From positions 1 through 64,000 of the forward strand of contig JALXCZ010000008.1 in the NCBI GenBank assembly GCA_026990595.1: a stretch of DNA of 64,000 nucleotides. The letters run 5' to 3'. Below the pieces are notes generated by a model that made no database searches, was not told where the DNA came from, and saw nothing but the letters and a program-made list of their open reading frames with translations. Origin of the DNA: Sulfurovum sp. Lineage in GTDB: Bacteria; Campylobacterota; Campylobacteria; Campylobacterales; Sulfurovaceae. Made by a program: the position numbers and the translations under genes. Positions 1 through 64,000 of the stretch are shown here, piece by piece. Within the stretch, counting starts at the first letter, position 1. The number at the start of each line of letters is the position of its first letter.

Positions 1-992
1 GGAGACGTTTTAGAAGTCCTGAAGACAACGGTAGAGAAATGATGGAAATATTTACACTGGATCAGGATGATAAACATGTACCTATAGCTGGACAAGCATT
101 AAAGAACTGGAAACTCAATACAGACAGTGATACGCTGGAAGTGAGTCTGAACCAGAATACACAACCCTTACAACTTTTCGGAACCACTATCTATAATGGT
201 GATGATTTTTACCGTGAGCTTGCTAAATCTGATGCATTTACCAAAGGGGTAACAAAAAGACTGGTTGATTTTTTCTTCCCTGAAACAAGTGATACCAAAA
301 AACAGCAGATCGCAGATACAATTGTTGCAAGTAAGCCGGAAACATGGCAGGATATTTTATTGCAGATCGTTTTCTCTGAAGAGTATCTGTTACATACGCA
401 TCGCGCAAAAAGTGCGGAAGAGACTTTTTACTCATTGGCTAAAAAAATGAATTATAAACATCGTAAAAGTACCATCGCATATTTCAAAGAGGGCTTGGAA
501 GAGATGCATCAGGCGACCATGAAATATAAACTTGGAAAATTAAAACGTGTACCTTTAGACACACTCTCTTTTGCATACTATAATAAATTCATCAGAGAGC
601 AGGTATTACTTAGACGATCAAACCCTGAAAAAACAGATGATTTTAGTGCATGGGACAGACAGGGATGGAGCGATGATTTCATAGCAAATGATAATTTCAA
701 TCTCGATAGCAATAATGATATAACAAGCCTAAATACTTTCGTAAATTACCTCTTTAAAGCCACTATCGCAAGAGAAGCGACAAATGAAGAATTAAAACTT
801 TTCAGAGACCATATGATAGAAAGCAGGGATGGGAAACAACTCTTCCGCGATGAGTTCAACCTTTTCTCTACCTATGATGATATACAAAAACAAACAAAAC
901 GACGAGAAGAGCATAAAAGAAATATCGCATTTATTGTATTGGATTATATTTCAAGATTAGATATAACATACACACAAAGAGAGGTGAAATAA
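1..992 (+). CDS. DUF1800 family protein, C-terminal part (5' end outside window)
   Basis: The frame is open from base 3, so the true start lies to the left; an ATG at 39 is internal. The first visible residues read RRFRSPEDNGREMMEIFTL, which resembles the conserved block of DUF1800 proteins around the N-x-RE-hydrophobic-hydrophobic-E-hydrophobic-FTL motif. The remaining ~310 residues are a mostly helical, soluble-looking C-terminal region with no membrane segment. DUF1800 genes are typically paired with a DUF1501 gene, as here, where the next gene starts one base after the stop. The biochemical function of this pair is not established. The family call rests on this motif and the neighbour. 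Confidence 0.8.
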   Translation, partial: RRFRSPEDNGREMMEIFTLDQDDKHVPIAGQALKNWKLNTDSDTLEVSLNQNTQPLQLFGTTIYNGDDFYRELAKSDAFTKGVTKRLVDFFFPETSDTKKQQIADTIVASKPETWQDILLQIVFSEEYLLHTHRAKSAEETFYSLAKKMNYKHRKSTIAYFKEGLEEMHQATMKYKLGKLKRVPLDTLSFAYYNKFIREQVLLRRSNPEKTDDFSAWDRQGWSDDFIANDNFNLDSNNDITSLNTFVNYLFKATIAREATNEELKLFRDHMIESRDGKQLFRDEFNLFSTYDDIQKQTKRREEHKRNIAFIVLDYISRLDITYTQREVK

Positions 993-993
993 A

Positions 994-2349
994 ATGAAAA
1001 GAAGAGACTTTATAAAATTATCATTGGCAGCCGGCTCAGCTATATTACTGCCTGATTTTACCTATGCTGCAACATTAGACGTAAGCAAGATCAATTTTTC
1101 ACAAAATGACAACAATGCGCAAACGATCGTTATCTTCATGTATGGAGGCGCAAGTCAGCTGGCCGGGAATATTACAAATATCGAAGAGATCAAGAAAAAA
1201 TCCCAAAGTAGCTATGATGACTATTTCAGAGGTATAACACCAACAAAAAACGGTTGTTGGCAGGAGGCAGGCGGCACTGCAATGGAATCCCTTATAGACA
1301 ATGGAGATATGACGATCTTTAGATGCTGCTATTCAGCTGTCAGAGAGGCTGCCGGGAATAAAGCACATGGAGAATGTACGGCTCAGAATCAGAAAGGTTC
1401 ATTTGATGAAGACAGTGCAGGCATACTTGCCAACCTTGCACAGATTCTTGAAGCCAATAAGGTAGTCAATGAAAATACCCTTATGCCATTTGTCACCATG
1501 GAAGGAGAATCCAAGTTTTATCTTGAAGGGAACAAACCGATCCCTGGCTATCTAAAGCCTATTGGGATCAATGAAGGTTTTGAAAATCCCTATAAACGAG
1601 ATGTGAGACGGTGGACTTATTATACCGAAGCTGAACGGGAAATAGAAAACTATAATGAAAACAACAGTAGTGGTTTTGACCCTGCCTTGGACGGGAAAAT
1701 GAATACATTGGCACAACAGAATAATGTACCGGGAAAAATAAAAGATGCTTTTGGGAAAAGAGATAAATTAAGTACTTTCATTGACTCCATAGCAAGTTCT
1801 ACAACACCAGACCTGGGTGCTGATGCCTATCCTGATAATGATTTTTCCAAAAAAATAGAAGCAGCCGTCAAACTTCTTGTTAAAAACCCTGACACAAAAG
1901 TCTTGACCCTAGGCACAGGCGGTCTTGGCGGATGGGATGACCATAATGAAGCAAGAGACTATGTTACACGAATGGAAAACCTTTTTGGATCGTTAAAATC
2001 GGCTATGGCACACCTTAAAGCAGAAGGGAAAGAACAAAATATCAATATTATGGTCTTTGGTGAATTCGGCAGAAATGTCAATCTAAACTCTGCTAAAGGC
2101 TGGGATCACGGAAATCTTCAGAACTTCTATGTACTTGGAGGCAAAGGATACTTTAACCATAAAGGCGTGCTTGGTGAAACCATTGTTGATGACCCCCAAA
2201 GTATCAATAGACTTTGGCTGAAACCAAAAAGTGGTACTTACTGGTTTGAACCTTTGAGTATTGCTGCAACACTCTATAAAATCTATGGTATTGAAAATCC
2301 GGAAATCTTAACCAACAACAATAAAGCTATTGATCAACTATTTAGCTAA
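994..2349 (+). CDS. DUF1501 family protein with Tat signal
   Basis: 451 residues. The N-terminus has a twin-arginine export motif (RRDFIKLS, residues 3-10) followed by a hydrophobic stretch and a probable cleavage site after TYA, so the folded protein should be exported to the periplasm. Motifs of the DUF1501 family (alkaline-phosphatase-like fold) are visible late in the protein: GGWDDHN near residue 312, FGEFGRN near 354 and WDHGN near 369. The start has a purine-rich site (AGAGAGGTG) and lies one base after the stop of the DUF1800 gene, so the two are one operon. The substrate is unknown. Confidence 0.85.
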   Translation: MKRRDFIKLSLAAGSAILLPDFTYAATLDVSKINFSQNDNNAQTIVIFMYGGASQLAGNITNIEEIKKKSQSSYDDYFRGITPTKNGCWQEAGGTAMESLIDNGDMTIFRCCYSAVREAAGNKAHGECTAQNQKGSFDEDSAGILANLAQILEANKVVNENTLMPFVTMEGESKFYLEGNKPIPGYLKPIGINEGFENPYKRDVRRWTYYTEAEREIENYNENNSSGFDPALDGKMNTLAQQNNVPGKIKDAFGKRDKLSTFIDSIASSTTPDLGADAYPDNDFSKKIEAAVKLLVKNPDTKVLTLGTGGLGGWDDHNEARDYVTRMENLFGSLKSAMAHLKAEGKEQNINIMVFGEFGRNVNLNSAKGWDHGNLQNFYVLGGKGYFNHKGVLGETIVDDPQSINRLWLKPKSGTYWFEPLSIAATLYKIYGIENPEILTNNNKAIDQLFS

Positions 2350-2354
2350 ACAAC

Positions 2355-2924
2355 CTATATCTTCACTCTCGCTTCCAAAGCACGCGAGAGTGACATTACA
2401 TCTATATTCTCCAGCTCCACACCGGTAGGAACACCTTGGGCTATTTTGGTAAACTGTATATCCAATCCATTTAATTTATCTTCAATATACAGGATCATTG
2501 TATCGGTTGCAATACTTGGAGGAAACGCAAAGATCACTTCATCTACCCCGCCAACAGCATAAAAAAGATGTGCTTCATCAAGGTCACGTATTTCTGAAAC
2601 TACGTAGTACACACCATCAAATTGCCCACTCTCTTCAATGGTCAATATATCTTTTGCACTTTGGACAATACAGAGTTTAGAACTGTCACGGTATGGGTCA
2701 GAGCAGATGGAACAAAGTTCATCTTCACTCATATTATGACACTTACTGCACTTTTGGATCGTGTTGATCCCTGTTTCCAGTGCATGTGCCAATTTCATGG
2801 CAGCAAATCCATCTTCCATCACCGCATGGTATGCCAGACGGATCGCTGTTTTTTTACCTATGGATGGTAAAGAGGAAAAAGCATCTACCAAATTTTCAAA
2901 TGCTTCTATTTTATATTTTTTCAT
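2355..2924 (-). CDS. recR: Recombination protein RecR
   Basis: 189 residues, normal length for RecR, which works with RecF/RecO to load RecA at gaps. The N-terminus has the helix-hairpin-helix (LPSIGKKTAIRLAYH, residues 19-33). A four-cysteine zinc motif follows (C59, C62, C71, C74), then a Toprim domain starting near residue 84 (LCIVQSAKDILTIEESG). The start codon lies inside the 3' end of the upstream Dabb-domain gene (14-nt overlap), so translation is probably coupled. It converges on the DUF1501 gene with only 5 bases between the stops, and no clear terminator is visible there. Confidence 0.95.
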   Translation of the reverse strand: MKKYKIEAFENLVDAFSSLPSIGKKTAIRLAYHAVMEDGFAAMKLAHALETGINTIQKCSKCHNMSEDELCSICSDPYRDSSKLCIVQSAKDILTIEESGQFDGVYYVVSEIRDLDEAHLFYAVGGVDEVIFAFPPSIATDTMILYIEDKLNGLDIQFTKIAQGVPTGVELENIDVMSLSRALEARVKI

Positions 2925-3204
2925 AATCTACGACTTTTGAATACTCCACAACTGTTTTAATGAAATCAACCACTTTAAGATGTTCAGGATGCACAGCATA
3001 GGCATCAAGCCCTTCTTTACTTTCAAATACAGTAATAATACTCATGTCCATCGACCGTTCTTCCGTGGAAAAATTCATTCCAACATCTATGCTTCGCAGT
3101 GTAGGTACTGCTCCCATAAGATTCTCCAGCATCTGTTTGGCTTGGATCATATTGGCTTTTTTATGTGCATCTTTGAATTGAAACAGGACGATATGAACAA
3201 TCAT
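2911..3204 (-). CDS. Dabb (stress-responsive alpha/beta barrel) domain protein
   Basis: 97 residues from the ATG at 3204. I chose this start because MIVHIVLFQFK is the usual Dabb N-terminus and AAGGGG sits upstream; a longer reading adds 10 residues with no support. The protein shows the single Dabb/ferredoxin-like pattern with the late AVHPEHLKVVDFI segment. Members are small dimeric proteins of mostly unknown role. The gene overlaps the recR start, so the two form an operon, but nothing here links it to recombination. Confidence 0.8.
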   Translation of the reverse strand: MIVHIVLFQFKDAHKKANMIQAKQMLENLMGAVPTLRSIDVGMNFSTEERSMDMSIITVFESKEGLDAYAVHPEHLKVVDFIKTVVEYSKVVDYEKI

Positions 3205-3293
3205 CACTCTACCCCTTGAAAAACTTTTCGCCATTATAACAAAATTATGGTAGAATTCGCCAAAATTATTCCCACTACAATGGAGAAACAGTA

Positions 3294-4430
3294 ATGACAG
3301 AAATGGATTATTATGAAGTACTTGAAGTCAGTAAAGACTGTTCGGGCGCTGAACTGAAAAAGGCCTATAGAAAACTGGCACTGAAATATCATCCGGACAG
3401 AAACCCGGATGATAAAGAAGCTGAAGATAAATTCAAAGTGGTCAATGAAGCCTATCAAGTTCTTTCGGATGATGAGAAGAGAAGTATCTATGACCGTTAC
3501 GGAAAAGCTGGACTTGAAGGTCAAGGCGGCATGGGTAGCGGCTTTGGCGGAGCCAATATGGATGACATTATGGATATCTTCAACTCTATGTTCGGAGGTT
3601 CGGGTGGTTTTGGCGGAGGTTTTGGACATGCAAGACGTGACCCAAGCCAAAAATATGCTCTGGACTTTGAGATAGAACTTCCTTTAGCCTTTCATGAAGC
3701 GGTTTTTGGATGTGAAAAGAAAATAGATATCACATATAAGACCCCGTGTAATGACTGTAAAGGTACCGGTGCCAAAGATGCGAAACTGCAAACCTGTGAA
3801 TACTGTGGCGGTCAAGGTCAGGTACTGATGAGACAAGGACCTATGCAGTTTGCACAAACCTGTCCAAAATGTCATGGTGAAGGTAAAACAGTTGCTCAAA
3901 AATGTACAAGTTGTAATGGCAAAGGGTATCATGAAGAAGAAGATACTGTTACCATCAAAATCCCTGCAGGGGTCGACAGTGGCAACAGACTACGTGCCCA
4001 AGGATATGGAAATGAGGCCAAGAATGGACAACGTGGTGACCTATACCTTACTTTCTATGTAGAAGAGGATGAGCACTTCATCCGTAACGGCAATGACATT
4101 TATATTGAAGTCCCTGTCTTCTTTACGCAGGCAATTTTGGGAGAAACCATCTCCATACCTGCACTTGACGGTGAGTTGGAACTTGAACTTAAACAAAGCA
4201 CCAAAGACAAAGAACAGTTTGTCTTTGAACAAGAAGGGGTACCCGACGTCCATAGTGGAAGAAAAGGTCGTCTTATCGCTCAAGTACGTATGATACTTCC
4301 CAAGAAGATCAACGAGGAACAAAAAGGACTTCTTGAAAAGCTTCAGGAGAGCTACGGTGTAGAGAGCCGTCCGCACAAAAGTACTTTTGAATCTGCTTTT
4401 GACAGAGTTAAAAGCTGGTTTAAAAATTAA
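3294..4430 (+). CDS. dnaJ: Chaperone DnaJ
   Basis: 378 residues, full length for a type I DnaJ (Hsp40), the co-chaperone that stimulates DnaK ATPase. The J-domain carries HPD at residues 33-35. A Gly/Phe-rich linker follows (about 75-110), then four CxxCxGxG-type zinc repeats (about 151-213: [32 protein letters not shown]) and the C-terminal substrate-binding domains. GGAGA lies 9 bases before the ATG. It stands alone, divergent from recR; dnaK is not in the window. Confidence 0.97.
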
Positions 4431-4441
4431 TTTTTCTTCCT

Positions 4442-4461
4442 GTATGGACAAATGTCCATAC
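4442..4461. terminator. Perfect inverted repeat after dnaJ
   Basis: GTATGGACA and its exact reverse complement, separated by AA, lie 11 bases after the dnaJ stop. The stem is 9 bp. No T-run follows on the + strand, so it may be a weak or Rho-assisted terminator, or a binding site. Confidence 0.4.
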
Positions 4462-4540
4462 ACCCCATTTACAAACGATCTATTTTTCATTGACTTTTTT
4501 ACTCTATACTAGACAATATTATAGAGCTTTAAATTTTTTA

Positions 4541-4604
4541 AAAGATAATTATTTTCCTTTAAGTTTAAAGAAGCTATACTTTCTAAAGGATAATTTTTAT
4601 CCTT
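4541..4604 (+). promoter_or_regulatory. Two similar AT-rich palindromic sites upstream of the ferritin/rubrerythrin genes
   Basis: The site at 4586-4604 is a perfect 8-bp inverted repeat (AAGGATAA, TTT, TTATCCTT). A related sequence at 4541-4560 (AAAGATAATTATTTTCCTTT) lies 45 bases upstream. Both contain GATAATT and end in CCTT. Their place just upstream of an iron-storage/peroxide-defence operon fits operators for a Fur/PerR-type repressor. That identity is inference from position and AT-rich dyad shape. Confidence 0.4.
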
Positions 4605-4628
4605 ATATAAAATATAAAAGGAGTCATG

Positions 4629-5144
4629 ATGGCACGAAGAGGAAATTCTATTATTAAAGGAATAGAGATTAGTGAGATCATCACCTTACTTAATAAGGCG
4701 TATGCAGATGAATGGTTGGCATATTACCAGTACTTCATTGAAGCAAAAGTGATCAAAGGAATTATGAAAGATGCAGCTATTGCTGAGCTCACACAACATG
4801 CAACAGATGAACTGAGACATGCCAATATGGTAGCTGACCGTATTTTACAGCTGGGAGGTACCCCCTTGCTTAATCCTAAAGATTGGTTCACTCATACCAA
4901 CTGCGGCTATGAAGAACCAAAGGCGTTTGATGTCGTAAAGATACTGGAAGACTCCATTAAAGGTGAGCAGTGTGCTATCTCTGTCTATTCCAACTTGGCA
5001 GAGTTGACAAAAGACAAAGATATCGTTACCTATGACATTGTCTCTGAAATACTGGCAGATGAAGTAGAACATGAAGAGGATCTTCAGGCACTGCATGATG
5101 ATATTACAGAATTCATCATAGATATTAAGAAAAATTTGAACTAA
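4629..5144 (+). CDS. Ferritin-like diiron protein (bacterioferritin/Dps-like group)
   Basis: 171 residues from the second of two adjacent ATGs (4626, 4629); AAGGAG at 4618-4623 is 5 bases from the second but only 2 from the first. The protein is one four-helix bundle. Likely metal ligands are E28 (in ADEWLAYYQY), E61/H64 (in DELRHAN), the Glu of GEQCAIS and the ExxH of DEVEHEED. The family oxidises and stores iron or removes peroxide in the cytoplasm. The gene is 22 bases upstream of a rubrerythrin gene, supporting oxidative-stress defence. I cannot separate bacterioferritin-like from DPSL-type proteins by eye. Confidence 0.75.
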   Translation: MARRGNSIIKGIEISEIITLLNKAYADEWLAYYQYFIEAKVIKGIMKDAAIAELTQHATDELRHANMVADRILQLGGTPLLNPKDWFTHTNCGYEEPKAFDVVKILEDSIKGEQCAISVYSNLAELTKDKDIVTYDIVSEILADEVEHEEDLQALHDDITEFIIDIKKNLN

Positions 5145-5166
5145 AAAATAAAAACAAGGAAAAAAA

Positions 5167-5826
5167 ATGAAACAGTACGAAACATATAAATGTAACAAAT
5201 GCGGTAATGAGGTAGAGGTACAGGAAGTAGGAGGCGGAACACTGGTCTGTTGCGGAGAAGAGATGGCATGTATCACAGAAAATCTTACTGCTGTAAATTT
5301 AATGAAAGCATTTGCCGGGGAATCTCAGGCTAGAAACAAATATGAATTCTTTGCCGACGTCGCTTATACTGAGGGACTACACCGCATTGCAAAACATTTT
5401 CAGGAAGCAGCGAACAATGAAAAATACCATGCTATGGCAGAATACAAAGCCTACAATAAACTGGTGAAAAATATTGAGCTGGACACGACACAAAAAAATC
5501 TAATGGTTGCTGCAGATGGTGAACGGTATGAACATGAGGAGATGTATCCTAATTTTGCTGTTATCGCCAAAGAGGAAGGTTTAAATGATATTGCCAGACT
5601 CTTTAGAGCCATTGGTAAAGTAGAAGTTGAGCATGAAGCGGAATATTTGGAACTCAAACGCATTCTTGAAGCTGAAGGTTTCTTTGACAGTGAAAACAAT
5701 GAAGAGTGGATCTGTGAAGTCTGCGGACATGTACATAGAGGAAAACGTCCTCCTGAAAAATGTCCACTCTGTAAAGCAGACAAAGAGTACTTCAAGAAGA
5801 AGTGTCAGGACTCAAGCAGAGGGTAA
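5167..5826 (+). CDS. rrc: Desulforubrerythrin (rubrerythrin with N- and C-terminal iron centres)
   Basis: 219 residues in three parts. Residues 1-35 form a desulforedoxin-like FeS4 site (C9, C12, C28, C29). The middle is a rubrerythrin diiron four-helix bundle with ligand motifs GESQARNKYEF, EKYHAM, ERYEHEE and EVEHEAEYL. The C-terminus is a rubredoxin domain (CEVCG near 183, CPLC near 200). This three-domain layout matches Campylobacter jejuni Rrc, a cytoplasmic peroxide reductase; the symbol follows that homology. AAGGA precedes the ATG. It is co-directional with the ferritin-like gene. Confidence 0.88.
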   Translation: MKQYETYKCNKCGNEVEVQEVGGGTLVCCGEEMACITENLTAVNLMKAFAGESQARNKYEFFADVAYTEGLHRIAKHFQEAANNEKYHAMAEYKAYNKLVKNIELDTTQKNLMVAADGERYEHEEMYPNFAVIAKEEGLNDIARLFRAIGKVEVEHEAEYLELKRILEAEGFFDSENNEEWICEVCGHVHRGKRPPEKCPLCKADKEYFKKKCQDSSRG

Positions 5827-5836
5827 TAACTTCTAC

Positions 5837-6634
5837 CTACAGTACTTTTTGATGCAGTATGATCTTAGTCTCAGATGGCTCTAACCCGGAGTCATCTTTT
5901 GTTCTATCGTAAGCGATCACATAGATTTCATCACCACTTTGCAAATAATTTTTCTCTCCAAATTCTGCATAGGCAGTTGCACCTATAGAAATAAATGCCT
6001 GATGAGGATAGCTGCATGCTCTTAGATGTTCTGCAATATTTTCTAATGGTCCAAAATCAATTTGTGTATTCATCTTATCGATAAGCCATGATTTAAGCTT
6101 ACCATAGAAGTAAGAGTAACCAACTAACGGGGCATCCACCCCATAAGGATACAAAATACCATTACGTTGCAAAAAAGAACAGAGATGGTACTTATCCATC
6201 ACCCCGCCCTTTTCAAACTTGTTTATAACAATCCATTTATCGCCTATGCCTTTAGAGTAAGAACCCCATGATTTCTTTTCTGAGATCTTTTTTGCACCCT
6301 CTTTTCTAATCGTACAGTCATTAAAGGTTGTAAATTTTTTTGCTATCAGATCAATGACTTGTTTATCTTCATCATAAACAATATCAAAAAGTACTGCTAT
6401 TTCCGGTTCAACCTGGGCATTTGCTTCGTAGTTTGGAAGTTCAAGTCTGTCTGTTCCAATGCAATATTGACCTAAAAAAGAATCTGATCCGGGGAGATAA
6501 AAAGGAAATATTCCTTTAGGAGCATTCGCTTCAGCAGTGACTACATTCTCAAAATCTTTAAGTTCTCCAGCCTGTTCCAGATGGTGTGCAAAATTCCCTG
6601 CCACACCTAAACCTATGACATTTTCTAAATTCAT
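5837..6634 (-). CDS. DUF5718 family protein
   Basis: 265 residues from the ATG at 6634 (MNLENVIGLGVAGNF). The frame runs further upstream, but those 23 residues are irregular and the chosen N-terminus looks like a real protein start. It resembles the uncharacterised DUF5718 family of Campylobacterota: soluble, no signal peptide, with conserved-looking blocks GLGVAGNFAHHLEQAGE and LPGSDSFLGQYCIG. By eye it recalls fumarylacetoacetate-hydrolase-like folds, which I cannot confirm. It converges on the rubrerythrin gene. Confidence 0.65.
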   Translation of the reverse strand: MNLENVIGLGVAGNFAHHLEQAGELKDFENVVTAEANAPKGIFPFYLPGSDSFLGQYCIGTDRLELPNYEANAQVEPEIAVLFDIVYDEDKQVIDLIAKKFTTFNDCTIRKEGAKKISEKKSWGSYSKGIGDKWIVINKFEKGGVMDKYHLCSFLQRNGILYPYGVDAPLVGYSYFYGKLKSWLIDKMNTQIDFGPLENIAEHLRACSYPHQAFISIGATAYAEFGEKNYLQSGDEIYVIAYDRTKDDSGLEPSETKIILHQKVL

Positions 6635-6748
6635 CTCAACTCTTTTAATTTTTATAAAAGTATACCATCTAATCACTATCAAACCAATGCACACATAATA
6701 CACGCAAAAATTTTATACTTGTATATTCTTTCCCAAGAAGGAGTAACT

Positions 6749-6958
6749 ATGCCAAAGAATAAAAAGGATAATAAAAATATGATTTTAGTAGCAGTTATTA
6801 TAGGTATATTTTTATTCTTTATGTTTGCTACTGTAGTCTATGTCACAAGTCAGGTTTCAAATTGCTCAAGTGGGAAAAAACTCAGAAAACAATGCACAGT
6901 AATCATTCCTGATCAAAAGTTAAATCATAGGCTCAATTTTTCACTCTTTACACTTTAA
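6749..6958 (+). CDS. Small single-pass membrane protein, unknown
   Basis: 69 residues from the ATG at 6749, which has a good AAGGAG site 6 bases upstream; an ORF start at 6719 lacks one. The layout is a lysine-rich N-terminus (PKNKKDNKN), one strongly hydrophobic helix (residues 11-33) and a short polar tail. By the positive-inside rule the N-terminus should be cytoplasmic. No family recognised. Confidence 0.55.
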   Translation: MPKNKKDNKNMILVAVIIGIFLFFMFATVVYVTSQVSNCSSGKKLRKQCTVIIPDQKLNHRLNFSLFTL

Positions 6959-7082
6959 AGAGTACAGTCACACAATCCTACTGTAATAAATGTCTCAAGT
7001 CACTTTTCACTTCTTTTGGCTGTTGGTATGTTTTTACCTGCACTTATATGTGATAGTTTTATGTATTGGCGATGGAGAAAGA

Positions 7083-7325
7083 CTACTTCTGTTTAATGGT
7101 TCGATATATACCAATAAAAAAGAGAGTCAAAAGAATAATACTCAGATAGATATCTGCATTGAATCCACAACTGCACTCTCCCACATATCCGTCTACAGCT
7201 TGCATATATGTATCTTGACAGAATATTCTTCCTATAAAATCAGAGATATACCCTGTGGTTCGGTCTATTAGCCATATAGAAAAAGAAAGTATCGAAATTT
7301 GTATATTAACATTCTTTAGTATCAT
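7083..7325 (-). CDS. Possible small membrane protein downstream of serine hydrolase
   Basis: 80 residues, starting 3 bases after the stop of the upstream serine hydrolase on the same strand. It has two hydrophobic stretches (near residues 5-20 and 60-75) around a loop with several cysteines (FCQ, ECSCG). There is no clear ribosome site, so coupling to the upstream gene would be needed. The stretch 6959-7328 holds no better gene; an opposite-strand frame is compositionally weaker. Function unknown. Confidence 0.4.
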   Translation of the reverse strand: MILKNVNIQISILSFSIWLIDRTTGYISDFIGRIFCQDTYMQAVDGYVGECSCGFNADIYLSIILLTLFFIGIYRTIKQK

Positions 7326-7328
7326 ACT

Positions 7329-8804
7329 TTATTGAACTCTCGATACAGAAAACTTATCTCCCAGTTCTCTGGCTAAAACAGTATTGAAATCCATACTGTT
7401 ATGTATCATAGTAATGAGTGAAGCATTGTTTTCTGGACTAAAGATACCACAGGTTACTTCAAAACTTTGTTTAAACTGTTCATACAGCGCAGGATACCCA
7501 CTGTTTGGCATACGATTAGCAGTTTGTTTGTTGAGTATTTGTAAGGCTGTACGGGCATTCTTTTTATCAGCTTCTGTACTGTTTTTATTGTGTAAAATAT
7601 CTTGAAAATGGTGAATATTTTTATGGTTAATCTCTGTAGCATGTCTAAAGTTTTCTATTTGTTTCGTGAGTAGTGTACATTTTTGATTTAATGTATCATT
7701 GTCATATATCTGAATATTTGCAGCTTTCAGAAAGAGGTTTAGACTTCTTACCTGCGCATCGTTTGTCCCTACAATGTATGTGGTGTTTGTTTTGAGATTG
7801 GTTGTAACATAAGATTCAAACCCGAACGTCTGTCCACCATGCCCATAGAAATCTCCAACTTTCATGACCCCATAGCCATAGGTTATCGCTTTAATATTGG
7901 GATCCATAGTATGAAAGCCTTGTGTGAGTTGGGTATGTAGGGTATTTGTTTTTTTATAGTATTTTCCCTCTCTCCAAGCATTGATGAGTATGTCCAAATC
8001 ACTTAATGTCGATATTATTTCCCCTGCACTGCTAGCGAGAGACATAGGCATATGTGTAGGATGAGACTTATTATACCCTTTTGGCATCTGTGCTCGCAGT
8101 ATTTTAGAAATGCGTGTACCAAAATAGGTATGTTTTACGCCTGCAACATCAAAGATGTGTGTTTGTATATAGTCATGCCACTCCATGCCTGAACGCTTAG
8201 AGATGATGTCACCTAAGAGTAAATACCCTGTATTGCAATAACGAAATTGCTCCCCTGGCTTGAAATTAACCTCACCAAAATTGAGTGTGAGGTCGATGAT
8301 ACTTTCAAAAGTATACACTTTAGCCTTTTTACTAAAAACATCTATTGCCTTATCATCATTGCCATAAACATTAAGATAGTCAACAAGTCCTGAAGTATGA
8401 TTAAGTAACATACCCACAGTAATCTTGCTCCAATAGTTTTTGCCCTTATAGTTCGCCAAGTTTTGTATCTTCCCTGTCGGGTAGAGTGTATCAAGCGTGG
8501 TATCTAGGCTTAGCTTTCCTTCTTCTATCAGCTGAAAGACCGCTATAGCTGTAAAAATTTTACTCGCAGACCCTATCTCAAACATATCATCTGTTTTTAT
8601 GGGTATTTGTTTTTCTCTATCTGCAAAACCTGAAGCACTTTTATGGATGTCTCCGTGCTTATCTTCTAGTAAAAGAATGGCTGTTTGATTATTCCCTTCT
8701 GTATATCTTTGTACTAGAGTATCGAGTTGTGTTTGTCTCGTATTGTTGTTTGCATAGAGTGCAGGAGAAAGTAATAATATTGTGTATACTAGTGTCTTAA
8801 ACAT
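7329..8804 (-). CDS. Serine hydrolase of the class C beta-lactamase / penicillin-binding family
   Basis: 491 residues with a signal peptide (about 1-18, ending ALYA), so periplasmic. The SxxK nucleophile motif is SASK at 79-82. The second-motif tyrosine is in YCN near 188, and HGG near 320 serves as the third motif. About 130 extra residues follow the catalytic domain and are predicted helical. Members range from D-aminopeptidases and esterases to PBP-like enzymes; motifs alone do not give the substrate. It may form a unit with the small membrane protein downstream and follows two lipoprotein genes on the same strand. Confidence 0.8.
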   Translation of the reverse strand: MFKTLVYTILLLSPALYANNNTRQTQLDTLVQRYTEGNNQTAILLLEDKHGDIHKSASGFADREKQIPIKTDDMFEIGSASKIFTAIAVFQLIEEGKLSLDTTLDTLYPTGKIQNLANYKGKNYWSKITVGMLLNHTSGLVDYLNVYGNDDKAIDVFSKKAKVYTFESIIDLTLNFGEVNFKPGEQFRYCNTGYLLLGDIISKRSGMEWHDYIQTHIFDVAGVKHTYFGTRISKILRAQMPKGYNKSHPTHMPMSLASSAGEIISTLSDLDILINAWREGKYYKKTNTLHTQLTQGFHTMDPNIKAITYGYGVMKVGDFYGHGGQTFGFESYVTTNLKTNTTYIVGTNDAQVRSLNLFLKAANIQIYDNDTLNQKCTLLTKQIENFRHATEINHKNIHHFQDILHNKNSTEADKKNARTALQILNKQTANRMPNSGYPALYEQFKQSFEVTCGIFSPENNASLITMIHNSMDFNTVLARELGDKFSVSRVQ

Positions 8805-8830
8805 TTTTTGCCTGTATATATTTTTTCATC

Positions 8831-9163
8831 TTAATTTTTATATCTATTTTTTATAGCTGTATCACGTTGTGCATTAGCAATATTTTTCATAAGTTGTTTC
8901 TCTTCGGAATGACATACTTTGTATCCATCATCCCATCCTTCTTTGTACTTATGGTTGCTGTCATATTGTTGTACATTTTTTGTAAATTGGTCTAGCATTG
9001 AACCACCAGCTTTACGTCCACTGTGGCATCCATCTTCATATCCATGAGAATAGTATGGTCCATACCCTTGTTGCATCATTGTCTCCGAAGTACTTGCACA
9101 ACCCGTAAAAGCTATAGTTGCTACTACAGCTATAGTACCTAGTAAATATTTTCTTTTCATCAT
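8831..9163 (-). CDS. Small lipoprotein with repeated GYxDG-type motif
   Basis: 110 residues. A lipobox (FTGCAS) follows a hydrophobic signal, so the mature protein should be lipid-anchored. Two similar segments, GYEDGCHSGRKAG and GWDDGYKVCHSEE, share aromatic-x-DG and CHS elements and look like a small internal duplication. AAAGGA precedes the first of two tandem ATGs. Same strand as the neighbouring lipoprotein, 10 bases apart. Function unknown. Confidence 0.65.
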   Translation of the reverse strand: MMKRKYLLGTIAVVATIAFTGCASTSETMMQQGYGPYYSHGYEDGCHSGRKAGGSMLDQFTKNVQQYDSNHKYKEGWDDGYKVCHSEEKQLMKNIANAQRDTAIKNRYKN

Positions 9164-9173
9164 GTTATTCCTT

Positions 9174-9368
9174 TTATTTTAATGTATTGAGTGCAGCAAT
9201 ATCTTGGCTTGACAGGCTGTTCATCTCAGAAGATATAGTATTGTTAATCGCCTTTTCATTTGGGTCTTGATAGACATATCCTCCATTGTAGCTATTACCC
9301 GCACATGCGCTAAGTAAAAATATAGATGAAATAGTCAGTGTTCTTGTTAATAGAAGTTTTCTAATCAT
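9174..9368 (-). CDS. Small lipoprotein, unknown
   Basis: 64 residues with a lipobox (LLSACAG) near residue 22 after a hydrophobic signal. The mature part is about 43 polar residues with Gly/Tyr-rich GNSYNGGYVYQDP. It sits 10 bases upstream of the other lipoprotein gene and is probably co-transcribed with it. No family recognised. Confidence 0.6.
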   Translation of the reverse strand: MIRKLLLTRTLTISSIFLLSACAGNSYNGGYVYQDPNEKAINNTISSEMNSLSSQDIAALNTLK

Positions 9369-9417
9369 ATGATTTATGTTCCTTTTGTAATATTAAAAAA
9401 TAATAACACGCATCGTT

Positions 9418-12180
9418 TTAAAATGATAAGGGAATCCTCTCTGCTATTATCACATCCCCCGTAAAAATCTTTTTTGCGACAGATTTAATCTCGTCTGATG
9501 TAAGATTTTTTACCTCTTCGTTGATATGCAAGTACGCTTCTAGTGGTGTATCAAAATTGGCGGCAACTTGTAATGTTGAAAGCCAATAGGCATTATTTTT
9601 TATAGTTTGTTTATAGGCTACTGCAAACTCCGTTTGATAGTTTGTAAGTTCCTCTCTAGTCGGTCCTTTCTCTATAAAGTCTTTTATGGCTTTATACAGC
9701 GCAGCAAGAAGTTCATCTTTACGTTTAGGATCAGCTGCAAAATTTATATCACAAACGGCAGTGTTTTGTAATTGACGTATGAACGTACAAGCAACACCTA
9801 TACCATATGTACCAGATTTGTCTTCTCGAATGATATTGCGAAGGCGAATGGTTAAAATGCTTTGTAAGGCATCTAATGTGGCTGTTGTATGTACTGAAAA
9901 TGGTAGTATTGTTCTATATTTCAGTGAAATATTGGCTATATTTTCTGTATTGAATTTTTTGATAAAGTGTTGTTTTCCTTTTCGATAATCATACGGTATA
10001 CCGTTGTATGTCTCTTTTTTCTTAGCCGTGGGAAGCGTACCCAAATAGCGTTGTATAAGTGTTTCAAGTTTTTTAGTCGTTATGTCACCCACAATCACAA
10101 AATGAAAATGGTTCATATCTGTAAATTTTTCTTTAAAAATGCTAAGCATCTGTTTGGCATCAAGCTTTTCAATACTTTCTTTTGTATCAAAAAAGAGGCG
10201 TGGATTGTTTTTATAGTAAAATGCTGTAAATGCCTTTAGAAAGCGGTATGTAGGGTTTCTTCTCCCTTCTGGCAGTTGTGCCAAGAGTTGGTTGCGTAAC
10301 TGTTTTGTCACACTCGCGTCAATTTTAGGTTGCGTAACCTGAAGATAGATAAGATGTAGTAAACTTTCAAAATCTTTTGTCACGCTTTCGCCTTTAATAC
10401 TCTCATTAAAACGTTCTATTATAAAATCATAGTGAAGTTTTTTATCTGCCAGTAGTGCACCCATATTATAGCTTTTTATCTTCCACGGAGCAGAGTTGAC
10501 CACCCAGTTTGCCGCTTTGTGTGCGTTGTCTAACTCCGATACAGGAAGTGTAGACTCCCCTCCTTGGCTCAGTGCAAAAAGTACCACTTCATTTTTCTGT
10601 GATTGTGTCGGTTTAAAATCCACAGTGACATTGTTTTCAAGTGTATAGCTATAAATATTTAGTTTTTTGTTATACTTTTTATCTATGATTTTTGCAAGTT
10701 TATCTGGCTTGGGAGGCAAGGAAGTCTCTTTTGCCTCTGTTGGTTTCTTACTGTTTTCGACACTCTTCTTTGCTTTTTCTATGAGCCCTAATGCTTCTTC
10801 TTTAGAGACATTGTTTTCATCCGTCCCCATAAAAAGTATTGCTCTGTCTTTAATGTTAAGTATGTGTCGGTATCTGGCATTGACTTCTTCTAGGGTTATT
10901 TCTTTGAGTAGTTTTTTTGCAAGTGTGTAGTCATACTCTTCATCAATAAAGACATCACCTGTAAGTAACGTATGTACAATATCGGTGGCATAGCTAGATG
11001 ATAGTGTGTTCGCTTTTCCTTTGTGACTGTTTTCATTGAGTGTTAGAAGTTGTTTTTTAATGTTTTTAAAGGTACTTTGCTTGAAACCAAAACGTGCATA
11101 GGTGTAGACAATACGGTTAAGCTTTTCAAAAGCCTCTTCTCTATCTTCTTTTTTATAGGATGCAGAAAAAACAGTTGCTTTTTTTGAAGAATTGATATTT
11201 TCATTTTCCATGGAGAGTTCTAAAAGTTTTGTGTTTGTAGCAAGAAGATGTTTTTGTATGTTAATGTTAAACATAAGTGTAGTCATCCAATTTATCATCT
11301 GGGCTTTTAGCGCTTGCGATGTTATAATACCTTTTTGATTTTCCAAGAAAAACATTTGCACACTGTTTGCACTTAATTCTTTATCTGTTACCGTTAAAAT
11401 ACGCGTAGTATTATTTTCGGGAATAGTTCTACTTGTAAGTGCTGCATGATTTGTATTCTTTAAATCACTAAACATTGTTTGTATTTTTTTCTCTATCTTC
11501 TTAGGCTCTATATCTCCCACGATAACTAGTGCCATATGTTCAGGACGATACCACTTGTTATAAAAGTCTATAGCACGCTGTACAGGGGCATGTTTTAAAA
11601 TGTCTTCTTTTCCTATGACTGTTTTATCTGCATATTTTGAGTGTGCGTAAAAAAGAGGAGCGAACTTGCGTAAAATACGATAGTTGGCATCATTACGCAG
11701 ACGTTTTTCTTCGAGTACAACGCCACGCTCTTTGTTGAACTCATTTTTGTTAAAATTTAAACCTCCTGCCCAATCACGCATAATCTGTAAAGATGTATCA
11801 ATATTATCAGCTTTCACAGGTACTCTCAACTTATAAAGTGTACGTTCATAGTCGGTGTTTGCATTCAAATCACCACCAAAAGTGAGCCCAATAGACTCCA
11901 AATAGCTAACAAGGTCATTTTTCTTAAAATGCGTTGTGCCATTAAATGCCATATGCTCTATAAAGTGTGCCAAACCACGTTGGTCATCCTCTTCTTCTAG
12001 AGAACCTGCATGCACAAAAAGACGAAATGAAGCGATATTTTTGGGCTTTTCATTGTGCATGATATAGTAATGCAACCCATTGGAAAGTCTACCTGAGACA
12101 AGCCGCTTGTCTGTAGGCAGCACCTCTGCACTTAATAAGATAAATAAAAATGATAATGTGAGGAGTATAAAACGATACAT
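9418..12180 (-). CDS. M16 family zinc metallopeptidase (pitrilysin/insulinase type)
   Basis: 920 residues from the ATG at 12180, chosen because it begins a clear signal peptide (MYRFILLTLSFLFILLSAEV) with AAGGTT upstream; an ORF start at 12228 adds 16 residues before the signal. The inverted zinc motif HxxEH is HFIEH at 72-76, with the distal glutamate region ERGVVLEEKR further on. A second M16-like half (about 500-920) lacks HxxEH, as usual for the non-catalytic half. Expected to be a periplasmic peptidase. It is the last recognisable gene before the island remnants. Confidence 0.88.
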   Translation of the reverse strand: MYRFILLTLSFLFILLSAEVLPTDKRLVSGRLSNGLHYYIMHNEKPKNIASFRLFVHAGSLEEEDDQRGLAHFIEHMAFNGTTHFKKNDLVSYLESIGLTFGGDLNANTDYERTLYKLRVPVKADNIDTSLQIMRDWAGGLNFNKNEFNKERGVVLEEKRLRNDANYRILRKFAPLFYAHSKYADKTVIGKEDILKHAPVQRAIDFYNKWYRPEHMALVIVGDIEPKKIEKKIQTMFSDLKNTNHAALTSRTIPENNTTRILTVTDKELSANSVQMFFLENQKGIITSQALKAQMINWMTTLMFNINIQKHLLATNTKLLELSMENENINSSKKATVFSASYKKEDREEAFEKLNRIVYTYARFGFKQSTFKNIKKQLLTLNENSHKGKANTLSSSYATDIVHTLLTGDVFIDEEYDYTLAKKLLKEITLEEVNARYRHILNIKDRAILFMGTDENNVSKEEALGLIEKAKKSVENSKKPTEAKETSLPPKPDKLAKIIDKKYNKKLNIYSYTLENNVTVDFKPTQSQKNEVVLFALSQGGESTLPVSELDNAHKAANWVVNSAPWKIKSYNMGALLADKKLHYDFIIERFNESIKGESVTKDFESLLHLIYLQVTQPKIDASVTKQLRNQLLAQLPEGRRNPTYRFLKAFTAFYYKNNPRLFFDTKESIEKLDAKQMLSIFKEKFTDMNHFHFVIVGDITTKKLETLIQRYLGTLPTAKKKETYNGIPYDYRKGKQHFIKKFNTENIANISLKYRTILPFSVHTTATLDALQSILTIRLRNIIREDKSGTYGIGVACTFIRQLQNTAVCDINFAADPKRKDELLAALYKAIKDFIEKGPTREELTNYQTEFAVAYKQTIKNNAYWLSTLQVAANFDTPLEAYLHINEEVKNLTSDEIKSVAKKIFTGDVIIAERIPLSF

Positions 12181-12485
12181 AAATAACCTTGTAAACTTTA
12201 GATGCAATAATGGTATAACATCTTTCACTTGATTTTGCTTTTTGTTTTGCCTTTAACATAGAATTTATCATATTTATTTGCAATCCTAAAATTGGATGAT
12301 AAGTCTTAAAGATTCTCTCTTGTTTCCCTTATGCCGATGAACATATTGAGCATATTATCAACACCAAGAAGACTATTACCAATGTAGAGAGCTACTACTG
12401 CCATCATCTGTGAATGTAAAGTCAGTATCTGGGACATTTTGTGATCTTAAAATTAAACGATAATATTGGATAGTATCCTTAAAAC

Positions 12486-12666
12486 AAAAAAAGAACTCAA
12501 TAAAAAATATGCACAGATCAAAAAATTAAAATAAGATAAAAAGAAACAAAGCAAAAAAATAGATACTATAACTGTTGAGAATGAAGAGTTAAGAACTGTT
12601 ATCTGTGAAATGGAAATGAAATCAAAAATAAAGCTATATTTTAACGGGATAAATAATCGAATTTAA
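12486..12666 (+). pseudogene. Decayed 3' end of a TnpC-like coiled-coil gene
   Basis: Reading toward the stop at 12664-12666 gives KKELNKKYAQIKKLK, a TAA stop, then DKKKQSKKID and ENEELRTVICEMEMKSK, ending in KLYFNGINNRI. This matches the last ~60 residues of the intact gene at 31602-32090 at roughly three quarters of positions, with one CAG-to-TAA nonsense change. The 5' two thirds are absent. It is the right-hand end of an older, related element. Confidence 0.85.
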
Positions 12667-12686
12667 GAAGTGTTTTTGAAGAAAAT

Positions 12687-12713
12687 AATTGTACTATTTG
12701 ATAGTACACAATT
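12687..12713. repeat. Element-end inverted repeat, left (older) copy
   Basis: AATTGTACTAT, TTG, ATAGTACACAATT: an imperfect dyad 20 bases after the tnpC-like remnant. An equivalent dyad lies 18 bases after the intact gene at 32109-32135. It is a candidate recombinase-binding site at the end of the decayed element. Confidence 0.6.
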
Positions 12714-12748
12714 AAAGCCCCGCCAGAAGGGGACTTAATGCACTATAA

Positions 12749-12778
12749 TTACGCGTTCGCCACAGCGTCTTTAAGAAT
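12749..12778 (-). other. Duplicated 3' end of an HU gene (attachment-site scar)
   Basis: On the minus strand these 30 bases encode ILKDAVANA plus stop, against TLKDAVAQA plus stop at the end of the intact hup (32170-32199). The two differ mainly at silent positions and one residue, and similarity ends just beyond. It lies in the same position relative to the tnpC remnant as real hup does to intact tnpC. I read it as the attachment site of the older element, and so the left boundary of the newer one. Confidence 0.75.
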
Positions 12779-12858
12779 ACTTATAAAAAGTAATAGTGAT
12801 AGTACAATTATTTATGTGCAAACACCGTTACGGTAAGCATTTAATGTACTATTATTTT

Positions 12859-13091
12859 TTAAAGGATAACTTTACTATATTCATTTGGACATACAAGTCC
12901 TAATTGTTTAAGACTTTGTTTATATTGTAGGAACATGCTTTGATACATACGGTTATCAACCAAAACCTCTTCAACAACAGTACTCCAATTAAAATCTAAA
13001 GTGCATGTATGGAATGGTTTTGTACCATTAATATTGATATTTTTTTAACAAAATCATTATTATCTGGGTTATAATTATACAATATGCGAAT
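12859..13091 (-). pseudogene. Frameshifted remnant of an unknown gene
   Basis: Minus-strand reading gives IRILYNYNPDNNDFVKK, then a frame change in a run of seven A/T, then INGTKPFHTCTLDFNWSTVV and onward to ...GLVCPNEYSKVIL and a stop at 12859. The two segments read as one C-terminal protein end if one base is added or removed. No start, no family recognised. The IS3-type fragment lies immediately upstream and may have broken it. Confidence 0.45.
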
Positions 13092-13100
13092 CTTTTTTTC

Positions 13101-13275
13101 TGATCTCCACCCAGAATTTTGGACAATTTAAAAGTAGAGTTTTTTCTGTAAAATAGAACTAGAATAATAGGAGAAACCAATGAGAAAATCAAAGTTTACA
13201 GATGAACAGATTGCGTTTGCACTGAGACAGGCAGAAGGTGGTACAATGGTAGATGAGATTTGCAGAAAGATGAGA
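13101..13275 (+). mobile_element. IS3-family fragment: left terminal repeat and start of orfA
   Basis: TGATCTCCACCCAGAATTTT at 13101 looks like an IS3-type terminal repeat. An ATG at 13180 with an AGGAG-like site starts MRKSKFTDEQIAFALRQAE followed by a segment ending EICRKM, which is the N-terminal helix-turn-helix of IS3-group OrfA. Similarity stops near 13272 and the frame runs into unrelated DNA. The rest of orfA, orfB and the right end are missing, so it cannot transpose. Confidence 0.8.
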
Positions 13276-13298
13276 GAACAGCATTACCCTTATACACT

Positions 13299-13883
13299 CT
13301 ATCGCTTTTCATCAAATTTTAGTATCCTGGCAAACCGAAAAAATGGCTTGTGATAGTCCATAAATATTTTATTTGTTTGATCTAAGCTATCAGAGGTAAA
13401 AAGGTGTACAACATCCTGCTGCATTTGGAATATAGAACGCATCATAGCACATATTGCGTCTGACTCTTCAAGCTTCAATACTTCAGTATAGTTTTCACTC
13501 CAAAACACAATCCTGCTCAACTGAGAATTCTCGATTATCATTTGGGGTACTTTCAGCACTACATCTAGGAACCTATAAGCATCTTCTTGTTCCCAAAACC
13601 TCAATGAATCGTTCAACTCTTTATCAATACAATCTTCGAATAGTAAGTGTACTTGTGCAAGAATCATTTTAGCAATATCTCGCATATTACTCACTTTAGC
13701 AAAGTCAACATAAAGTACTTTATAGGACTTACTTAAATGTTCCCTAAATGCCTCGATAAACTGTTGCTCTTCTTTGTTTTTATGAACCTTTACAATCACC
13801 GTACCTTGCCCAAACTCACGGATAAGGATATCCAGTTCTTTCCATTTTTTTTCTAAAATACCATTCCTTTTGATTGCTACCAA
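13299..13883 (-). CDS. ATPase-like protein lacking Walker A (possibly truncated)
   Basis: 194 residues from a TTG at 13883 with no ribosome site; the frame stays open about 15 codons upstream without an ATG. The order of blocks recalls the archaeal-type ATPases often carried on mobile DNA: YKVLYVDFAKVSNMRDIAK after the P-loop position, and a late IFQMQQDVVHLFTSDSLD. However, the P-loop position reads GTVIVKVHKNKEEQQF with no GxxxxGK[ST], and the Walker B position reads RIVFWSENY. The C-terminal part usual for the family is absent and the stop lies 24 bases from the IS3 fragment. It may be a degenerate regulator or a decaying gene. Family call tentative. Confidence 0.5.
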   Translation of the reverse strand: MVAIKRNGILEKKWKELDILIREFGQGTVIVKVHKNKEEQQFIEAFREHLSKSYKVLYVDFAKVSNMRDIAKMILAQVHLLFEDCIDKELNDSLRFWEQEDAYRFLDVVLKVPQMIIENSQLSRIVFWSENYTEVLKLEESDAICAMMRSIFQMQQDVVHLFTSDSLDQTNKIFMDYHKPFFRFARILKFDEKR

Positions 13884-13888
13884 TAATG

Positions 13889-13964
13889 GTATTGAAAATA
13901 AATACTTTTTGGTATCTAAATGTTTATTTTAACTTCAATACTTTTTAGTATTTATTTTCAATAC
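13889..13964. promoter_or_regulatory. Inverted-repeat cluster upstream of the ATPase-like gene
   Basis: An 18-nt sequence at 13889-13906 (GTATTGAAAATAAATACT) is repeated as its exact reverse complement at 13947-13964. Between them are two further AATACTTTTT[G/A]GTAT-type units, each a short dyad. The cluster fills most of the gap between two minus-strand genes (13883 and 13985), so it looks like an operator array or replication-type iterons. No protein can be assigned. Confidence 0.5.
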
Positions 13965-13984
13965 TCTTTGCGACATGATAACAT

Positions 13985-14377
13985 TTAATCTATGCCCGCA
14001 ATATCCATAGTTCTATTTTTATCAAATATATTTGCAATTGTCGGCAGGGACTCCTCAGTGATAAATATTTCTTTTTTACGCCTTTTTTCCTCAATTCTTA
14101 CTGAGGTTACATAAAGGCTAAAGTACTCCATTAGTTTCTCTGGTTCAATTTTTATTTCCATATTCTTTTTCATGATTGACTTGCTTTCTAGATGCAGTAT
14201 AGCAATAAGTAATGCTGATGATGGGGTCTCTTCAGTAGTGTTGTTATCAATTGCATCTGCTTCACGTATCATCCTATGCAGGATCTCATCTGTTAAGTTC
14301 TGTGGCAGCAGACACTTGATGCCGTTTTTTTTTATAAGCTTTAGTAGTTTTTGTGTCGGATGTTTATTGTCTTTCAT
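13985..14377 (-). CDS. Hypothetical protein, divergent from XRE regulator
   Basis: 130 residues, charged and predicted helical, no signal or membrane segment, no family recognised. It begins MKDNKHPTQKLLKLIKK and contains EEKRRKKEIFITEE near residue 96. The start region mirrors that of the divergent XRE gene (GTAGGTA a few bases before ATGAAAG), which suggests shared control through the palindromic spacer. Possible partner of the ATPase-like gene downstream. Confidence 0.5.
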   Translation of the reverse strand: MKDNKHPTQKLLKLIKKNGIKCLLPQNLTDEILHRMIREADAIDNNTTEETPSSALLIAILHLESKSIMKKNMEIKIEPEKLMEYFSLYVTSVRIEEKRRKKEIFITEESLPTIANIFDKNRTMDIAGID

Positions 14378-14380
14378 ATT

Positions 14381-14453
14381 TACCTACCTATAGTTAGTTG
14401 ATAATAAGTTGTAGCAAACATATACTTATAGTTAGTTTATCTATGGGTAGGTA
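14381..14453. promoter_or_regulatory. Divergent operator between 13985-14377 and the XRE gene
   Basis: TACCTACCTATAG (14381-14393) is mirrored by CTATGGGTAGGTA (14441-14453) with one mismatch, and TATAGTTAGTT occurs twice in direct orientation (14389-14399 and 14427-14437). The layout is typical of an autoregulated XRE repressor controlling two divergent promoters; the repressor is presumably the adjacent gene. Confidence 0.55.
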
Positions 14454-14458
14454 TAGAA

Positions 14459-14716
14459 ATGAAAGAGTGTACTATTTCTGATGAAAGAATGAAGACGATA
14501 TATAAGAAAATTGGAGCAAACGTAAAAGAGATACGTCAATCTAAGAATATTTCTCAGCTTGCACTGGCTTTGGCAATTGGTCATAAAGCAGTTGGTGTAG
14601 TTTCCATGGCAGAACTGTGCATAAACAATAAACATTTCAATATAGAACATTTAGTGAAAATAGCAGAAGTACTAGAAGTCGATGTGTGTGATTTCTTTAT
14701 AGGTTTGGACACATAA
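14459..14716 (+). CDS. XRE-family helix-turn-helix regulator
   Basis: 85 residues. An XRE/Cro-type HTH covers about 17-75: IGANVKEIRQSKNISQLALA and IEHLVKIAEVLEVDVCDFF. Small single-domain regulators like this control restriction systems and mobile elements. It lies at the left edge of the island, divergent from 13985-14377, with a palindromic operator between. A frameshifted paralogue sits at 15199-15505. Its targets are not shown by the sequence; self-regulation is likely. Confidence 0.8.
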   Translation: MKECTISDERMKTIYKKIGANVKEIRQSKNISQLALALAIGHKAVGVVSMAELCINNKHFNIEHLVKIAEVLEVDVCDFFIGLDT

Positions 14717-15198
14717 TTGTCATCTACAAAAGTAAATGCAAAACAACAGATAAAAAAGAATTATTTTTGGCGAAATATTACAATGATAATTGAGAAGAGA
14801 ACATTAGATAGTAAGAACAAGACACTTAGTACAATATATAGTGCAAATACAAGTAAACTTGGACGTAGATAAAAAAGGTATAAGGTGTACCTAGCCGCTG
14901 TCACAACTAGGAACGGTAACTCTTGAACTCCGTTTGTCAATTAAGAGTTGTTTTTCCAAAGGATATAAAGCTTAGTCACTTTATATGTAATTCCTAAAAG
15001 CAATGATGTAACTGTTAGATAAAATATTATCTCCATAAGACTCACTCATAAGGTATAAGATCCCCCAACCCCACACACTACTTTTGTTAAATCGCATTAT
15101 CTTTTATAAATGAGAATAATGGTATCTAAGGAATCTCTTTCTGCTGCAAGCAATATATTTTACACGAAAAGAGAAATTCAATTTACTGCCTCAAAAAA
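14717..15198. other. Intergenic stretch between the two XRE genes
   Basis: 482 bases without a recognised gene family. It contains the small minus-strand reading frame at 14941-15036, an inverted repeat AACTCTT/AAGAGTT at 14918-14949 overlapping its stop, and a short stem CCTAG/CTAGG near 14890-14911. Nothing else could be supported. Confidence 0.5.
14941..15036 (-). CDS. Possible 31-residue hydrophobic peptide (type I toxin-like)
   Basis: The minus strand from 15036 encodes a 31-residue peptide beginning MEIIFYLTVTSLLLGITY and ending KLYILWKNNS. It has one hydrophobic helix and a basic/aromatic C-terminus, the usual shape of membrane-acting type I toxins. A GAGTGAG sequence lies upstream, and an inverted repeat overlaps the stop codon and could fold in the mRNA 3' end. 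Toxin function and an antisense RNA are inference; at this length a chance frame cannot be excluded. Confidence 0.35.
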   Translation of the reverse strand: MEIIFYLTVTSLLLGITYKVTKLYILWKNNS

Positions 15199-15505
15199 AT
15201 GGACGATACCAATGAGGATTTTTTCATAAGACAATTGGGCTTAATATAAAAAAAGAGAGAAGAAAGGATTGTCACAGTTGCAGCTATCTCAAATGATAGG
15301 ACATAAATCTCTCACTATTATTTCAAGGGCTGAGATTTTTTATAGAGGGCAACACTTTAATATCGAGCATCTTGTAAAAATTGCATTTGTTTTAAATATT
15401 GATATTGAAGTACTTCTACCTAATATTATTTTAGACGATATTAATCATCATCTTTCCAACCTATTTTTCCTCTTTCCCCAATCAGGCATAAAGAGGTTCA
15501 AATAA
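15199..15505 (+). pseudogene. Frameshifted XRE-family regulator
   Basis: From ATG 15199 the frame gives MDDTNEDFFIRQLGL and stops at 15247. In another frame the protein continues KKREKKGLSQLQLSQMIGHK and then FNIEHLVKIAFVLNIDIEVL. The joined product aligns with the intact XRE gene at 14459 (shared FNIEHLVKIA-VL-D). The break is at an A7 tract (15248-15254), so it is a recent frameshift or a slippage site. Its 3' end overlaps the end of the convergent ygjP-type gene. Confidence 0.65.
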
Positions 15506-16101
15506 TTATAGAACTTGGCACTATGATCCGCATAAACCAAATGAGCCAACTCATGAAACACTACATACTCTATACATTCCGTAGGCTTCTCAATCAGTTT
15601 TAGATTCAGATTGATATAGCCTTTACTTGGATTACAGCTTCCCCATCTGGTTTTCATTTCTCGTATGCGTACCGTTTCTATCTCTTGTTTAACTATGGGT
15701 TTGTATTTTTCTATAGCTTTTTGAAAGTGTATCTTTGCCTTTTGGGTGTACCAAGCTTTTATGAGTCTCTGCTTCTTCTCATAGTTTGAAGTATTCTTCA
15801 CAAAAACCTGCAAGTAACCTTTTTGAAGCTTCACGCCCTCTTCTTTACTCTCTATTACTTTCAGACGATAGTTTCGCCCCAAATAACGAAAGTTCTCTCC
15901 ACTTACATACTCTTTGACATGCACCTCTCTATGAGCATCAAAAAAAGCAATCTTCTTATCTATCCAGTCAGCTCTTTTTTTAAGTACGTACTCTATATCT
16001 CTTTCGTTACTATCAGTAGGAGCTGTAAGTATTACCTCTCCACTTGGTTTGACTTTGAGGTTGATGTGTTTGACATCTTTTTTAATTATATGTACATTCA
16101 T
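15448..16101 (-). CDS. YgjP-type (DUF45) metallopeptidase of the type I restriction locus
   Basis: 217 residues. The zinc motif HELAH lies near residues 182-186 with a second histidine in ADHSAKFY, matching the YgjP/DUF45 (M48-like, SprT-like) family. It also has the usual TRWGSCNPSKGYINLNLKL segment region just before. Such genes often accompany hsdR; their cellular role is uncertain. The ATG overlaps the hsdR stop by one base (TGATG), so translation is coupled. Confidence 0.85.
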   Translation of the reverse strand: MNVHIIKKDVKHINLKVKPSGEVILTAPTDSNERDIEYVLKKRADWIDKKIAFFDAHREVHVKEYVSGENFRYLGRNYRLKVIESKEEGVKLQKGYLQVFVKNTSNYEKKQRLIKAWYTQKAKIHFQKAIEKYKPIVKQEIETVRIREMKTRWGSCNPSKGYINLNLKLIEKPTECIEYVVFHELAHLVYADHSAKFYNYLNLFMPDWGKRKNRLER

Positions 16102-19100
16102 CAGTAGTTATTTATACCTATTTGCTGTATGGTTGCCAGTAGTTCATCGGTGTTTGTAAACTTCAGACCATACTTATCTTCCATCTCCCAAAAAAGATCA
16201 TCTATCTGCCCTTCTATCTTGTTACGCATATCAGAGTTATTTTTCCAGTCAGGCTTCTTCGATGCCTCTTGAAATATCTCTACTATCTTCATTACCGTTT
16301 GTGTGAGCAGATCTTCTTCTGCTTTACTTCTATACCCTAGAGGTGCTTCTGCCACCAAGATACGCTCATCCACATTGTTCATCGCTTCACCAAAACGCTC
16401 TTCCAAGTTATCATAAAATGCTCTTGCATGGATATTGTGCTTAATACTCTCTGGATAATTAGATTCTTCCTCCACTTCATCTTTAAGAAGTAAGTCTCTT
16501 ATCTCTTTCGCGTGCTTGAGCTTCTCCTCTTCCGTCAGTCGTTTCTCTCTATACTCTTCTATAATCTCTGCAATGCGTTTAGAGAGCTTATCATAGTACG
16601 CAGGGTTACTCTCACGCTTTTCGGTGATGACTGCTGTTGTGGCATTCAGTATGCTGTCTGCTCTGGCATTGTCACCCACCACTCTTTCTAATTCTTTTTC
16701 AAACTCTTCATCAAAGATGTTTACCAGTTTCGTCAACTGATTCACTTCATCCGCAGAGATGAACGTATCAAGTAATTTTTGCATCTGCTTCTCGTACTTC
16801 CCAAAATCTACTTGTTCATGGTAACGTATGCGTATCGCTTTACGCAACTCTGCATAGAACTTCATCTTCTCTTTATAGTTTGCTATTTCTTTATCGCTAA
16901 AGACTTCACTTATCTTGTCACTAGAGAGTGCTAGCTTTAATGCTCTGGCATAATGCGAGAGATACTCATAAAAGAGTTTTCGTTTCTCTTCGTCTGCCAA
17001 GTAGACTTCATAGCTCTCTTGGTCTTGCTTATTCTTCACCTCTTTAAACAGCTCTTCCAAATACTCATAATAGGTCTTAACCCTAGCTATCTCTTCTTTT
17101 ATGTCAAACACTGCCCCTGCAATATCCTCTTCATCAAAGTCAGCCAATCCAGAGTAGTCGTTAAGTGCTTTATCCAAATCACCTAGCAATCCACGGTAAT
17201 CTACTATGAATCCAAAGTCTTTCCCCTCATATAGACGGTTTACCCTTGCTATGGCTTGCAAGAGGTTATGCTCTTTAAGCAGTTTGTCTATGTAAAGTAC
17301 CGCAGCTCTTGGGGCATCAAATCCTGTAAGGAGTTTGTCTACCACGATGAGAAGTTCTATCTCTTCACCATTAATAAACTCATCTTTGACTTTATCTAAG
17401 TACTTCTCTTCATCCCCATACTTCTTCATCACTCTTGACCACTCTTCTTGGATAAATGCTTTATTTTCATCATCCACCTCAGAGTGTCCTTCTCTACTGT
17501 CAGGTGCAGAGATGACAAATGCCGTGCGTATGTCTCCCATCTCTTCAAAAAGTTTATGGTACTTGATGGCTTCATACTTAGAACTCGTAGCAAGCATGGC
17601 TTTAAAGTCTGTACCTTGCAGGCGTTTGCGTACATCTTCGTTGATGTCTAGCATGATCATCTCAAGCCGTCTCTCACTAGAAGCCACTTTTTGAAACCTC
17701 GCCCACTTCTTTTTGAGGTCAAGCACTTGCTCTTCTTCTAGGTGTCTGGCTATCTGCTCAAAGCGTCTGTCTAGTCCTTTTTCATCGTTCACCCATTGGT
17801 CTACCAGTCGTCCTTCATAAAGTAGTGGCAGTACAGCTTTGTCTTCCACTGCTTGGTTGATGGTATAACGGTGTATCTCTCCACCAAACTTAGCAAAAGA
17901 GTTCTTCTCTCTTCTCATCAAAGGTGTCCCTGTAAACCCAAGGTAACACGCTTCGGGGAAGACTTTTTTCATAGCCTTATGCATATCTCCACCCTGTGTA
18001 CGGTGTGACTCATCTACAAGTATAAACGTATTTGGGTCATCAAATGTGACGTTCTCATTTTTAACCTTCTCAAACTTATGTATGAGTGTGGTAATGACAG
18101 ACTTTCCTGACCGCAACAACGCTACCAAGTCTTTACCAGACCTTGCCCTTACAGCTTTAACTTCGGAGTTATTAAAAGTATCGTGTATCTGCTTATCTAA
18201 GTCTTTTCTATCGGTAACGATGATGACTTTAGATCCGACTATGCTTCGCTTGATAACCTTTGCCAACATCACCATAGTTAGTGACTTGCCAGACCCCTGT
18301 GTATGCCAGATGAGTCCACCTTGTCGTCTGCCTGTGTTATCAAGCTTCCCTATACGCTCCATGATGCTCTCTATGGCAAAATACTGCTGATACCGTGCTA
18401 TCTTTTTCACCTTGCCATCAAAGATAATAAACGAATGCAACAACTCCACCATGCGGTGCTTCTCAAAGAGTGCATAAACAGTTTTATCTAACGGTGAAGG
18501 TGTACGGTCTTTCACTACAGTACTCAAATCTATATCTTTCTCTTTCCATACTGCATAAAACTTTTTCGGTGTCCCTGTTGTTCCATACTGTGGAGAGTGG
18601 TTATTCCCTGCGAGTGTCATCTGTACATACTTAAAAAGGTTGGGTATCTCATGGGTATCTTGGTTACGCAACATCTGAGAGATACCCTCTTCTGTGCCTC
18701 TACTAGAACGTTTTAGCTCTATCACCCCAAAGGGTATACCGTTTATAAACAATACAAGGTCAGGTCGCCTACTCTTCGTCTGCTCCTGCTGTGTCACCCT
18801 GTCTACTACAAACTCTTCTGTGACATGAAAAACATTGTTTTCAGGGTTTTTGTAGTCTATGTAGTGCAGAGAAAAGCTTTTTTTCACTCCATCTATCAGC
18901 TCTTCGCTGTATGAGTTACCGAGCAGGAGTTGGTCACTTATCTTCTGATTGGCAGTCATAAGCCCTTCATTGAGCAAAACATCCAAGTCGTCTATAGCTC
19001 TGGCTATATTTTTCGCAGAAAATGGGTACTGTGTTCCTTTGTACTCAAAGCCATTAAGCTCTTGGAGTTGTTTGAGCAAAATATCTTTGAGAACTACTTG

Positions 19101-19217
19101 CCCTGTGCTACTTCTATGCTGTGCTATCTCCTCTGGAGAGATGTAGGTGTAGCCCATATTTTTTAGGAGGTCAATAGTGTTATTTTGGATTTGGGTTTCG
19201 TTTGTGTTTGGGGTCAT
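16101..19217 (-). CDS. hsdR: Type I restriction enzyme R subunit
   Basis: 1038 residues, usual length. The order is an N-terminal nuclease domain (PD-ExK type: RRPDLVLFINGIPFGVIELK region, about 148-170), then a superfamily 2 translocase with Walker A GSGKS near 309, DESH near 402 and later helicase motifs (FTGTPL, AIARVNR), then a helical C-terminus that binds the M2S core. It cuts unmodified DNA after ATP-driven translocation. AGGGAGGG precedes the ATG. It is separated from hsdM/hsdS by the nuclease-like, membrane-GAF and Panacea genes, with a 105-base gap upstream that could hold its own promoter. Confidence 0.96.
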   Translation of the reverse strand: MTPNTNETQIQNNTIDLLKNMGYTYISPEEIAQHRSSTGQVVLKDILLKQLQELNGFEYKGTQYPFSAKNIARAIDDLDVLLNEGLMTANQKISDQLLLGNSYSEELIDGVKKSFSLHYIDYKNPENNVFHVTEEFVVDRVTQQEQTKSRRPDLVLFINGIPFGVIELKRSSRGTEEGISQMLRNQDTHEIPNLFKYVQMTLAGNNHSPQYGTTGTPKKFYAVWKEKDIDLSTVVKDRTPSPLDKTVYALFEKHRMVELLHSFIIFDGKVKKIARYQQYFAIESIMERIGKLDNTGRRQGGLIWHTQGSGKSLTMVMLAKVIKRSIVGSKVIIVTDRKDLDKQIHDTFNNSEVKAVRARSGKDLVALLRSGKSVITTLIHKFEKVKNENVTFDDPNTFILVDESHRTQGGDMHKAMKKVFPEACYLGFTGTPLMRREKNSFAKFGGEIHRYTINQAVEDKAVLPLLYEGRLVDQWVNDEKGLDRRFEQIARHLEEEQVLDLKKKWARFQKVASSERRLEMIMLDINEDVRKRLQGTDFKAMLATSSKYEAIKYHKLFEEMGDIRTAFVISAPDSREGHSEVDDENKAFIQEEWSRVMKKYGDEEKYLDKVKDEFINGEEIELLIVVDKLLTGFDAPRAAVLYIDKLLKEHNLLQAIARVNRLYEGKDFGFIVDYRGLLGDLDKALNDYSGLADFDEEDIAGAVFDIKEEIARVKTYYEYLEELFKEVKNKQDQESYEVYLADEEKRKLFYEYLSHYARALKLALSSDKISEVFSDKEIANYKEKMKFYAELRKAIRIRYHEQVDFGKYEKQMQKLLDTFISADEVNQLTKLVNIFDEEFEKELERVVGDNARADSILNATTAVITEKRESNPAYYDKLSKRIAEIIEEYREKRLTEEEKLKHAKEIRDLLLKDEVEEESNYPESIKHNIHARAFYDNLEERFGEAMNNVDERILVAEAPLGYRSKAEEDLLTQTVMKIVEIFQEASKKPDWKNNSDMRNKIEGQIDDLFWEMEDKYGLKFTNTDELLATIQQIGINNY

Positions 19218-19322
19218 TTTCCCTCCCTATTTGTTTTCATGTTCTTCATCATAATCTAACTACATTTAAAATTTTAGTTACAGTCAATATTGAGTATTTG
19301 TGGCTTTCCAGAAGTTTTGACT

Positions 19323-19778
19323 TTACTCACTTTTATATTCCTTAGCCAAAGAAACCAAGTCAAGCATACTTCCTTTCATAGAGTTTTTTATTGGATAAGT
19401 TGAATAAACTGCATTAATAAATTGACTCCATGATAAATTTTGTGTAACTTCTATTACAAGATCAATTATATTTTTTTCATCTGGATTAGGTTCATTAAAA
19501 TTGTTCTCTATTACTCTAATAATATTTTTTTCACTACCATAATAATTTTGAGTAGTCTCAATTTTAAAACGAGGGTCAACCATCACCATGAGTTCTATCT
19601 CACTAACATATGGTCCATAATTATTAAAAAACCATTCTATATCCGTAATTTGTTTTTCCCTATCTATTGAAGATTTCCAATCAATTAAATAGATAATTTT
19701 ATTTAGTCTAGCTTTTGATAAATCATCTTTTTTAGAATAGTGTTTTACAATATATCCTATTAAATCATCTATTTGCAT
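19323..19778 (-). CDS. Panacea-domain (SocA/DUF4065) protein, candidate antitoxin
   Basis: 151 residues from the ATG at 19778, preceded by AGGAGG; a TTG one codon upstream is less likely. The segment ARLNKIIYLIDWKSSIDREK then ITDIEWFFNNYGPYVSEIE is characteristic of the Panacea/SocA domain. Panacea proteins are known as antitoxins paired with many unrelated toxins, and some as phage-derived factors. The start overlaps the stop of the upstream membrane-GAF gene by one base (TGATG), as in toxin-antitoxin pairs. Antitoxin role inferred. Confidence 0.8.
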   Translation of the reverse strand: MQIDDLIGYIVKHYSKKDDLSKARLNKIIYLIDWKSSIDREKQITDIEWFFNNYGPYVSEIELMVMVDPRFKIETTQNYYGSEKNIIRVIENNFNEPNPDEKNIIDLVIEVTQNLSWSQFINAVYSTYPIKNSMKGSMLDLVSLAKEYKSE

Positions 19779-20512
19779 CAAAAACCTCCTATTGTATTAT
19801 CTTGACTTCTAATATTATTTGGATCAACCTTCATTGAATTAATCAAAATATTAATATCTTTTGTTTGTTCTATGAATTGACTCCTAACATCTTTTGTTCT
19901 AAAAGTTTTTTCTTTCATAGATTGATACACAACAACACCTATCTTATTCATATGTTTATCATCCCATAAAGGTACACCAAACATTGACTTGCTTTGCATT
20001 TTTCTTTTTCCTAGAAAACCATTATGAATTTCTGGTGCCTTTTTATGATGGGTTTCATCATTAAGTACTTGAAATACATATTCTTTTTGGTTATCAATTA
20101 TATATCTTCCTTCTTGATTGTATTTTGGAGCAGAAGCATATCTTCCAACAGAAAAGAACTTATTCAATGTAGAAGAATACAAAAAAACTGTTACCCTAAA
20201 ATCTTCATTTAATCCTAATGATTCAAATATTTCTTTAAGTTTTTCATCTATTCCTGAACTTAGAAATCCTCTATATTGTTTAATTGCTTCAATTAATTTC
20301 TTATTGTCACCCTTTAATTTAAAATTATGATACTCAATAATATACCTTACAATAATAGCTAAAAATAAAATTACAATCAAAGCCGGTCTAATTATCGTAA
20401 TATTAGATTTTATAAATTCATAATTATAAACAAAACTATCACTAGGTAACGCAAATAATATGGGTATTGTTAAAAGTAACACCTCACAAAGTATTTTTAT
20501 AAAATTAATCAT
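19778..20512 (-). CDS. Membrane-anchored GAF-like protein, candidate toxin/effector partner of Panacea
   Basis: 244 residues from the ATG at 20512, chosen for its AAGGAG site 5 bases away; the frame extends 6 residues further. Two transmembrane helices occupy about residues 1-25 and 38-58. A cytosolic part of about 180 residues follows with GAF-like features: VTVFLYSSTLNKFFSVGRY, then KSMFGVPLWDD and KIGVVVYQSM. No nuclease or NTPase motif is visible. Coupling to a Panacea gene inside a restriction locus suggests a toxin-antitoxin or abortive-infection module in which the GAF part senses a ligand. Function is inference. Confidence 0.6.
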   Translation of the reverse strand: MINFIKILCEVLLLTIPILFALPSDSFVYNYEFIKSNITIIRPALIVILFLAIIVRYIIEYHNFKLKGDNKKLIEAIKQYRGFLSSGIDEKLKEIFESLGLNEDFRVTVFLYSSTLNKFFSVGRYASAPKYNQEGRYIIDNQKEYVFQVLNDETHHKKAPEIHNGFLGKRKMQSKSMFGVPLWDDKHMNKIGVVVYQSMKEKTFRTKDVRSQFIEQTKDINILINSMKVDPNNIRSQDNTIGGF

Positions 20513-20571
20513 TTTTCTCCTTAATATCAATAACTCTAATTAAACTTATTATAGTATCATTCTTCTAATGG

Positions 20572-20630
20572 ATCCCGATATCACCCGAAGATATAAGTAG
20601 GGCTTGCCTCTCAACGATGCTGGTCGGGAT
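20572..20630. repeat. Short inverted repeat in the gap before the membrane-GAF gene
   Basis: ATCCCGA (20572-20578) and TCGGGAT (20624-20630) flank 45 bases. They lie between the nuclease-like gene and the membrane-GAF gene, a 128-base gap where the leftward operon may be attenuated or restarted. A weak signal. Confidence 0.25.
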
Positions 20631-20640
20631 ACTGACTTGT

Positions 20641-22038
20641 TCATCTTTTACTCGCTGACTTTTTCTTTGTAGCATCAATAACAACAATATCAGGTAACTT
20701 GTTCTCTAAAGTTTCATTTTCACTCTTATACTTGAAAGCTTTTTCTATTTTTGCGTCATCTTTTTCATATAGCTGTACAATAACAAATTTACTTTGATTG
20801 GTTTTTTCTGCTTTATTGTATATTGCAAGCTGTGATTTATATCCATGTAAAAGCTTTGTATTAGTTGAGAGCTTCATCTCTATATTTATTTTGTCTTTAA
20901 ACCCTTTTCCAATTTTAAAATCAATTGGTCCATTGCCAGAATCTACCTCTGGACTAATATCCAAATCGTTTGCTTCACAATATGAGTGTGAAATAGCAAA
21001 AAATAGCATTTGTGCAAAACTTTCTTTTTTATGAGTACCATCATTGTTGTGAAAAAATTTCCACAATCCATTATTCTCAATTAAATCTTGGTATTTCTCA
21101 CAAATTTTATTCACTATCTCAATGGGTTTTTCTTTTTTTAGAGCAAGAGGGAAATTTTGAACTACATCAAAAGCTATTTCTTTCCAAATAAAGTCACCTT
21201 TAGGATCATTATCAAAATCATATACTATTCCTTTATTTTTATAAGCATCAATGGTTGCATTTAGAATAGTAGGATTGTTCAAAATGAAATTCTTTAAATT
21301 TCTTTTTATCAAAGATCTTGTTTTTTTATCAAAGATATCCCCTATGATTTCATTCACCTTATCTCTCAATGCATTATTATGTGAACATACACGATCTATG
21401 TCATCACTATCAAATGCAACAGGCAAATCAGTTAAAATTGATCTTGGACAAAAAATGATTGGTTCATTATGTGGATTAAAAGGTAGATAATAAGACTTTC
21501 CATTAAAATTAAAATATTTTGTTTTGATTTTTAAACTTTTTGATACACTTTGTGTATAAAGTAAAAAATCTTCCCTAAGTATTGCAATTGTCATATCACT
21601 GATTCTGTCTGCTCCGATACCCTCTTCCAATAACCCAATCAGCTGAAAGATTTCCGGGTCTTTAATCCCTGCCTTGACTAGCTGATATGCAGTTTGTGTC
21701 AATTGATTCGCAAACTTTTTACCAATACCTGAACCATTCTTTCCACTTTTTGAATACCCTAAGCCAATATGACCGACTTCATGAAATTGAAACATTTTTT
21801 CTGCTTTTTTATAAAAGATGTCGTTACCCGTAGAATGCTCTAAAAGTTTAATAATATCAGCAAAATATTTTTTATACTTAGTATATGATCCTTTAAAATC
21901 ACTAATTGCAATATGCTCAAGTTTATACGGCAAAATATAATAGAGTGCATCTCTGTTTACAAAACCGTTAAATACATCAAATTTTTTCAAATCTGATGAT
22001 TTTACTCCAAAATATTCGCTATAAAGTTGGTCTTTCAT
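20641..22038 (-). CDS. Restriction-locus protein with C-terminal PD-(D/E)xK-like motif
   Basis: 465 residues. The C-terminal third has GPIDFKIGKGFKDK followed by INIEMKLS, which fits the D...ExK core of PD-(D/E)xK nucleases. The N-terminal half contains GLGYSKSGKNGSGIGKKFA and LLEEGIGADRISDMT, blocks I associate with an uncharacterised family found in restriction and defence loci. The start overlaps the hsdS stop by 4 bases. It may be an extra nuclease or a regulator; the function is not established. Confidence 0.6.
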   Translation of the reverse strand: MKDQLYSEYFGVKSSDLKKFDVFNGFVNRDALYYILPYKLEHIAISDFKGSYTKYKKYFADIIKLLEHSTGNDIFYKKAEKMFQFHEVGHIGLGYSKSGKNGSGIGKKFANQLTQTAYQLVKAGIKDPEIFQLIGLLEEGIGADRISDMTIAILREDFLLYTQSVSKSLKIKTKYFNFNGKSYYLPFNPHNEPIIFCPRSILTDLPVAFDSDDIDRVCSHNNALRDKVNEIIGDIFDKKTRSLIKRNLKNFILNNPTILNATIDAYKNKGIVYDFDNDPKGDFIWKEIAFDVVQNFPLALKKEKPIEIVNKICEKYQDLIENNGLWKFFHNNDGTHKKESFAQMLFFAISHSYCEANDLDISPEVDSGNGPIDFKIGKGFKDKINIEMKLSTNTKLLHGYKSQLAIYNKAEKTNQSKFVIVQLYEKDDAKIEKAFKYKSENETLENKLPDIVVIDATKKKSASKR

Positions 22039-23327
22039 ACTCTCACCCTCACTTCCCCAGTCAAAAGCTTCTGCATCAACCCACGCTTCTGCTCTTTGAG
22101 TGCTTCAAGTTCCTCTTTGAGTAGCTCTATCTCTTTGTCTGCTGTACTTAGGACTTGGGCTATTTTTTGTTGTTCTTGTTTTGATGGGAGTTTTGTTTTT
22201 ATTTTCATGACTTGTAGTTTTGATAGATTAAATCTTGTACTGCCTTGAGCCAATCTACTAATTTTATCTCTCATATAATAACTTCTAAAATAAAATCTAG
22301 CAAAGTAAGGATCAATTTCTTCAAGATTATACGGTCTAAAACCAAAACAAAAACTATTTAGAAATAAATTATCAATCTCATCCAATAATACAGATGACAT
22401 ACCTACTTCTTCAGGTGTTTCTGAAGAAGTTGTAAAAAGAATATCTCCATACTGAACTTTATTTTGTTTTTCATTAGCATTAACAATCACCCTCTCAAAA
22501 ATATCTATATTAATTTTAGAATTATCAAAAATATTTTTATATGTAATATATTTAGCATTTCCTTGTCCAAAATCTTCAGCTTTCTTTTTACTTAAACCAC
22601 CATAAGTCTTACCAATATCGCCCAACCTAACCTCTTCCCACTCCCCCTCAAACCCCTCAAACCGAACCTCTCCACTCAAAAGCTTCTGCATCAACCCTTT
22701 TTTGAGTTGCTCTTTCTCTTCAATAAGTGCCTCTTGTTTGCTAATAGCATCATCCCAAGTAGTGAGGATTTGGGCTATTTTTTGTTGTTCTTTTAGGGGT
22801 GGTATTACAATAGGTATCGTTTTTAAATCATTTAATCCAATTCTTTGTCTTGTACTTCCTGTACTTCTTGCTATTGCAATTTGTCGAAATTGCTTATAGT
22901 TAATTGATTCTAAAATAAATTTATTATCATATTTATTTTTATCTATATGTAATCGAATCCCATCAGAACCCATCAAAAATTTATTCTCAAAACTAGGAAT
23001 AATACAAGCTCTAGCAACTGGTTCTGCCATTTTTGCCAAAATAATATCATTTGGATAAATGAGACAACTCTTTAATTCTGTTGCTTTTTCTTCACTTGTA
23101 TAAATAAAATCTTTATTTATAAATGAACCATCACCTATATTTTGAAGTTGAATAATACGTACACCTGTTTTAGTATAATGCTCACTTTTTAAGTTAGAAC
23201 CAAATGGACCTCCAGTAATAGAATGACTAACATCAGTATCGCGTAAATCATTAAATGTTACAACCTCCCACTCCTCAGGAATCACCCCAACTTTAGTCTG
23301 CTTATATCCCTCTTGTATGCTACTCAT
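22035..23327 (-). CDS. hsdS: Type I restriction enzyme specificity subunit (two TRDs)
   Basis: 430 residues, full length. Two target-recognition domains alternate with two conserved helical regions: each repeat starts near EEWEVV and ends in a coiled segment with PLKEQQKIAQILTTWD or SKQEQQKIAQVLSTAD, followed by EQLKKGLMQKLLSGEVR-type ends. The subunit reads the bipartite DNA target for both modification and cutting. It overlaps rhuM by 8 bases and the next gene by 4, inside one operon with hsdM. Confidence 0.95.
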   Translation of the reverse strand: MSSIQEGYKQTKVGVIPEEWEVVTFNDLRDTDVSHSITGGPFGSNLKSEHYTKTGVRIIQLQNIGDGSFINKDFIYTSEEKATELKSCLIYPNDIILAKMAEPVARACIIPSFENKFLMGSDGIRLHIDKNKYDNKFILESINYKQFRQIAIARSTGSTRQRIGLNDLKTIPIVIPPLKEQQKIAQILTTWDDAISKQEALIEEKEQLKKGLMQKLLSGEVRFEGFEGEWEEVRLGDIGKTYGGLSKKKAEDFGQGNAKYITYKNIFDNSKINIDIFERVIVNANEKQNKVQYGDILFTTSSETPEEVGMSSVLLDEIDNLFLNSFCFGFRPYNLEEIDPYFARFYFRSYYMRDKISRLAQGSTRFNLSKLQVMKIKTKLPSKQEQQKIAQVLSTADKEIELLKEELEALKEQKRGLMQKLLTGEVRVRV

Positions 23328-24306
23328 GCTTAGCCTCTATCGCTTTGATAGCTTTCTCAAAATCCTCTTCGGCTTTGCTTTTTTGTTCTATCAAAATAGC
23401 TTTATATTTGCCATACTCTTCATTGGCTTTTTTCAGAGCTTGCGTATGCGATATTTTCCCTCTATGTTGCAAAATTTCAAAATCTGACAAGTTTAAAAAG
23501 TCATCAAGCTTCTTTATCCAGTCTTGCATCTTCATAGGTTTTCTCTTCTTTGCTTGAAGTTCAGCAAACTCTAAATAGCTAGTCACCAAACGGTTAAGCG
23601 TATCTAGTTCATCATCATTGAGATAGTTTTTTGCTATGGCAGCTTCTTTTTTGGTTGGTCTGGCACCGCTAAAATTGGTCATACCTACATTTGGTTTGCT
23701 ACCATCTACCCTGGCATACACTATCTCGGCTGCTGTTTTTCCATGCGTGGCAAAGTGCATTTTGTTTTGTATAGTCTTAAAAAAAGTTTGAGACATCTCA
23801 TCACTTGGATCATAGTCCACACTTGTAGCATAGATATCGAGTACTTTTTTCCAAAAAAGCTTTTCACTGCTCCGTATATCTCTAATGCGTTCCAAGAGTT
23901 CATCAAAATAGCTGTTTTTTGCCTCTTTGAGTCTCTCATCATCCATTACAAAACCTTTGATAAGATACTCTTTGAGCTGTTGTGTCGCCCACTGACGAAA
24001 GCGTGTGGCTATTTTGGACTTGACTCTGTACCCTATAGAGATAATCATGTCAAGATTATAGTGTTCTATCTCTCTCTTGACTTTTCTACTTCCCTCTTGT
24101 TGAACTGTCAAGAAATTCTTGACAGTTGAACTTGGATTCAACTCACCCTCTTCAAAAATGTTTTGAACATGCAAACTAATATTTTGTTTTGTTACACCAA
24201 AAAGCTCGGCAAGCTGTTTCTGAGAGAGCCACAAAGTTTCATCTTGGAGTGTTACTTCAAGCGTGGCTACACCCTCTTCATCTTGATAAATTACAATATC
24301 ACTCAT
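23320..24306 (-). CDS. rhuM: RhuM family protein
   Basis: 328 residues. The N-terminus LWLSQKQLAELFGVTKQNIS looks like a winged-helix/HTH. The central segment EHYNLDMIISIGYRVKSK and later MHFATHGKTAAEIVYARVD are hallmarks of the RhuM family. RhuM genes are frequent inside type I restriction operons; their role is not established. It overlaps hsdM by 4 bases (ATGA) and hsdS by 8, so it is made with both. The C-terminus is charged and probably coiled coil. Confidence 0.9.
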   Translation of the reverse strand: MSDIVIYQDEEGVATLEVTLQDETLWLSQKQLAELFGVTKQNISLHVQNIFEEGELNPSSTVKNFLTVQQEGSRKVKREIEHYNLDMIISIGYRVKSKIATRFRQWATQQLKEYLIKGFVMDDERLKEAKNSYFDELLERIRDIRSSEKLFWKKVLDIYATSVDYDPSDEMSQTFFKTIQNKMHFATHGKTAAEIVYARVDGSKPNVGMTNFSGARPTKKEAAIAKNYLNDDELDTLNRLVTSYLEFAELQAKKRKPMKMQDWIKKLDDFLNLSDFEILQHRGKISHTQALKKANEEYGKYKAILIEQKSKAEEDFEKAIKAIEAKHE

Positions 24307-25790
24307 AACCCAAGCTCCTCAAGGTAACTTTGCATCTGCTTTTTCACCTCTGATAGTTCCTTTTCTATCTTGACTATATTTTGCTTGGTCGCCTCTATAT
24401 CTACAGGCTCTTCCTCTTCAAAAGTATCAACATAACGTGGGATGTTCAGGTTATAGTCATTCTCCTGTATTTCCTCAAGAGGTGCTACATGAGCGTACTT
24501 TTCTATCTCTTTTCTATTCTTGTATGTGTCGAGTATCTTGGCAATATGTTCATCATCGATACTATTTTGATTTTTATCCTTGTTAAACTCACGACTTGCA
24601 TCTATAAAAAGTACATCCGTAGTCGTTCTACCTTTTTTGAAAAGAAGTATCGTAGCAGGTATGCCTGTACCAAAGAAGAGGTTTGCAGGGAGTCCTATGA
24701 CAGCATCTAGAAGATTCTCATCAATGATGGCTTTACGTATCTTACCTTCACTCGCACCTCTAAAGAGTACTCCATGAGGTAAGACCACTCCCATACGCCC
24801 CTCGGCATTGAGACTCGCTAACATATGTTCTACAAAAGCATAGTCCCCCTTACTCTTAGGAGGCAAGCCATACCCAAAACGCCCATACTTGTCATCTGCC
24901 AAATCTTCTGCACCCCATTTGTCTAGTGAAAAAGGAGGATTTGCGACCACCACATCAAACTTCATGAGGTGGTCATGCTCTTTGTGGAGTGGATTACGTA
25001 GGGTATCACCCCATGCGATGTTGGCATCGTTTATCTCATGGAGAAACATATTCATCTTACACAGAGCATGAGTTTGACCGTTTTTCTCTTGTCCGTAGAT
25101 GGCAAAGTTTTCATTGCCCACCTCTTTACTCGCTTTGATGAGCAAAGACCCCGAACCACAAGTCGGATCATAAATACGATCTCCTTCTTGGGCTTCAACA
25201 AGTTTCGAGAGCAATGTAGAAACAGAGCTAGGGGTAAAAAACTCACCACCTTTCTTCCCTGCATCACTCGCAAAATGAGAGATGAGATACTCATAGGCAT
25301 CTCCTATGACATCATTACCCTTTAACATGGACGGACGAAGATCAAGCTTCTCGTTGGCAAAGTCTTCCAGGAGATTCCTTAAGATACTGTTACGCTCTTT
25401 GGTATTGCCCAGTTTACTCTCAGAGTTAAAGTCCACATTACGGAAGATGCCTTCAAGCTTCTCTTTGTTGTCCTCTTCTATACGCTCTAGGGCTTTGTTG
25501 ATAACCTCCCCCACATTTGCAGCTTCTTTATGTTTGAGCAAGTAGTCAAATGTACACATTTCATCAAGTACAAACTTCTCACGTTTCAAACTCTTGGCAA
25601 TACGTTCTTCATTGCCCTTGTATTTCTCATGCAACTCTTCAAGCTTCTCTTTATAAAAGTCAGACAAATACTTCACAAAGAGCATTGTAAGGACATAATC
25701 TTTGTACTCATTACTGTCCATCGTACCCCTAAAAGTATCGCACGCTCTCCATACAATGTTGTTAATGGTCTCTTGTGTTGTTTTTTGCAT
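24303..25790 (-). CDS. hsdM: Type I restriction enzyme M subunit (N6-adenine methyltransferase)
   Basis: 495 residues. After the N-terminal helical domain comes the methyltransferase fold with the SAM-binding motif DPTCGSGSLL near residue 208 and catalytic NPPF near 280. It methylates adenine in the HsdS target and forms the core of the restriction complex. It overlaps the upstream half-HsdS gene by one base (TAATG) and the downstream rhuM by 4. It is the only methylase in the locus, so both S-type proteins presumably compete for it. Confidence 0.96.
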   Translation of the reverse strand: MQKTTQETINNIVWRACDTFRGTMDSNEYKDYVLTMLFVKYLSDFYKEKLEELHEKYKGNEERIAKSLKREKFVLDEMCTFDYLLKHKEAANVGEVINKALERIEEDNKEKLEGIFRNVDFNSESKLGNTKERNSILRNLLEDFANEKLDLRPSMLKGNDVIGDAYEYLISHFASDAGKKGGEFFTPSSVSTLLSKLVEAQEGDRIYDPTCGSGSLLIKASKEVGNENFAIYGQEKNGQTHALCKMNMFLHEINDANIAWGDTLRNPLHKEHDHLMKFDVVVANPPFSLDKWGAEDLADDKYGRFGYGLPPKSKGDYAFVEHMLASLNAEGRMGVVLPHGVLFRGASEGKIRKAIIDENLLDAVIGLPANLFFGTGIPATILLFKKGRTTTDVLFIDASREFNKDKNQNSIDDEHIAKILDTYKNRKEIEKYAHVAPLEEIQENDYNLNIPRYVDTFEEEEPVDIEATKQNIVKIEKELSEVKKQMQSYLEELGL

Positions 25791-26386
25791 TATTTCTCTT
25801 CCTTGTTTTGTTGTATTATGGTATCTAAGATTGTCTGTGAAAGTTGTTTTTTTTCATCTATAAGTTTTTGAAGCAAGTCTTGTTCTTTTTGGGCTAAGTC
25901 CAAAAGAGATACAAGCCTTTTTTGTTTAGTAATTGAAGGAGCTACAAGTTCGAGTGTCTCGATATCACCCGTTTTTATCATAGGAATTGATGTACCTTTG
26001 ATTTCTTTTGAAAGTACACGTTTTACATGCCTAGTATTAAGATAGTAAGCTAGATAACTAGGGTCTATAGATGAATCATTTACACGAACCACTGCTAAAA
26101 GTGAGGGTATAAGTAGACCTTCTGTTTCTCTCGTAATATATACCGCACTCATAGGAGCACGCAAACGAACAAGAACATCACCTTCTTTTGTAAAATACTT
26201 ATCTTCTATAGGTCTCTTTGATTCAAATACTTCTACTTTATTTTTATCCAAAAAGATACTTGGTGTAAAACAACGAAGCCCTATTTGTTTGTATGAATAC
26301 ATCTCTTTCGATTTAGATGTAAATTTATATCTATTGAGTACTAATCCTGTACGAATAGAAGAAATATCTTGAAGTTTTCTCTTCAC
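25790..26386 (-). CDS. One-TRD HsdS-like specificity protein
   Basis: 198 residues from a GTG at 26386 with AAGGA upstream. It has one target-recognition domain (SYKQIGLRCFTPSIF, VLVRLRAPMSAVYI) followed by one helical dimerisation segment (TKQKRLVSLLDLAQKEQDLL), about half of a normal HsdS. Half-S proteins can dimerise into a functional S for a symmetric target. It is first in the operon ahead of hsdM, while a full hsdS lies downstream, so the locus may offer two specificities. It is a complete small gene with coupled translation, not an obvious truncation. Confidence 0.8.
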   Translation of the reverse strand: MKRKLQDISSIRTGLVLNRYKFTSKSKEMYSYKQIGLRCFTPSIFLDKNKVEVFESKRPIEDKYFTKEGDVLVRLRAPMSAVYITRETEGLLIPSLLAVVRVNDSSIDPSYLAYYLNTRHVKRVLSKEIKGTSIPMIKTGDIETLELVAPSITKQKRLVSLLDLAQKEQDLLQKLIDEKKQLSQTILDTIIQQNKEEK

Positions 26387-26499
26387 TTTTTTCCTTTAAG
26401 GTTGTCTAAGTTAGGATAGTACACTAATATTCTATGAAAGTCAAGTTTTTTATGTATTATTTATAGTATAGACACTAGTTTATAAGGTTGATTAATTAT

Positions 26500-27666
26500 A
26501 TGTATCACGTTAGAAATGGAAGAAAAAAGCATAGAAATGGGAACATTACTCATTTTTATCATATCTGCAACCCAAATGTACCAGATTACTACGCTAGTTT
26601 ATATGTAGGAAATCGGTCAAAGAATTCCCTTGAATATGGAAAACGTATAGGATACATCTTGACCAAGTTCTTCAACTTCTTACAGAAAAGAGATGTTGAA
26701 TATTGGAACGCCACAGATGAAGATGTCAAAGCATATATACTATACATCATCAACTTTGACCCTAAAACTGGCGAAATCTCCGGTGAACCGAGCATGGGCT
26801 ATGAAAGTATTATAAGACATAAACAGACAATTGTTAGGTTTTATAAGTTCCTATGGCAATTTGCTGATCATAGTGTCCTTCAGATCAACAGATGGAAAGA
26901 AGGAAAACTGCTAGAGTATAAGACGACTCTGACATTGAGGTGGAATACAGTGGAATCAATAGCAGATGCAACCATTGATTTGTTTCTAACCAAGTTCAAA
27001 ACAACTGACAAAGAATACATCATGGAGTATACGGATGAGGAAGTTCAGGCAATTTATTCTAACTTTTCCAATTATCGAAATCGTTCAATCTTCTTGCTTA
27101 CTTTACACGGCATGAGAATTGATGAAGTTCTCTCCGTCAAAATAAAAGACTATAACCCTATAGAGTCAACAGTAAAACCAAGCAGGTCAAAGGGGACTGG
27201 ACGTGGTAGAAAGAGAACGATAGTTATTGGTGACCATACTGCATCAGTAATTGAAAATTACATCCGACATGAGAGAAATCCTGCTGAATTGAAAGCGAAA
27301 ATACACAATGATGCCTTATTTATCAATACTCGTCAAGTCGAAGATAAGGTGACATTTACAGAGTATACAGCTGAGGCATTTAGAAGTGCATTGAAAACAT
27401 CTGCAAAAAAAGCAGGTATAGTAGGTAATGTAAGAACACATTCAGGTCGTTCAGACAAAGCAACAAAACTTGTTAAGGCTATGGTCAATGGAGAATTGAA
27501 TCTAACGGATGAAACTATTAGACATATAATGGGATGGAAAACAATTGATTCTATTAAACCATATGTAGACCATGCCAGTGCGGAGATCGCACAAAAGTTT
27601 GCAAAGGAACATGCAGATGATCTGAACAAGCGTCTTCTTGAACTACAAGGAAAGCTTGATGGTTAA
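26500..27666 (+). CDS. Tyrosine recombinase 1 of the trio (TnpA-like)
   Basis: 388 residues from the ATG at 26500; AAGG lies 12 bases upstream, while a TTG at 26488 abuts it. The full catalytic set is visible: Arg I in HGMRIDE (R206), a basic strand RGRKRTIVI, HxxR in THSGRSDK, His/Trp in IRHIMGW and Tyr in KPYVDH (Y355). The N-terminal half is a SAM-like DNA-binding domain. By order and size it corresponds to TnpA of Tn554-type and RIT elements. It diverges from the restriction operon and overlaps the second recombinase by 8 bases. Confidence 0.88.
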   Translation: MYHVRNGRKKHRNGNITHFYHICNPNVPDYYASLYVGNRSKNSLEYGKRIGYILTKFFNFLQKRDVEYWNATDEDVKAYILYIINFDPKTGEISGEPSMGYESIIRHKQTIVRFYKFLWQFADHSVLQINRWKEGKLLEYKTTLTLRWNTVESIADATIDLFLTKFKTTDKEYIMEYTDEEVQAIYSNFSNYRNRSIFLLTLHGMRIDEVLSVKIKDYNPIESTVKPSRSKGTGRGRKRTIVIGDHTASVIENYIRHERNPAELKAKIHNDALFINTRQVEDKVTFTEYTAEAFRSALKTSAKKAGIVGNVRTHSGRSDKATKLVKAMVNGELNLTDETIRHIMGWKTIDSIKPYVDHASAEIAQKFAKEHADDLNKRLLELQGKLDG

Positions 27667-30079
27667 GTATCTTTATCATCGGAAGAAGGGTAACTATGTG
27701 GTAATCGAAGGTGAGCGCTTTCGCAGCATCAAAGTCAGAATGGAATATCTTAAAGCGGTTTCACTCCATTCGTATGATTGGAAATCATTTTTAGATGGCT
27801 TGAGGGAGAAGCAACTCACTTTACTGGAGATTGCAGAGCGTGTGTTTGGAGAAAGGCGCAGTAATGCGTTGGAAAAAGCGATCTGGACTATGTTTGAAAT
27901 GGCATTGGAAAAGGATATGAAGTTGGTCGGGACGTACATTGAATCGCACATCCGTAGATGCTTCAGTGAATATTGGATTCATCGGTATGCCTATTTCGAA
28001 TACCATGGATTTAATATGAAAAAGGGTGGGTTTCTAAGGAATAAATTTGACAAAGGTCTTGATATGTTTGAACCGGATATGCGTGCGCAGATTAAGCATG
28101 CGTTATATTTGGGGAAAAATGACCATACACTTCCATTGAGAGTCTATCCTAAAGATAGGTATCATGCACAGATCAATTACATGAACGAGAGATGGAAGAA
28201 AATAACGCTTGACTTCCATCGTTCCTTTCATCTGCATAAGGATATATCGTTGTCCTTGAAGATGATCCATAACATTGAAAGGACGTTGAAAAAAAAGGGA
28301 TCACTCAAAACTATTGCCAAGCATTTTATGGTCGGCGACTCAACTCCGATTATGTATGCGCTTGTCTCTCACTTCGATATATTCGTTGATTCTCTCAAAA
28401 GAATACTACGTTCCCAGATGCTTTCAAATGAAGAGATATCGCTTTCTAAGGCTTTGCAGATACATATTGCGCAAGAAACAAACCTATTGCACAAGCTCAA
28501 AAAACATGACAGGATCACCTATGACAAATTGATTGCTTTGCCCGCAAAATACACTGCTTTGCAGGTAAAACTACATAATGTTCTAAATAAAATTCAGGCT
28601 TCAAAAATGGCGGCAACGTTCTATTTCGGATATGTTAAAAATGGCAAGTGGCAGAGCTTTGTTATTGAATTGGACAGCCTTGTCAAAGATTCTGTCGGCA
28701 ATGACTTGAAGGCTTACGCATTGCACCGTGCAAAGCAGAACAAAGGTGGCTCCCCTGTTCAGAAAGCTGTAGAGTTTTTCAAGTATGTCAAGTCAACTTC
28801 AAAGCACTTTAATGTATCAGCGACAGGCATTACAGAAAGCGATGCCTCTAAATGGTTAAACATGTTCAAGAAGCCACAAACAGTCCGTTCGGCAAAGGGT
28901 CAACTCTCCTCGTTCTATAAATATCTTGCAAACAAGAAAACGTTTGAAGGCAAGGGCGATGCAGAGGCATTGACAAGGATTCAAAAGATAATCGCTAAGG
29001 ACTTCTCCGTAAAAGGCAATGAGGCTGAGAACCCAACACTACCGCTTCCAGAAGAAGTCTATTTGTCTATCCGTTCGCACATCAACGAAGTTGAACCTGA
29101 AATCAAGCATGCATTCTTAATCATCTCCGCAACGGGTTGCAGGCCTTCGGAATTAGCATATCTAGAGGCTAATTCACTCTATTATGACAAAAAAATAGGA
29201 TGTACCGTACTTAGGATATATCTCAAGAAGCAGGAAAAAGCATATTCTAAAAAGGGAAAAAACGCTGTGAGGAAGGTACCGATTTATGACGATGATGTGA
29301 TTCAGGCCTTTCATGATCAAGTCTCATTGAGCCAAGAAACAAGAAGTGCATCGGGAAGTAGTGCAATCTTTATCAGAAGAAACCGGAATTATGCCCATCA
29401 GATCAAGTATCATGTACCAGCAACCAAAGAGTTGTTAAAAGAGATCAATGCCCTTGTTGAAAAATATCAGATCAAGGCCGAGCTTGATAACGACTTCTGG
29501 AACTACACTCCCTATCAGATGCGATCAATGTTGGCAACAGCAATGGTTGAAAAAGGACATGCCCCTGAAGAGATCAAGTCATTCTTTGGATGGATGACCA
29601 TACACACGCCTGAAAAGGCGTATGCCTACGTCAGGGAGAAGAAAATAGAAGAACTCAATTCTGATCTGTTCAAAAAGCATTTCAAGGTTTCATTGGATGA
29701 AGAAAAGCTGCGAACTTATACCAGAGCCGAAAAGGAGCAGCTGTTTGTGGAACTATATGTCCACAAGCGAAAAATGGAGTATGGTGAATGTGTGCGTCAT
29801 CCCATCATGGGTGAGTGCGGAAAACTTCAGGCTGTTGAAAGTTGTGCAAGCTGTGCCAGAATGATCACGGATGTGCCATACCTGAATACATGGATCAAAT
29901 TTCGCGATAACCAAAAAGAGATACTCAACACAATGACTGCTTACTTAGATGCAGAAGGTGTATCTAAGGAGGAGTATTCATCGTGGGTGGAATATGTCAT
30001 ACAGAAACACCGGCTAGATTCATACCAAAGTCTTGTTGATGAACTGACAGCCGAAAAGGAGCGAAGATGTCAGCATTAG
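27659..30079 (+). CDS. Tyrosine recombinase 2 of the trio (TnpB-like, long)
   Basis: 806 residues from the ATG at 27659, which has AAGGAAAG upstream and overlaps the first recombinase; longer than Tn554 TnpB. The catalytic domain is in the second half: Arg I in ATGCRPSEL, then YQMRSM where HxxR is expected (His replaced by Tyr, Arg kept), FFGWM, and Tyr in KAYAYV. After it come clustered cysteines (GECVRHPIMGEC, SCASC) that could bind zinc. The first ~360 residues match no domain I recognise. The stop overlaps the third recombinase start by 13 bases. Confidence 0.82.
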   Translation: MVKYLYHRKKGNYVVIEGERFRSIKVRMEYLKAVSLHSYDWKSFLDGLREKQLTLLEIAERVFGERRSNALEKAIWTMFEMALEKDMKLVGTYIESHIRRCFSEYWIHRYAYFEYHGFNMKKGGFLRNKFDKGLDMFEPDMRAQIKHALYLGKNDHTLPLRVYPKDRYHAQINYMNERWKKITLDFHRSFHLHKDISLSLKMIHNIERTLKKKGSLKTIAKHFMVGDSTPIMYALVSHFDIFVDSLKRILRSQMLSNEEISLSKALQIHIAQETNLLHKLKKHDRITYDKLIALPAKYTALQVKLHNVLNKIQASKMAATFYFGYVKNGKWQSFVIELDSLVKDSVGNDLKAYALHRAKQNKGGSPVQKAVEFFKYVKSTSKHFNVSATGITESDASKWLNMFKKPQTVRSAKGQLSSFYKYLANKKTFEGKGDAEALTRIQKIIAKDFSVKGNEAENPTLPLPEEVYLSIRSHINEVEPEIKHAFLIISATGCRPSELAYLEANSLYYDKKIGCTVLRIYLKKQEKAYSKKGKNAVRKVPIYDDDVIQAFHDQVSLSQETRSASGSSAIFIRRNRNYAHQIKYHVPATKELLKEINALVEKYQIKAELDNDFWNYTPYQMRSMLATAMVEKGHAPEEIKSFFGWMTIHTPEKAYAYVREKKIEELNSDLFKKHFKVSLDEEKLRTYTRAEKEQLFVELYVHKRKMEYGECVRHPIMGECGKLQAVESCASCARMITDVPYLNTWIKFRDNQKEILNTMTAYLDAEGVSKEEYSSWVEYVIQKHRLDSYQSLVDELTAEKERRCQH

Positions 30080-31602
30080 TATCAACTGCATTTGTTTGGA
30101 AGGTTACGTTTCAAAAACTTCTGCATGAACAATCCCACAATGAAAAAAAAGCGGAACAAAAATTAATATCTACACTAAAAAAGTTCTCATCCTCAAAGTT
30201 TGATAACGATTCATGGGTACTTGATAAACGCTCTAACAAATCCCATCCAGACACCATAGCTTTTAAACAGTTTGAAAAGATGGGAAGCAAAGGAAAACAC
30301 CTAGTCAAACTCTTTGCAATAGTTGGATTAAATCGTGGAAGTGGAAAAGATTTACCAAAAAATCTTTCGAACTATTTCAAATTCTTAGATGAAAACAAAC
30401 TCAACCTACACCAAATAGACAAATCATTATTTGCTAAATATACCTATTGGCTTGACCAACAACTTAACAACCAAAACGAGCTTATATCAGATATATATAA
30501 GCATCAGCTACTTGCTAGTGCTTTGCAGTTTCATACACTTATGAACGGGCACTCTTTCATGGGATATGTAGATGGTGTAGAGGCTATAGAAAACCCTTAT
30601 GATCGTCGTACGAAGAATAGTAAATACAAAGTAATAGACGATGATGTGCTTGATAAACTGGATAAGCATTTCGATACTAAAGAAGCTCCTTTACACATCA
30701 GAGTGGCTTACTGGATCATGAGAATGTTTGCCACTAGACCAGAGGACACATTAAACTATCCTCTTGATTGCGTAAAAAGGCTGACTGAAGATATGGTCAC
30801 AATCAAGCATGCTATTGTCAAGAACTCTGCTTGCAAAGGTGAAATCGAATACAAAATTGGATTTCTAAATCTTCATGAACCTATGCAAAAGATGTTGTTT
30901 GAATTGATAGGGAAGCAACAAGATGCAAGCAAAGAACTGCAATGGTTTACAAGTAAAAAAAGATTTCTATTCACTTATAATTCTTTTGATGCCACTAATA
31001 AAATATGTGTTCTTTCAAGACAAGTCTTATCTAGGTATTTCAGCAAAATTCAAAAACATATGAATATTCCAGATTTAAAAAAGGCTATACCAAGAGATTT
31101 AAAAAAAACAGGCATCACAATGCGCATGGAATCAGGGTGGACATCTCATCAACTGAAACAATTCGCCAATCATCGTACATACAGTTCATTAGATGACTAC
31201 TCTGCTCCATCAGAAAATTTTATGGTTACGGAACAAAAAAAATTACTGGAGGCAAGTGGGGATATCAATGGTCACTTTGTATTCAATGGGAAGATCGTTA
31301 ATGGTATTGGCGACAAGTACGAAGCAAACCTACTTGCAAACCCTAGAGCTCATAAAATTTCCAATCTTGGATACTGCCCCGATGTAACAAGCTGTGGGAA
31401 CCACCTAGAATGCTTAGACTGTCCAGACTTGATACCTGATGCAGATCTTGAAAGTTATTACCTTGATCAAGTAGACAGATACTTGAAAATAGCTGAAAAG
31501 CAGTACGAAATGAAAGATGATACAAATGCTAGAGACTCCCATCACAGAGCAGCTCTCTTTGCTTCGCTATATAACAAAATTCAAGCCGGAAAGGAGTCAT
31601 AA
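30067..31602 (+). CDS. Tyrosine recombinase 3 of the trio
   Basis: 511 residues. Catalytic-domain landmarks are Arg I in FATRPEDTL, then PRDLKKTG at the HxxR position (His and second Arg not conserved), His in FANHRTYSS and Tyr in LDDYSAP. A cysteine cluster follows (YCPDVTSCG, ECLDCPD), like that of recombinase 2. In RIT elements three overlapping recombinases act together. The altered box II suggests a mainly structural or strand-specific role, which is inference. It overlaps both neighbours (13 bases upstream, 1 base downstream, TAATG). Confidence 0.8.
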   Translation: MSALVSTAFVWKVTFQKLLHEQSHNEKKAEQKLISTLKKFSSSKFDNDSWVLDKRSNKSHPDTIAFKQFEKMGSKGKHLVKLFAIVGLNRGSGKDLPKNLSNYFKFLDENKLNLHQIDKSLFAKYTYWLDQQLNNQNELISDIYKHQLLASALQFHTLMNGHSFMGYVDGVEAIENPYDRRTKNSKYKVIDDDVLDKLDKHFDTKEAPLHIRVAYWIMRMFATRPEDTLNYPLDCVKRLTEDMVTIKHAIVKNSACKGEIEYKIGFLNLHEPMQKMLFELIGKQQDASKELQWFTSKKRFLFTYNSFDATNKICVLSRQVLSRYFSKIQKHMNIPDLKKAIPRDLKKTGITMRMESGWTSHQLKQFANHRTYSSLDDYSAPSENFMVTEQKKLLEASGDINGHFVFNGKIVNGIGDKYEANLLANPRAHKISNLGYCPDVTSCGNHLECLDCPDLIPDADLESYYLDQVDRYLKIAEKQYEMKDDTNARDSHHRAALFASLYNKIQAGKES

Positions 31603-32090
31603 TGGGGAAAAGAGGAAATCCTAATCTAAATAAAGACGCACAAGCAAGAAGAGAAAGAACTGAAAGTCTTATCCGACAGGCAGCAAAAGCACTTGATGAA
31701 AACTATGAGATCAAAAGTGATGCTAATATGAGTGCTAAAACTAAAGAGCTAGACCCTAAAGGAAAAGGTGTAAGTGTAGCAACATTTAGAAACAAGGAAC
31801 TTGTACATATCCAGTCACTTATGATTGAATTGCATATCGGTAAATACGAAGCCCTAACAATTGGATGCTCAGACAGTGATACTGAATTAGCTGATCAACT
31901 ATTACAGGTCAAAAAAGAACTCAACAAGAAAAATAAAGAGGTCAAAAAATTAAAACAGGATAAAAAGAACCAGCGTGTCAAAATAGATAGTTTAAGTGTT
32001 GAAAATGAAGAGTTAAGAACAGTGATCTATGAAATGGAAATGAAATCAAAAATGAAGCTGTATTTTAATGGGGTAAATAATAAAATTTAA
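31602..32090 (+). CDS. Small basic coiled-coil protein of the trio element (TnpC-like, DUF6262 type)
   Basis: 162 residues. A basic N-terminus (MGKRGNPNLNKDAQARRERT) precedes a helical region and a C-terminal heptad-rich coiled coil (about 105-150, KKELNKKNKEVKKLKQDKK). This matches the non-recombinase TnpC of Tn554-type elements, which influences efficiency and orientation of transposition. Translation is coupled to recombinase 3 by TAATG. A decayed copy of its last third lies at 12486-12666. It is the last gene before the element end. Confidence 0.78.
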   Translation: MGKRGNPNLNKDAQARRERTESLIRQAAKALDENYEIKSDANMSAKTKELDPKGKGVSVATFRNKELVHIQSLMIELHIGKYEALTIGCSDSDTELADQLLQVKKELNKKNKEVKKLKQDKKNQRVKIDSLSVENEELRTVIYEMEMKSKMKLYFNGVNNKI

Positions 32091-32108
32091 GAGTAATTTT
32101 TGAGAAAA

Positions 32109-32135
32109 GAATTGCACTATTTGATAGTACAATTC
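32109..32135. repeat. Element-end inverted repeat, right copy
   Basis: GAATTGCACTAT, TTG, ATAGTACAATTC: 12-nt arms with one mismatch. GATAGTACAATT also occurs at the left end (12798-12809), and a near copy of the whole dyad lies at 12687-12713. It is probably a recombinase-binding site at the element terminus. Confidence 0.65.
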
Positions 32136-32155
32136 AACTCCCTATTTAGTGTAAC

Positions 32156-32199
32156 TTAATGTAGTATAATTAAGCTTGAGCCACGGCATCTTTAAGAGT
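32156..32199. other. Right attachment junction at the 3' end of hup
   Basis: TTAATGTAGTATAATTA runs into the hup stop codon, and TTAATGCACTATAATTA runs into the HU-end scar at 12749. Similarity continues through the last 30 coding bases of hup and then ends. The integrated element thus restores the hup C-terminus, as integrases that target gene 3' ends usually do. Confidence 0.65.
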
Positions 32200-32451
32200 T
32201 TTACCTATCTTGAATTTAGGTGCAGTATGTGCTGCTTTTGTATATGTTTTATTTGTTCCTGGAACTTTACCAGATTTTTTAGCTACTTCTACAGTTGAGA
32301 ATGTTCCGAAACCTACCAATGATACAGTTTCTTTTTTAACCAATGCTTCAGTTACTGAGTTAATGAATGCTTTTACTGCTCTCTCTGCTGCCGCTTTGCT
32401 TTCAAATTCTCCGTTCTTTTGTACTAATTCTACGAATTCTGCTTTTGTCAT
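32170..32451 (-). CDS. hup: DNA-binding protein HU
   Basis: 93 residues, normal HU length, with the GFGTF strand pair and the basic DNA-binding arm region (KSGKVPGTNKTYTKAAHT). HU bends DNA and compacts the nucleoid. The gene is complete, though its last ~10 codons serve as the integration target of the adjacent element. AAGAA-type purines precede the ATG. tRNA-Leu lies upstream on the same strand. Confidence 0.93.
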   Translation of the reverse strand: MTKAEFVELVQKNGEFESKAAAERAVKAFINSVTEALVKKETVSLVGFGTFSTVEVAKKSGKVPGTNKTYTKAAHTAPKFKIGKTLKDAVAQA

Positions 32452-32620
32452 TCTTCTTCCTTTTTTTTAAGATGCGGTTATTATAACACAAATCAATCTT
32501 AAAAAAAGATAAAAAAATAGAAAAAGACTTATTTTAGGGGGTTTTTTGAGTTTTTTATCATATAAAAATAAAAAAAAATTTAAAATGATATGGAAGATTG
32601 TAATTTTCGATGATGAGGTA

Positions 32621-32705
32621 TGGTGCGTCAGAGAGGATTTGAACCTCCACACCCGTAGGGCACTACCCCCTCAAGGTAGCGTGTCTACCGTTCCACCACT
32701 GACGC
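32621..32705 (-). tRNA. tRNA-Leu (anticodon GAG)
   Basis: The minus strand folds as an 85-nt class II tRNA: acceptor GCGTCAG/CTGACGC, anticodon stem CTACC/GGTAG with loop TTGAGGG (anticodon GAG), a long variable arm (TGCCCTACGGGTG region), T-arm GGTTCAAATCC, and an encoded CCA end. It reads CUC/CUU codons. Confidence 0.95.
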
Positions 32706-32753
32706 ACTGTGGATAATAGTTAAAGTACTATAAAACTTAAAAACTGAGGGTAA

Positions 32754-32791
32754 CAAAAAGTTGTGACGGGATTATATCCCCCACAACCTTT
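32754..32791 (-). terminator. Rho-independent terminator of atpE
   Basis: On the minus strand GTTGTG and GGGAT pair with ATCCC and CACAAC across a short loop, followed by TTTTTG. It starts 15 bases after the atpE stop. Confidence 0.8.
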
Positions 32792-32805
32792 TAGCTTCTT
32801 TAAGA

Positions 32806-33117
32806 TTAACCAATGAATGGGTTAGCATAAAGAGCAATAAGCGCAATTACCAATGTATAGATAACCTGTGCTTCGATCATTGCAAGTGCAATGAACATTG
32901 TAGTCATTAGTTTACCACCAAGACCCGGGTTTCTAGCTGTACCAGCGATTGTTGCAGCAGCAGTGTGGCCCATACCGATAGCTCCACCAAGCGCAGCAAG
33001 ACCAAGACCAACACCAGCAGCAACTACTGAATATGCTTTGATCATAGATTCACCATCTGCTTCACCAGCAAATGCAACAGCACCAAGTGCCAAGAAAAGT
33101 AAGAAAAACTTTTTCAT
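32806..33117 (-). CDS. atpE: ATP synthase F0 subunit c
   Basis: 103 residues: a signal-like N-terminus (about 1-17), then the two-helix hairpin of subunit c with the polar loop ARNPG (61-65) and the proton-binding glutamate E82 in AMIEAQ. It forms the membrane rotor ring. The extra N-terminal segment and the location away from other atp genes are features I know from Campylobacterota. AAAGGAT precedes the ATG and a strong terminator follows, so it is transcribed alone. Confidence 0.95.
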   Translation of the reverse strand: MKKFFLLFLALGAVAFAGEADGESMIKAYSVVAAGVGLGLAALGGAIGMGHTAAATIAGTARNPGLGGKLMTTMFIALAMIEAQVIYTLVIALIALYANPFIG

Positions 33118-33281
33118 TTTATATCCTTTAAATTAATAGAGTTTAAGTCTCTTCGACTGTTCTTGAAGTCCGTTCGGATAGCGTAAACAGTATTACCACT
33201 GCCAACAACCACATAAATGCGAGCTGTTTCCCTACTTATCACTCCTCTAAACGGCGAAATTATAGCGAAAGTTGATTTAAC

Positions 33282-35471
33282 TTATGCTAAAAATTCCGGT
33301 GTGGCCAACTCTACTTTTTTACCTTTTTGTTCCATGACTACAACCGTAATTTCATCACCTTCATGATAGCGTTCATTTAAATTATTCACTCTCTCTTTTG
33401 CTACCTTGGAGATATGCAGCAGTGCATCAAAACCATCAGGCATTTCAACAAAAATACCAAAATCAACGATCTTCTTGACTTTCCCCTGATAACTTTTACC
33501 TACTTCATACGCCATCTGTTTTTTTACCGGTGCATCTGCGATCTTTTTAATATGCTCTTTGGCTGCTGCTACTTTCTCTTTATCTTCCCCTGAAAGTTTT
33601 ACGCCACCTACATCTCTGTCCAGATCAATACTTACTTCGAATTTTTCAATAATATCACGGATTGTTGCACCTGCTTTACCTATGATATCACCTATTTTAC
33701 TTGGATGTACATTGAAGAATTCCGTACTTGGCAAAGCACCACTTTCCACAATATGGGACTCAGCCTCTTCCATAAGCTTTAAAATATGTGCCTTACCTTC
33801 AGTTGCCTGTTGCAATGCTTTTTTTAACACATCCAGGTCTATCCCACCAAGCTTAATATCCATTTGTAAAGCGGTGATCCCTTTTTTTGTTCCTGCAATT
33901 TTAAAATCCATATCACCGTCGTGATCTTCCAATCCCATAATATCACTAAGCACGACATATTTGTCACCTTCACTTACCATTCCCATAGCAATACCCGCAA
34001 CAAGATCTACCATATCAACATCTGCTGAACGCAATGCCAGACATCCTCCGCAGATCGTTGCCATGGAAGAAGAACCGTTACTCTCCAATATCTCGGAAAC
34101 CAAACGTATCGTTCCGTCATAATTTAATGCAATTGCAGGCTCCAATGCCCTTTTGGCAAGATTTCCATGCCCTAATTCTCTACGTCCCGGAGCACCGATA
34201 AACTTGGCTTCTCCTACTGAGTAACCGGGAAAATTATAATGCACCATAAAGTTTTCTGATCTGCTTGTTTTATCAGTAATGAGTTCATACATCTGTGCAT
34301 CTTTTTTATCACCAAGTGTTACTGTGACCAATGCCTGGGTCTGTCCACGGGTAAATAGACAGGAACCGTGTACTGAAGGTAAAAGATTTGTCTCTATACT
34401 GATTGGTCTGACCTCATCCAAAGCTCTACCGTCTGCACGGATATTTTTCTCTAGGATCATTGTTCTTACAACTGTTCTTTTATACTGTTCCAATGTCTTT
34501 GAAACGATCTCTTTCTCTGCTTCTTTACCTTCAGATTCCAATGCTTCCATGATCTTGGAACGTACTTTCTTCAACTCTGTTGCACGCTCACTTTTTGCCA
34601 TATGGGCAATTGCATTCTTAACATCATCTGCATAGTTACTTTCCATATATGCATAAAGTACTTCGTCCACTTTTTCTTGAGCGAGTTCCAAAAGAAGAGG
34701 TTCTCTTACAAGAGGAGTAAAGGTTTCTGTATATGTTTGTGTTGCTTTATCAATAGCTTTTCCGGCTAAGGCAATGGCAGTGATCAAAGCTTCTTCATCA
34801 AGTTCATTGCACTCCTGATGTTCAAGTATCAAAGGAGCCGCTCCCATCATAGGATCAATCATATCTACCTCAACATCATCTATAATCTCTGAAGCCATCG
34901 TACGCATCTCGATCATAATAATATCTTTACCTGAACCGACAACCAGAAGATCCAACACACTCTCATCCTGCTGACTTAAAGTAGGATTAATAAGCACCTT
35001 GTCTTCTATCTTTCCAACTCTGACTGCAGCGATACTCTGAGTAACAGGAATATCTGAAACATAAAGTGCAGCAGAGGCAGCATGAAGGGCAGCTATCTGC
35101 ATATCCACTTCACTGTCACTGCTTACAACCATAACAGTAATGGTCAAGGGAAAATGGAAGCCTTTAGGAAATAATGGACGCAATGAACGGTCTATAATAC
35201 GGGAAGTTAATGTTTCAAAATCTCCAGGCTTCGTTTCTCTCTTAATGAACCCCCCGGGTATTTTGGCTGCGGCATAGGACTTTTCCATATACTGAACAGT
35301 CAAAGGAAGGAAATCTTCTTCCACAGGCTTCTCATCTATGGCAACAGCTGCTATAAGTACTGCTTTACCTTGACGATACATTACTGCACCACTTGCCTGT
35401 TTTGCTATTTTGTTAAATTCATATTTTTCTTCTAAATTATTTATATGTATTTCTACGCTCTGTTCATTCAT
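33282..35471 (-). CDS. pnp: Polynucleotide phosphorylase
   Basis: 729 residues, full length. Two RNase PH domains flank a helical linker (second-domain catalytic region GAPGRRELGHGNLAKRAL near 420). A KH domain follows (IGDIIGKAGATIRDI near 585) and then an S1 domain (YQGKVKKIVDFGIFVEMPDG near 655). It degrades RNA 3' to 5' with phosphate and is usually part of the degradosome. AAGGAAG lies upstream of the ATG. The phosphoribosyltransferase gene lies upstream on the same strand, 29 bases away. Confidence 0.97.
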   Translation of the reverse strand: MNEQSVEIHINNLEEKYEFNKIAKQASGAVMYRQGKAVLIAAVAIDEKPVEEDFLPLTVQYMEKSYAAAKIPGGFIKRETKPGDFETLTSRIIDRSLRPLFPKGFHFPLTITVMVVSSDSEVDMQIAALHAASAALYVSDIPVTQSIAAVRVGKIEDKVLINPTLSQQDESVLDLLVVGSGKDIIMIEMRTMASEIIDDVEVDMIDPMMGAAPLILEHQECNELDEEALITAIALAGKAIDKATQTYTETFTPLVREPLLLELAQEKVDEVLYAYMESNYADDVKNAIAHMAKSERATELKKVRSKIMEALESEGKEAEKEIVSKTLEQYKRTVVRTMILEKNIRADGRALDEVRPISIETNLLPSVHGSCLFTRGQTQALVTVTLGDKKDAQMYELITDKTSRSENFMVHYNFPGYSVGEAKFIGAPGRRELGHGNLAKRALEPAIALNYDGTIRLVSEILESNGSSSMATICGGCLALRSADVDMVDLVAGIAMGMVSEGDKYVVLSDIMGLEDHDGDMDFKIAGTKKGITALQMDIKLGGIDLDVLKKALQQATEGKAHILKLMEEAESHIVESGALPSTEFFNVHPSKIGDIIGKAGATIRDIIEKFEVSIDLDRDVGGVKLSGEDKEKVAAAKEHIKKIADAPVKKQMAYEVGKSYQGKVKKIVDFGIFVEMPDGFDALLHISKVAKERVNNLNERYHEGDEITVVVMEQKGKKVELATPEFLA

Positions 35472-35500
35472 ACTTTTGTTCTTCCTTTTGCTTGTATTAT

Positions 35501-36202
35501 TTAAGAGACTGTTTTTCTCTCTACGTTCTTATTCTTTATTTCATACTGCTTGATAATTTCACGTATCTCTTCAAACTCCAATGCACTGAAATTTTCATAA
35601 TAGTATTCTATCGAAATATAATCTTTTATCTTATGAGGACAGAATACACCGTCACAGACTGTAAGCAGATTCTGATACACTGTTCTATCAAGAATAGGCG
35701 TTGCAATATAAATATTTTTTGCCTCTTTTTCGATCGCTGATTTAAGTGCAACCATCATAGTAAGCCCGGTTTCAATACATTCATCCACAAGGACAACATA
35801 TTTTCCTTTAAGTGATACCAGATCTTTTCCCTTTCGATATTGATAGACATAGCCAAGTATTTCTTCATCATATTTACGCTCTGCTTCACTGTAAACGTAG
35901 TCTTCATTAATACCAAAAGCATCTATTAAAGCTTTGTGCATCACTACTTCTTCTGTTTCTGAAACCATAGCTATAGGCAATTCAGGGTTGTTGGGAGCCA
36001 AAATAGGTTCTGTCAAAAGTATATCCATTTGGGCATATACTTTTTTTGCAATCTGGTCTGCAAAATAAACACCCCCCTCACTTACAGCTATAATAACTGT
36101 CTCATTATCCTGTAATAATCCAAGGGGCAATGTCTCTATCAGTTTTTTTGCTGCATCTTCATTATTTTTAAAATAATAATTATGGTTTAAATCGCTGGGC
36201 AT
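35501..36202 (-). CDS. Phosphoribosyltransferase-domain protein
   Basis: 233 residues from the ATG at 36202, which has AGGAG 6 bases upstream; a longer frame lacks a site. The PRPP-binding loop is YVVLVDECIETGLTMMVAL (about 140-158) after an N-terminal segment VIIAVSEGGVYFADQIAKK. Such stand-alone type I phosphoribosyltransferases can act on bases or have regulatory roles; the substrate is not clear. The start overlaps the end of the J-domain gene by 23 bases, so it belongs to the lptD operon. Confidence 0.75.
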   Translation of the reverse strand: MPSDLNHNYYFKNNEDAAKKLIETLPLGLLQDNETVIIAVSEGGVYFADQIAKKVYAQMDILLTEPILAPNNPELPIAMVSETEEVVMHKALIDAFGINEDYVYSEAERKYDEEILGYVYQYRKGKDLVSLKGKYVVLVDECIETGLTMMVALKSAIEKEAKNIYIATPILDRTVYQNLLTVCDGVFCPHKIKDYISIEYYYENFSALEFEEIREIIKQYEIKNKNVERKTVS

Positions 36203-36449
36203 GATCCGCTCCTGGAAATTGTTTAGAGATCTCTTCTTCATCAAAAGTATAACGAAACTCTTCTATATACTTCATCAAATATTGATATGCATGGTTTATC
36301 TCTTCCATCTGGAAAGCACTTCCCCCCAGATCAGGATGATATTTTTTAGCCAGAAAATGATACTGTTTTTTAATATCATCTTTCGTAATAAGTTTAGGTA
36401 GACCTAAAATATCCAATGCATACTCTATCTCTTTTATAGGATTTTGCAT
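36180..36449 (-). CDS. Short J-domain protein
   Basis: 89 residues from the ATG at 36449. It contains a J-domain with the HPD signature (AKKYHPDLGG) and the flanking helices, and nothing else; no membrane anchor, G/F or zinc region. It should stimulate an Hsp70 with narrow specificity. The start overlaps the lptD stop (TAATG) and the stop lies inside the phosphoribosyltransferase start region. This coupling ties it to LptD production, but a chaperone role for LptD would be inference. Confidence 0.75.
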   Translation of the reverse strand: MQNPIKEIEYALDILGLPKLITKDDIKKQYHFLAKKYHPDLGGSAFQMEEINHAYQYLMKYIEEFRYTFDEEEISKQFPGADHAQRFKP

Positions 36450-38527
36450 TATTTTGTATTTCCTGTTCCTACACCGCCGAAAGGAATAAAGTTCAACTGT
36501 ATATAAAAACTGTTTACTTTGGTTGCTCCTATGGGTCTTGGTGTGATATCTTGACGAACTGCAACATCCATACTCCAGCAGTCCTGTTGATATTTTCCTC
36601 CGATCCTCCACTGAGTACTCGCTGCTTTTTCAAGACTATATGTAACACCGCCTTTAATTGTTACTCTTTGATTCAATGTATATCCGAAATTAAAGAGAAT
36701 ATCATTGGCTGGGACAAAACTGCTTGAATCATCAGGAAGTTTTTCTTTATAGGTATGTCCTAAAGTAAAAAAATAATCTGACTTATATAAAGAGACAAGA
36801 CTTGAAGACTCTCTTAATTTACCAAATTCATAAGAATATAACAGGTTATTGTAAAAACGCCAATTTTTCCAATTATATTGCATCTCATTCCCCAAATCTG
36901 CCCATTCATACTTCCTCTTTGGATAATAGGTCTGATAGAGTCTCTGAAAAAACTTCAAATTTGTTTTATTATCATAAAAATATTGATTAAATCCTATTCT
37001 GTACTGCTCTTCAGGCAACCCTACCGCAAAAAGTTTTTTCTGTTCAGATCCAAGTGAATTGAATGTTACAGGTTGTTCATTTTCATTACCTGGCTTAGTA
37101 TACTCGATCGAAGGCTGCATAACGTGTGTAAAATGCTTATATTTTTTAGTCAGATCCGTAAATAATTTTACTTTATGAATGTTACTGTAATATCGGAATA
37201 CACTGTGTGCATAACTGCCGTTACCAAAAAAGAATTTGCTGTAGTAGAGTTCTTCTCCCAGTGAAATATTTAAAAAATCATCAAAAAATGAAGTAGTGAA
37301 TTCCAATGGCACTTTTAACTCTGCCTGTCTAAGTGTTGTGCCCTTCTCTCTATAGAAATGATTTAGATGGAGATCCGCACTGTATGTAAGATTATCCCAT
37401 AAAAAATGATCTAAATATTTATGAAGTTGTATGGATGGGAGTATCTGAAGGGTATCATCATTATGCTCTTTTCGTGTATCAATAAAATATTTTGCATTGA
37501 CTCCCATATAATAGTCATTATCATATAAAAAATAGTTCAATTTAGATTCTTGGAGTGGAGTGAGTCCAAAATGTTGCAAACGTGTTTTTTGTAAATTAAG
37601 GTAATCAATATCCGTTAAAAACGTAGTATTGATATAAAGACCATCTGTAAATGCCCTTGGCAGGAACGCTTTAAAAACAGTAGAAGAGTCATACAAAAAC
37701 TCCAATCCATAGTGATTTAGATCCTTTGTATTTTTTCTCTTTTGATAGGATGTACTGTCTCGAAAATATCCTACCCTCAATTTCCCGGCAGAGTGGCTAC
37801 TGTCTACAAATCGGAAAGTGCTATAAATACCCATACTTCGGTTGGTTCTGATCTGCGGATTGAATTCCATATCCATACTGTCAGAGATAGCCCAGAAAAC
37901 AGGTTGTTCATACACAAATCCTTCTTCTCCAGTATAACCAAATAAAGGGAACAAAAGACCGGAACTTCTTTGATTATTTATGGAAAAAGCCAAATAGGGG
38001 AAGTAGAAGATCGGTATATCCCAGAAATAGACCTTTGCATCATAGATTTTCATATACTTTTCATCACTGTCATAAAAGGAATGGGAAAAAACCATTTTCC
38101 ATAAAGGATCATTAATATCACACGATGAAAGTACCGACTCTCCCAAGGTATAGTTGTTATCATTACGGTGTGCTTTATCGGAAAAAAGCCATATATCATT
38201 TTGACTTACAAAGAAGAGTTCTTCAAAACTTACCTCTTTGCTGTCAGTATGTATCTCCATATGATTCGTATGCTCTTTGGTACCTCTGTACCCTATCATC
38301 TCTACCTTACCGTCAAGTATAAGGATCTTTGTCTCTTTATTGTAGGATGCGGACTCTGCTTTGATCACAGAATCCTGATAGTATACTACAACACCATCCG
38401 TAGCATGTACGGTTGTTTTTGTACTCTCTAAATGTTTTGCAGTAACTTCTATCTTATTTTTCTCTTGTGCAGCATGGAGCACTTCTATGCTTAACAATAT
38501 CCCTAAGAAAAATAAAAATTTATGCAT
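36449..38527 (-). CDS. lptD: LPS-assembly outer membrane protein LptD
   Basis: 692 residues with a signal peptide (about 1-20, ending LHAA). The N-terminal LptA/OstA-like domain (about 22-130: IEVTAKHLESTKTTVHATDG) is followed by a long beta-barrel with many aromatic-ending strands and a C-terminal strand. LptD with LptE inserts LPS into the outer leaflet. It is first in an operon with the J-domain and phosphoribosyltransferase genes and lies 18 bases from the purD stop on the same strand. Confidence 0.9.
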   Translation of the reverse strand: MHKFLFFLGILLSIEVLHAAQEKNKIEVTAKHLESTKTTVHATDGVVVYYQDSVIKAESASYNKETKILILDGKVEMIGYRGTKEHTNHMEIHTDSKEVSFEELFFVSQNDIWLFSDKAHRNDNNYTLGESVLSSCDINDPLWKMVFSHSFYDSDEKYMKIYDAKVYFWDIPIFYFPYLAFSINNQRSSGLLFPLFGYTGEEGFVYEQPVFWAISDSMDMEFNPQIRTNRSMGIYSTFRFVDSSHSAGKLRVGYFRDSTSYQKRKNTKDLNHYGLEFLYDSSTVFKAFLPRAFTDGLYINTTFLTDIDYLNLQKTRLQHFGLTPLQESKLNYFLYDNDYYMGVNAKYFIDTRKEHNDDTLQILPSIQLHKYLDHFLWDNLTYSADLHLNHFYREKGTTLRQAELKVPLEFTTSFFDDFLNISLGEELYYSKFFFGNGSYAHSVFRYYSNIHKVKLFTDLTKKYKHFTHVMQPSIEYTKPGNENEQPVTFNSLGSEQKKLFAVGLPEEQYRIGFNQYFYDNKTNLKFFQRLYQTYYPKRKYEWADLGNEMQYNWKNWRFYNNLLYSYEFGKLRESSSLVSLYKSDYFFTLGHTYKEKLPDDSSSFVPANDILFNFGYTLNQRVTIKGGVTYSLEKAASTQWRIGGKYQQDCWSMDVAVRQDITPRPIGATKVNSFYIQLNFIPFGGVGTGNTK

Positions 38528-38545
38528 AAACAGTGTTCACAGTGC

Positions 38546-39814
38546 TTAAAGTGCCTGATAGGCAATATCAGTACGACACTGCTTCCCTGCAAAATGCACT
38601 TGTCCTACCAGCATATAGGCACGTTTTTGTGCTTCTTTAATACTCTCTCCAAGTCCGACACATACAAGTACTCTTCCACCGATTGCATAGAGTTTACCAT
38701 CTTCTCCGCGACTTACTCCCGCATAAGAAATATGGGCATTTCCTTCTAACTCATCATGATGGATATCATCAACAATGATCTCAGCTGCGGGTGTACTTTT
38801 GTAAGGATAATCCTTGCTTGCCATCACTACACCTACTGCATATTTGTCGTGAAACTCTATTTTTGCACTTTTAAGATCACCTGTGGCAGCTTTATAGAAA
38901 AGTTCACTTGCAGGTGATTTAAGAAGAGGCATCAACTCCTCACACTCAGGATCGCCAAAACGCACATTATATTCAAGAATAATAGGCTCCCCTTTGACCA
39001 CCATCACCCCAATAAAAAGGACACCTGTGAATGGCATACCTTCAGATTCCATACCTTTTAATGTCGGTTCTATCACTCTTTCATTAAGTTTACGATAGAT
39101 ATCATCATTAACAAGCGGTGTGGGCGCATAGGCTCCCATACCACCCGTATTTGGTCCTTCATCATTATTGAGCAGCCTTTTATGATCCTGTGCAGCAGGG
39201 AGCACCACATAATTTTTTCCGTCACAGATCGCAAAGACAGAAAGTTCATATCCGTCAAGAAACTCTTCTACAACGATAGAAGTTCCGGCCTCACCAAAAG
39301 AGTTTCCAGAAAGCATCTCTCCTGCAGCTTTTTTTGCTTCGTCATGACTTTGTGCAATGATCACACCTTTACCTCCGCAAAGTCCATCCGCTTTTACAAC
39401 GATCGGTGCTTCCAAAGTATTGATGAAGGAATAGGCATCCTCAAGAGAGTCTGTTTCAATATATTTGGCTGTAGGAACATTATGGCGTGCAAGGAAATTT
39501 TTCATGAAAATTTTAGAACCTTCAAGCTGTGCCGCTTTTGAAGTAGGTCCAAAAATAGTTAAACCTCTCTCTTTAAAGACATCTACAATACCTTCAACAA
39601 GCGGTGCTTCCGGTCCAACTATCGTTAATTCGATCTGATTGGCTTCCACAAAATCAGCCAAGTCATTAAAATTACTGATAGCCAGATTTTCACCTAATAC
39701 ATCTGTTGCTCCGTTCCCCGGTGCAAAATAGATCTTCTGAACATTATCATCTTTCTTTAATGCCAAACCAATAGAGTATTCTCTACCACCACTACCTATG
39801 ATCAATACATTCAT
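38546..39814 (-). CDS. purD: Phosphoribosylamine-glycine ligase
   Basis: 422 residues, full length ATP-grasp enzyme that joins glycine to phosphoribosylamine in purine synthesis. It begins MNVLIIGSGGREYSIGLAL (usual GGREHA varied to GGREYS). ATP-grasp residues are in VVKADGLCGGKGVIIA, and metal/substrate segments in LEYNVRFGDPECEELMPLL. CGGAG lies upstream of the ATG. The region upstream holds a long hairpin and the candidate 6S RNA. Confidence 0.96.
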   Translation of the reverse strand: MNVLIIGSGGREYSIGLALKKDDNVQKIYFAPGNGATDVLGENLAISNFNDLADFVEANQIELTIVGPEAPLVEGIVDVFKERGLTIFGPTSKAAQLEGSKIFMKNFLARHNVPTAKYIETDSLEDAYSFINTLEAPIVVKADGLCGGKGVIIAQSHDEAKKAAGEMLSGNSFGEAGTSIVVEEFLDGYELSVFAICDGKNYVVLPAAQDHKRLLNNDEGPNTGGMGAYAPTPLVNDDIYRKLNERVIEPTLKGMESEGMPFTGVLFIGVMVVKGEPIILEYNVRFGDPECEELMPLLKSPASELFYKAATGDLKSAKIEFHDKYAVGVVMASKDYPYKSTPAAEIIVDDIHHDELEGNAHISYAGVSRGEDGKLYAIGGRVLVCVGLGESIKEAQKRAYMLVGQVHFAGKQCRTDIAYQAL

Positions 39815-39878
39815 ATTATTATCTCCGTGAAAGAATTATTATATACCTGTTTAAGGGATTTTAGTAGTGGTAATAGTT

Positions 39879-39956
39879 GTGCGTAGAGAGTTTTGTAAAA
39901 TGCTTGAAGGCGAACTTCAAATTCGTCAATGGCATTTTGCAAAGCTCTATGCGTGC
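39879..39956. repeat. Long imperfect hairpin between 6S-like RNA and purD
   Basis: Arms 39879-39903 and 39932-39956 (GCGTAGAGAG... and ...GCTCTATGCG) pair over about 23 bp with a few mismatches, mostly compatible with G-U pairing in RNA. The loop holds a second perfect hairpin (TTGAAG, GCGAA, CTTCAA at 39904-39920). It lies downstream of the 6S-like gene and upstream of purD on the minus strand, so it could process or attenuate that transcript. Function unknown. Confidence 0.6.
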
Positions 39957-39974
39957 AAAAATTGCCGCTAATAA

Positions 39975-40160
39975 ACCCCCGAGTGGCCGTCCTGTTTAAA
40001 GCCGGCCCTAAAAAGCCAACAGTGCAGGAGAGAGTCTCTCTTTAGGGGATGATTTCTCGTATAAAACTACACTCAAACGAAAACTTCCACACACCAAGAG
40101 ACTACATGTCCCACTAAGATTAATGTTGGACCCCATATACAGTCATCGAACCACTTAGGT
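39975..40160 (-). ncRNA. ssrS: Candidate 6S RNA
   Basis: About 186 nt with a rod-like fold. From the outside in: AGTGG pairs with CCACT, CCAACA with TGTTGG, and AGTCTCTT with the AGAGAGACT segment, with a TCGT/ACGA hairpin near the tip and an unpaired bubble between. A TATAAT box at 40168-40173 (minus strand) places a start near 40160. Length, bubble-in-rod shape and position next to purD fit 6S RNA, which sequesters sigma70 RNA polymerase. I recall 6S beside purD in relatives but did not verify it. End points are approximate. Confidence 0.55.
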
Positions 40161-40207
40161 TAAATTTATTATAACCTATTTGGAGTTAGAAGTCAGTAAA
40201 AGAGTGC

Positions 40208-40864
40208 TTAAAATGAAGAATTTGCTATCTCTTTAGCTTTTAGAATACAGGCGGATATAAGAGGCTCATCTGCCACAACATACTTTGCATGCATAGGTAA
40301 ATGTACTTTTGTTGCATTTCCGATAACCACTGCCGTATAACTCTCATCCCATTTAAAATTCTTTAAAAAACAGTGGATCGTCGATGGAGAAGTAAAAATA
40401 ATGATCGCTCCTGCTACAGGCTTTTCCTTGGAAGTATATAGAATACAGGAAGTCTCATAAATTATCTGCTCCCCAAGATCAATACCCTCTTTATTCAAAA
40501 AAGTTTTAGAATCAAAGGAAACCTCTTTTGGTCTTAGATAGAGCAGTTTCCTCTCTCGAAAAAAAGAGGCGATATCTCTGCTCAACTGCTCACCGTAAAA
40601 TGAGCTTGGTTGATATATTACTTCACCTCCAAGATCCTCTATCTGTTTTTTGGTTGCACTACCAATGGCAATACAAGGATAGTTTTTCCATGAAACATCT
40701 ATTTTATCAGCACAGACGACTGCCTGTTTAGAAGTAAATATTAAGGTGTCATACTGTGCAAAATCAATCTGATCTGCCGTAACAGTGAAATCGATCATCG
40801 GTAATGCGATCGTATCCTCTTTGGGTGTAGGAGAGAGTAGGTAAATAGCACTTTGTTTTTGCAT
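40208..40864 (-). CDS. hemD: Uroporphyrinogen-III synthase
   Basis: 218 residues. The two-domain HemD pattern is visible: FTSKQAVVCADK near 43-55, AIGSATKKQIEDLGG near 70, LYLRPKE near 108, then IIFTSPSTIHCF and VVIGNATKVHL in the second half. It closes hydroxymethylbilane to uroporphyrinogen III for haem/sirohaem synthesis. The family is poorly conserved, so the call rests on these blocks. The ATG overlaps the stop of the cation exporter by one base. Confidence 0.88.
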   Translation of the reverse strand: MQKQSAIYLLSPTPKEDTIALPMIDFTVTADQIDFAQYDTLIFTSKQAVVCADKIDVSWKNYPCIAIGSATKKQIEDLGGEVIYQPSSFYGEQLSRDIASFFRERKLLYLRPKEVSFDSKTFLNKEGIDLGEQIIYETSCILYTSKEKPVAGAIIIFTSPSTIHCFLKNFKWDESYTAVVIGNATKVHLPMHAKYVVADEPLISACILKAKEIANSSF

Positions 40865-41802
40865 CAGTGACTTACTTTTTCCAATTCTACCAAAGGTTTG
40901 CCGTGAAGCATCGCATCATTGACTTCTTCATCATCATACGGATCGAAATGCGGTGTGATGATCCATTTTTTATTGGGTTCGAGCAACATGATCTTGTCTT
41001 CTACCTCATCTGCAATACGATGTGCTTCAAGTAAAAGCATATTGGGCCGCAGAACCATATGAAACTCTACAAAGTTCGCATTCCCGTCCGTACGGGTTTT
41101 AAGCCAGTGATAACTTGTCACTTCAGGATGTCCTGAAATGATCTCTCCTATCTTCGCAACCGTCTCTCCATCCAGTGCGCGATCAAGCAGTATCTCTATA
41201 CCGTCTACAATGATCTCATAGGCTGAATAGATGATATATATCCCTATACCCAAACCAAAAATAGCATCAATACTGTCTAACCCGGTAAGTGAAACCAGCC
41301 CTAATGCCACCAATACTGCTGCATTACTCCACAGATCGGTCTTATAGTGCAAAGCATCTGCTTTGATCACAATACTGTCTGTCTCTTTTGCTGTTTTTAA
41401 CAAATACTGTACTAAAAAATAGGTTACGATAATAGAAAACAACATGGCAAAGATCGAAGGTGTCAGTAATGTAGTGATCGTTCCCTCATTCAACTTTTTA
41501 AATGCCACATACATAATATAAATACCCGAAATAGTAATAACCGTTCCCTCTATCACAGCGGCGATAGCCTGTATTTTCCCTTTTCCGTACTGATACATAT
41601 CATCAGGTTCTTCTTCGGATTTTTTAATAGCAAAGAAATTAAAAAGTGATACTGCCATGTCCAGAAGAGAATCTATGGCAGAAGCAAGTACCGCTACCGA
41701 ACCACTGGCGACACCAATGATCAATTTGACAAAGACCAATACTGTTGCAACTGAACTTGACACCATAGTTGCACGTTTTTGCGGAGAGTTTTCAGATTTC
41801 AA
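40864..41802 (-). CDS. Cation diffusion facilitator family exporter
   Basis: 312 residues from a TTG at 41802 with AAGGAG 5 bases upstream; no nearby ATG fits. Six membrane helices are expected in the first ~210 residues, with metal-site motifs DSLLDM in helix 2 and HYKTD in helix 5. A cytosolic C-terminal domain follows (about 215-312, including VEFHMVL and DEVEDK). FieF-type proteins export Zn, Fe or Mn by proton antiport; the metal cannot be told here. It is translationally linked to hemD. Confidence 0.9.
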   Translation of the reverse strand: MKSENSPQKRATMVSSSVATVLVFVKLIIGVASGSVAVLASAIDSLLDMAVSLFNFFAIKKSEEEPDDMYQYGKGKIQAIAAVIEGTVITISGIYIMYVAFKKLNEGTITTLLTPSIFAMLFSIIVTYFLVQYLLKTAKETDSIVIKADALHYKTDLWSNAAVLVALGLVSLTGLDSIDAIFGLGIGIYIIYSAYEIIVDGIEILLDRALDGETVAKIGEIISGHPEVTSYHWLKTRTDGNANFVEFHMVLRPNMLLLEAHRIADEVEDKIMLLEPNKKWIITPHFDPYDDEEVNDAMLHGKPLVELEKVSH

Positions 41803-41995
41803 TTCTGCTCCTTGACATTAAGTTAAATTAGAAGAATCATCTTAACACAAATAGAGTATATCTTTGTTAAAAAAAGTACTTTATATGAGATTTTAGGTAA
41901 CCTCTGTTATAGAATACTTATGTTATAGTATTCAACAAATTGCAATCATATCTAATTAGATAATACAAAAATAAACTTACTGGTATATTCACATA

Positions 41996-44341
41996 ATGAA
42001 TCACATTGAAACAGAAATAGAGATAGAGGATAATGACTTGAGCCAAGCAATTGACAATACAGAGATATCATTTAAAGAACGACTTACCTACGATAAATTG
42101 AGTTTTTACTATATTTCACTGCCCATCATGCTTCTTGGTAACCTGATGGGTGCACTTCTCTTAAGTGCTATTCAATTAAATGTTGTTGATCTCTATTCAA
42201 TCGGTATCTGGCTGAGCATCAGTATTATTATGTTTTTCTATAGTTTATACCAATACTCTTTATTTAAAAATGAGACTGAGGAGAACAAACTAAAGAACTC
42301 TGATATATGGTTCGATAAATATTATACAAATATACTCATCAACGGTATTGTATGGGGGAGCAGTGCATTTTTACTCTTCCCCGAATCAAATCTCCTCAAT
42401 CAAATGATCGTTATCTTCTTCCTTTTTGCCATTGGTTTCTCGGCTATGGGGATCCTTGCTTCGAAACGTGATCTGCTGCTTACCTACATTTTGGTAACGT
42501 ATGCCCCAATAATTCTGCGTCTGTTTTTTATGGAAGATGCACTTTATAAGACCATAGCCTATGCCATACTTGCATTGATACTTATTATGTTACTTGTTGC
42601 AAACTATTATGGAAAAGTGATCAATAATGCACTGAACAGCCGACAGCATTTTATCACTATTAAACATACACATGAAAAACTCAAAGAGCGTTTCTTCTCT
42701 CTGTTCGAACGTGCACCTGTAGGAATATATTATTATAATGAAGCATTGGAGCTTGAAGATATCAATACGCATTTCATGCAAATGAATAAAGTAGAAAAGA
42801 AAGAATCTCTTATTGGCTTGGATCTGCATGCTTTAAGCAATAAACAGATCGTACATGCGCATGAAGATGTATTTAAAGGGAAGACAGGGAATTACCGTGG
42901 TCCCTTTGAGGCACTACATAATCAAAATCTTTATGTAAAACTTTCAACAGTTCCTATGATCAATGCTGACGGTAAAGTTGCAGGAGGTATCACTATCATC
43001 AATGACATTACCAATGAAGTAACAGCAAAAGAGAAAATGATACGCAATGCCTATTATGACCTGCTTACCAACATACCTAACCGTACCCTTCTTATGGATA
43101 AACTTAAAAGTTTTATTACAAACAAAAGAGACCATGAAGAGTATGCAGCATTGCTCTTTTTGGATATTGACAACTTTAAGAAAGTCAATGAAACCTTTGG
43201 GCATGATGTTGGTGATTCTCTGCTCAAGCAAGTGGTACAACGAATAGAAGATGTAATAGGGAGTCGTGAGACTTTTGCAAGAGTAAGCGGTAATAAATTC
43301 GTTATTCTTATCCCCTCTTTGCATATGGATAAAACACTCTCTGAAGAGATGACGGTCAAATATATATCAACGATCAATAAGCATTTCACACAACCGCTTA
43401 ATGTCGCAGGAGAAGAATACCATTTAAGTTTTACCATCGGTGTAGTACTTTTCAACAACAGTGATGCTTCCGCCTTTGATCTTCTTAAGCGTGCAGAAAC
43501 AGCCATGTACGAAGCAAAGAGAAATGCCCGAGGAACAAGTGAGTTTTATACAAGCAGTATGAGTGCCGATACAAAAGAACAGCTTATGCTTGAAAATGAT
43601 ATCCACAAAGCCATGAAGAATAATGAATTATCCATCTATTATCAGCCACAGTTAGATGTTCAGGAAAATAAGATCATTGGCGCAGAGGCATTGATACGCT
43701 GGAAACACTCCCAAAAAGGTTTTATTCCACCTTCAAAATTCATCCCTGTTGCAGAAGAGAGCGGTATTATCATTAAGCTGGAAGAGTGGATCTTCGATAG
43801 AACCCTAAGTGAAATCAAGGCTTTAAGCCAAAGAGAAGAAGGTTTTAATTTAGACCATATTGCTATCAATGTGAGTACTATCCATTTTCTTCAACCACAT
43901 TTTGTAGAACAACTGATGCTGCTTGTCAATAAGCATAAGGTAAAACCGGAATGGATCGAATTAGAGATCACAGAAAGCGGTATTATGCGTAACATTGATG
44001 ATGCTATAGCAAAGATAAAAGAGTTAAAGAAGTTCGGGTTCAGTTTTTCCATTGATGATTTCGGTACAGGGTATTCTTCTTTGGCCTATCTTAAGAAACT
44101 TCCTGTAGATATGATCAAGATAGATCAATCTTTTATCTTTAATATGAATCAGAACAAAGGTGATGCAATGATCGTTGAATCGGTTGTTGCTATAGGACAG
44201 AAGTTTGATCTGAAAATCTTGGCTGAAGGTGTAGAGAATGATGCGACATTAAACTATCTTAAGATCATAAAATGTGATCTTTATCAAGGAAACTTCGGAT
44301 ATAAACCTATGCCACTGGAAGAGTTTATAAAAATTGTGTAA
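41996..44341 (+). CDS. Membrane PAS-GGDEF-EAL protein, likely c-di-GMP phosphodiesterase
   Basis: 781 residues. The N-terminus has about six membrane helices (roughly 33-205, MASE-like), then a PAS domain (about 225-335), a GGDEF domain (about 345-505) and an EAL domain (about 525-775). The GGDEF active-site loop reads SGNKF near 432, so cyclase activity is unlikely. The EAL domain keeps EALIRW near 562, DDFGTGYSSL and KIDQSF, so it is probably an active phosphodiesterase. It stands alone with a ~190-base upstream gap and ends at a bidirectional-looking terminator. Confidence 0.92.
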   Translation: MNHIETEIEIEDNDLSQAIDNTEISFKERLTYDKLSFYYISLPIMLLGNLMGALLLSAIQLNVVDLYSIGIWLSISIIMFFYSLYQYSLFKNETEENKLKNSDIWFDKYYTNILINGIVWGSSAFLLFPESNLLNQMIVIFFLFAIGFSAMGILASKRDLLLTYILVTYAPIILRLFFMEDALYKTIAYAILALILIMLLVANYYGKVINNALNSRQHFITIKHTHEKLKERFFSLFERAPVGIYYYNEALELEDINTHFMQMNKVEKKESLIGLDLHALSNKQIVHAHEDVFKGKTGNYRGPFEALHNQNLYVKLSTVPMINADGKVAGGITIINDITNEVTAKEKMIRNAYYDLLTNIPNRTLLMDKLKSFITNKRDHEEYAALLFLDIDNFKKVNETFGHDVGDSLLKQVVQRIEDVIGSRETFARVSGNKFVILIPSLHMDKTLSEEMTVKYISTINKHFTQPLNVAGEEYHLSFTIGVVLFNNSDASAFDLLKRAETAMYEAKRNARGTSEFYTSSMSADTKEQLMLENDIHKAMKNNELSIYYQPQLDVQENKIIGAEALIRWKHSQKGFIPPSKFIPVAEESGIIIKLEEWIFDRTLSEIKALSQREEGFNLDHIAINVSTIHFLQPHFVEQLMLLVNKHKVKPEWIELEITESGIMRNIDDAIAKIKELKKFGFSFSIDDFGTGYSSLAYLKKLPVDMIKIDQSFIFNMNQNKGDAMIVESVVAIGQKFDLKILAEGVENDATLNYLKIIKCDLYQGNFGYKPMPLEEFIKIV

Positions 44342-44347
44342 ACATTT

Positions 44348-44375
44348 TTCATGTACCCTTGCGAGGGTACATGAA
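44348..44375. terminator. Bidirectional terminator between the EAL gene and htpG
   Basis: TTCATGTACCCT, TTGC-type loop and AGGGTACATGAA form a perfect 12-bp stem between two convergent genes. It is flanked by T-rich (CATTTTTC) and A/T-rich sequence on the two sides. Confidence 0.75.
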
Positions 44376-44378
44376 TAA

Positions 44379-46241
44379 TTACAGTGCTTTGGTTGCCAAA
44401 GACGCTACCCTTTGTGCAAAAGCTCCTTTGTCTTTGGGTTCTAACCCCTCAGACAATTTTGCAGAATCCAATAATATCCATGATAACGCTTCAAACAGAG
44501 ATTTGTCCTCAAGTTTATCAAGCTTTTTAATCATTTCGTGATCCGGGTTGATTTCTAAAATAAGAGGAGTCTCAGGCATTTCCTGACCCATTTGGGCAAA
44601 CATTGCTGCCATACCTGCCATAGGATCAGAAGGATCTTTAAGTACACAAGATGGACTGGATGTTAGTCTTGAAGTGGTTTTTACCTCTTTTACCTCATCA
44701 CCCAGAACCTCTTTGATTTTGTCTGTCAAAGGCTTGAACTCTTTTGCCACTTCTTCTTTCTCTTCCTCTGTTTTAGAGTCCGGAGCATCGATCGTTGTAA
44801 TATCTTTAAGTGTCCACTCCTTATATGTGCCTATCATTGGTGTAACAATACTGTCTACTTCCTGATCATCCATAATAAGTACTTCTATATTTGCTTTTTT
44901 ATAGGCTTCAAGCAGTGGAGAGTTTCTCAAAACTTTTTCATCTTCACCAATAATGTAATAAATTTCTTTTTTCTCTGAATCTCCACGACTGATATATTCT
45001 TCAAAACTTACAAGCCCTTCTTCATTGGAAGATTTATATTTCACAAGATCAAGAAGCAGCTCTTTATTCGTATGATCCGTATAGATACCCTCTTTTATAA
45101 CCCTGTTATATTGCTCTGTAAATATCTGAGCATCTTCACCTTCAAGTTTTTTGATCGCCTGAAGGATCTTTTTAGTCGAATTTTGTTTGATGTTTGCCAA
45201 AATCCTGTTTTCCTGGAGCAGTTCTCTGGAAACATTCAGAGGAAGATCTTCAGAGTCAATGATCCCTTTTACAAATCGCAGATAGGGAGGCAGTAACTCT
45301 TTATCATCATCTGTAATGAATACACGTTTCACATAAAGTTTCACACCCGGTTGATAGTCTGCTCTATAGAGATCCATCGGGGCTGTTCTAGGAATGTAAA
45401 AAAGTGTGGTGAACTCGTTGGCTCCCTCCACTTTATTATGCAGATAGACCAATGGTTCATCACTGTCATGAGAAATCGTTTTGTAGAACTCTACATAATC
45501 CTCTTTTTTCAACTCTGATTTTGGCAGCGTCCAAAGTGCAGTAGCTTCATTGATCTGCTCAGACTTTTGTACTTTTTTCTCTTTTTTCTCATCCCCTTCC
45601 CCTTCAGACTCTAGCTCTTCGTAGTTAAGTATAATTGGATAAGCAATATGGTTGGAATATTTTTTAACCACTTCCTGAGTTCTCCATTTATCTAAAAACT
45701 CTTTCTCGTCCTCTTTGAGCTTGATGTAAATGACTGTACCGTGAGACTCTTTGGTCACAGATTTTAGTTCATACTCTCCTGTACCATCTGTACTGAACAT
45801 ATAAGCCTGCTCTTCACCGGCTTTTTTAGAGATAACATCTACTTGCTCTGCTACCATGAATACAGAGTAGAATCCTACCCCGAATTGACCGATAAGATTG
45901 GAATCTTTTTTGGCATCACCCGTAAGTGATTCTACAAAAGACTTTGTCCCTGATTTTGCGATCGTTCCAAGATTATCCATGAGATCAGCTTCATTCATAC
46001 CGATACCGTTATCCATGATACTCATAGAACGATCATCTTTATCTAATTTGATCGTGATCTTTCCAGACCAGTTCTCTTCTTTGAATTTCTCGTCTGTCAG
46101 TGAAAGATAATTAAATTTATCCAAGGCATCACTGGCATTGGAAACCAGTTCACGTATAAATATCTCTTTATTTGAGTAGAGTGAATGTGTCATGAGTTTG
46201 AGCAGTTGCCCTATTTCTGTTTGAAATTGATGTTTAGCCAT
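44379..46241 (-). CDS. htpG: Molecular chaperone HtpG (Hsp90)
   Basis: 620 residues, full length. The N-terminal GHKL ATPase has NASDALDKFNYLS near 36, IMDNGIGM near 80 and GQFGVGFYSVF near 120. Middle and C-terminal dimerisation domains follow. AGGAG lies upstream of the ATG, a TATAAT box lies at 46277-46282 (minus strand), and a dyad at 46321-46343 is a possible operator. Confidence 0.97.
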   Translation of the reverse strand: MAKHQFQTEIGQLLKLMTHSLYSNKEIFIRELVSNASDALDKFNYLSLTDEKFKEENWSGKITIKLDKDDRSMSIMDNGIGMNEADLMDNLGTIAKSGTKSFVESLTGDAKKDSNLIGQFGVGFYSVFMVAEQVDVISKKAGEEQAYMFSTDGTGEYELKSVTKESHGTVIYIKLKEDEKEFLDKWRTQEVVKKYSNHIAYPIILNYEELESEGEGDEKKEKKVQKSEQINEATALWTLPKSELKKEDYVEFYKTISHDSDEPLVYLHNKVEGANEFTTLFYIPRTAPMDLYRADYQPGVKLYVKRVFITDDDKELLPPYLRFVKGIIDSEDLPLNVSRELLQENRILANIKQNSTKKILQAIKKLEGEDAQIFTEQYNRVIKEGIYTDHTNKELLLDLVKYKSSNEEGLVSFEEYISRGDSEKKEIYYIIGEDEKVLRNSPLLEAYKKANIEVLIMDDQEVDSIVTPMIGTYKEWTLKDITTIDAPDSKTEEEKEEVAKEFKPLTDKIKEVLGDEVKEVKTTSRLTSSPSCVLKDPSDPMAGMAAMFAQMGQEMPETPLILEINPDHEMIKKLDKLEDKSLFEALSWILLDSAKLSEGLEPKDKGAFAQRVASLATKAL

Positions 46242-46320
46242 ACGGTTTCTCCTGATTTTTATGTTTATTTTGTGGGATTATATACTATTTTAATAAATAT
46301 TTCAAGTTTTTTTGTAAGAT

Positions 46321-46343
46321 AGTTTAGTCTTTATGACTAAACT
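46321..46343. promoter_or_regulatory. Perfect dyad upstream of the htpG promoter
   Basis: AGTTTAGTC, TTTAT, GACTAAACT: 9-bp arms about 40-60 bases upstream of the htpG TATAAT box. It could bind a heat-shock regulator, but it does not match the CIRCE element; a terminator for the guaA transcript is less likely because no T-run follows. Confidence 0.4.
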
Positions 46344-46492
46344 CTATAGAATGAAGCCATTCAAACAAAGAGATAGATTTAAATTTTTTAAAGGAGCTTG
46401 GCAAAAATCAGACTAATAATACCTTTTAGTTTACCGTAGATTTGGCTATACAGTGTGAGTGGAGAGAGGGAGCGTACGCAAACAAAAAAATG

Positions 46493-46598
46493 AATTCTTT
46501 TCAGTTTGCTTTAGCTGTGAGGGCTGTTGTGAAGGAGCTTACTTAAAAGTAAGTGACTAAACAAACTCCCTCACAGATGAAGTAAAATGGAAAGAATT
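46493..46598. repeat. Long imperfect hairpin at the guaA stop
   Basis: 31-nt arms 46493-46523 and 46568-46598 pair with few mismatches (AATTCTTT...CTGTGAGGG against CCCTCACAG...AAAGAATT). A perfect inner hairpin CTTACTT/AAGTAAG sits at 46538-46553. It touches the guaA stop codon and may end or protect that transcript, although it is much larger than a normal terminator. The rest of the 46242-46596 gap holds the htpG promoter region and nothing else I could support. Confidence 0.65.
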
Positions 46599-48138
46599 AT
46601 TCCCATTCGATTGTTGCTGGGGGCTTGGATGAGATATCATACACTACCCTGTTGATCCCATCGATCTCATTGATGATTCTTCTACTCATTCCCTCCAGTA
46701 CATCATGTGGTACATGCGCGAAAGTAGCTGTCATCCCATCAACAGACTCTACCATACGAATACATACGGTATTGTCATAGGTACGGTTATCTCCCATTAC
46801 ACCGACTGACTGTACATTCAACAGTACAGTAAATGCCTGCCATACTTTGTCATAGTAGCCTGTGGCTTTTAACTCTTCCTGCATAATGGCATCTGACTCC
46901 CGAAGCAGTCTAAGTGCCTCTTCATTAACATCACCCATTACTCTGATAGCCAGTCCCGGTCCAGGGAAGGGATGTCTACCTATCATATCTTTTGGAAGTC
47001 CCAGTTCAAGTCCCAGTTTTCTAACCTCATCTTTAAATATCTCTCTTAAAGGCTCTACCAGTTCAAAGGTCATCCAGTCAGGAAGTCCCCCTACATTGTG
47101 GTGAGATTTAATTGTTTTGGATGGGCCTTTAACGGAAACTGATTCTATAACATCGGTATAGAGTGTTCCCTGTGCAAGGAAAGCCACATCTGTATGTTTA
47201 CTTGCCTCTTTGTCAAAGACTTCAATGAATTTTTCACCAATAGCTTTACGTTTTGTCTCAGGATCCGTCACACCTGCCAAAACATCCATGAATTCTTTTT
47301 TTGCATCAATCGTAATGAGTGGAATATCAAGAAGTTTAAACATATCCTGTACCTGTTCAGCTTCATCTTTTCGAAGCAACCCCTGATCAACAAATACACA
47401 GATAAGCTGTTCTTTCGGCAGTGCTTCATTCAGCATGGCAGCAACAACCGATGAATCAACACCTCCACTGACACCGCAAAGTACTTTTTTATCCCCTACC
47501 TGTGACTGTATCTGTGCAATCTTCTCTTTGGCAAAGCTTCCCATATTCCAGGTACTCTCACAGCCGCAAATATGTTTTGCAAAATTCTTCAGCAGTTTTG
47601 TTCCTTCTACCGAGTGGTGTACTTCCGGGTGAAACTGGAAAGCATAGAGTTGTGCCGACTCATTGGCTATGGCTGCATAAGGAGAGTTCTCACTCGTACC
47701 GACCACTTCAAATCCATCAGGCAGTCTCTCGGCTCTGTCACCATGACTCATCCAGACAATAGAGTCCTGTTCAATATCTTTAAAAATAAGAGAATCACTC
47801 TTCTCTATATGCAGTTTTGCCTTACCGTATTCATGATGATTTGCAGGAACGACCGATCCACCAAAATGCTGTGTGATCAGCTGCATTCCGTAACAAATAC
47901 CCAAGATCGGTAATCCCAGATCCCAGATCGCATCATTCGGTTTATATGCATCTTCTGCGTATACAGATGCTGGTCCACCGGAGAGGATGATCCCCTGTGG
48001 TTTTCTAGCCTTGATATCTTCAATACTCTCACGGTAAGGTACAACTTCCGTATAGACACCTGATTCTCTTAATTTTCTTGCGATGAGTTGTGTATATTGT
48101 GAACCGAAGTCTAAAACTAGAATAGGTACTTGTTTCAT
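46597..48138 (-). CDS. guaA: GMP synthase (glutamine-hydrolysing)
   Basis: 513 residues, full length. The class I amidotransferase domain has nucleophile Cys in GICYGMQL near 83 and HPEV near 172. The ATP pyrophosphatase domain has the P-loop [12 protein letters not shown] near 225, and the C-terminal dimerisation domain ends in the conserved PPATIEWE. It converts XMP to GMP. AAGGAT lies upstream of the ATG. Confidence 0.97.
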
Positions 48139-48222
48139 AAATAAAATCCTTGTATTTGTATGAGTAAATTTTTCAACAAAAACTTATTCATATAAATGTA
48201 CTCCCTTCAACAGAGAAAACTA

Positions 48223-48262
48223 CCGTTCCCTGAGCCTGCCGAAGGAAGCTTGTCAAAGCTAC
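48223..48262. repeat. REP-like palindromic repeat
   Basis: The sequence CGTTCCCTGAGCCTGCCGAAGG and the following CTTGTCAAAGCT resemble the widespread CCCTGAGCCTGTCGAAGGG-type bacterial repeat, in slightly degraded form. It lies between guaA and nhaD. Confidence 0.5.
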
Positions 48263-49584
48263 ATTAGGTGTGCGCCTATATGTAGTATTTCAAATTGTAT
48301 ATACCATACTATGATAGAAATAATATATCCCACCAATACTGTCCAGGCATATTTCATATGTGATGCAAAGGTATAGATACCATGCATTTTACCCATTACC
48401 CCAACACCTGCAGCTGAACCAAATGAGATAAGACTTCCACCTACACCTGCTGTCATTGTTACAAGCATCCATTGCGACTGTGCATCAGCACCCATATTGG
48501 GATCGGCTTTAAGCACAGCGGACATTACAGGAACATTATCTACGATTGAAGAGAGAAATCCTACTCCGATATTCACAGCCGTAGCTCCAAATTCTTGATA
48601 GAGGGTTGTAAAATATTCTAAAAAACCTAAAAAGTGTAGCCCGCCAACTGCTGCTAAAATACCAAAAAAGAAAAGCAATGTATCATTCTCAATTTTAGCG
48701 ATCCATGAAAATGCATTTAATTGCGTTTCTGTCGGTCCTACATTGATTTTGTATACATACATTTTAAGCAATGCCAAACCAAACATCATTCCCCACATTG
48801 CAGGAAGATGCATAACCTGATGAGAAAGTACTGCGAGTGCAATGGTCAGTGCAAAAAGCCCTATAATGGTCTTTCCACCCTCTGCAATTTCTACTTTTTT
48901 CTCATCCGCACTAAACGGTGGTGTTCCCTCAGGAACAAAACGGCTGAGCAAAAATGCTGTGATACCCCAACCAAGTACGGCAGCAGGGAACAAAAAGAGG
49001 AATTCGGTAAATGCACCTTTTCCGTCTACCCATACCATCAGTGTTGTAATATCTCCAAACGGTGACCATGCACCGCCTGCATTGGCAGCAACCACAATGT
49101 TGATAGCACCGGGAACCAAGAAAGATTTATTCTCTTTATCTATTGTTAAGAGTACGGTAGAGAGGATCAACGCTGTCGTCAGGTTATCTGCAACCGGAGA
49201 GATAAAAAATGCCAAAAGACCGGTGATCCAAAAAAGTTTTTTATATGTATAGCCTTTAGAAACCAGATTGTAACGCAAGGCAGAAAAGACACCTCTGTCT
49301 ATCATTGCTTCAATGTATGTCATTGCCACCATTAGGAAGAAGAAAATACCCGCGATCTCCACAATGAGATGCTCTACTTCAGTTTCAAGTGAATGTCCAT
49401 CTAAGCCGTTCAGTGAAAAATAGAGCCCGATAAGCATAAAGATACCCGTTCCCGCAAGCAGTGCCGGTTTAGCTTTGTTGATATGATATTTATCTTCTGT
49501 GGCAATAAAATAATATCCTACAATAAATATAATAAGGGATAGTATCCCTACCCATGTGGTAGTCAAATGTAGTTGGTCGTGCAT
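48259..49584 (-). CDS. nhaD: NhaD-type Na+/H+ antiporter
   Basis: 441 residues, about 11-12 membrane helices. Conserved NhaD-like segments include FISPVADNLTTALILSTVLL, NAGGAWSPFGDITTLMVW and SSIVDNVPVMSAVL, which hold the polar residues expected for ion transport. It exchanges sodium for protons at the inner membrane, fitting a marine lifestyle. AAGGA precedes the ATG. nadB lies 18 bases upstream on the same strand, so the two are likely co-transcribed. Confidence 0.92.
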   Translation of the reverse strand: MHDQLHLTTTWVGILSLIIFIVGYYFIATEDKYHINKAKPALLAGTGIFMLIGLYFSLNGLDGHSLETEVEHLIVEIAGIFFFLMVAMTYIEAMIDRGVFSALRYNLVSKGYTYKKLFWITGLLAFFISPVADNLTTALILSTVLLTIDKENKSFLVPGAINIVVAANAGGAWSPFGDITTLMVWVDGKGAFTEFLFLFPAAVLGWGITAFLLSRFVPEGTPPFSADEKKVEIAEGGKTIIGLFALTIALAVLSHQVMHLPAMWGMMFGLALLKMYVYKINVGPTETQLNAFSWIAKIENDTLLFFFGILAAVGGLHFLGFLEYFTTLYQEFGATAVNIGVGFLSSIVDNVPVMSAVLKADPNMGADAQSQWMLVTMTAGVGGSLISFGSAAGVGVMGKMHGIYTFASHMKYAWTVLVGYIISIIVWYIQFEILHIGAHLM

Positions 49585-49602
49585 TTTTTTCCTTGTATGT
49601 AG

Positions 49603-51051
49603 TTAGTTTTCTATATAGTGTGAGCCCAAAGACTCTTTTCTCGCAAGCGCTGCCTCAACAATAGCCGATGCGGTATTAAGACGCAACTGAAGCAGCCGTC
49701 CTATCTCTTGATTTTTCATATCATAGATAAGGTTTTTTGCTTCATGCAAACCTTTGGTCGTCCTGATAATTCCTATGTCATTCCACATCACTTGGCGCAA
49801 TTTCTGCTTATAGGTTTTATCATTTTCTTTGTGCAGAATATTACCGTAATCTTTCTCAAAAGCAGGTGTTTTGACTGCCTGATGTCTTTTACCCAAAAGA
49901 TGATCTACTGCACGCTTTGCAAAAACCACTCCTTCAAGCAGTGAATTGGAAGCCAGACGGTTTGCACCATGTACACCTGTTCGTGCTGCTTCACCGATAA
50001 CATAGAGCCCTTCCATCCCTTCAATACATCCATGTGTGTCACATTTTATCCCTCCATTTGCATAGTGAAATGCCGGAGAGATCGAAACTCTGTCTTTTGG
50101 GAAATGATAACCCAAAGCTTCAAAAGTATGTGTAATATTGGGGAAACGTTCATGGAACCACTGCTCCTCAAACATCGAGAAATCCAAATAGGCATTTTCT
50201 CCTGTTTTGCGCTTATAGTCAAATATACCCCGGGCAACAATATCACGACTTGCCAACTCCCCGCGTTCATCATAGTCAAAAAGGAAACGATTTTCCTTTT
50301 CTCCCACAATATGAGCTCCCTCTCCTCTAAGTGCTTCCGTCAAAAGAAGTTTCCTTGCATAAGGGGTATCTACAAAAACCGTCGGGTGGAACTGCATAAA
50401 CTCCATATCGGAAAGTTCAATACCTTTTTCAACACAAATACCATGTATATCTGCTGAGACCGTACGGGAATTCGTGTTGTAGGCATAAAGGGAACCGACT
50501 CCTCCGCTGGCAATGATGACATCATCAGCATAAATGGTCGTAGGTTCATAATTCACTGTGGCTTTTACCCCGTAACATCTGCCGTTCTCTATCAGCAGAT
50601 CATACACAAGAGTATTTTTTTGAAGTTTATGTTTATTCTGCACCATCATAAAATAGTGCATATAACGCCCTGTTGCATCTCCGCCTGCATGGACGATCCG
50701 TGCTACAGAGTGAGCCGCTTCTTTGGTATAAAGGATATTTCCCTCTTCATCTTTATCGAATTCCATCCCTTTGGCAATAATATCTGCTGTGGTTTCAAGC
50801 GAAGTACGTGAGAGGATCTCCACAGCTTCTTTATTATTGTGGTAGGCACCTGCTGCCATGGTATCTTCCACGTGCAAAGGAATATCTGCCTCATTCAAGG
50901 CGGTAACCATCCCTCCCTGTGCATAAAAAGTATTACATTCCCAGGGAATATCTTTACAAACAACCAGTACCTTTTTAGTCTTTGGCAACTGCATTGCGGC
51001 GTAAAGCCCTGCGATCCCGGCTCCAATGATCAGTACATCATATTTTGACAC
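49603..51051 (-). CDS. nadB: L-aspartate oxidase
   Basis: 482 residues from a GTG at 51051 with AAGGAT upstream; this start gives the flavoprotein N-terminus (V/M)SKYDVLIIGAGIAGLYAA. Further FAD/substrate blocks are YAQGGMVTA, FMQFHPTVF, EALRGEGAH and EAARTGVHGANRLASNSLLE. It makes iminoaspartate for NAD synthesis; the close homologue is the flavoprotein of succinate dehydrogenase, but the length and the GVHGANRLASNS block favour NadB. Confidence 0.93.
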   Translation of the reverse strand: MSKYDVLIIGAGIAGLYAAMQLPKTKKVLVVCKDIPWECNTFYAQGGMVTALNEADIPLHVEDTMAAGAYHNNKEAVEILSRTSLETTADIIAKGMEFDKDEEGNILYTKEAAHSVARIVHAGGDATGRYMHYFMMVQNKHKLQKNTLVYDLLIENGRCYGVKATVNYEPTTIYADDVIIASGGVGSLYAYNTNSRTVSADIHGICVEKGIELSDMEFMQFHPTVFVDTPYARKLLLTEALRGEGAHIVGEKENRFLFDYDERGELASRDIVARGIFDYKRKTGENAYLDFSMFEEQWFHERFPNITHTFEALGYHFPKDRVSISPAFHYANGGIKCDTHGCIEGMEGLYVIGEAARTGVHGANRLASNSLLEGVVFAKRAVDHLLGKRHQAVKTPAFEKDYGNILHKENDKTYKQKLRQVMWNDIGIIRTTKGLHEAKNLIYDMKNQEIGRLLQLRLNTASAIVEAALARKESLGSHYIEN

Positions 51052-51156
51052 ATCTTATCCTTTTACTGTTGTATTATTATCGGGTACATAGATCGGATTT
51101 GTTTTATGTCCGCAAGCAGTCAATACCATACAGCAAACAGATGCTATAATGACAGC

Positions 51157-51606
51157 ATGAAAAAAGTGTCTGTTATTTTGTCTCATCTTAGCAATCAACC
51201 TCAATTTAAAGTTTTAAAGCAACAGAACTGCTATAAGAAGTATATCTCACTTCTGGGAGCAAAATGGCAAAAAGCAATTGCATTCATTTACATAAAGAAT
51301 GATACACTTTTTGTTGCAGTCACACATCCGGGCTTTAAAATGGAACTTAATTATAATAGAGATTTATTAAAAAGCGTATTAACACAGCTTACAACCCATG
51401 ATCAGGAATGTGAAATGCTCAAAGCCCAAAAGGTAGTAGTTTTTCACAGTAAATATCATACCATAGAGAAAAATGAAGGTAATGCAACGACCATACCTTA
51501 TTATAATGAACTGGCTTCGAGTGATTTTGACATTTACACTGAAGATACAGAGCTCAAAGAGAAATTTGAAAAAATCAAAGCAGATATTAAAGCGCAGCTT
51601 CCATGA
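51157..51606 (+). CDS. DUF721 (DciA-like) protein
   Basis: 149 residues from the ATG at 51157; the frame runs 17 codons further up without support. The core GAKWQKAIAFIYIKNDTLFV and VAVTHPGFKMELNYN resembles the DUF721 domain, which in DciA helps load the replicative helicase. The C-terminus is charged. It overlaps the uvrC start by 4 bases (ATGA). Divergent from nadB. Confidence 0.65.
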   Translation: MKKVSVILSHLSNQPQFKVLKQQNCYKKYISLLGAKWQKAIAFIYIKNDTLFVAVTHPGFKMELNYNRDLLKSVLTQLTTHDQECEMLKAQKVVVFHSKYHTIEKNEGNATTIPYYNELASSDFDIYTEDTELKEKFEKIKADIKAQLP

Positions 51607-53396
51607 AACAGATCATCCAGAATCTTCCTGACTCTGCCGGGGTTTACCAATATTTTGACGCCAATGGGAAGCTGCTCTATGTAGGTAAAGCAAAAAATCT
51701 TAAAAACCGTGTTAAAAGCTACTGGCGGTTTACTCCCCGACTCACACCAAATCCCAGCCAGAGTTCCCGCATCATTAAAATGCTTCATGAAGCACAGAGT
51801 CTGGAATATATTGTAGTGGGAACCGAAGAAGATGCACTCATTTTAGAAAACTCCCTTATCAAACAGCTTAAACCCAAATACAATATTCTTCTGCGTGATG
51901 ACAAGACCTACCCCTACATTTACATTGATGAATCTGTGGATTACCCACGATTTGAAATTACCAGAAAAGTGGTAAAAGGCAAAAATATCACCTATTACGG
52001 TCCTTTTCCTTCCGGCGGAAAAGCACTGTATGATGCTTTGTATGAAGTCTACCCTCTTATTCAGAAAAAATCTTGCCTTAAAGAAGGAAAAGCCTGTCTT
52101 TTCTACCAGATAAAAAAATGCTTGGCTCCGTGTGAGGGGAAAGTAACTCCTTTGGAATATGCCAAGATAGTAGATCAGGCAAAAGAGTCTATCAGCAAAC
52201 GTAAAAAACTCATTACTATACTTGAAGAGAAAATGACAAACCTTGCACTACAGGAACGTTATGAAGAAGCAGGAGCAATGAGAGATTCCATTCAGACTAT
52301 CTCCTCCCTGACTATTACTTCCAATATTGATCTTGCCAATACACTTGACTTGGATATTTTTGCCATACAAAACGGTGACGAACGGGGAGTAATTGTGAAA
52401 CTTTTTATGCGTCAAGGAAAAATTATCTCTTCTACACATACCTACTTTAGGCATACCCATATTTTTGATGAAAATGAAGCCTATAAACAGGCACTTCTGG
52501 AATTCTATACTATAGATACTCCTCATATCTCTCAACAGATACTCACTGCCCATACCTTTGAAGACTCGCAGCAGGTCTCCCAAAGTCTCAGCATCCGCTT
52601 TGATAAAAAAATAGAAATACTTACTCCCCAAAGAGGAGCAAAAGCCAAGCTTGTTTCACTTGCATTGCAAAACTGTGAGGAGCTGCTGCGTAAAAAACAA
52701 AATGACACCATCATGGAACAGAAGATCGCTGATCTTTTTGATCTTTCAGTCATACCATACCGCATAGAGACTTTTGACAACTCTCATATGATGGGGGTCG
52801 CTATTGTCGGAGGAATGGTTGTTTGGAATGAAAATAAATGGGATAAGTCCAGCTATAGACGTTATGCATTAGATGCCAGAGATGAATACGGACAGATGAA
52901 AGAGATGCTTTCACGTCGAATAGAGAAATTTTCCAGTGAACCTGCACCTGATCTATGGATACTTGATGGAGGACAGGCCAACTTCAATCTTGCTAAAGCA
53001 CTGTTACAAGAGGCACATGTCAATCTTGATGTTATAGCCATAGCAAAAGAGAAGCTTGACAGCAAGGCACACCGTGCAAAAGGTGCAGCAAGAGATATCA
53101 TCTATTCAACACAAGGTATTGTTGAACTCAAACCCAATGACAAACGGCTTCACTGGATACAGAGACAAAGAGATGAAGCACACCGCTATGCTATCACCTA
53201 TCATCAAAATAAAAAAAGAAAAGAAGATACACAAATTTCACTACTTAATAAAAAAGGGATCGGGAAAGCCTCTGTTAAAAAACTGATTGATTATTTTGGT
53301 ACATTCGAAGCGATAGAAAATGCATCATTTGAAACTATTCGGCAGGTTACCAACAGGCAAATTGCCACTATTTTAAAAGAAAAGGATATTCATTGA
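51603..53396 (+). CDS. uvrC: Excinuclease ABC subunit C
   Basis: 597 residues. The GIY-YIG nuclease domain starts at residue 10 (SAGVYQYFDANGKLLYVGK). A UVR motif (EERYEEAGAMRDSI) lies near 215, the RNase H-like endonuclease region (ETFDNSHMMG and WILDGGQANF) near 390-460, and a C-terminal HhH pair (KKGIGKASVKKLIDYFG). It makes the dual incisions in nucleotide excision repair. Translation is coupled to the DUF721 gene. Confidence 0.97.
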   Translation: MKQIIQNLPDSAGVYQYFDANGKLLYVGKAKNLKNRVKSYWRFTPRLTPNPSQSSRIIKMLHEAQSLEYIVVGTEEDALILENSLIKQLKPKYNILLRDDKTYPYIYIDESVDYPRFEITRKVVKGKNITYYGPFPSGGKALYDALYEVYPLIQKKSCLKEGKACLFYQIKKCLAPCEGKVTPLEYAKIVDQAKESISKRKKLITILEEKMTNLALQERYEEAGAMRDSIQTISSLTITSNIDLANTLDLDIFAIQNGDERGVIVKLFMRQGKIISSTHTYFRHTHIFDENEAYKQALLEFYTIDTPHISQQILTAHTFEDSQQVSQSLSIRFDKKIEILTPQRGAKAKLVSLALQNCEELLRKKQNDTIMEQKIADLFDLSVIPYRIETFDNSHMMGVAIVGGMVVWNENKWDKSSYRRYALDARDEYGQMKEMLSRRIEKFSSEPAPDLWILDGGQANFNLAKALLQEAHVNLDVIAIAKEKLDSKAHRAKGAARDIIYSTQGIVELKPNDKRLHWIQRQRDEAHRYAITYHQNKKRKEDTQISLLNKKGIGKASVKKLIDYFGTFEAIENASFETIRQVTNRQIATILKEKDIH

Positions 53397-53421
53397 CATT
53401 TTTTGACATTTTTTTGATAGA
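53393..53421 (+). promoter_or_regulatory. 29-nt T-rich motif, copy 1 (upstream of signalling operon)
   Basis: TTGAC, ATTTTTT, GAC, ATTTTTTT, GATAGA, overlapping the uvrC stop. The same 29-nt layout recurs at 63299-63327 with only three A/T differences. Repeats of TTTTTTGA at ~11-base spacing resemble the periodic T-stretches of Campylobacterota sigma70 promoters. Confidence 0.5.
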
Positions 53422-53565
53422 CTTACCGTTATAAAACCTTTTTCATATTTTTTACTAGAAAAATGATCTTTTTCATGCTATTTTTAGTTTATTTGTTATA
53501 AGGTTATAGTAGGAAAGTTATATCAAAACTTATATTCACTGAAATAAGATATTTGAATTTATAAT

Positions 53566-53645
53566 TTACGAGACAAAGCTAAACTCATTGTGAAGTGAGG
53601 GCAGAAAACCATGGGTCTCTTGAAGATTGCCAGGTTACCAGAGTA
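53566..53645 (+). promoter_or_regulatory. Candidate GEMM-I cyclic di-GMP riboswitch
   Basis: In the leader of the PAS gene: AAAGCTAAA leads into a stem CTCATT/AGTGAG closed by the GNRA tetraloop GTGA (53584-53599). Then GGCAGAAAACC (53600-53610), GGGTCT (53613-53618) pairing with AGA-TTGCC, and the 3' block GCCAGGTTACC (53629-53639). This order matches the GEMM-I consensus (AAAC - GNRA hairpin - GG-CGCAAAGCC - GGGTCT - GCCGGGTTACC). Downstream, CCTTT near 53670 can pair with AAAGG at the ribosome site, suggesting translational control. The rest of 53397-53705 holds only AT-rich leader and a TATAAT at 53560. Confidence 0.7.
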
Positions 53646-53705
53646 GCATTATTACTTCTTCTGAAAACCCTTTCTTCAATTTTGACTCATTTAAAGGAGT
53701 ATCCT

Positions 53706-54122
53706 GTGCACACACCTGAGCCTATAGATGAAGAGTATACCTTTGAAAAAGGTCTGATCGTAAGTTCAACAAATCTTAAAGGTATCATTACCTATGCCAA
53801 TCGAAAGTTCTGTGAAATTTCAGGATACAGTAAGGATGAGCTTACAGGAAAGAATCACAATATCGTTAGACATCCAGATATGCCAAAAGCAGCATTCAAA
53901 GAAGTATGGAACACCATACAGGAAGGAAAAGAGTGGTCAGGCCTTGTAAAAAATCTTCGAAAAGACGGAAGATATTATTGGGTATATTCACATATCGCAC
54001 CTGTGAAAACGGATGATATGATCACAGGATATACTGCAGCAAGAAGACCTGCCGACGAAACAGAAATAGAAGAGATCATCCCTCTATACAGGGATATGTT
54101 AGAAAAAGAGAATCATTCATAA
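53706..54122 (+). CDS. PAS-domain signalling protein (Aer-like)
   Basis: 138 residues from a GTG at 53706 with AAGGAG 7 bases upstream; frames starting earlier would run through the riboswitch. One PAS domain covers about 18-125: IVSSTNLKGIITYANRKFC, then ISGYSKDELTGKNHNIVRHP and GRYYWVYSHIAPVK. This resembles the redox-sensing PAS of Aer-type receptors, but there is no membrane or methyl-accepting domain. It probably delivers a signal to the kinase in the same operon. Confidence 0.85.
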   Translation: MHTPEPIDEEYTFEKGLIVSSTNLKGIITYANRKFCEISGYSKDELTGKNHNIVRHPDMPKAAFKEVWNTIQEGKEWSGLVKNLRKDGRYYWVYSHIAPVKTDDMITGYTAARRPADETEIEEIIPLYRDMLEKENHS

Positions 54123-54139
54123 AAGGAGTTGTACACATC

Positions 54140-55600
54140 ATGTATTATATAACCAATCACAACCATCAGATCATTGCTGCCGACAGTAGCTTTTTAGGCT
54201 TACTTCACATAGAAAGCATAGATGAACTTTATACCAAAATAGCATTAGGCGACATTACTTTTACATCTTCTCTTGAGAATAAGGTCACGATCACAACATC
54301 CCAGGGAGAAGAATCCTATGCTACTCAGATCAGTACTCTCAGCAGCATTTTGGGAAACATGACCCTGGTTCAGCTGGAAATATCTGAAGAAGTATCAGTT
54401 TCTCCGGAGAAAGACTTCACAGAAGATCTTCTTATTATCGGAAGTAATGAAATAAATGATATACCTGTCTCAGATACAGCTTTAGAAGAAGTCATTGAAA
54501 AGAATGAGAAAATTGATGAGTCCCTTCCTGAAGAAGATCTTCTTTCTCTTAAGGAAGAGATAACTACACCAGAAGCAGATACTGTAACACATGATGATCT
54601 GTCTATACTAGATGATGAACCCATATCTTTTAACGATACGGTTACTGAAACAGAAGAAGAAATATCTCTTTTGGATGATACCCCTATGGATCTTCAGGAA
54701 ACAGAGACAAGCAGAGAGGATCATGAAGAAATATTACCAAATGAAACAGAAAGCAGTGATGAACTTTTTGACCTTCTCCTGCCTAATGCTCCTGAAGAAA
54801 CGATAGATGAGATATCACTTCAGGAAACAGACGAACAGAAAGCAGACTTACAAGAAGAGGATCATACTCCGATCCTGATCAATATAGAACATATCAGTAA
54901 AGAGATCGGTATCTCTACAGAAGATTATAACAACTTCCTCAATGAATATATAGATACAGCGATTACATTGGAAAAAGATCTTAAAAGCGATCAAGACGAG
55001 AAACGTTCTCATGCCATTACCACACTTTCACATCTTGCAAGTGTTCTGCATCTTCCTATGATCACAGAGATCATCACACAGATCAAAAACCAATCGGTAG
55101 AGAATCAAAACAGCAGTGTAAGCACTCTATACAATACCTTGTCCAGACTTACGACACAAAAAGCCGATATAATAGAAGAAGTATCAGCTCCGTTAGCAGA
55201 AGCAGATATCGCAGTTAAACCATCCGGTACGGAAGGTTTCGGAACGATCAATCTTGATGATGTCAAGCCTATACATTTTGATTTTCAATTGGAAGAAGCA
55301 GCCAATGATCTTAGTCTTCCAGTAGAACTTATAGAGGAGTTCGTACATGATTTTATAGAACAAGGTCATACAGAAACAAAAAAAATGTTAGCTGCCTATG
55401 AAAAAGGCGACTTGGATACGATCCAAAAGATCGGTCACTTGCTTAAGGGAGCATCAAGCAACTTGCGTATCAATCCACTCTCTGATACCCTTTATAAGAT
55501 CCAATTCTGTGAAGACAGCAGTCAGCTGGAAACATTGATCAAAGATTATTGGGCGCATTTTCTCTCTTTTGAAATGCAAATCAATCTTATATCAAAATAA
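54140..55600 (+). CDS. HPt-type phosphotransfer protein with acidic linker
   Basis: 486 residues. The N-terminus (1-90) looks like a small PAS-like alpha/beta domain. Residues about 95-250 are very acidic and repetitive, with units such as LSILDDEPISFND and ISLLDDTPMDLQE. Helical segments follow, and the C-terminal ~100 residues carry an HPt motif, IGHLLKGASSNLRI, with the candidate phospho-histidine near 433. AAGGAG lies upstream. Position between a PAS protein and a hybrid kinase supports a phosphorelay role. Confidence 0.7.
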   Translation: MYYITNHNHQIIAADSSFLGLLHIESIDELYTKIALGDITFTSSLENKVTITTSQGEESYATQISTLSSILGNMTLVQLEISEEVSVSPEKDFTEDLLIIGSNEINDIPVSDTALEEVIEKNEKIDESLPEEDLLSLKEEITTPEADTVTHDDLSILDDEPISFNDTVTETEEEISLLDDTPMDLQETETSREDHEEILPNETESSDELFDLLLPNAPEETIDEISLQETDEQKADLQEEDHTPILINIEHISKEIGISTEDYNNFLNEYIDTAITLEKDLKSDQDEKRSHAITTLSHLASVLHLPMITEIITQIKNQSVENQNSSVSTLYNTLSRLTTQKADIIEEVSAPLAEADIAVKPSGTEGFGTINLDDVKPIHFDFQLEEAANDLSLPVELIEEFVHDFIEQGHTETKKMLAAYEKGDLDTIQKIGHLLKGASSNLRINPLSDTLYKIQFCEDSSQLETLIKDYWAHFLSFEMQINLISK

Positions 55601-55613
55601 AAGGAAATAAACG

Positions 55614-58600
55614 ATGACCATACGAAATAGACTTAAGCTCATTGGACTTGTACCGATTGTACTTCTTATCTTATTATCAAGTTATTTCTTTGTAACTTCA
55701 TATTTGAATTTTGAAAAAGCACACGCTTTAAAAACCGTCTTAAGTAACAATGCCTATCTTGGCAATACATTGGTACAAATAGGTAAAGAACGTGGTCTTA
55801 CTGCCCTTTACATGGGAAGCGAAGGAAAAGAGTTTGGTGATTCTTTAAAGAAACAAAGAACCGATACAGACAGATCTTTTCAAACACTTAAAAAAAATCT
55901 GGTTGTTAGAGATACAAGTTATATTCCGCTACTTCTAAAACTTTTAGGTGAAAATCAACCTATAGATAATGGTAAATACCAAAAATTACTTCACAATCTT
56001 GGAAAAATATCCGGTCTTAGAAAAACAGTAGATGCAAACAGTAAAGATTTTAAACATATCTTTTTTGACGGCTACACTAAAACATTTGCCACACCCATAC
56101 TTGACAACCTTTCCCAAATAGATAATTTTGTATTAAATACTGAAATGTCCTCCCTTATTTCCACACTTTCCCAACTTTCGATCGCAAAAGAGAATAGTGC
56201 TCTCGAAAGAGGCTTTGTTGCTTACTATATGACAAAAAAAGCTTCTATGTCCTTTGAAGAGATCGCGTTATGGGATCAGTTCAAAACCAAAGCAAATGCC
56301 TTTGATCTTAAACAGGTAAGCAACCCTGATCTTCATCAAAAGTTGGCAAAGATATTCAATGCTCCCAAAGCCAAAGAACTTCTTACAGAGTTGGCAGAGA
56401 CATCTTCTGCCATTCAGACAGATGTTGATAACGGAGATTATGCGGAAGAAGCTATGGATTGGTTTGCCCTGCAGACCCAAAAAATTTCTTTACTTTCAAA
56501 AGCTGAACTGATAACCTCCAATGCTTTATGGAAAAAGAGTGATACCTATTTGCAAAAACAACTTCTTTTGCTTGCCATTGCTACAGCAATCTGGTTATTG
56601 AGTTTTATTCTGGCATTCCTCGGATATGCTACAACACGTGATATTTCCAGAAATATTAAAGAACTTGAAGATGTACTGAATAAAGCAGTCGATGAAATGA
56701 AGAGCAGTGAGCATTATCTTGCCTCAGATACTGCTGCGATAGAAAATATTGAACTTGATACGCATGAGGGAACAAAAGAAGCCTATAGATTCCTTGAAAC
56801 CCTGGTAGACAATGCAAAACAAGATAAACTTACAGCCCTTCAGGCCAATGAAGCCAAATCACTTTTCCTTGCCAATATGTCCCATGAGATCCGTACACCT
56901 CTGAACGGTATTGTCGGCTTTACTGAAATTTTAAGAAGTACAGATCTGACTGCAGAACAAGATGAATTCCTTTCCATCATTGATAAAAGTTCGGAAAATC
57001 TTCTGAGTATTATCAACAATATTCTTGATCTTTCCAAAATTGAAAGCAATAAGATCGAGATCGAGAATATCGTATTTGATGCCCAGGAAGAGTTTGAAAG
57101 TGCCATTGAAACCTATTCTGTAGGAGCCGCTGAGAAGAATATTGATCTTAATTTCTATATGGATCCGATGATCAGTAAAAAACTTAAAGGTGACCCAACC
57201 AAGATCAAAGAGATCCTGATCAATCTTCTTTCCAATGCAATCAAATTTACAAGTCACGGCGGAGAGATCAATCTTGAAATAAGAAAAACACAGGCTGAAG
57301 ATGATCTTAATCCCAAGATCACTTTCTCTGTTCAGGATAATGGGATCGGTATGACAAAAGATCAACAATCCCGTATCTTTGATGCCTTCTCTCAGGCAGA
57401 TGTCTCTGTTACACGTAAATATGGAGGTACAGGACTCGGATTAACGATCTCCAGTCAATTTGTTGAGCTTATGGGTGGGCATTTAGAACTTGAAAGTGCA
57501 AAAGACCACGGTACAACATTCTATTTCTCCTTACCTCTTGAAGAGATCACATCTACTGATATGAATTATACGCATGCCTTTAAAAATATGACTATCGGTA
57601 AATATGAACAGGATGTTCCTACAAAACTTGACAGTTATCTGGAAACATATTTTGAATACTTTGGACCAACTGTCAAACATTTTGAATCTGTTGCTGATCT
57701 TAAAGAGTTGAATGATAATGATGTTTGCAAGAGTTACTGGATAGATATCGATAAAGCCAAGCAGAATATTATGGATGCTATTGCCAATATTGACAAATCA
57801 AAACTGATCGTTATAGCAAATGTAACCAGCCGTAATAAGATCGAAGAGATGGGTATATCACAGGACAATGTTATATTCAAACCTGTCACACTTTCCAAGC
57901 TGAAAAATATACTCAGTAACAGTGCCAATACAACACCTCAACTCATTGAGGAAGCTTTACCTGCACATGCTACGAAATTTGATGCGAAGATACTGGTAAC
58001 AGAAGACAATATTATTAACCAAAAACTTATCAAACGAATCCTTGAAGAGCATGGTATCACTGTTGATCTGGCAAATAACGGTCTTGAATCTTTTGAAAAA
58101 CGCAGAAATAATGATTACGACCTTCTTTTTATGGATATCCAGATGCCTGTTATGGACGGTATTGAGGCGACCCATGAGATACTTGACTATGAAGAGGATG
58201 AAGAGATCCCTCATGTGCCTATTGTAGCATTGACTGCCAATGCACTGAAAGGAGACAGAGAAAAATTCCTGGGTGAAGGTATGGATGAGTATATCACTAA
58301 ACCTATTGAGACAAGTGAATTGCTGTATGTTCTCAATAAATTCCTCTCCGATAAATCAAAAACTGTTTCTTCTGAAGGATCAGTTTTACCAAAAATAGAA
58401 GATAAGGCAACCAAGACAAGTAATAAACGTAAAAAAGAATCTTCACATAAAGAAGAGCAAGACAGTATCATATCTTTAGATGAAACACCATCTGAAGATC
58501 ACGCTTTAGACAAAAAGATACTGATCGCCAAAAAACTCTTTTTAGAGAGTCGTGTTCTAACAAAAGTGATCGACAATCTTGGATATGCATATGATACTTT

Positions 58601-58775
58601 AAGCAGTGTGGATCTTCTTGAAAATGAACTTGCATTAGGAAAATATGACATACTCTTTACCGATGAAGAACTCATTACCGACAGCATCCGTCAATCTAAT
58701 GATAATCTGGCTATAATCACGACCGTAAATTCAAAAGAAGAGATACAAGATCTTATTAAAAAAAATAGAGGATAA
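55614..58775 (+). CDS. Hybrid sensor histidine kinase with NIT-like sensor domain
   Basis: 1053 residues. One membrane helix (about 11-30), a ~280-residue periplasmic domain resembling the nitrate/nitrite-sensing NIT domain ([18 protein letters not shown]), and a second helix (about 318-340). HisKA follows with H424 in [10 protein letters not shown], HATPase with NLLSNAIKF and GTGLGLTIS, then a receiver with phospho-Asp near 840 in [11 protein letters not shown]. The last ~90 residues ([20 protein letters not shown]) look like a second receiver without the usual acidic pocket. It acts with the HPt and receiver proteins beside it. Confidence 0.88.
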
Positions 58776-58780
58776 CACCG

Positions 58781-59146
58781 ATGGCATTAAAAGTACTCAT
58801 TGTTGATGATGATTTCATTAACAGAAAACTATTACAGACTCTTCTTAAAAAGAATCCAGGCGTAACAGATATTTTAGAGGCTGAAAATGGTTCAGATGCA
58901 CTGGATAAATTAAAAAAGGACTCTGATATCAATCTTATTTTATTGGATATCATGATGCCGATCGTTGACGGAATAGAGTTTTTAAAGATCTTTAGATCCG
59001 ATATGGCAAATGCTCATATACCTGTCATCGTCCTCTCTACTGATGATACAAGAAAAACAGAAGTCTTTGATAATGGTGCCAATGATTTTTTGAGAAAACC
59101 CATTAAGGAAGATGACCTGTTCGGCAAGATCGAACAGTGGTCTTAG
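58781..59146 (+). CDS. Single-domain response regulator
   Basis: 121 residues: only a receiver domain, with acidic pocket DDD at 9-11, phospho-Asp D56 in LLDIMMP, Thr/Ser in VLSTDD and Lys in RKPIKEDD near 106. With no output domain it probably acts through protein contacts or as a phosphate shuttle. It is 5 bases after the hybrid kinase and converges on lon. Confidence 0.92.
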   Translation: MALKVLIVDDDFINRKLLQTLLKKNPGVTDILEAENGSDALDKLKKDSDINLILLDIMMPIVDGIEFLKIFRSDMANAHIPVIVLSTDDTRKTEVFDNGANDFLRKPIKEDDLFGKIEQWS

Positions 59147-59169
59147 GAATTTCAAACATTCTCTTTTAA

Positions 59170-59190
59170 CACAGTCCTTCCGGACTTGTG
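59170..59190. terminator. Short hairpin between response regulator and lon
   Basis: CACAGTCC, TTC, then GGACTTGTG: a short imperfect stem between convergent genes, with TTTTAA-rich sequence on the lon-transcript side. Confidence 0.45.
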
Positions 59191-59192
59191 AC

Positions 59193-61613
59193 TTATTTTA
59201 CAAAAACTTCTTTCAATACATCATCTACCGTTGAAACCCCTATAATTTTAATATGGTCTTTTACCTCATGAGGTATATCGTCAAGATCACGTTCATAATT
59301 TTTTACAGGAATAAGTGCTTTGGTCACACCCGCTTTATAGGCAGCAATAAGTTTTTCCTTCAATCCACCGATCGGAAGGACTTTCCCGGTTAAAGTCACT
59401 TCCCCTGTCATCGCAACCCTGTTATCTACTTTTTGTTCACTCAAAATAGAGGCAATCGCTGTTACCATGGTGATCCCTGCACTCGGTCCGTCTTTTGGGG
59501 TTGCACCTTCGGGTACATGGATATGCAGATCATAACGCTTATAGACTTCACTTGCATCTACAGCAATATGCTCTTCTCTCTCTTTGGCACTGTGTGGTAT
59601 GACAGAAGAAGGGATAGTCAACTTTCTCTGGTCTATGAGTATCTTTACGACAGAGTGTGCAATACGTACAGACTCTTTCATGACATCCCCCAGACTTCCG
59701 GTAAGCTGCAATGCCCCCTTGCCTTTGATCTTGATCGCTTCAATGGTCAGCACATCCCCGCCTACAGTAGTCCATGCAAGTCCCGATACCACACCGATTT
59801 GCGGTTTGGTATCAACCAGAGAGATTTCAAATACTTTTTTATCGGTATATTTCTCTAAATTCTTTTTCGTGATGTGTATGGCATCTTTACTTCTGTCTTC
59901 TAAGAGTTTTCTTGCACATTTTCTCATCAGTGAAGCAATTCTTCTACGGAGGTTTCTTACCCCTGCTTCTCTGGTATATTCATCTATGAGTATTTTCAAT
60001 GCTTTGTCTGAAATAGAGAATTCTCTGCGTTTTAAAGCATGTTTCTTTAACTCTTGAGGGATCAAATAACGTTTTGCGATCTCAAATTTCTCTTTAGGCG
60101 TATAGGAGTTGAGTCCTATGAATTCCATTCTGTCACGAAGCGGCGCAGGTATACGTCCGACATCATTAGCAGTAGCAATGAATATCGCTTTGCTCAGATC
60201 AATATTGAAATTCAAATAATAATCCCTATACTTGCTGTTTTGTTCAGGATCTAGTATTTCAAGAAGTGCTGCTGTAGGGTCACCCCGCATACTTCTACCT
60301 ACTTTGTCTATCTCGTCAAGTACAATGACAGGATCCATACTTTTAGCTTCTATCAGTCCCTGCACGACTCGTCCGGGCATTGCTCCCACATAGGTTCGTC
60401 TGTGCCCTCTAAGCTCATTAACATCTTCCAGTCCACCCAGTGCCATGCGTACAAGCGGACGTCCCAATGCTGTAGCAATGGAATTTGCCAATGATGTCTT
60501 CCCTACTCCCGGAGGTCCCGCAAAACAGAGGATCACCCCTCCGATCTCTTTTTGCTTCACACCTCTAAGCTGTGCGAGTTCACGTACTGAAAAGAACTCG
60601 ACAATACGCTCTTTTGGTTTTTCCAAAGAGTAGTGGTCTTTGTCAAGCTCCTGGGAAACATCTTCGACCGAGAGACTTTTTTTACTTGTTTTTCCAAAAG
60701 GAAGTTCAAGTACCCATTCCAGATAACTCTGGATCACATGCGCTTCACTGCTTTCAGGATGCATCCGTGCAAAACGATCCAACTGTTTGCTGATCTCTTT
60801 AAATGCATCTTCCTGCATGTAGGGCTTCAGTGCTTCTACTTTTTCTCTAAAGGCAGCGATCTCCTCTTCACGCTGCGTATCCATACCCAACTCCTGCTGT
60901 ATCTCTTTGAGCTGCTCTTTTAGAAAATACTCTTTATTGGTCTGTTCTATTTTGGAATGTACTTTTGTCCGTATCTCTCTTTGTACTTTGGCTGACTCTA
61001 TCTCTGAAGTGATCACATCTATAAGCTCAAGCAGTCTTTTTTCAATATTGGGCTCTATATAGAGTGCATACGCTACTTCTTTATCAAGTTTCAGCATCGA
61101 AGATACCAGATCTGCAATACGATGAGGCTCGTCATTTTCTTCTATGGTACGTACAAGATCCGCGGGAAAATGGCTGTTCATGGAAGAGAGTATCTTTATT
61201 TTATCTCTTAAAATTCCCATCAGTGCATCTGCTTTAAGTCTGTTATAGCTGTCCAATTTGACAATGTCTATCACTGCCCGGTTAAAATCTCCCGGGATCG
61301 GTTCTATGATCTCACCGCGGGCAAGTCCCTGAAAAAGTATTTTAACCCTGCCGTCAGGAATATGTACCTTACGCATGATAGAGCCGACCACTCCAACCTT
61401 ATACATCGCATCAAAATCACGACTTCCCTCTTTCCCGGCAACAGATGATGTTACAAAAAGTAAAGAGTTGTTTTCCATGGCATCCGTAGCAGCATCGATA
61501 TCTTTCTGATCTGTAAGAAAAATGGGGCTGATCATAAAAGGATAAAGGAAAAGTTCATCTTCTACGACAATAGGTAAAGTAGTGGGAAATGCATCATAAT
61601 CACTGAGTTGCAT
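59193..61613 (-). CDS. lon: ATP-dependent protease Lon
   Basis: 806 residues. The N-terminal substrate domain is followed by an AAA+ module (GPPGVGKTSLA near 370, Walker B VIVLDEIDK near 435) and a Ser-Lys protease domain with PKDGPSAGIT (catalytic Ser near 708) and Lys in GGLKEKLIAA. It degrades misfolded and regulatory proteins. AGGAG lies 6 bases before the ATG. bamD lies upstream on the same strand with a palindromic repeat between. Confidence 0.97.
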   Translation of the reverse strand: MQLSDYDAFPTTLPIVVEDELFLYPFMISPIFLTDQKDIDAATDAMENNSLLFVTSSVAGKEGSRDFDAMYKVGVVGSIMRKVHIPDGRVKILFQGLARGEIIEPIPGDFNRAVIDIVKLDSYNRLKADALMGILRDKIKILSSMNSHFPADLVRTIEENDEPHRIADLVSSMLKLDKEVAYALYIEPNIEKRLLELIDVITSEIESAKVQREIRTKVHSKIEQTNKEYFLKEQLKEIQQELGMDTQREEEIAAFREKVEALKPYMQEDAFKEISKQLDRFARMHPESSEAHVIQSYLEWVLELPFGKTSKKSLSVEDVSQELDKDHYSLEKPKERIVEFFSVRELAQLRGVKQKEIGGVILCFAGPPGVGKTSLANSIATALGRPLVRMALGGLEDVNELRGHRRTYVGAMPGRVVQGLIEAKSMDPVIVLDEIDKVGRSMRGDPTAALLEILDPEQNSKYRDYYLNFNIDLSKAIFIATANDVGRIPAPLRDRMEFIGLNSYTPKEKFEIAKRYLIPQELKKHALKRREFSISDKALKILIDEYTREAGVRNLRRRIASLMRKCARKLLEDRSKDAIHITKKNLEKYTDKKVFEISLVDTKPQIGVVSGLAWTTVGGDVLTIEAIKIKGKGALQLTGSLGDVMKESVRIAHSVVKILIDQRKLTIPSSVIPHSAKEREEHIAVDASEVYKRYDLHIHVPEGATPKDGPSAGITMVTAIASILSEQKVDNRVAMTGEVTLTGKVLPIGGLKEKLIAAYKAGVTKALIPVKNYERDLDDIPHEVKDHIKIIGVSTVDDVLKEVFVK

Positions 61614-61659
61614 AGGTATCTCCTAGAATGTAATTTATTTGAATGGTTTAATCATTTAT

Positions 61660-61732
61660 TGTAGGGGCAGATTCTATATCTGCTCAAGAAACAAATACGC
61701 AAATTAGGGCAGATATGGAATCTGCCCCTACA
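61660..61732. repeat. Palindromic repeat between bamD and lon
   Basis: 24-nt arms 61660-61683 and 61709-61732 (TGTAGGGGCAGATTC...ATATCTGC and its complement) pair with one mismatch around a 25-nt loop. The GC-rich GGGGCAGATTC core is unlike the surrounding AT-rich DNA, which suggests a REP/MITE-type repeat inserted between genes. Confidence 0.7.
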
Positions 61733-61742
61733 TATTTATATT

Positions 61743-62390
61743 TTAATCAAAAATCTTCCCGATGATCCCTTTTTCCGGTGGAGTAATATCGGTCATTTCC
61801 ACCACAGAATCACTGTTCTTCTCTCTATAGATTTCTGCAGCATCAGGCTTACCGGTTCTTTCATAAAGTGCTGCAATATTCTCATTGAGCAGATACTGAC
61901 TCATATGAAGTCTGATCAAGATCGTATTGACAAGCGGTGCATACGCCGAACCCGGATACCTTACAAGATATCTGTTCGCATTGGCTATAGAATCCATAAT
62001 AAGCTTTTGATCCTTGTAGACATCTTTGATCCCGAGGAATGCAGCTTTAAGCTTCATGAAGTCTGTGTATTCACGATCATCTCCTTCACCAAAACGTTTA
62101 TTGTACTCATCCAGATAGTAGTTTGCCAACAGGTACTCTTCTTTGTTCATATGTGCATGTGCCAGCATCATAATGGCTGTAGGCATAAGCGGTGAACGCA
62201 TATGCTCACTTTTTAAAGAGATATAATAGGCATCTGCCTTATCCATATTACCGTCACTGATACTCTTTCCTATTTTCTTATACCAGTACAGTGCCGGCTT
62301 ATTGAATTCCGCTACTTCATCTTTGTTGGCACAGCCTACAAATAAAAATGCTAACGCTATTGCTACTAAAATAGTTCTTTTTAATTTCAT
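61743..62390 (-). CDS. bamD: Outer membrane assembly lipoprotein BamD
   Basis: 215 residues with a lipobox (FVGCAN, Cys20). The mature protein has TPR-like helices typical of BamD: ALYWYKKIGKSISDGNMDKA, then HMRSPLMPTAIMMLAHAHM and NANRYLVRYPGSAYAPLV. It is part of the Bam complex that folds beta-barrels into the outer membrane. Same strand as lon, upstream of it. Confidence 0.9.
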   Translation of the reverse strand: MKLKRTILVAIALAFLFVGCANKDEVAEFNKPALYWYKKIGKSISDGNMDKADAYYISLKSEHMRSPLMPTAIMMLAHAHMNKEEYLLANYYLDEYNKRFGEGDDREYTDFMKLKAAFLGIKDVYKDQKLIMDSIANANRYLVRYPGSAYAPLVNTILIRLHMSQYLLNENIAALYERTGKPDAAEIYREKNSDSVVEMTDITPPEKGIIGKIFD

Positions 62391-62502
62391 TGTTTACCTT
62401 CAAATATAATCATAAACTTTATGATATCTCAATGTATGTAAAAAGTGTATTAGGTTTAAGAAGAAATATATAAAATTCCATACGCTTCTCTATAAAACAC
62501 AC

Positions 62503-63198
62503 TTACGAGTCGGGCTGTCCTACTATAAAAGCATGTCCCGTCTGTTGTTCTATGGTTACAAACATATCCGGAATATCCGGATAATTTAAAAATCTGAATT
62601 TTATCGTACAGTCTCCATGCATGAGGGTAGCATCATTGTTTGCTGCATTATAAATGCCTCTATGGGGTCTTCCCAAATGATCGAAAGCAACATGCTGTAC
62701 TGCAATACCTGATGTCCCTGTTGCACCTACAGGTGTATCACATCCGCTAAAATCAATATTTGTGATCCCATACTTCTTTCCAAGAAATATACTGCTGCTC
62801 TCATTTGCTCCGATCGTACTGCTTCCTGCAAGATGGTACATCGGTTTCCCTGAACGCGGATCAGTTGCGACTTCATTCAAGTCTACGTTATTGTCTCCAT
62901 CCCTGCTGGAAGAGATCGTATAGAACCATTTTACTGTGCCGTCTTCTGTATATTGTGCAAAGCGTATATGCCAAAGACTTCTCTGCCAAGGCTGTCCTGT
63001 TGGGTTTCTTGGATCTGTCTTATCATCCATAAGGGCAAGATGCTGTGTATAGCGTATGGCTGAGAGTATATTGTCCGCTGCCTGTTGCTGTACATCACTG
63101 TCTAATCTCGGTATCCCCACTGCTGCAAGTACCCCCAATACCACTATTACCATTACCAGTTCCAACATTGTAAATGCAGCCTGCTTTGTTTTATGCAT
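62503..63198 (-). CDS. Type IV pilin-like / pseudopilin protein
   Basis: 231 residues. A prepilin N-terminus AAFTMLELVMVIVVLGVLAA has the conserved Glu at +5 after a short basic leader (MHKTKQA), with Ala instead of the usual Gly before the cleavage site. The large C-terminal part has cysteines (SGCDTPVG, HGDCTIKF) that could form a disulphide. No other pilus gene is in the window, so major versus minor pilin cannot be decided. Confidence 0.85.
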   Translation of the reverse strand: MHKTKQAAFTMLELVMVIVVLGVLAAVGIPRLDSDVQQQAADNILSAIRYTQHLALMDDKTDPRNPTGQPWQRSLWHIRFAQYTEDGTVKWFYTISSSRDGDNNVDLNEVATDPRSGKPMYHLAGSSTIGANESSSIFLGKKYGITNIDFSGCDTPVGATGTSGIAVQHVAFDHLGRPHRGIYNAANNDATLMHGDCTIKFRFLNYPDIPDMFVTIEQQTGHAFIVGQPDS

Positions 63199-63298
63199 AT
63201 CAAACCTTATAGTGTGTCAAATAACACAAAGTATATCCCTTTTTGACTAAAAAGAATGTGTTAATCATAATTTCCCTATAATAATACCATATTATTTT

Positions 63299-63327
63299 TT
63301 GACTTTTTTTGACTTTTTTTTGTTAGA
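63299..63327 (+). promoter_or_regulatory. 29-nt T-rich motif, copy 2 (upstream of secreted-protein gene)
   Basis: TTGAC, TTTTTTT, GAC, TTTTTTTT, GTTAGA. It is identical in spacing to 53393-53421 with three A/T differences. It lies 65 bases upstream of the ATG of the secreted-protein gene, a likely promoter position. Confidence 0.5.
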
Positions 63328-63391
63328 ATGGAAAAGATGGGGTTAGATTCTACTTGGATCTACGGATTTATTTATGTATTAGGAGTTTGGA

Positions 63392-64000
63392 ATGAAGATA
63401 CAATATATTATTAAATTATTATCACGATTATGTTTAGCAGGGTTATTAACAATCAATATTATTTCAGCAGCTGAATTAGCACATGATGACTTTAACTCCG
63501 GTAGTTTGGACGGATGGTCAGGCAGTGGTGTTTCAAGTAATTCAGGGTGGTTACAGATCAATCGTGACAAAACTGCTTCAAAAACCTACAATTTAGGCTT
63601 AAGCAATGCCGACAAATCTGTTACCATAAAATTACGTGTTGATGCCGTAGGTTCATGGGATGAGAGTGGGTCTTATCAAGACTATTTTAATATTTTAGTC
63701 AATGGATCGAATGTTAAAACATATTCACCAAGTGAAGGAATTTATATTTATTCTCTAACAAGCACGCTTGATTCTTCCGGAAAAATTACTTTGGATCTTA
63801 ACCCTGATACAACAGCAAACAGCGAATATGCAAAAATTGATTATGTCATCATTGATGATACAGTGGATCCCACAGTATACACAACCGGTTTCCACGATTT
63901 TGACCTTATCAATCCTCCCTCTACAAGGAATATTCTAGGTAACTACGCAATTGCCGGTAACACTGTTATGTGTCTTACAGAAAAAACTACCGGATATGGC
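63392..64000 (+). CDS. Secreted protein, N-terminal part (3' end outside window)
   Basis: 203 codons are visible, open to the window end. AGGAG lies 6 bases before the ATG. A signal peptide covers about 1-30 (LLSRLCLAGLLTINIISAAE). The mature part starts DDFNSGSLDGWSGSGVSS, a pattern common at the start of lectin-like or jelly-roll domains of surface proteins, followed by beta-rich sequence. It is probably the start of a large exported or surface-attached protein. Not visible as a full-length frame because it has no stop here. Family not identified. Confidence 0.8.
   Translation, partial: MKIQYIIKLLSRLCLAGLLTINIISAAELAHDDFNSGSLDGWSGSGVSSNSGWLQINRDKTASKTYNLGLSNADKSVTIKLRVDAVGSWDESGSYQDYFNILVNGSNVKTYSPSEGIYIYSLTSTLDSSGKITLDLNPDTTANSEYAKIDYVIIDDTVDPTVYTTGFHDFDLINPPSTRNILGNYAIAGNTVMCLTEKTTGYG

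Follow-up and report, generated by a model that had tools for sequence, protein, structure and literature searches.

Probable stepwise integration of two related GInt-like elements at the hup 3' end of a Sulfurovum genome

Two related GInt-like elements very probably integrated one after the other at a single site, the 3' end of hup (the gene encoding HU), in the Sulfurovum sp. genome that contains the 64,000-nucleotide stretch of DNA analyzed here (the window). The element that probably arrived first (O) is reduced to a short scar of ~290 bp and, in all likelihood, an adjoining foreign block, and the second element (N) is intact. The features concerned are as follows.

5837-6703, minus strand: host DUF5718 gene (Pfam PF18985), the ancestral hup neighbor, which adjoins hup in G042, where the site is empty
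6749-6958, plus strand: small host ORF between DUF5718 and hup (alignment to G042 L048)
6960-12486, unstranded: foreign block extending from host synteny to the scar, not seen at hup in any relative examined
7329-8804: β-lactamase-fold hydrolase in the foreign block (Pfam)
8831-9163: lipoprotein-like gene in the foreign block
9418-12228: M16 peptidase in the foreign block (Pfam)
12487-12666, plus strand: decayed 3' end of the O ginD-like gene, 60 codons with one in-frame TAA (alignment, protein search)
12667-12748, plus strand: right end of O, a conserved dyad (TTGTACTATTTGATAGTAC) plus an inner motif (nhmmer E 7e-16; right-end model 66.6 bits)
12749-12775, minus strand: HU 3' end assigned to O (LKDAVANA, stop), 27 nt
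12768-12775: putative recombination core CTTAAAGA within the HU piece of O
12776-32196, unstranded: element N, intact, 19.4 kb (both ends defined against G029, G061, and L005)
12776-12866, minus strand: left end of N with the tip GTATT at 12776-12780 (alignment of four left ends; nhmmer 67.4 bits)
15448-26386, minus strand: type I restriction-modification genes plus accessory genes, carried by N as cargo (PADLOC, Pfam)
16101-19217: hsdR in the cargo of N
22035-23327 and 25790-26386: two hsdS genes in the cargo of N
24303-25790: hsdM in the cargo of N
26488-27666, plus strand: ginA-like tyrosine recombinase (Pfam Phage_integrase 1.8e-15)
27638-30079, plus strand: ginB-like tyrosine recombinase, 813 aa (Pfam Phage_integrase 5.4e-11)
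30067-31602, plus strand: ginC-like protein, 511 aa, without a Pfam match and with altered recombinase-type boxes in five homologues
31602-32090, plus strand: ginD-like small protein, 162 aa (called tnpC in the original prediction)
32091-32169, plus strand: right end of N, downstream of hup, with the dyad folding as a hairpin that precedes a U-rich stretch
32170-32451, minus strand: hup (HU), the 3' end (AVAQA, stop) assigned to N; core at 32189-32196

Anatomy of the scar beside element N

The original prediction held that a tnpC 3' end, an end dyad, and an HU 3' end recur at 12486-12778 in the arrangement seen at the intact right end, and local alignment of 12400-12900 with 31800-32500 bore this out. 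Positions 12487-12777 aligned with 31911-32198 as one block that scored 173, whereas 300 first-order shuffles gave 40 at most. The block is free of large gaps and crosses, in order, the last 60 codons of the ginD-like gene, the end dyad, the inner motif, and the HU 3' end. It begins inside the fourth operon gene and ends at the HU 3' end, and hence the similarity is both above chance and bounded by the two segments expected to bound it. The ginD-like stretch of the scar is collinear with the intact gene over its 60 codons and carries one in-frame stop (TAA). Protein searches of the whole genome (2.05 Mb in 52 contigs) found only two ginD-like copies, that of the scar and the intact gene, and the right-end model likewise found only two full right ends, that of the scar and that of N. 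No second copy of 12229-12500 was found in the genome.

The HU fragment required correction. It had been given as 30 nt encoding ILKDAVANA, but consists of 27 nt (12749-12775) encoding LKDAVANA and a stop. The supposed first codon, ATT, belongs to the left tip of N, and three relatives likewise have GTATT or GTATA ahead of the core. As no HU ending listed has Ile at that position, ILKDAVANA was discarded as an HU variant. It had also been proposed that the fragment came with a different element or host. The first half of that proposal is supported, O being very probably a separate element, whereas LKDAVANA by itself is no evidence of a foreign host because hup genes of the genus commonly end in this way. 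Most likely LKDAVANA was the tail that O itself carried.

The recombinase operon of N (26488-32090) consists of four adjacent genes that point at hup and end ~80 bp from it, with the cargo located upstream of the ginA-like first gene. The ginC-like protein is probably a recombinase relative lacking the full catalytic set, as its altered boxes suggest; its AlphaFold model is of low confidence (mean pLDDT 40.8) and was set aside.

Homologous elements at hup in relatives

Every relative found sits at hup. Six strong right ends other than those of the window all lie beside this gene (in G004, G029, G061, G339, the Sulfuricurvum genome L004/G436, whose two records are apparently one contig, and the Campylobacterota MAG L005), and in all of these except G004 a homologous element adjoins hup. 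In G004, hup adjoins an element right end and the decayed end of a ginD gene but no further element (a solo scar); the G061 element, rather than O, is the nearest relative of this remnant. G042 has an empty site, in which hup is followed by the small ORF and DUF5718. The elements of G029, G061, and L005 measure 16.8, 27.4, and 7.2 kb, respectively. As in N, the fourth operon gene of G029 and G061 is ~80 bp from the hup end, with the cargo upstream of gene 1.

Left ends were read in G029, G061, and L005, where the tip GTAT[T/A] leads into the core CTYAAAGA, beyond which lies a displaced 3' end of the host hup; for the Sulfuricurvum element, the stretch examined yielded no left end. In G029 a terminator-like hairpin comes after the displaced hup end. 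The same was seen by eye in G061, where DUF5718, the ancestral neighbor, follows the displaced end. Only in the window does an N-type left tip meet the right end of another element (O), with no native terminator. Four elements have the core at both of their ends, as short imperfect direct repeats. From the junctions in G029, G061, and L005, it follows that each element swaps the hup tail for its own and shifts the old tail leftward.

Using the right-end profile, full-length right ends were detected in four of 78 genomes of the genus (that of the window, G004, G029, and G061), and an order-level sample of 399 gave two more (G339 and G436). All of the full-length right ends found with the profile are beside hup, and only the genome of the window has two. 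The element family is rare yet faithful to the hup site. No relatives were found in plasmids and viral contigs. Right-end-like matches below ~26 bits in other genomes were treated as chance palindromes. The dyads downstream of hup in G005 and G060 (~10 to 19 bits) were considered as scars and taken to be ordinary terminators, though a very old scar could still lie there. The dyad of the right end is able to form a hairpin with a U-rich stretch after it on the hup side, which might explain why right ends survive longer than other parts of the element.

A two-step model for accretion at hup

In the model that we favor, each element would bring a replacement for the last hup codons together with the sequence beyond them, with recombination occurring at the 8-bp core CTYAAAGA, which falls within the Leu-Lys-Asp codons. 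Action of the recombinases at the core is what the four junctions suggest. O would have landed first and then decayed, losing its left tip and all of its recombinase genes save the last 60 ginD codons, whereas its right end would have been retained, plausibly since it supplied the hup tail. N would then have recombined at the core left at the hup/O junction, giving hup the new tail AVAQA and shifting the right end of O and its LKDAVANA tail to the far side of N. On this scheme the circle junction of N would have GTATT joined to CTTAAAGATGCCGTGGCTCAAGC.

The tandem integration at hup that had been predicted is supported by the junction of left tip and core, by three relatives with single insertions, by the empty site of G042, and by the solo scar of G004, which is the kind of intermediate expected of stepwise accretion. 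What is found in the window is a decayed element that keeps an att end and adjoins an intact element having the same target gene, the arrangement that defines tandem accretion.

We infer that O preceded N because O is decayed and N is intact; the anatomy imposes no strict order. If N had integrated at hup first and O had later entered the core at the left junction of N and then decayed, the final anatomy would be identical, since the core is at both ends of an integrated element. We consider this reverse order unlikely. O is truncated and interrupted by a stop, whereas the four genes and both ends of N are intact; moreover, G004 shows that solo scars at hup occur, and in the left junction of N the hup-side half of the site has been replaced by the tip.

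Relationship of the scar to element N

N is the closest match of the scar within the genome, being 79% identical over the end region, and the scar might be a decayed partial duplicate of N that arose, for example, by one-ended or repeated insertion of the N circle. However, over the same region identity to the G029 element is 88% for N and 78% for the scar. The scar departs from the state common to N and G029 at 34 sites, and for 21 of them its state recurs in an outgroup element. In comparison, N agrees with the scar at 14 sites and G029 does so at 12, a balanced distribution. The scar and N differ, too, in dyad spacer and in HU tail. Duplication of N was rejected on the site counts and seems very improbable. 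The scar lineage most likely split off before N and G029 separated, as judged from these sites and from a tree resting on eight right ends, in which N, G029, and the scar form a three-way fork without bootstrap resolution. As O branches outside N plus G029, it would not be a decayed copy of N, in keeping with the older, related element originally proposed. Finally, although the region is AT-rich, the reading of the scar as a relic of the hup terminator or a chance similarity is refuted by the alignment score relative to shuffles, by the collinear ginD frame, and by the sequences downstream of hup in element-free relatives, which match the right-end profile only at the level of chance.

On the other side of the scar, synteny with G042 (DUF5718 plus the small ORF) ends at ~6935, in the 3' end of the small ORF, and the break is within tens of bases of the expected end of the original hup. 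Profile searches and alignments against shuffles found nothing above chance at 6.9-7.4 kb for either the left tip of O or the displaced original hup tail. The extent of O must be estimated because these two landmarks were not found, and the ~5.5 kb at 6.94-12.49 kb is probably its remaining body or cargo. The M16 gene of this block is present in eight of the 78 genus genomes, that of the window included.

Comparison with known systems

N resembles the Tn554 family (tnpA, tnpB, and tnpC) in its site specificity and in having recombinase genes followed by a small gene. The Tn554 family has three genes rather than four, and these are in a different order relative to the ends.

At one end of SE elements, too, are four conserved genes, and two of these encode tyrosine recombinases. 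Their second product lacks the catalytic set, their third is catalytic, and their hosts are Gammaproteobacteria (PMC10214605). The SE gene order (catalytic, non-catalytic, catalytic, small) was not found in N, in which gene 2 matches Phage_integrase and gene 3 does not.

The GInt operon encodes two tyrosine recombinases and two further proteins, the third having an altered catalytic set and the fourth, GinD, being small and reportedly of low identity to TnpC (Bardaji et al. 2017, PMC5385486). We liken N to GInts by gene content: there are four genes, with Phage_integrase matches in genes 1 and 2 and none in gene 3. Further likenesses are site-specific integration that overlaps the 3' end of a housekeeping gene while the gene is kept, short imperfect direct repeats, and variable cargo. 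GInts target ssb or an ABC transporter gene and have the first gene at the element end with cargo after the fourth (PMC5385486). That layout was not found in the window, G029, or G061. Rather, in the N family the operon is reversed, the fourth gene being beside the target and the cargo upstream of gene 1; the target is hup and the hosts are Campylobacterota.

Accretion in three steps (integration, decay, and tandem accretion) is known for ICE, IME, and CIME elements, as reviewed in PMC5704250 (citing Pavlovic et al. 2004). Those elements are conjugative or mobilizable, whereas here a multi-recombinase family is involved, at hup. A CIME keeps both attL and attR; of O the right end is present and the left tip was not found. 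The accretion mechanism is already known and the novelty lies in the element family, the hup site, and the operon orientation.

The genomes together display stages at one site, read from sequence alone: empty (G042), singly occupied (G029 and G061), decaying (L005), solo scar (G004), and scar plus insertion (the window). With them, hup joins the genes known to be targeted by multi-recombinase islands, and they suggest how islands may leave lasting genes beside a conserved housekeeping gene. The hup of the window is the only HU-type gene that searches detected in the genome. HU-type proteins assist site-specific recombination. A further, rather unlikely picture would be of a reverse-oriented, GInt-like family of Campylobacterota that docks repeatedly at hup, each time rewrites the HU C-terminus and terminator, and, given this role of HU, perhaps selects the HU tail that the cell makes, with the cargo of decayed elements becoming host genes.

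Cargo and HU endings of the elements

Within the type I restriction locus of N, the proteins encoded at 20641-22038 and 23320-24306 match the candidate defense families PDC-M36A (weakly) and PDC-S05 (strongly), respectively. A short remnant near the left end of N (13171-13353) is similar to the beginning of an IS3-type transposase (MRKSKFTDEQIAFALRQAEGG). The G029 element (L038 1209-11017) encodes a protein matching the candidate defense family PDC-S06 and, beyond it, a 1569-aa protein without a PADLOC match. The G061 element (L039, L120; C14, ~7.6-26 kb) carries as cargo an apparently whole [NiFe] hydrogenase set, with structural and hyp-type maturation genes. In G339 (L119 3690-12780) the second recombinase gene is interrupted by ~5.5 kb containing transposase-like and apparent DNA-modification genes. 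The L005 element (3395-10583) has kept both ends and a HipA-like gene, and its operon is reduced to the end of gene 3 plus gene 4, which shows operon decay between two preserved ends. The last residues of HU differ with the resident element, being AVAQA, AVSGAK, or AVAGN in the hup tails of L001, L038, L039, and L040.

Follow-up and report, generated by a model that had tools for sequence, protein, structure and literature searches.

A predicted c-di-GMP class I riboswitch in the leader of a PAS-HPt-hybrid kinase-receiver operon of Sulfurovum

Riboswitches of c-di-GMP class I (GEMM-I, RF01051) include Vc2 and Vc1 of Vibrio cholerae and Cd1 of Clostridioides difficile, and in Vc2 the ligand is contacted by G20, A47 and C92 while the helices are joined by the pair C44-G83, as described in parts of PMC4744006 and PMC3764141. 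An earlier case of a two-component operon under such a riboswitch is cmrRST of C. difficile, where, according to passages in PMC6837544, the element Cdi-2-2 likewise precedes histidine kinase and response regulator genes; in that system the riboswitch acts as an activator, the regulators are DNA-binding and there is an invertible switch as well. In Campylobacter jejuni, CetB carries an Aer-type PAS domain as a separate protein (PMC2628428), and the part of PMC3847290 that deals with the 5′ leaders of this species reports no riboswitch except TPP. The literature searched yielded no report of c-di-GMP riboswitches from Sulfurovum, Sulfurimonas or Epsilonproteobacteria.

Sulfurovum is a relative of Campylobacter, and its lineage is chemolithotrophic and has small genomes. 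We analysed a 64-kb stretch of a Sulfurovum genome (hereafter the window), for which an earlier note had claimed a GEMM-I riboswitch at 53566-53705. This claim was borne out by cmscan of the whole window, which placed an Rfam aptamer at 53569-53643 on the plus strand: RF03167 (c-di-GMP-I-GGC) matches with 60.2 bits (gathering score 59, E 1.1e-11), and the GEMM-I model proper, RF01051, gives 55.2 bits at the same position, over its gathering score of 35. Each sequence piece that the note had named lies where it had put it (Table 1). We also built our own covariance model from 27 relatives, namely 15 copies of the source genome (that of the window included) and 12 orthologs. The window aptamer scores 85.2 bits with this model, a non-independent value since the copy is inside the model; independent testing is provided by the Rfam scores. 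With filters off, our model found no second aptamer above 12.5 bits in the 64-kb window.

Table 1. Features of the riboswitch locus; positions are those of the window.
Feature	Position	Strand	Basis
ORF taken to be uvrC from its sequence family; conserved upstream neighbour fixing synteny	51603-53396	+	tblastn relative upstream of PAS in 25/30 fetched loci
c-di-GMP-I (GEMM-I) riboswitch aptamer	53569-53643	+	RF03167, RF01051 and own model (scores in text)
G, Vc2 G20 equivalent (ligand contact)	53578	+	G in 114/114; role in parts of PMC4744006, PMC3764141
P2 stem (53579-80/53603-04 and 53584-89/53594-99)	53579-53604	+	8/8 pairs changed on both sides, 114 sequences
GUGA tetraloop of P2	53590-53593	+	sequence
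GGCAGAAAACC core	53600-53610	+	sequence
C, Vc2 C44 equivalent	53602	+	C in 114/114; partner 53629
A, Vc2 A47 equivalent (stacks with ligand guanines)	53605	+	A in 114/114; RF03167 consensus G
P3 stem	53607-53636	+	ten pairs, 98.1% of cells paired, 114 sequences
GGGTCT	53613-53618	+	sequence
G, Vc2 G83 equivalent	53629	+	G in 114/114
GCCAGGTTACC	53629-53639	+	sequence
C, Vc2 C92 equivalent (ligand contact)	53638	+	C in 112/114, U in 2
Candidate anti-Shine-Dalgarno UACUUCUU (orthologs CACUUCUU)	53653-53660	+	best upstream Shine-Dalgarno complement in window leader
CCTTT, earlier proposed anti-Shine-Dalgarno	53669-53673	+	2/14 orthologous leaders only
AAAGG, earlier proposed partner of CCTTT	53693-53697	+	sequence
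Shine-Dalgarno AAAGGAGU	53693-53700	+	sequence; just 5′ of GTG start where orthologs align
Aer/CetB-like single-domain PAS protein, 138 aa, GTG start 53706	53706-54122	+	Pfam PAS_3 4.4e-18; ortholog starts
HPt protein, 486 aa	54140-55600	+	Pfam Hpt 6.2e-06, 26.8 bits, cut-off 24.6
Hybrid histidine kinase, 1053 aa: NIT sensor, HisKA, HATPase_c, receiver	55614-58775	+	Pfam
Single-domain receiver (response regulator), 121 aa	58781-59146	+	Pfam Response_reg 5.1e-25

The window copy resembles Vc2, Vc1 and Cd1 in its fold and has P2, P3, the interhelical C44-G83 pair and a GNRA-type loop, all of them features of RF01051; every ligand-contact base and all 18 nested pairs are also intact. Unlike Vc2, it has U-A in place of the C22-G45 pair, a replacement seen in 13 of 113 distinct copies, and it further differs from the RF01051 examples in a weak P1 and in a candidate conserved cis anti-Shine-Dalgarno element. 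Over 27 sequences, standard pairing at the 18 nested positions and between the helices is kept in 98.4% of cells, and ten pairs are changed on both sides. Over 114 sequences, which comprise all matches in 96 loci in an alignment that had been fitted to the structure, the nested pairs are standard in 98.6% of cells and fourteen are changed on both sides. As a control, the partners were slid by 1-3 columns, which lowered pairing to 27-48% in these two sets, and covariation in both sets is far above shuffles and slid controls. By eye, P1 of the window copy consists of G53572-C53639, an internal loop, and the pairs C53569-G53643, A53568-U53644 and U53567-A53645. Directly upstream of the aptamer lies TATAAT (53560-53565), a possible -10 box, from which the RNA would start within the P1 5′ strand and leave much of that strand untranscribed; a scan of 126 copies showed no peak at a fixed -10 promoter position ahead of the aptamers.

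The downstream genes are as the note had described them, encoding by Pfam a PAS protein, an HPt protein, a hybrid kinase and a receiver. Among solved structures, the PAS protein is closest to the PAS domain of the aerotaxis receptor Aer (8dik, E 5.1e-35), followed by 31cj, 3ewk and NifL 2gj3, and we take 3ewk and NifL to be flavin redox PAS domains. From its relation to the Aer PAS domain, the protein would be of the Aer/CetB type and may bind FAD. It resembles CetB in being a separate protein. Unlike in the CetB/CetA system and for Aer of E. coli, its gene stands in an HPt-kinase-receiver operon under a riboswitch, with no chemoreceptor gene adjoining it, and unlike cmrRST, the operon combines PAS, HPt, hybrid kinase and lone receiver genes. 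Elsewhere in the window, a purD RNA motif (RF01069, 89.2 bits) lies at 39977-40105 on the minus strand upstream of an ORF on that strand (38546-39814) that reads by eye as purD; the purD RNA is described in a part of PMC3847290 as the 6S RNA homolog in Campylobacter and Helicobacter.

The HPt protein was matched in 72 of 78 genus genomes, the source genome included, and the named records carrying the operon are mostly Sulfurovum and Sulfurovaceae. The PAS gene is present in 26 of 29 fetched loci other than our own. It is immediately preceded by an Rfam-level aptamer in 13 of the 26, in a uvrC-leader-PAS-HPt-HK arrangement, and lacks one in the other 13. The aptamer is found at the uvrC-PAS site in at least 22 of the 72 genomes with an HPt match, a count made by comparing two match lists by eye and a lower bound because the aptamer was counted among the best matches listed. 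The median uvrC-PAS spacer is 142 nt without the aptamer (13 loci) and 296 nt with it (12 loci, own included). Searching 16 loci without aptamer with our model at E up to 10 gave no convincing remnant; the one 11-bit match, in locus L054 (L numbers denote individual loci), lies inside another gene. In a kinase tree of 27 rows, 14 of them with aptamer, presence changes five times, at least three of these changes being forced by well-supported branches.

The fold of the aptamer, its contact bases, position and conservation and its membership of a genome-wide set come directly from the computation. The class of riboswitch is already known, the window copy is a further instance of it, and Rfam models already find such copies. 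The covariance models, the conserved contact bases and the conserved synteny support a c-di-GMP class I riboswitch on the PAS-HPt-hybrid kinase-receiver operon, with ligand binding as a prediction, and from its sequence a c-di-GMP switch very probably acts on this operon. That the leader holds a canonical riboswitch of this class we hold with good confidence, which does not extend to the inferred mechanism set out below.

For the expression platform, the earlier note had proposed a CCTTT/AAAGG pairing that hides the ribosome site. This pairing can form in only two of the 14 orthologous leaders (the window and L027), and a conserved element, (C)ACUUCUU, is a better candidate anti-Shine-Dalgarno than CCTTT. 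The region between aptamer and start differs among the 14 leaders except for this element, whose CTTCT core is found in 13 of them. In the window and in most orthologs, no other upstream stretch complements the Shine-Dalgarno better, the exceptions being L031, clearly, and L027, which uses another pyrimidine stretch. Of all 7-mers in the 100 nt that follow the aptamer copies, ACTTCTT is the most strongly enriched, occurring in 15 of 100 leaders compared to 2.0 in shuffles (9 of 91 compared to 1.8 when orthologs of the operon are excluded) and in none of 98 stretches upstream of the copies. Another 7-mer, CTTTTTC, is enriched in the first 100 nt behind the 91 non-orthologous copies (16 compared to 2.3 in shuffles); in these copies it may belong to terminators or to anti-Shine-Dalgarno elements made up of pyrimidines.

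When the aptamer was enforced during folding, the accessibility of the Shine-Dalgarno fell in 13 of 14 leaders (mean -0.152), with L031 changing in the opposite direction; shuffled spacers gave a mean of -0.003, and none of 60 shuffled sets was as low. The change in the window leader was -0.38, again lower than in any of 60 shuffles. The 14 leaders amount to fewer independent cases, given that they come from related orthologs, two of which hardly differ. With 30-60 coding bases included, the mean change shrank to between -0.005 and -0.070, and across twelve leader-end settings the mean was always negative and the window value ranged from -0.38 to +0.09; with 60 coding bases, ribosome-site access in the window leader was 0.39 free and 0.49 with the aptamer enforced, which is no drop. 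When folding was left free, the ensemble pairing of the element with the 3′ strand of P2 had a mean probability of 0.65-0.84 in eight of the 13 leaders containing the element and of 0.00-0.07 in the other five, among them the window, whose lowest-energy free fold has P3 disrupted and not the element paired with P2.

Several other signals were looked for in the leaders. Two results count against the reading given below: duplex energies between the Shine-Dalgarno and its best partner were not beyond those of dinucleotide shuffles (z -1.96 to +1.13), and RNAalifold gave no consensus pairs in the 14 spacers. In its favour, by eye no hairpin followed by a T run was seen between aptamer and start. 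A swap test of pairing between aptamer and downstream sequence, using four segments, reached at best p 0.017 and was not counted as evidence; its 100 leaders came from 127 matches, of which 108 remained without near-copies and eight more were removed for a second aptamer close downstream. A hairpin between the aptamer and ACUUCUU was considered as a platform helix, but it is seen in several orthologs and missing in the window and L046; thus it is not essential and was rejected.

In the mechanism that we favour, high c-di-GMP would lock P2 and P3, which would free the (C)ACUUCUU element to pair with the Shine-Dalgarno (53653-53660 with 53694-53701, eight pairs in the window) and would thereby lower translation of the operon. 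At low c-di-GMP, the aptamer strands would misfold with downstream sequence and the ribosome site would be freer. In this way c-di-GMP would tune how much of a phosphorelay with redox or energy (Aer-like PAS) and NIT-type inputs is made. We regard action at translation as fairly probable, and the folding tilts slightly towards a switch that is OFF rather than ON at high c-di-GMP, a direction that depends on the folding settings. Because of this sensitivity, OFF at translation is the better guess and nothing firmer. The same riboswitch could have another output, with c-di-GMP turning the operon ON or with control at transcription, which we regard as quite possible though short of probable. The direction rests on folding that varies with the coding length included, the window value changes sign, and both OFF (Cd1) and ON (class II) switches are known from passages in PMC4744006. 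Against this output stand the OFF response of 13 of 14 leaders at the first setting, the negative mean in all twelve settings and the complementarity of the conserved element to the Shine-Dalgarno.

A different ligand was also considered. Of the Rfam families, RF03167 scores highest at the locus, above its gathering score of 59 bits, as would be expected of a true c-di-GMP-I-GGC variant with altered ligand, yet its consensus G at the A47 position is absent: the window and all 114 copies have A. At gathering thresholds, moreover, ten of 13 orthologous leaders are reported as RF01051 and three as RF03167. The A at this position indicates an ordinary GEMM-I pocket despite RF03167 outscoring RF01051, and a GGC variant is hardly credible. 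We take "GGC", a name reportedly associated with a 2017 paper on riboswitch variants, to refer to the G at the A47 position. An A at the G20 position marks the cGAMP-sensing GEMM-I class. Geobacter GEMM-I relatives respond to cyclic AMP-GMP (in part of PMC5732950), and the base at G20 is said to favour one ligand without acting as a hard filter (in part of PMC9262584), so the aptamer might sense 3′,3′-cGAMP or both dinucleotides as certain Geobacter RNAs do; this selectivity position is nevertheless G in 114 of 114 copies, and we consider such sensing very unlikely. Both readings were dropped on these pocket bases. Ligand supply was counted in favour of a c-di-GMP riboswitch: GGDEF matches over cut-off number 16 in the genome, and the window holds one of these (43049-43531, inside ORF 41996-44341). 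A last alternative is a decayed aptamer, still recognisable but with binding lost through a too-weak P1. The short, interrupted P1, perhaps partly upstream of the transcript start, and the repeated changes of aptamer presence at this site within the genus would fit such decay; the intact contact bases, nested pairs and interhelical pair of the window copy, and an aptamer core nearly unchanged among orthologs throughout the genus, make it very unlikely. The GGDEF protein of the window (781 aa, 41996-44341, plus strand) is encoded about 9 kb upstream of the riboswitch, and its C-terminal part resembles by eye an EAL domain; it is a possible local source or sink of c-di-GMP.

The canonical c-di-GMP riboswitch of the operon belongs to a large set. 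The earlier expectation of few such riboswitches in Campylobacterota did not hold, since RF01051 matches over cut-off number 16 in the source genome (2.05 Mb, 52 contigs), and members of the genus have up to 21 copies. A seventeenth, weak copy in the source genome scores 28.8 bits with RF03167 and 37.7 bits with our model. Across the family, one or more copies occur in 106 of 175 genomes, with a maximum of 21 in one genome; in a sample of the phylum, for which only ten candidates per genome were scored, a copy was found in 43 of 397 genomes (42 over cut-off), 25 of the 43 lying outside Sulfurovaceae. The first genes after the copies of the source genome encode, among others, four PAS proteins, an HD_5 protein, a PilJ sensor, a family 2 glycosyltransferase, an SdrD_B-repeat protein, a DUF2334 protein and several proteins without family. 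Genes of the glycosyltransferase, SdrD_B-repeat, HD_5, PilJ and PAS kinds are often c-di-GMP-controlled, and their place behind other copies was likewise counted in favour of a c-di-GMP switch. Five of the six Aer-like PAS genes of the genome are behind an aptamer: C8, C39, C29:23294 and C49 (contig handles) directly, and C29:23980 as the next gene behind C29:23294. The sixth, C30:12854, has no aptamer, the best score in 2.7 kb around the gene being 10.6 bits.

Other observations were made among the copies. The copy of the source genome with the best Rfam score (L018 2005-2097, equal to C3:21704-21796) precedes a 239-aa HD_5 protein, a possible relative of c-di-GMP phosphodiesterases and hence a possible feedback, and a similar-looking 239-aa protein stands behind an aptamer in L113. 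GEMM-I aptamers in the genus commonly occur as close pairs, their starts about 90-220 nt apart, which suggests tandem switches; L118 has copies at 148-225, 302-381, 1495-1572 and 1651-1729, and further pairs occur in L072, L083, L090, L100, L107, L109, L119, L120, L121, L122 and G077:C74:9246-9466. In L022 (3725-3801, minus strand), by eye, the aptamer 3′ end and downstream sequence make UUGCAUCGAUGCAA, and farther on GCAAUGACGGUU stands with AACCGUCAUUGC; these are candidates for two hairpins that exclude each other, and no clear gene follows.

About sixteen switches in so small a genome point to a large RNA-run signalling network. We did not find the size of the Sulfurovum set or its link to Aer-like PAS genes in the literature searched, and other papers may well list copies. 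As a tentative joint reading, Sulfurovum and its relatives may run a large c-di-GMP RNA regulon with single-domain Aer-like redox PAS proteins as favoured targets; at the operon, the conserved element would alternate between the P2 strand and the Shine-Dalgarno so that the amount of a redox phosphorelay follows c-di-GMP, a control that would have been gained or lost several times at one site. With more than a dozen copies in some genomes, the lineage offers a compact system for work on second-messenger regulons that run through RNA. The switch has also come or gone repeatedly at a single operon, which amounts to a natural experiment on its function.
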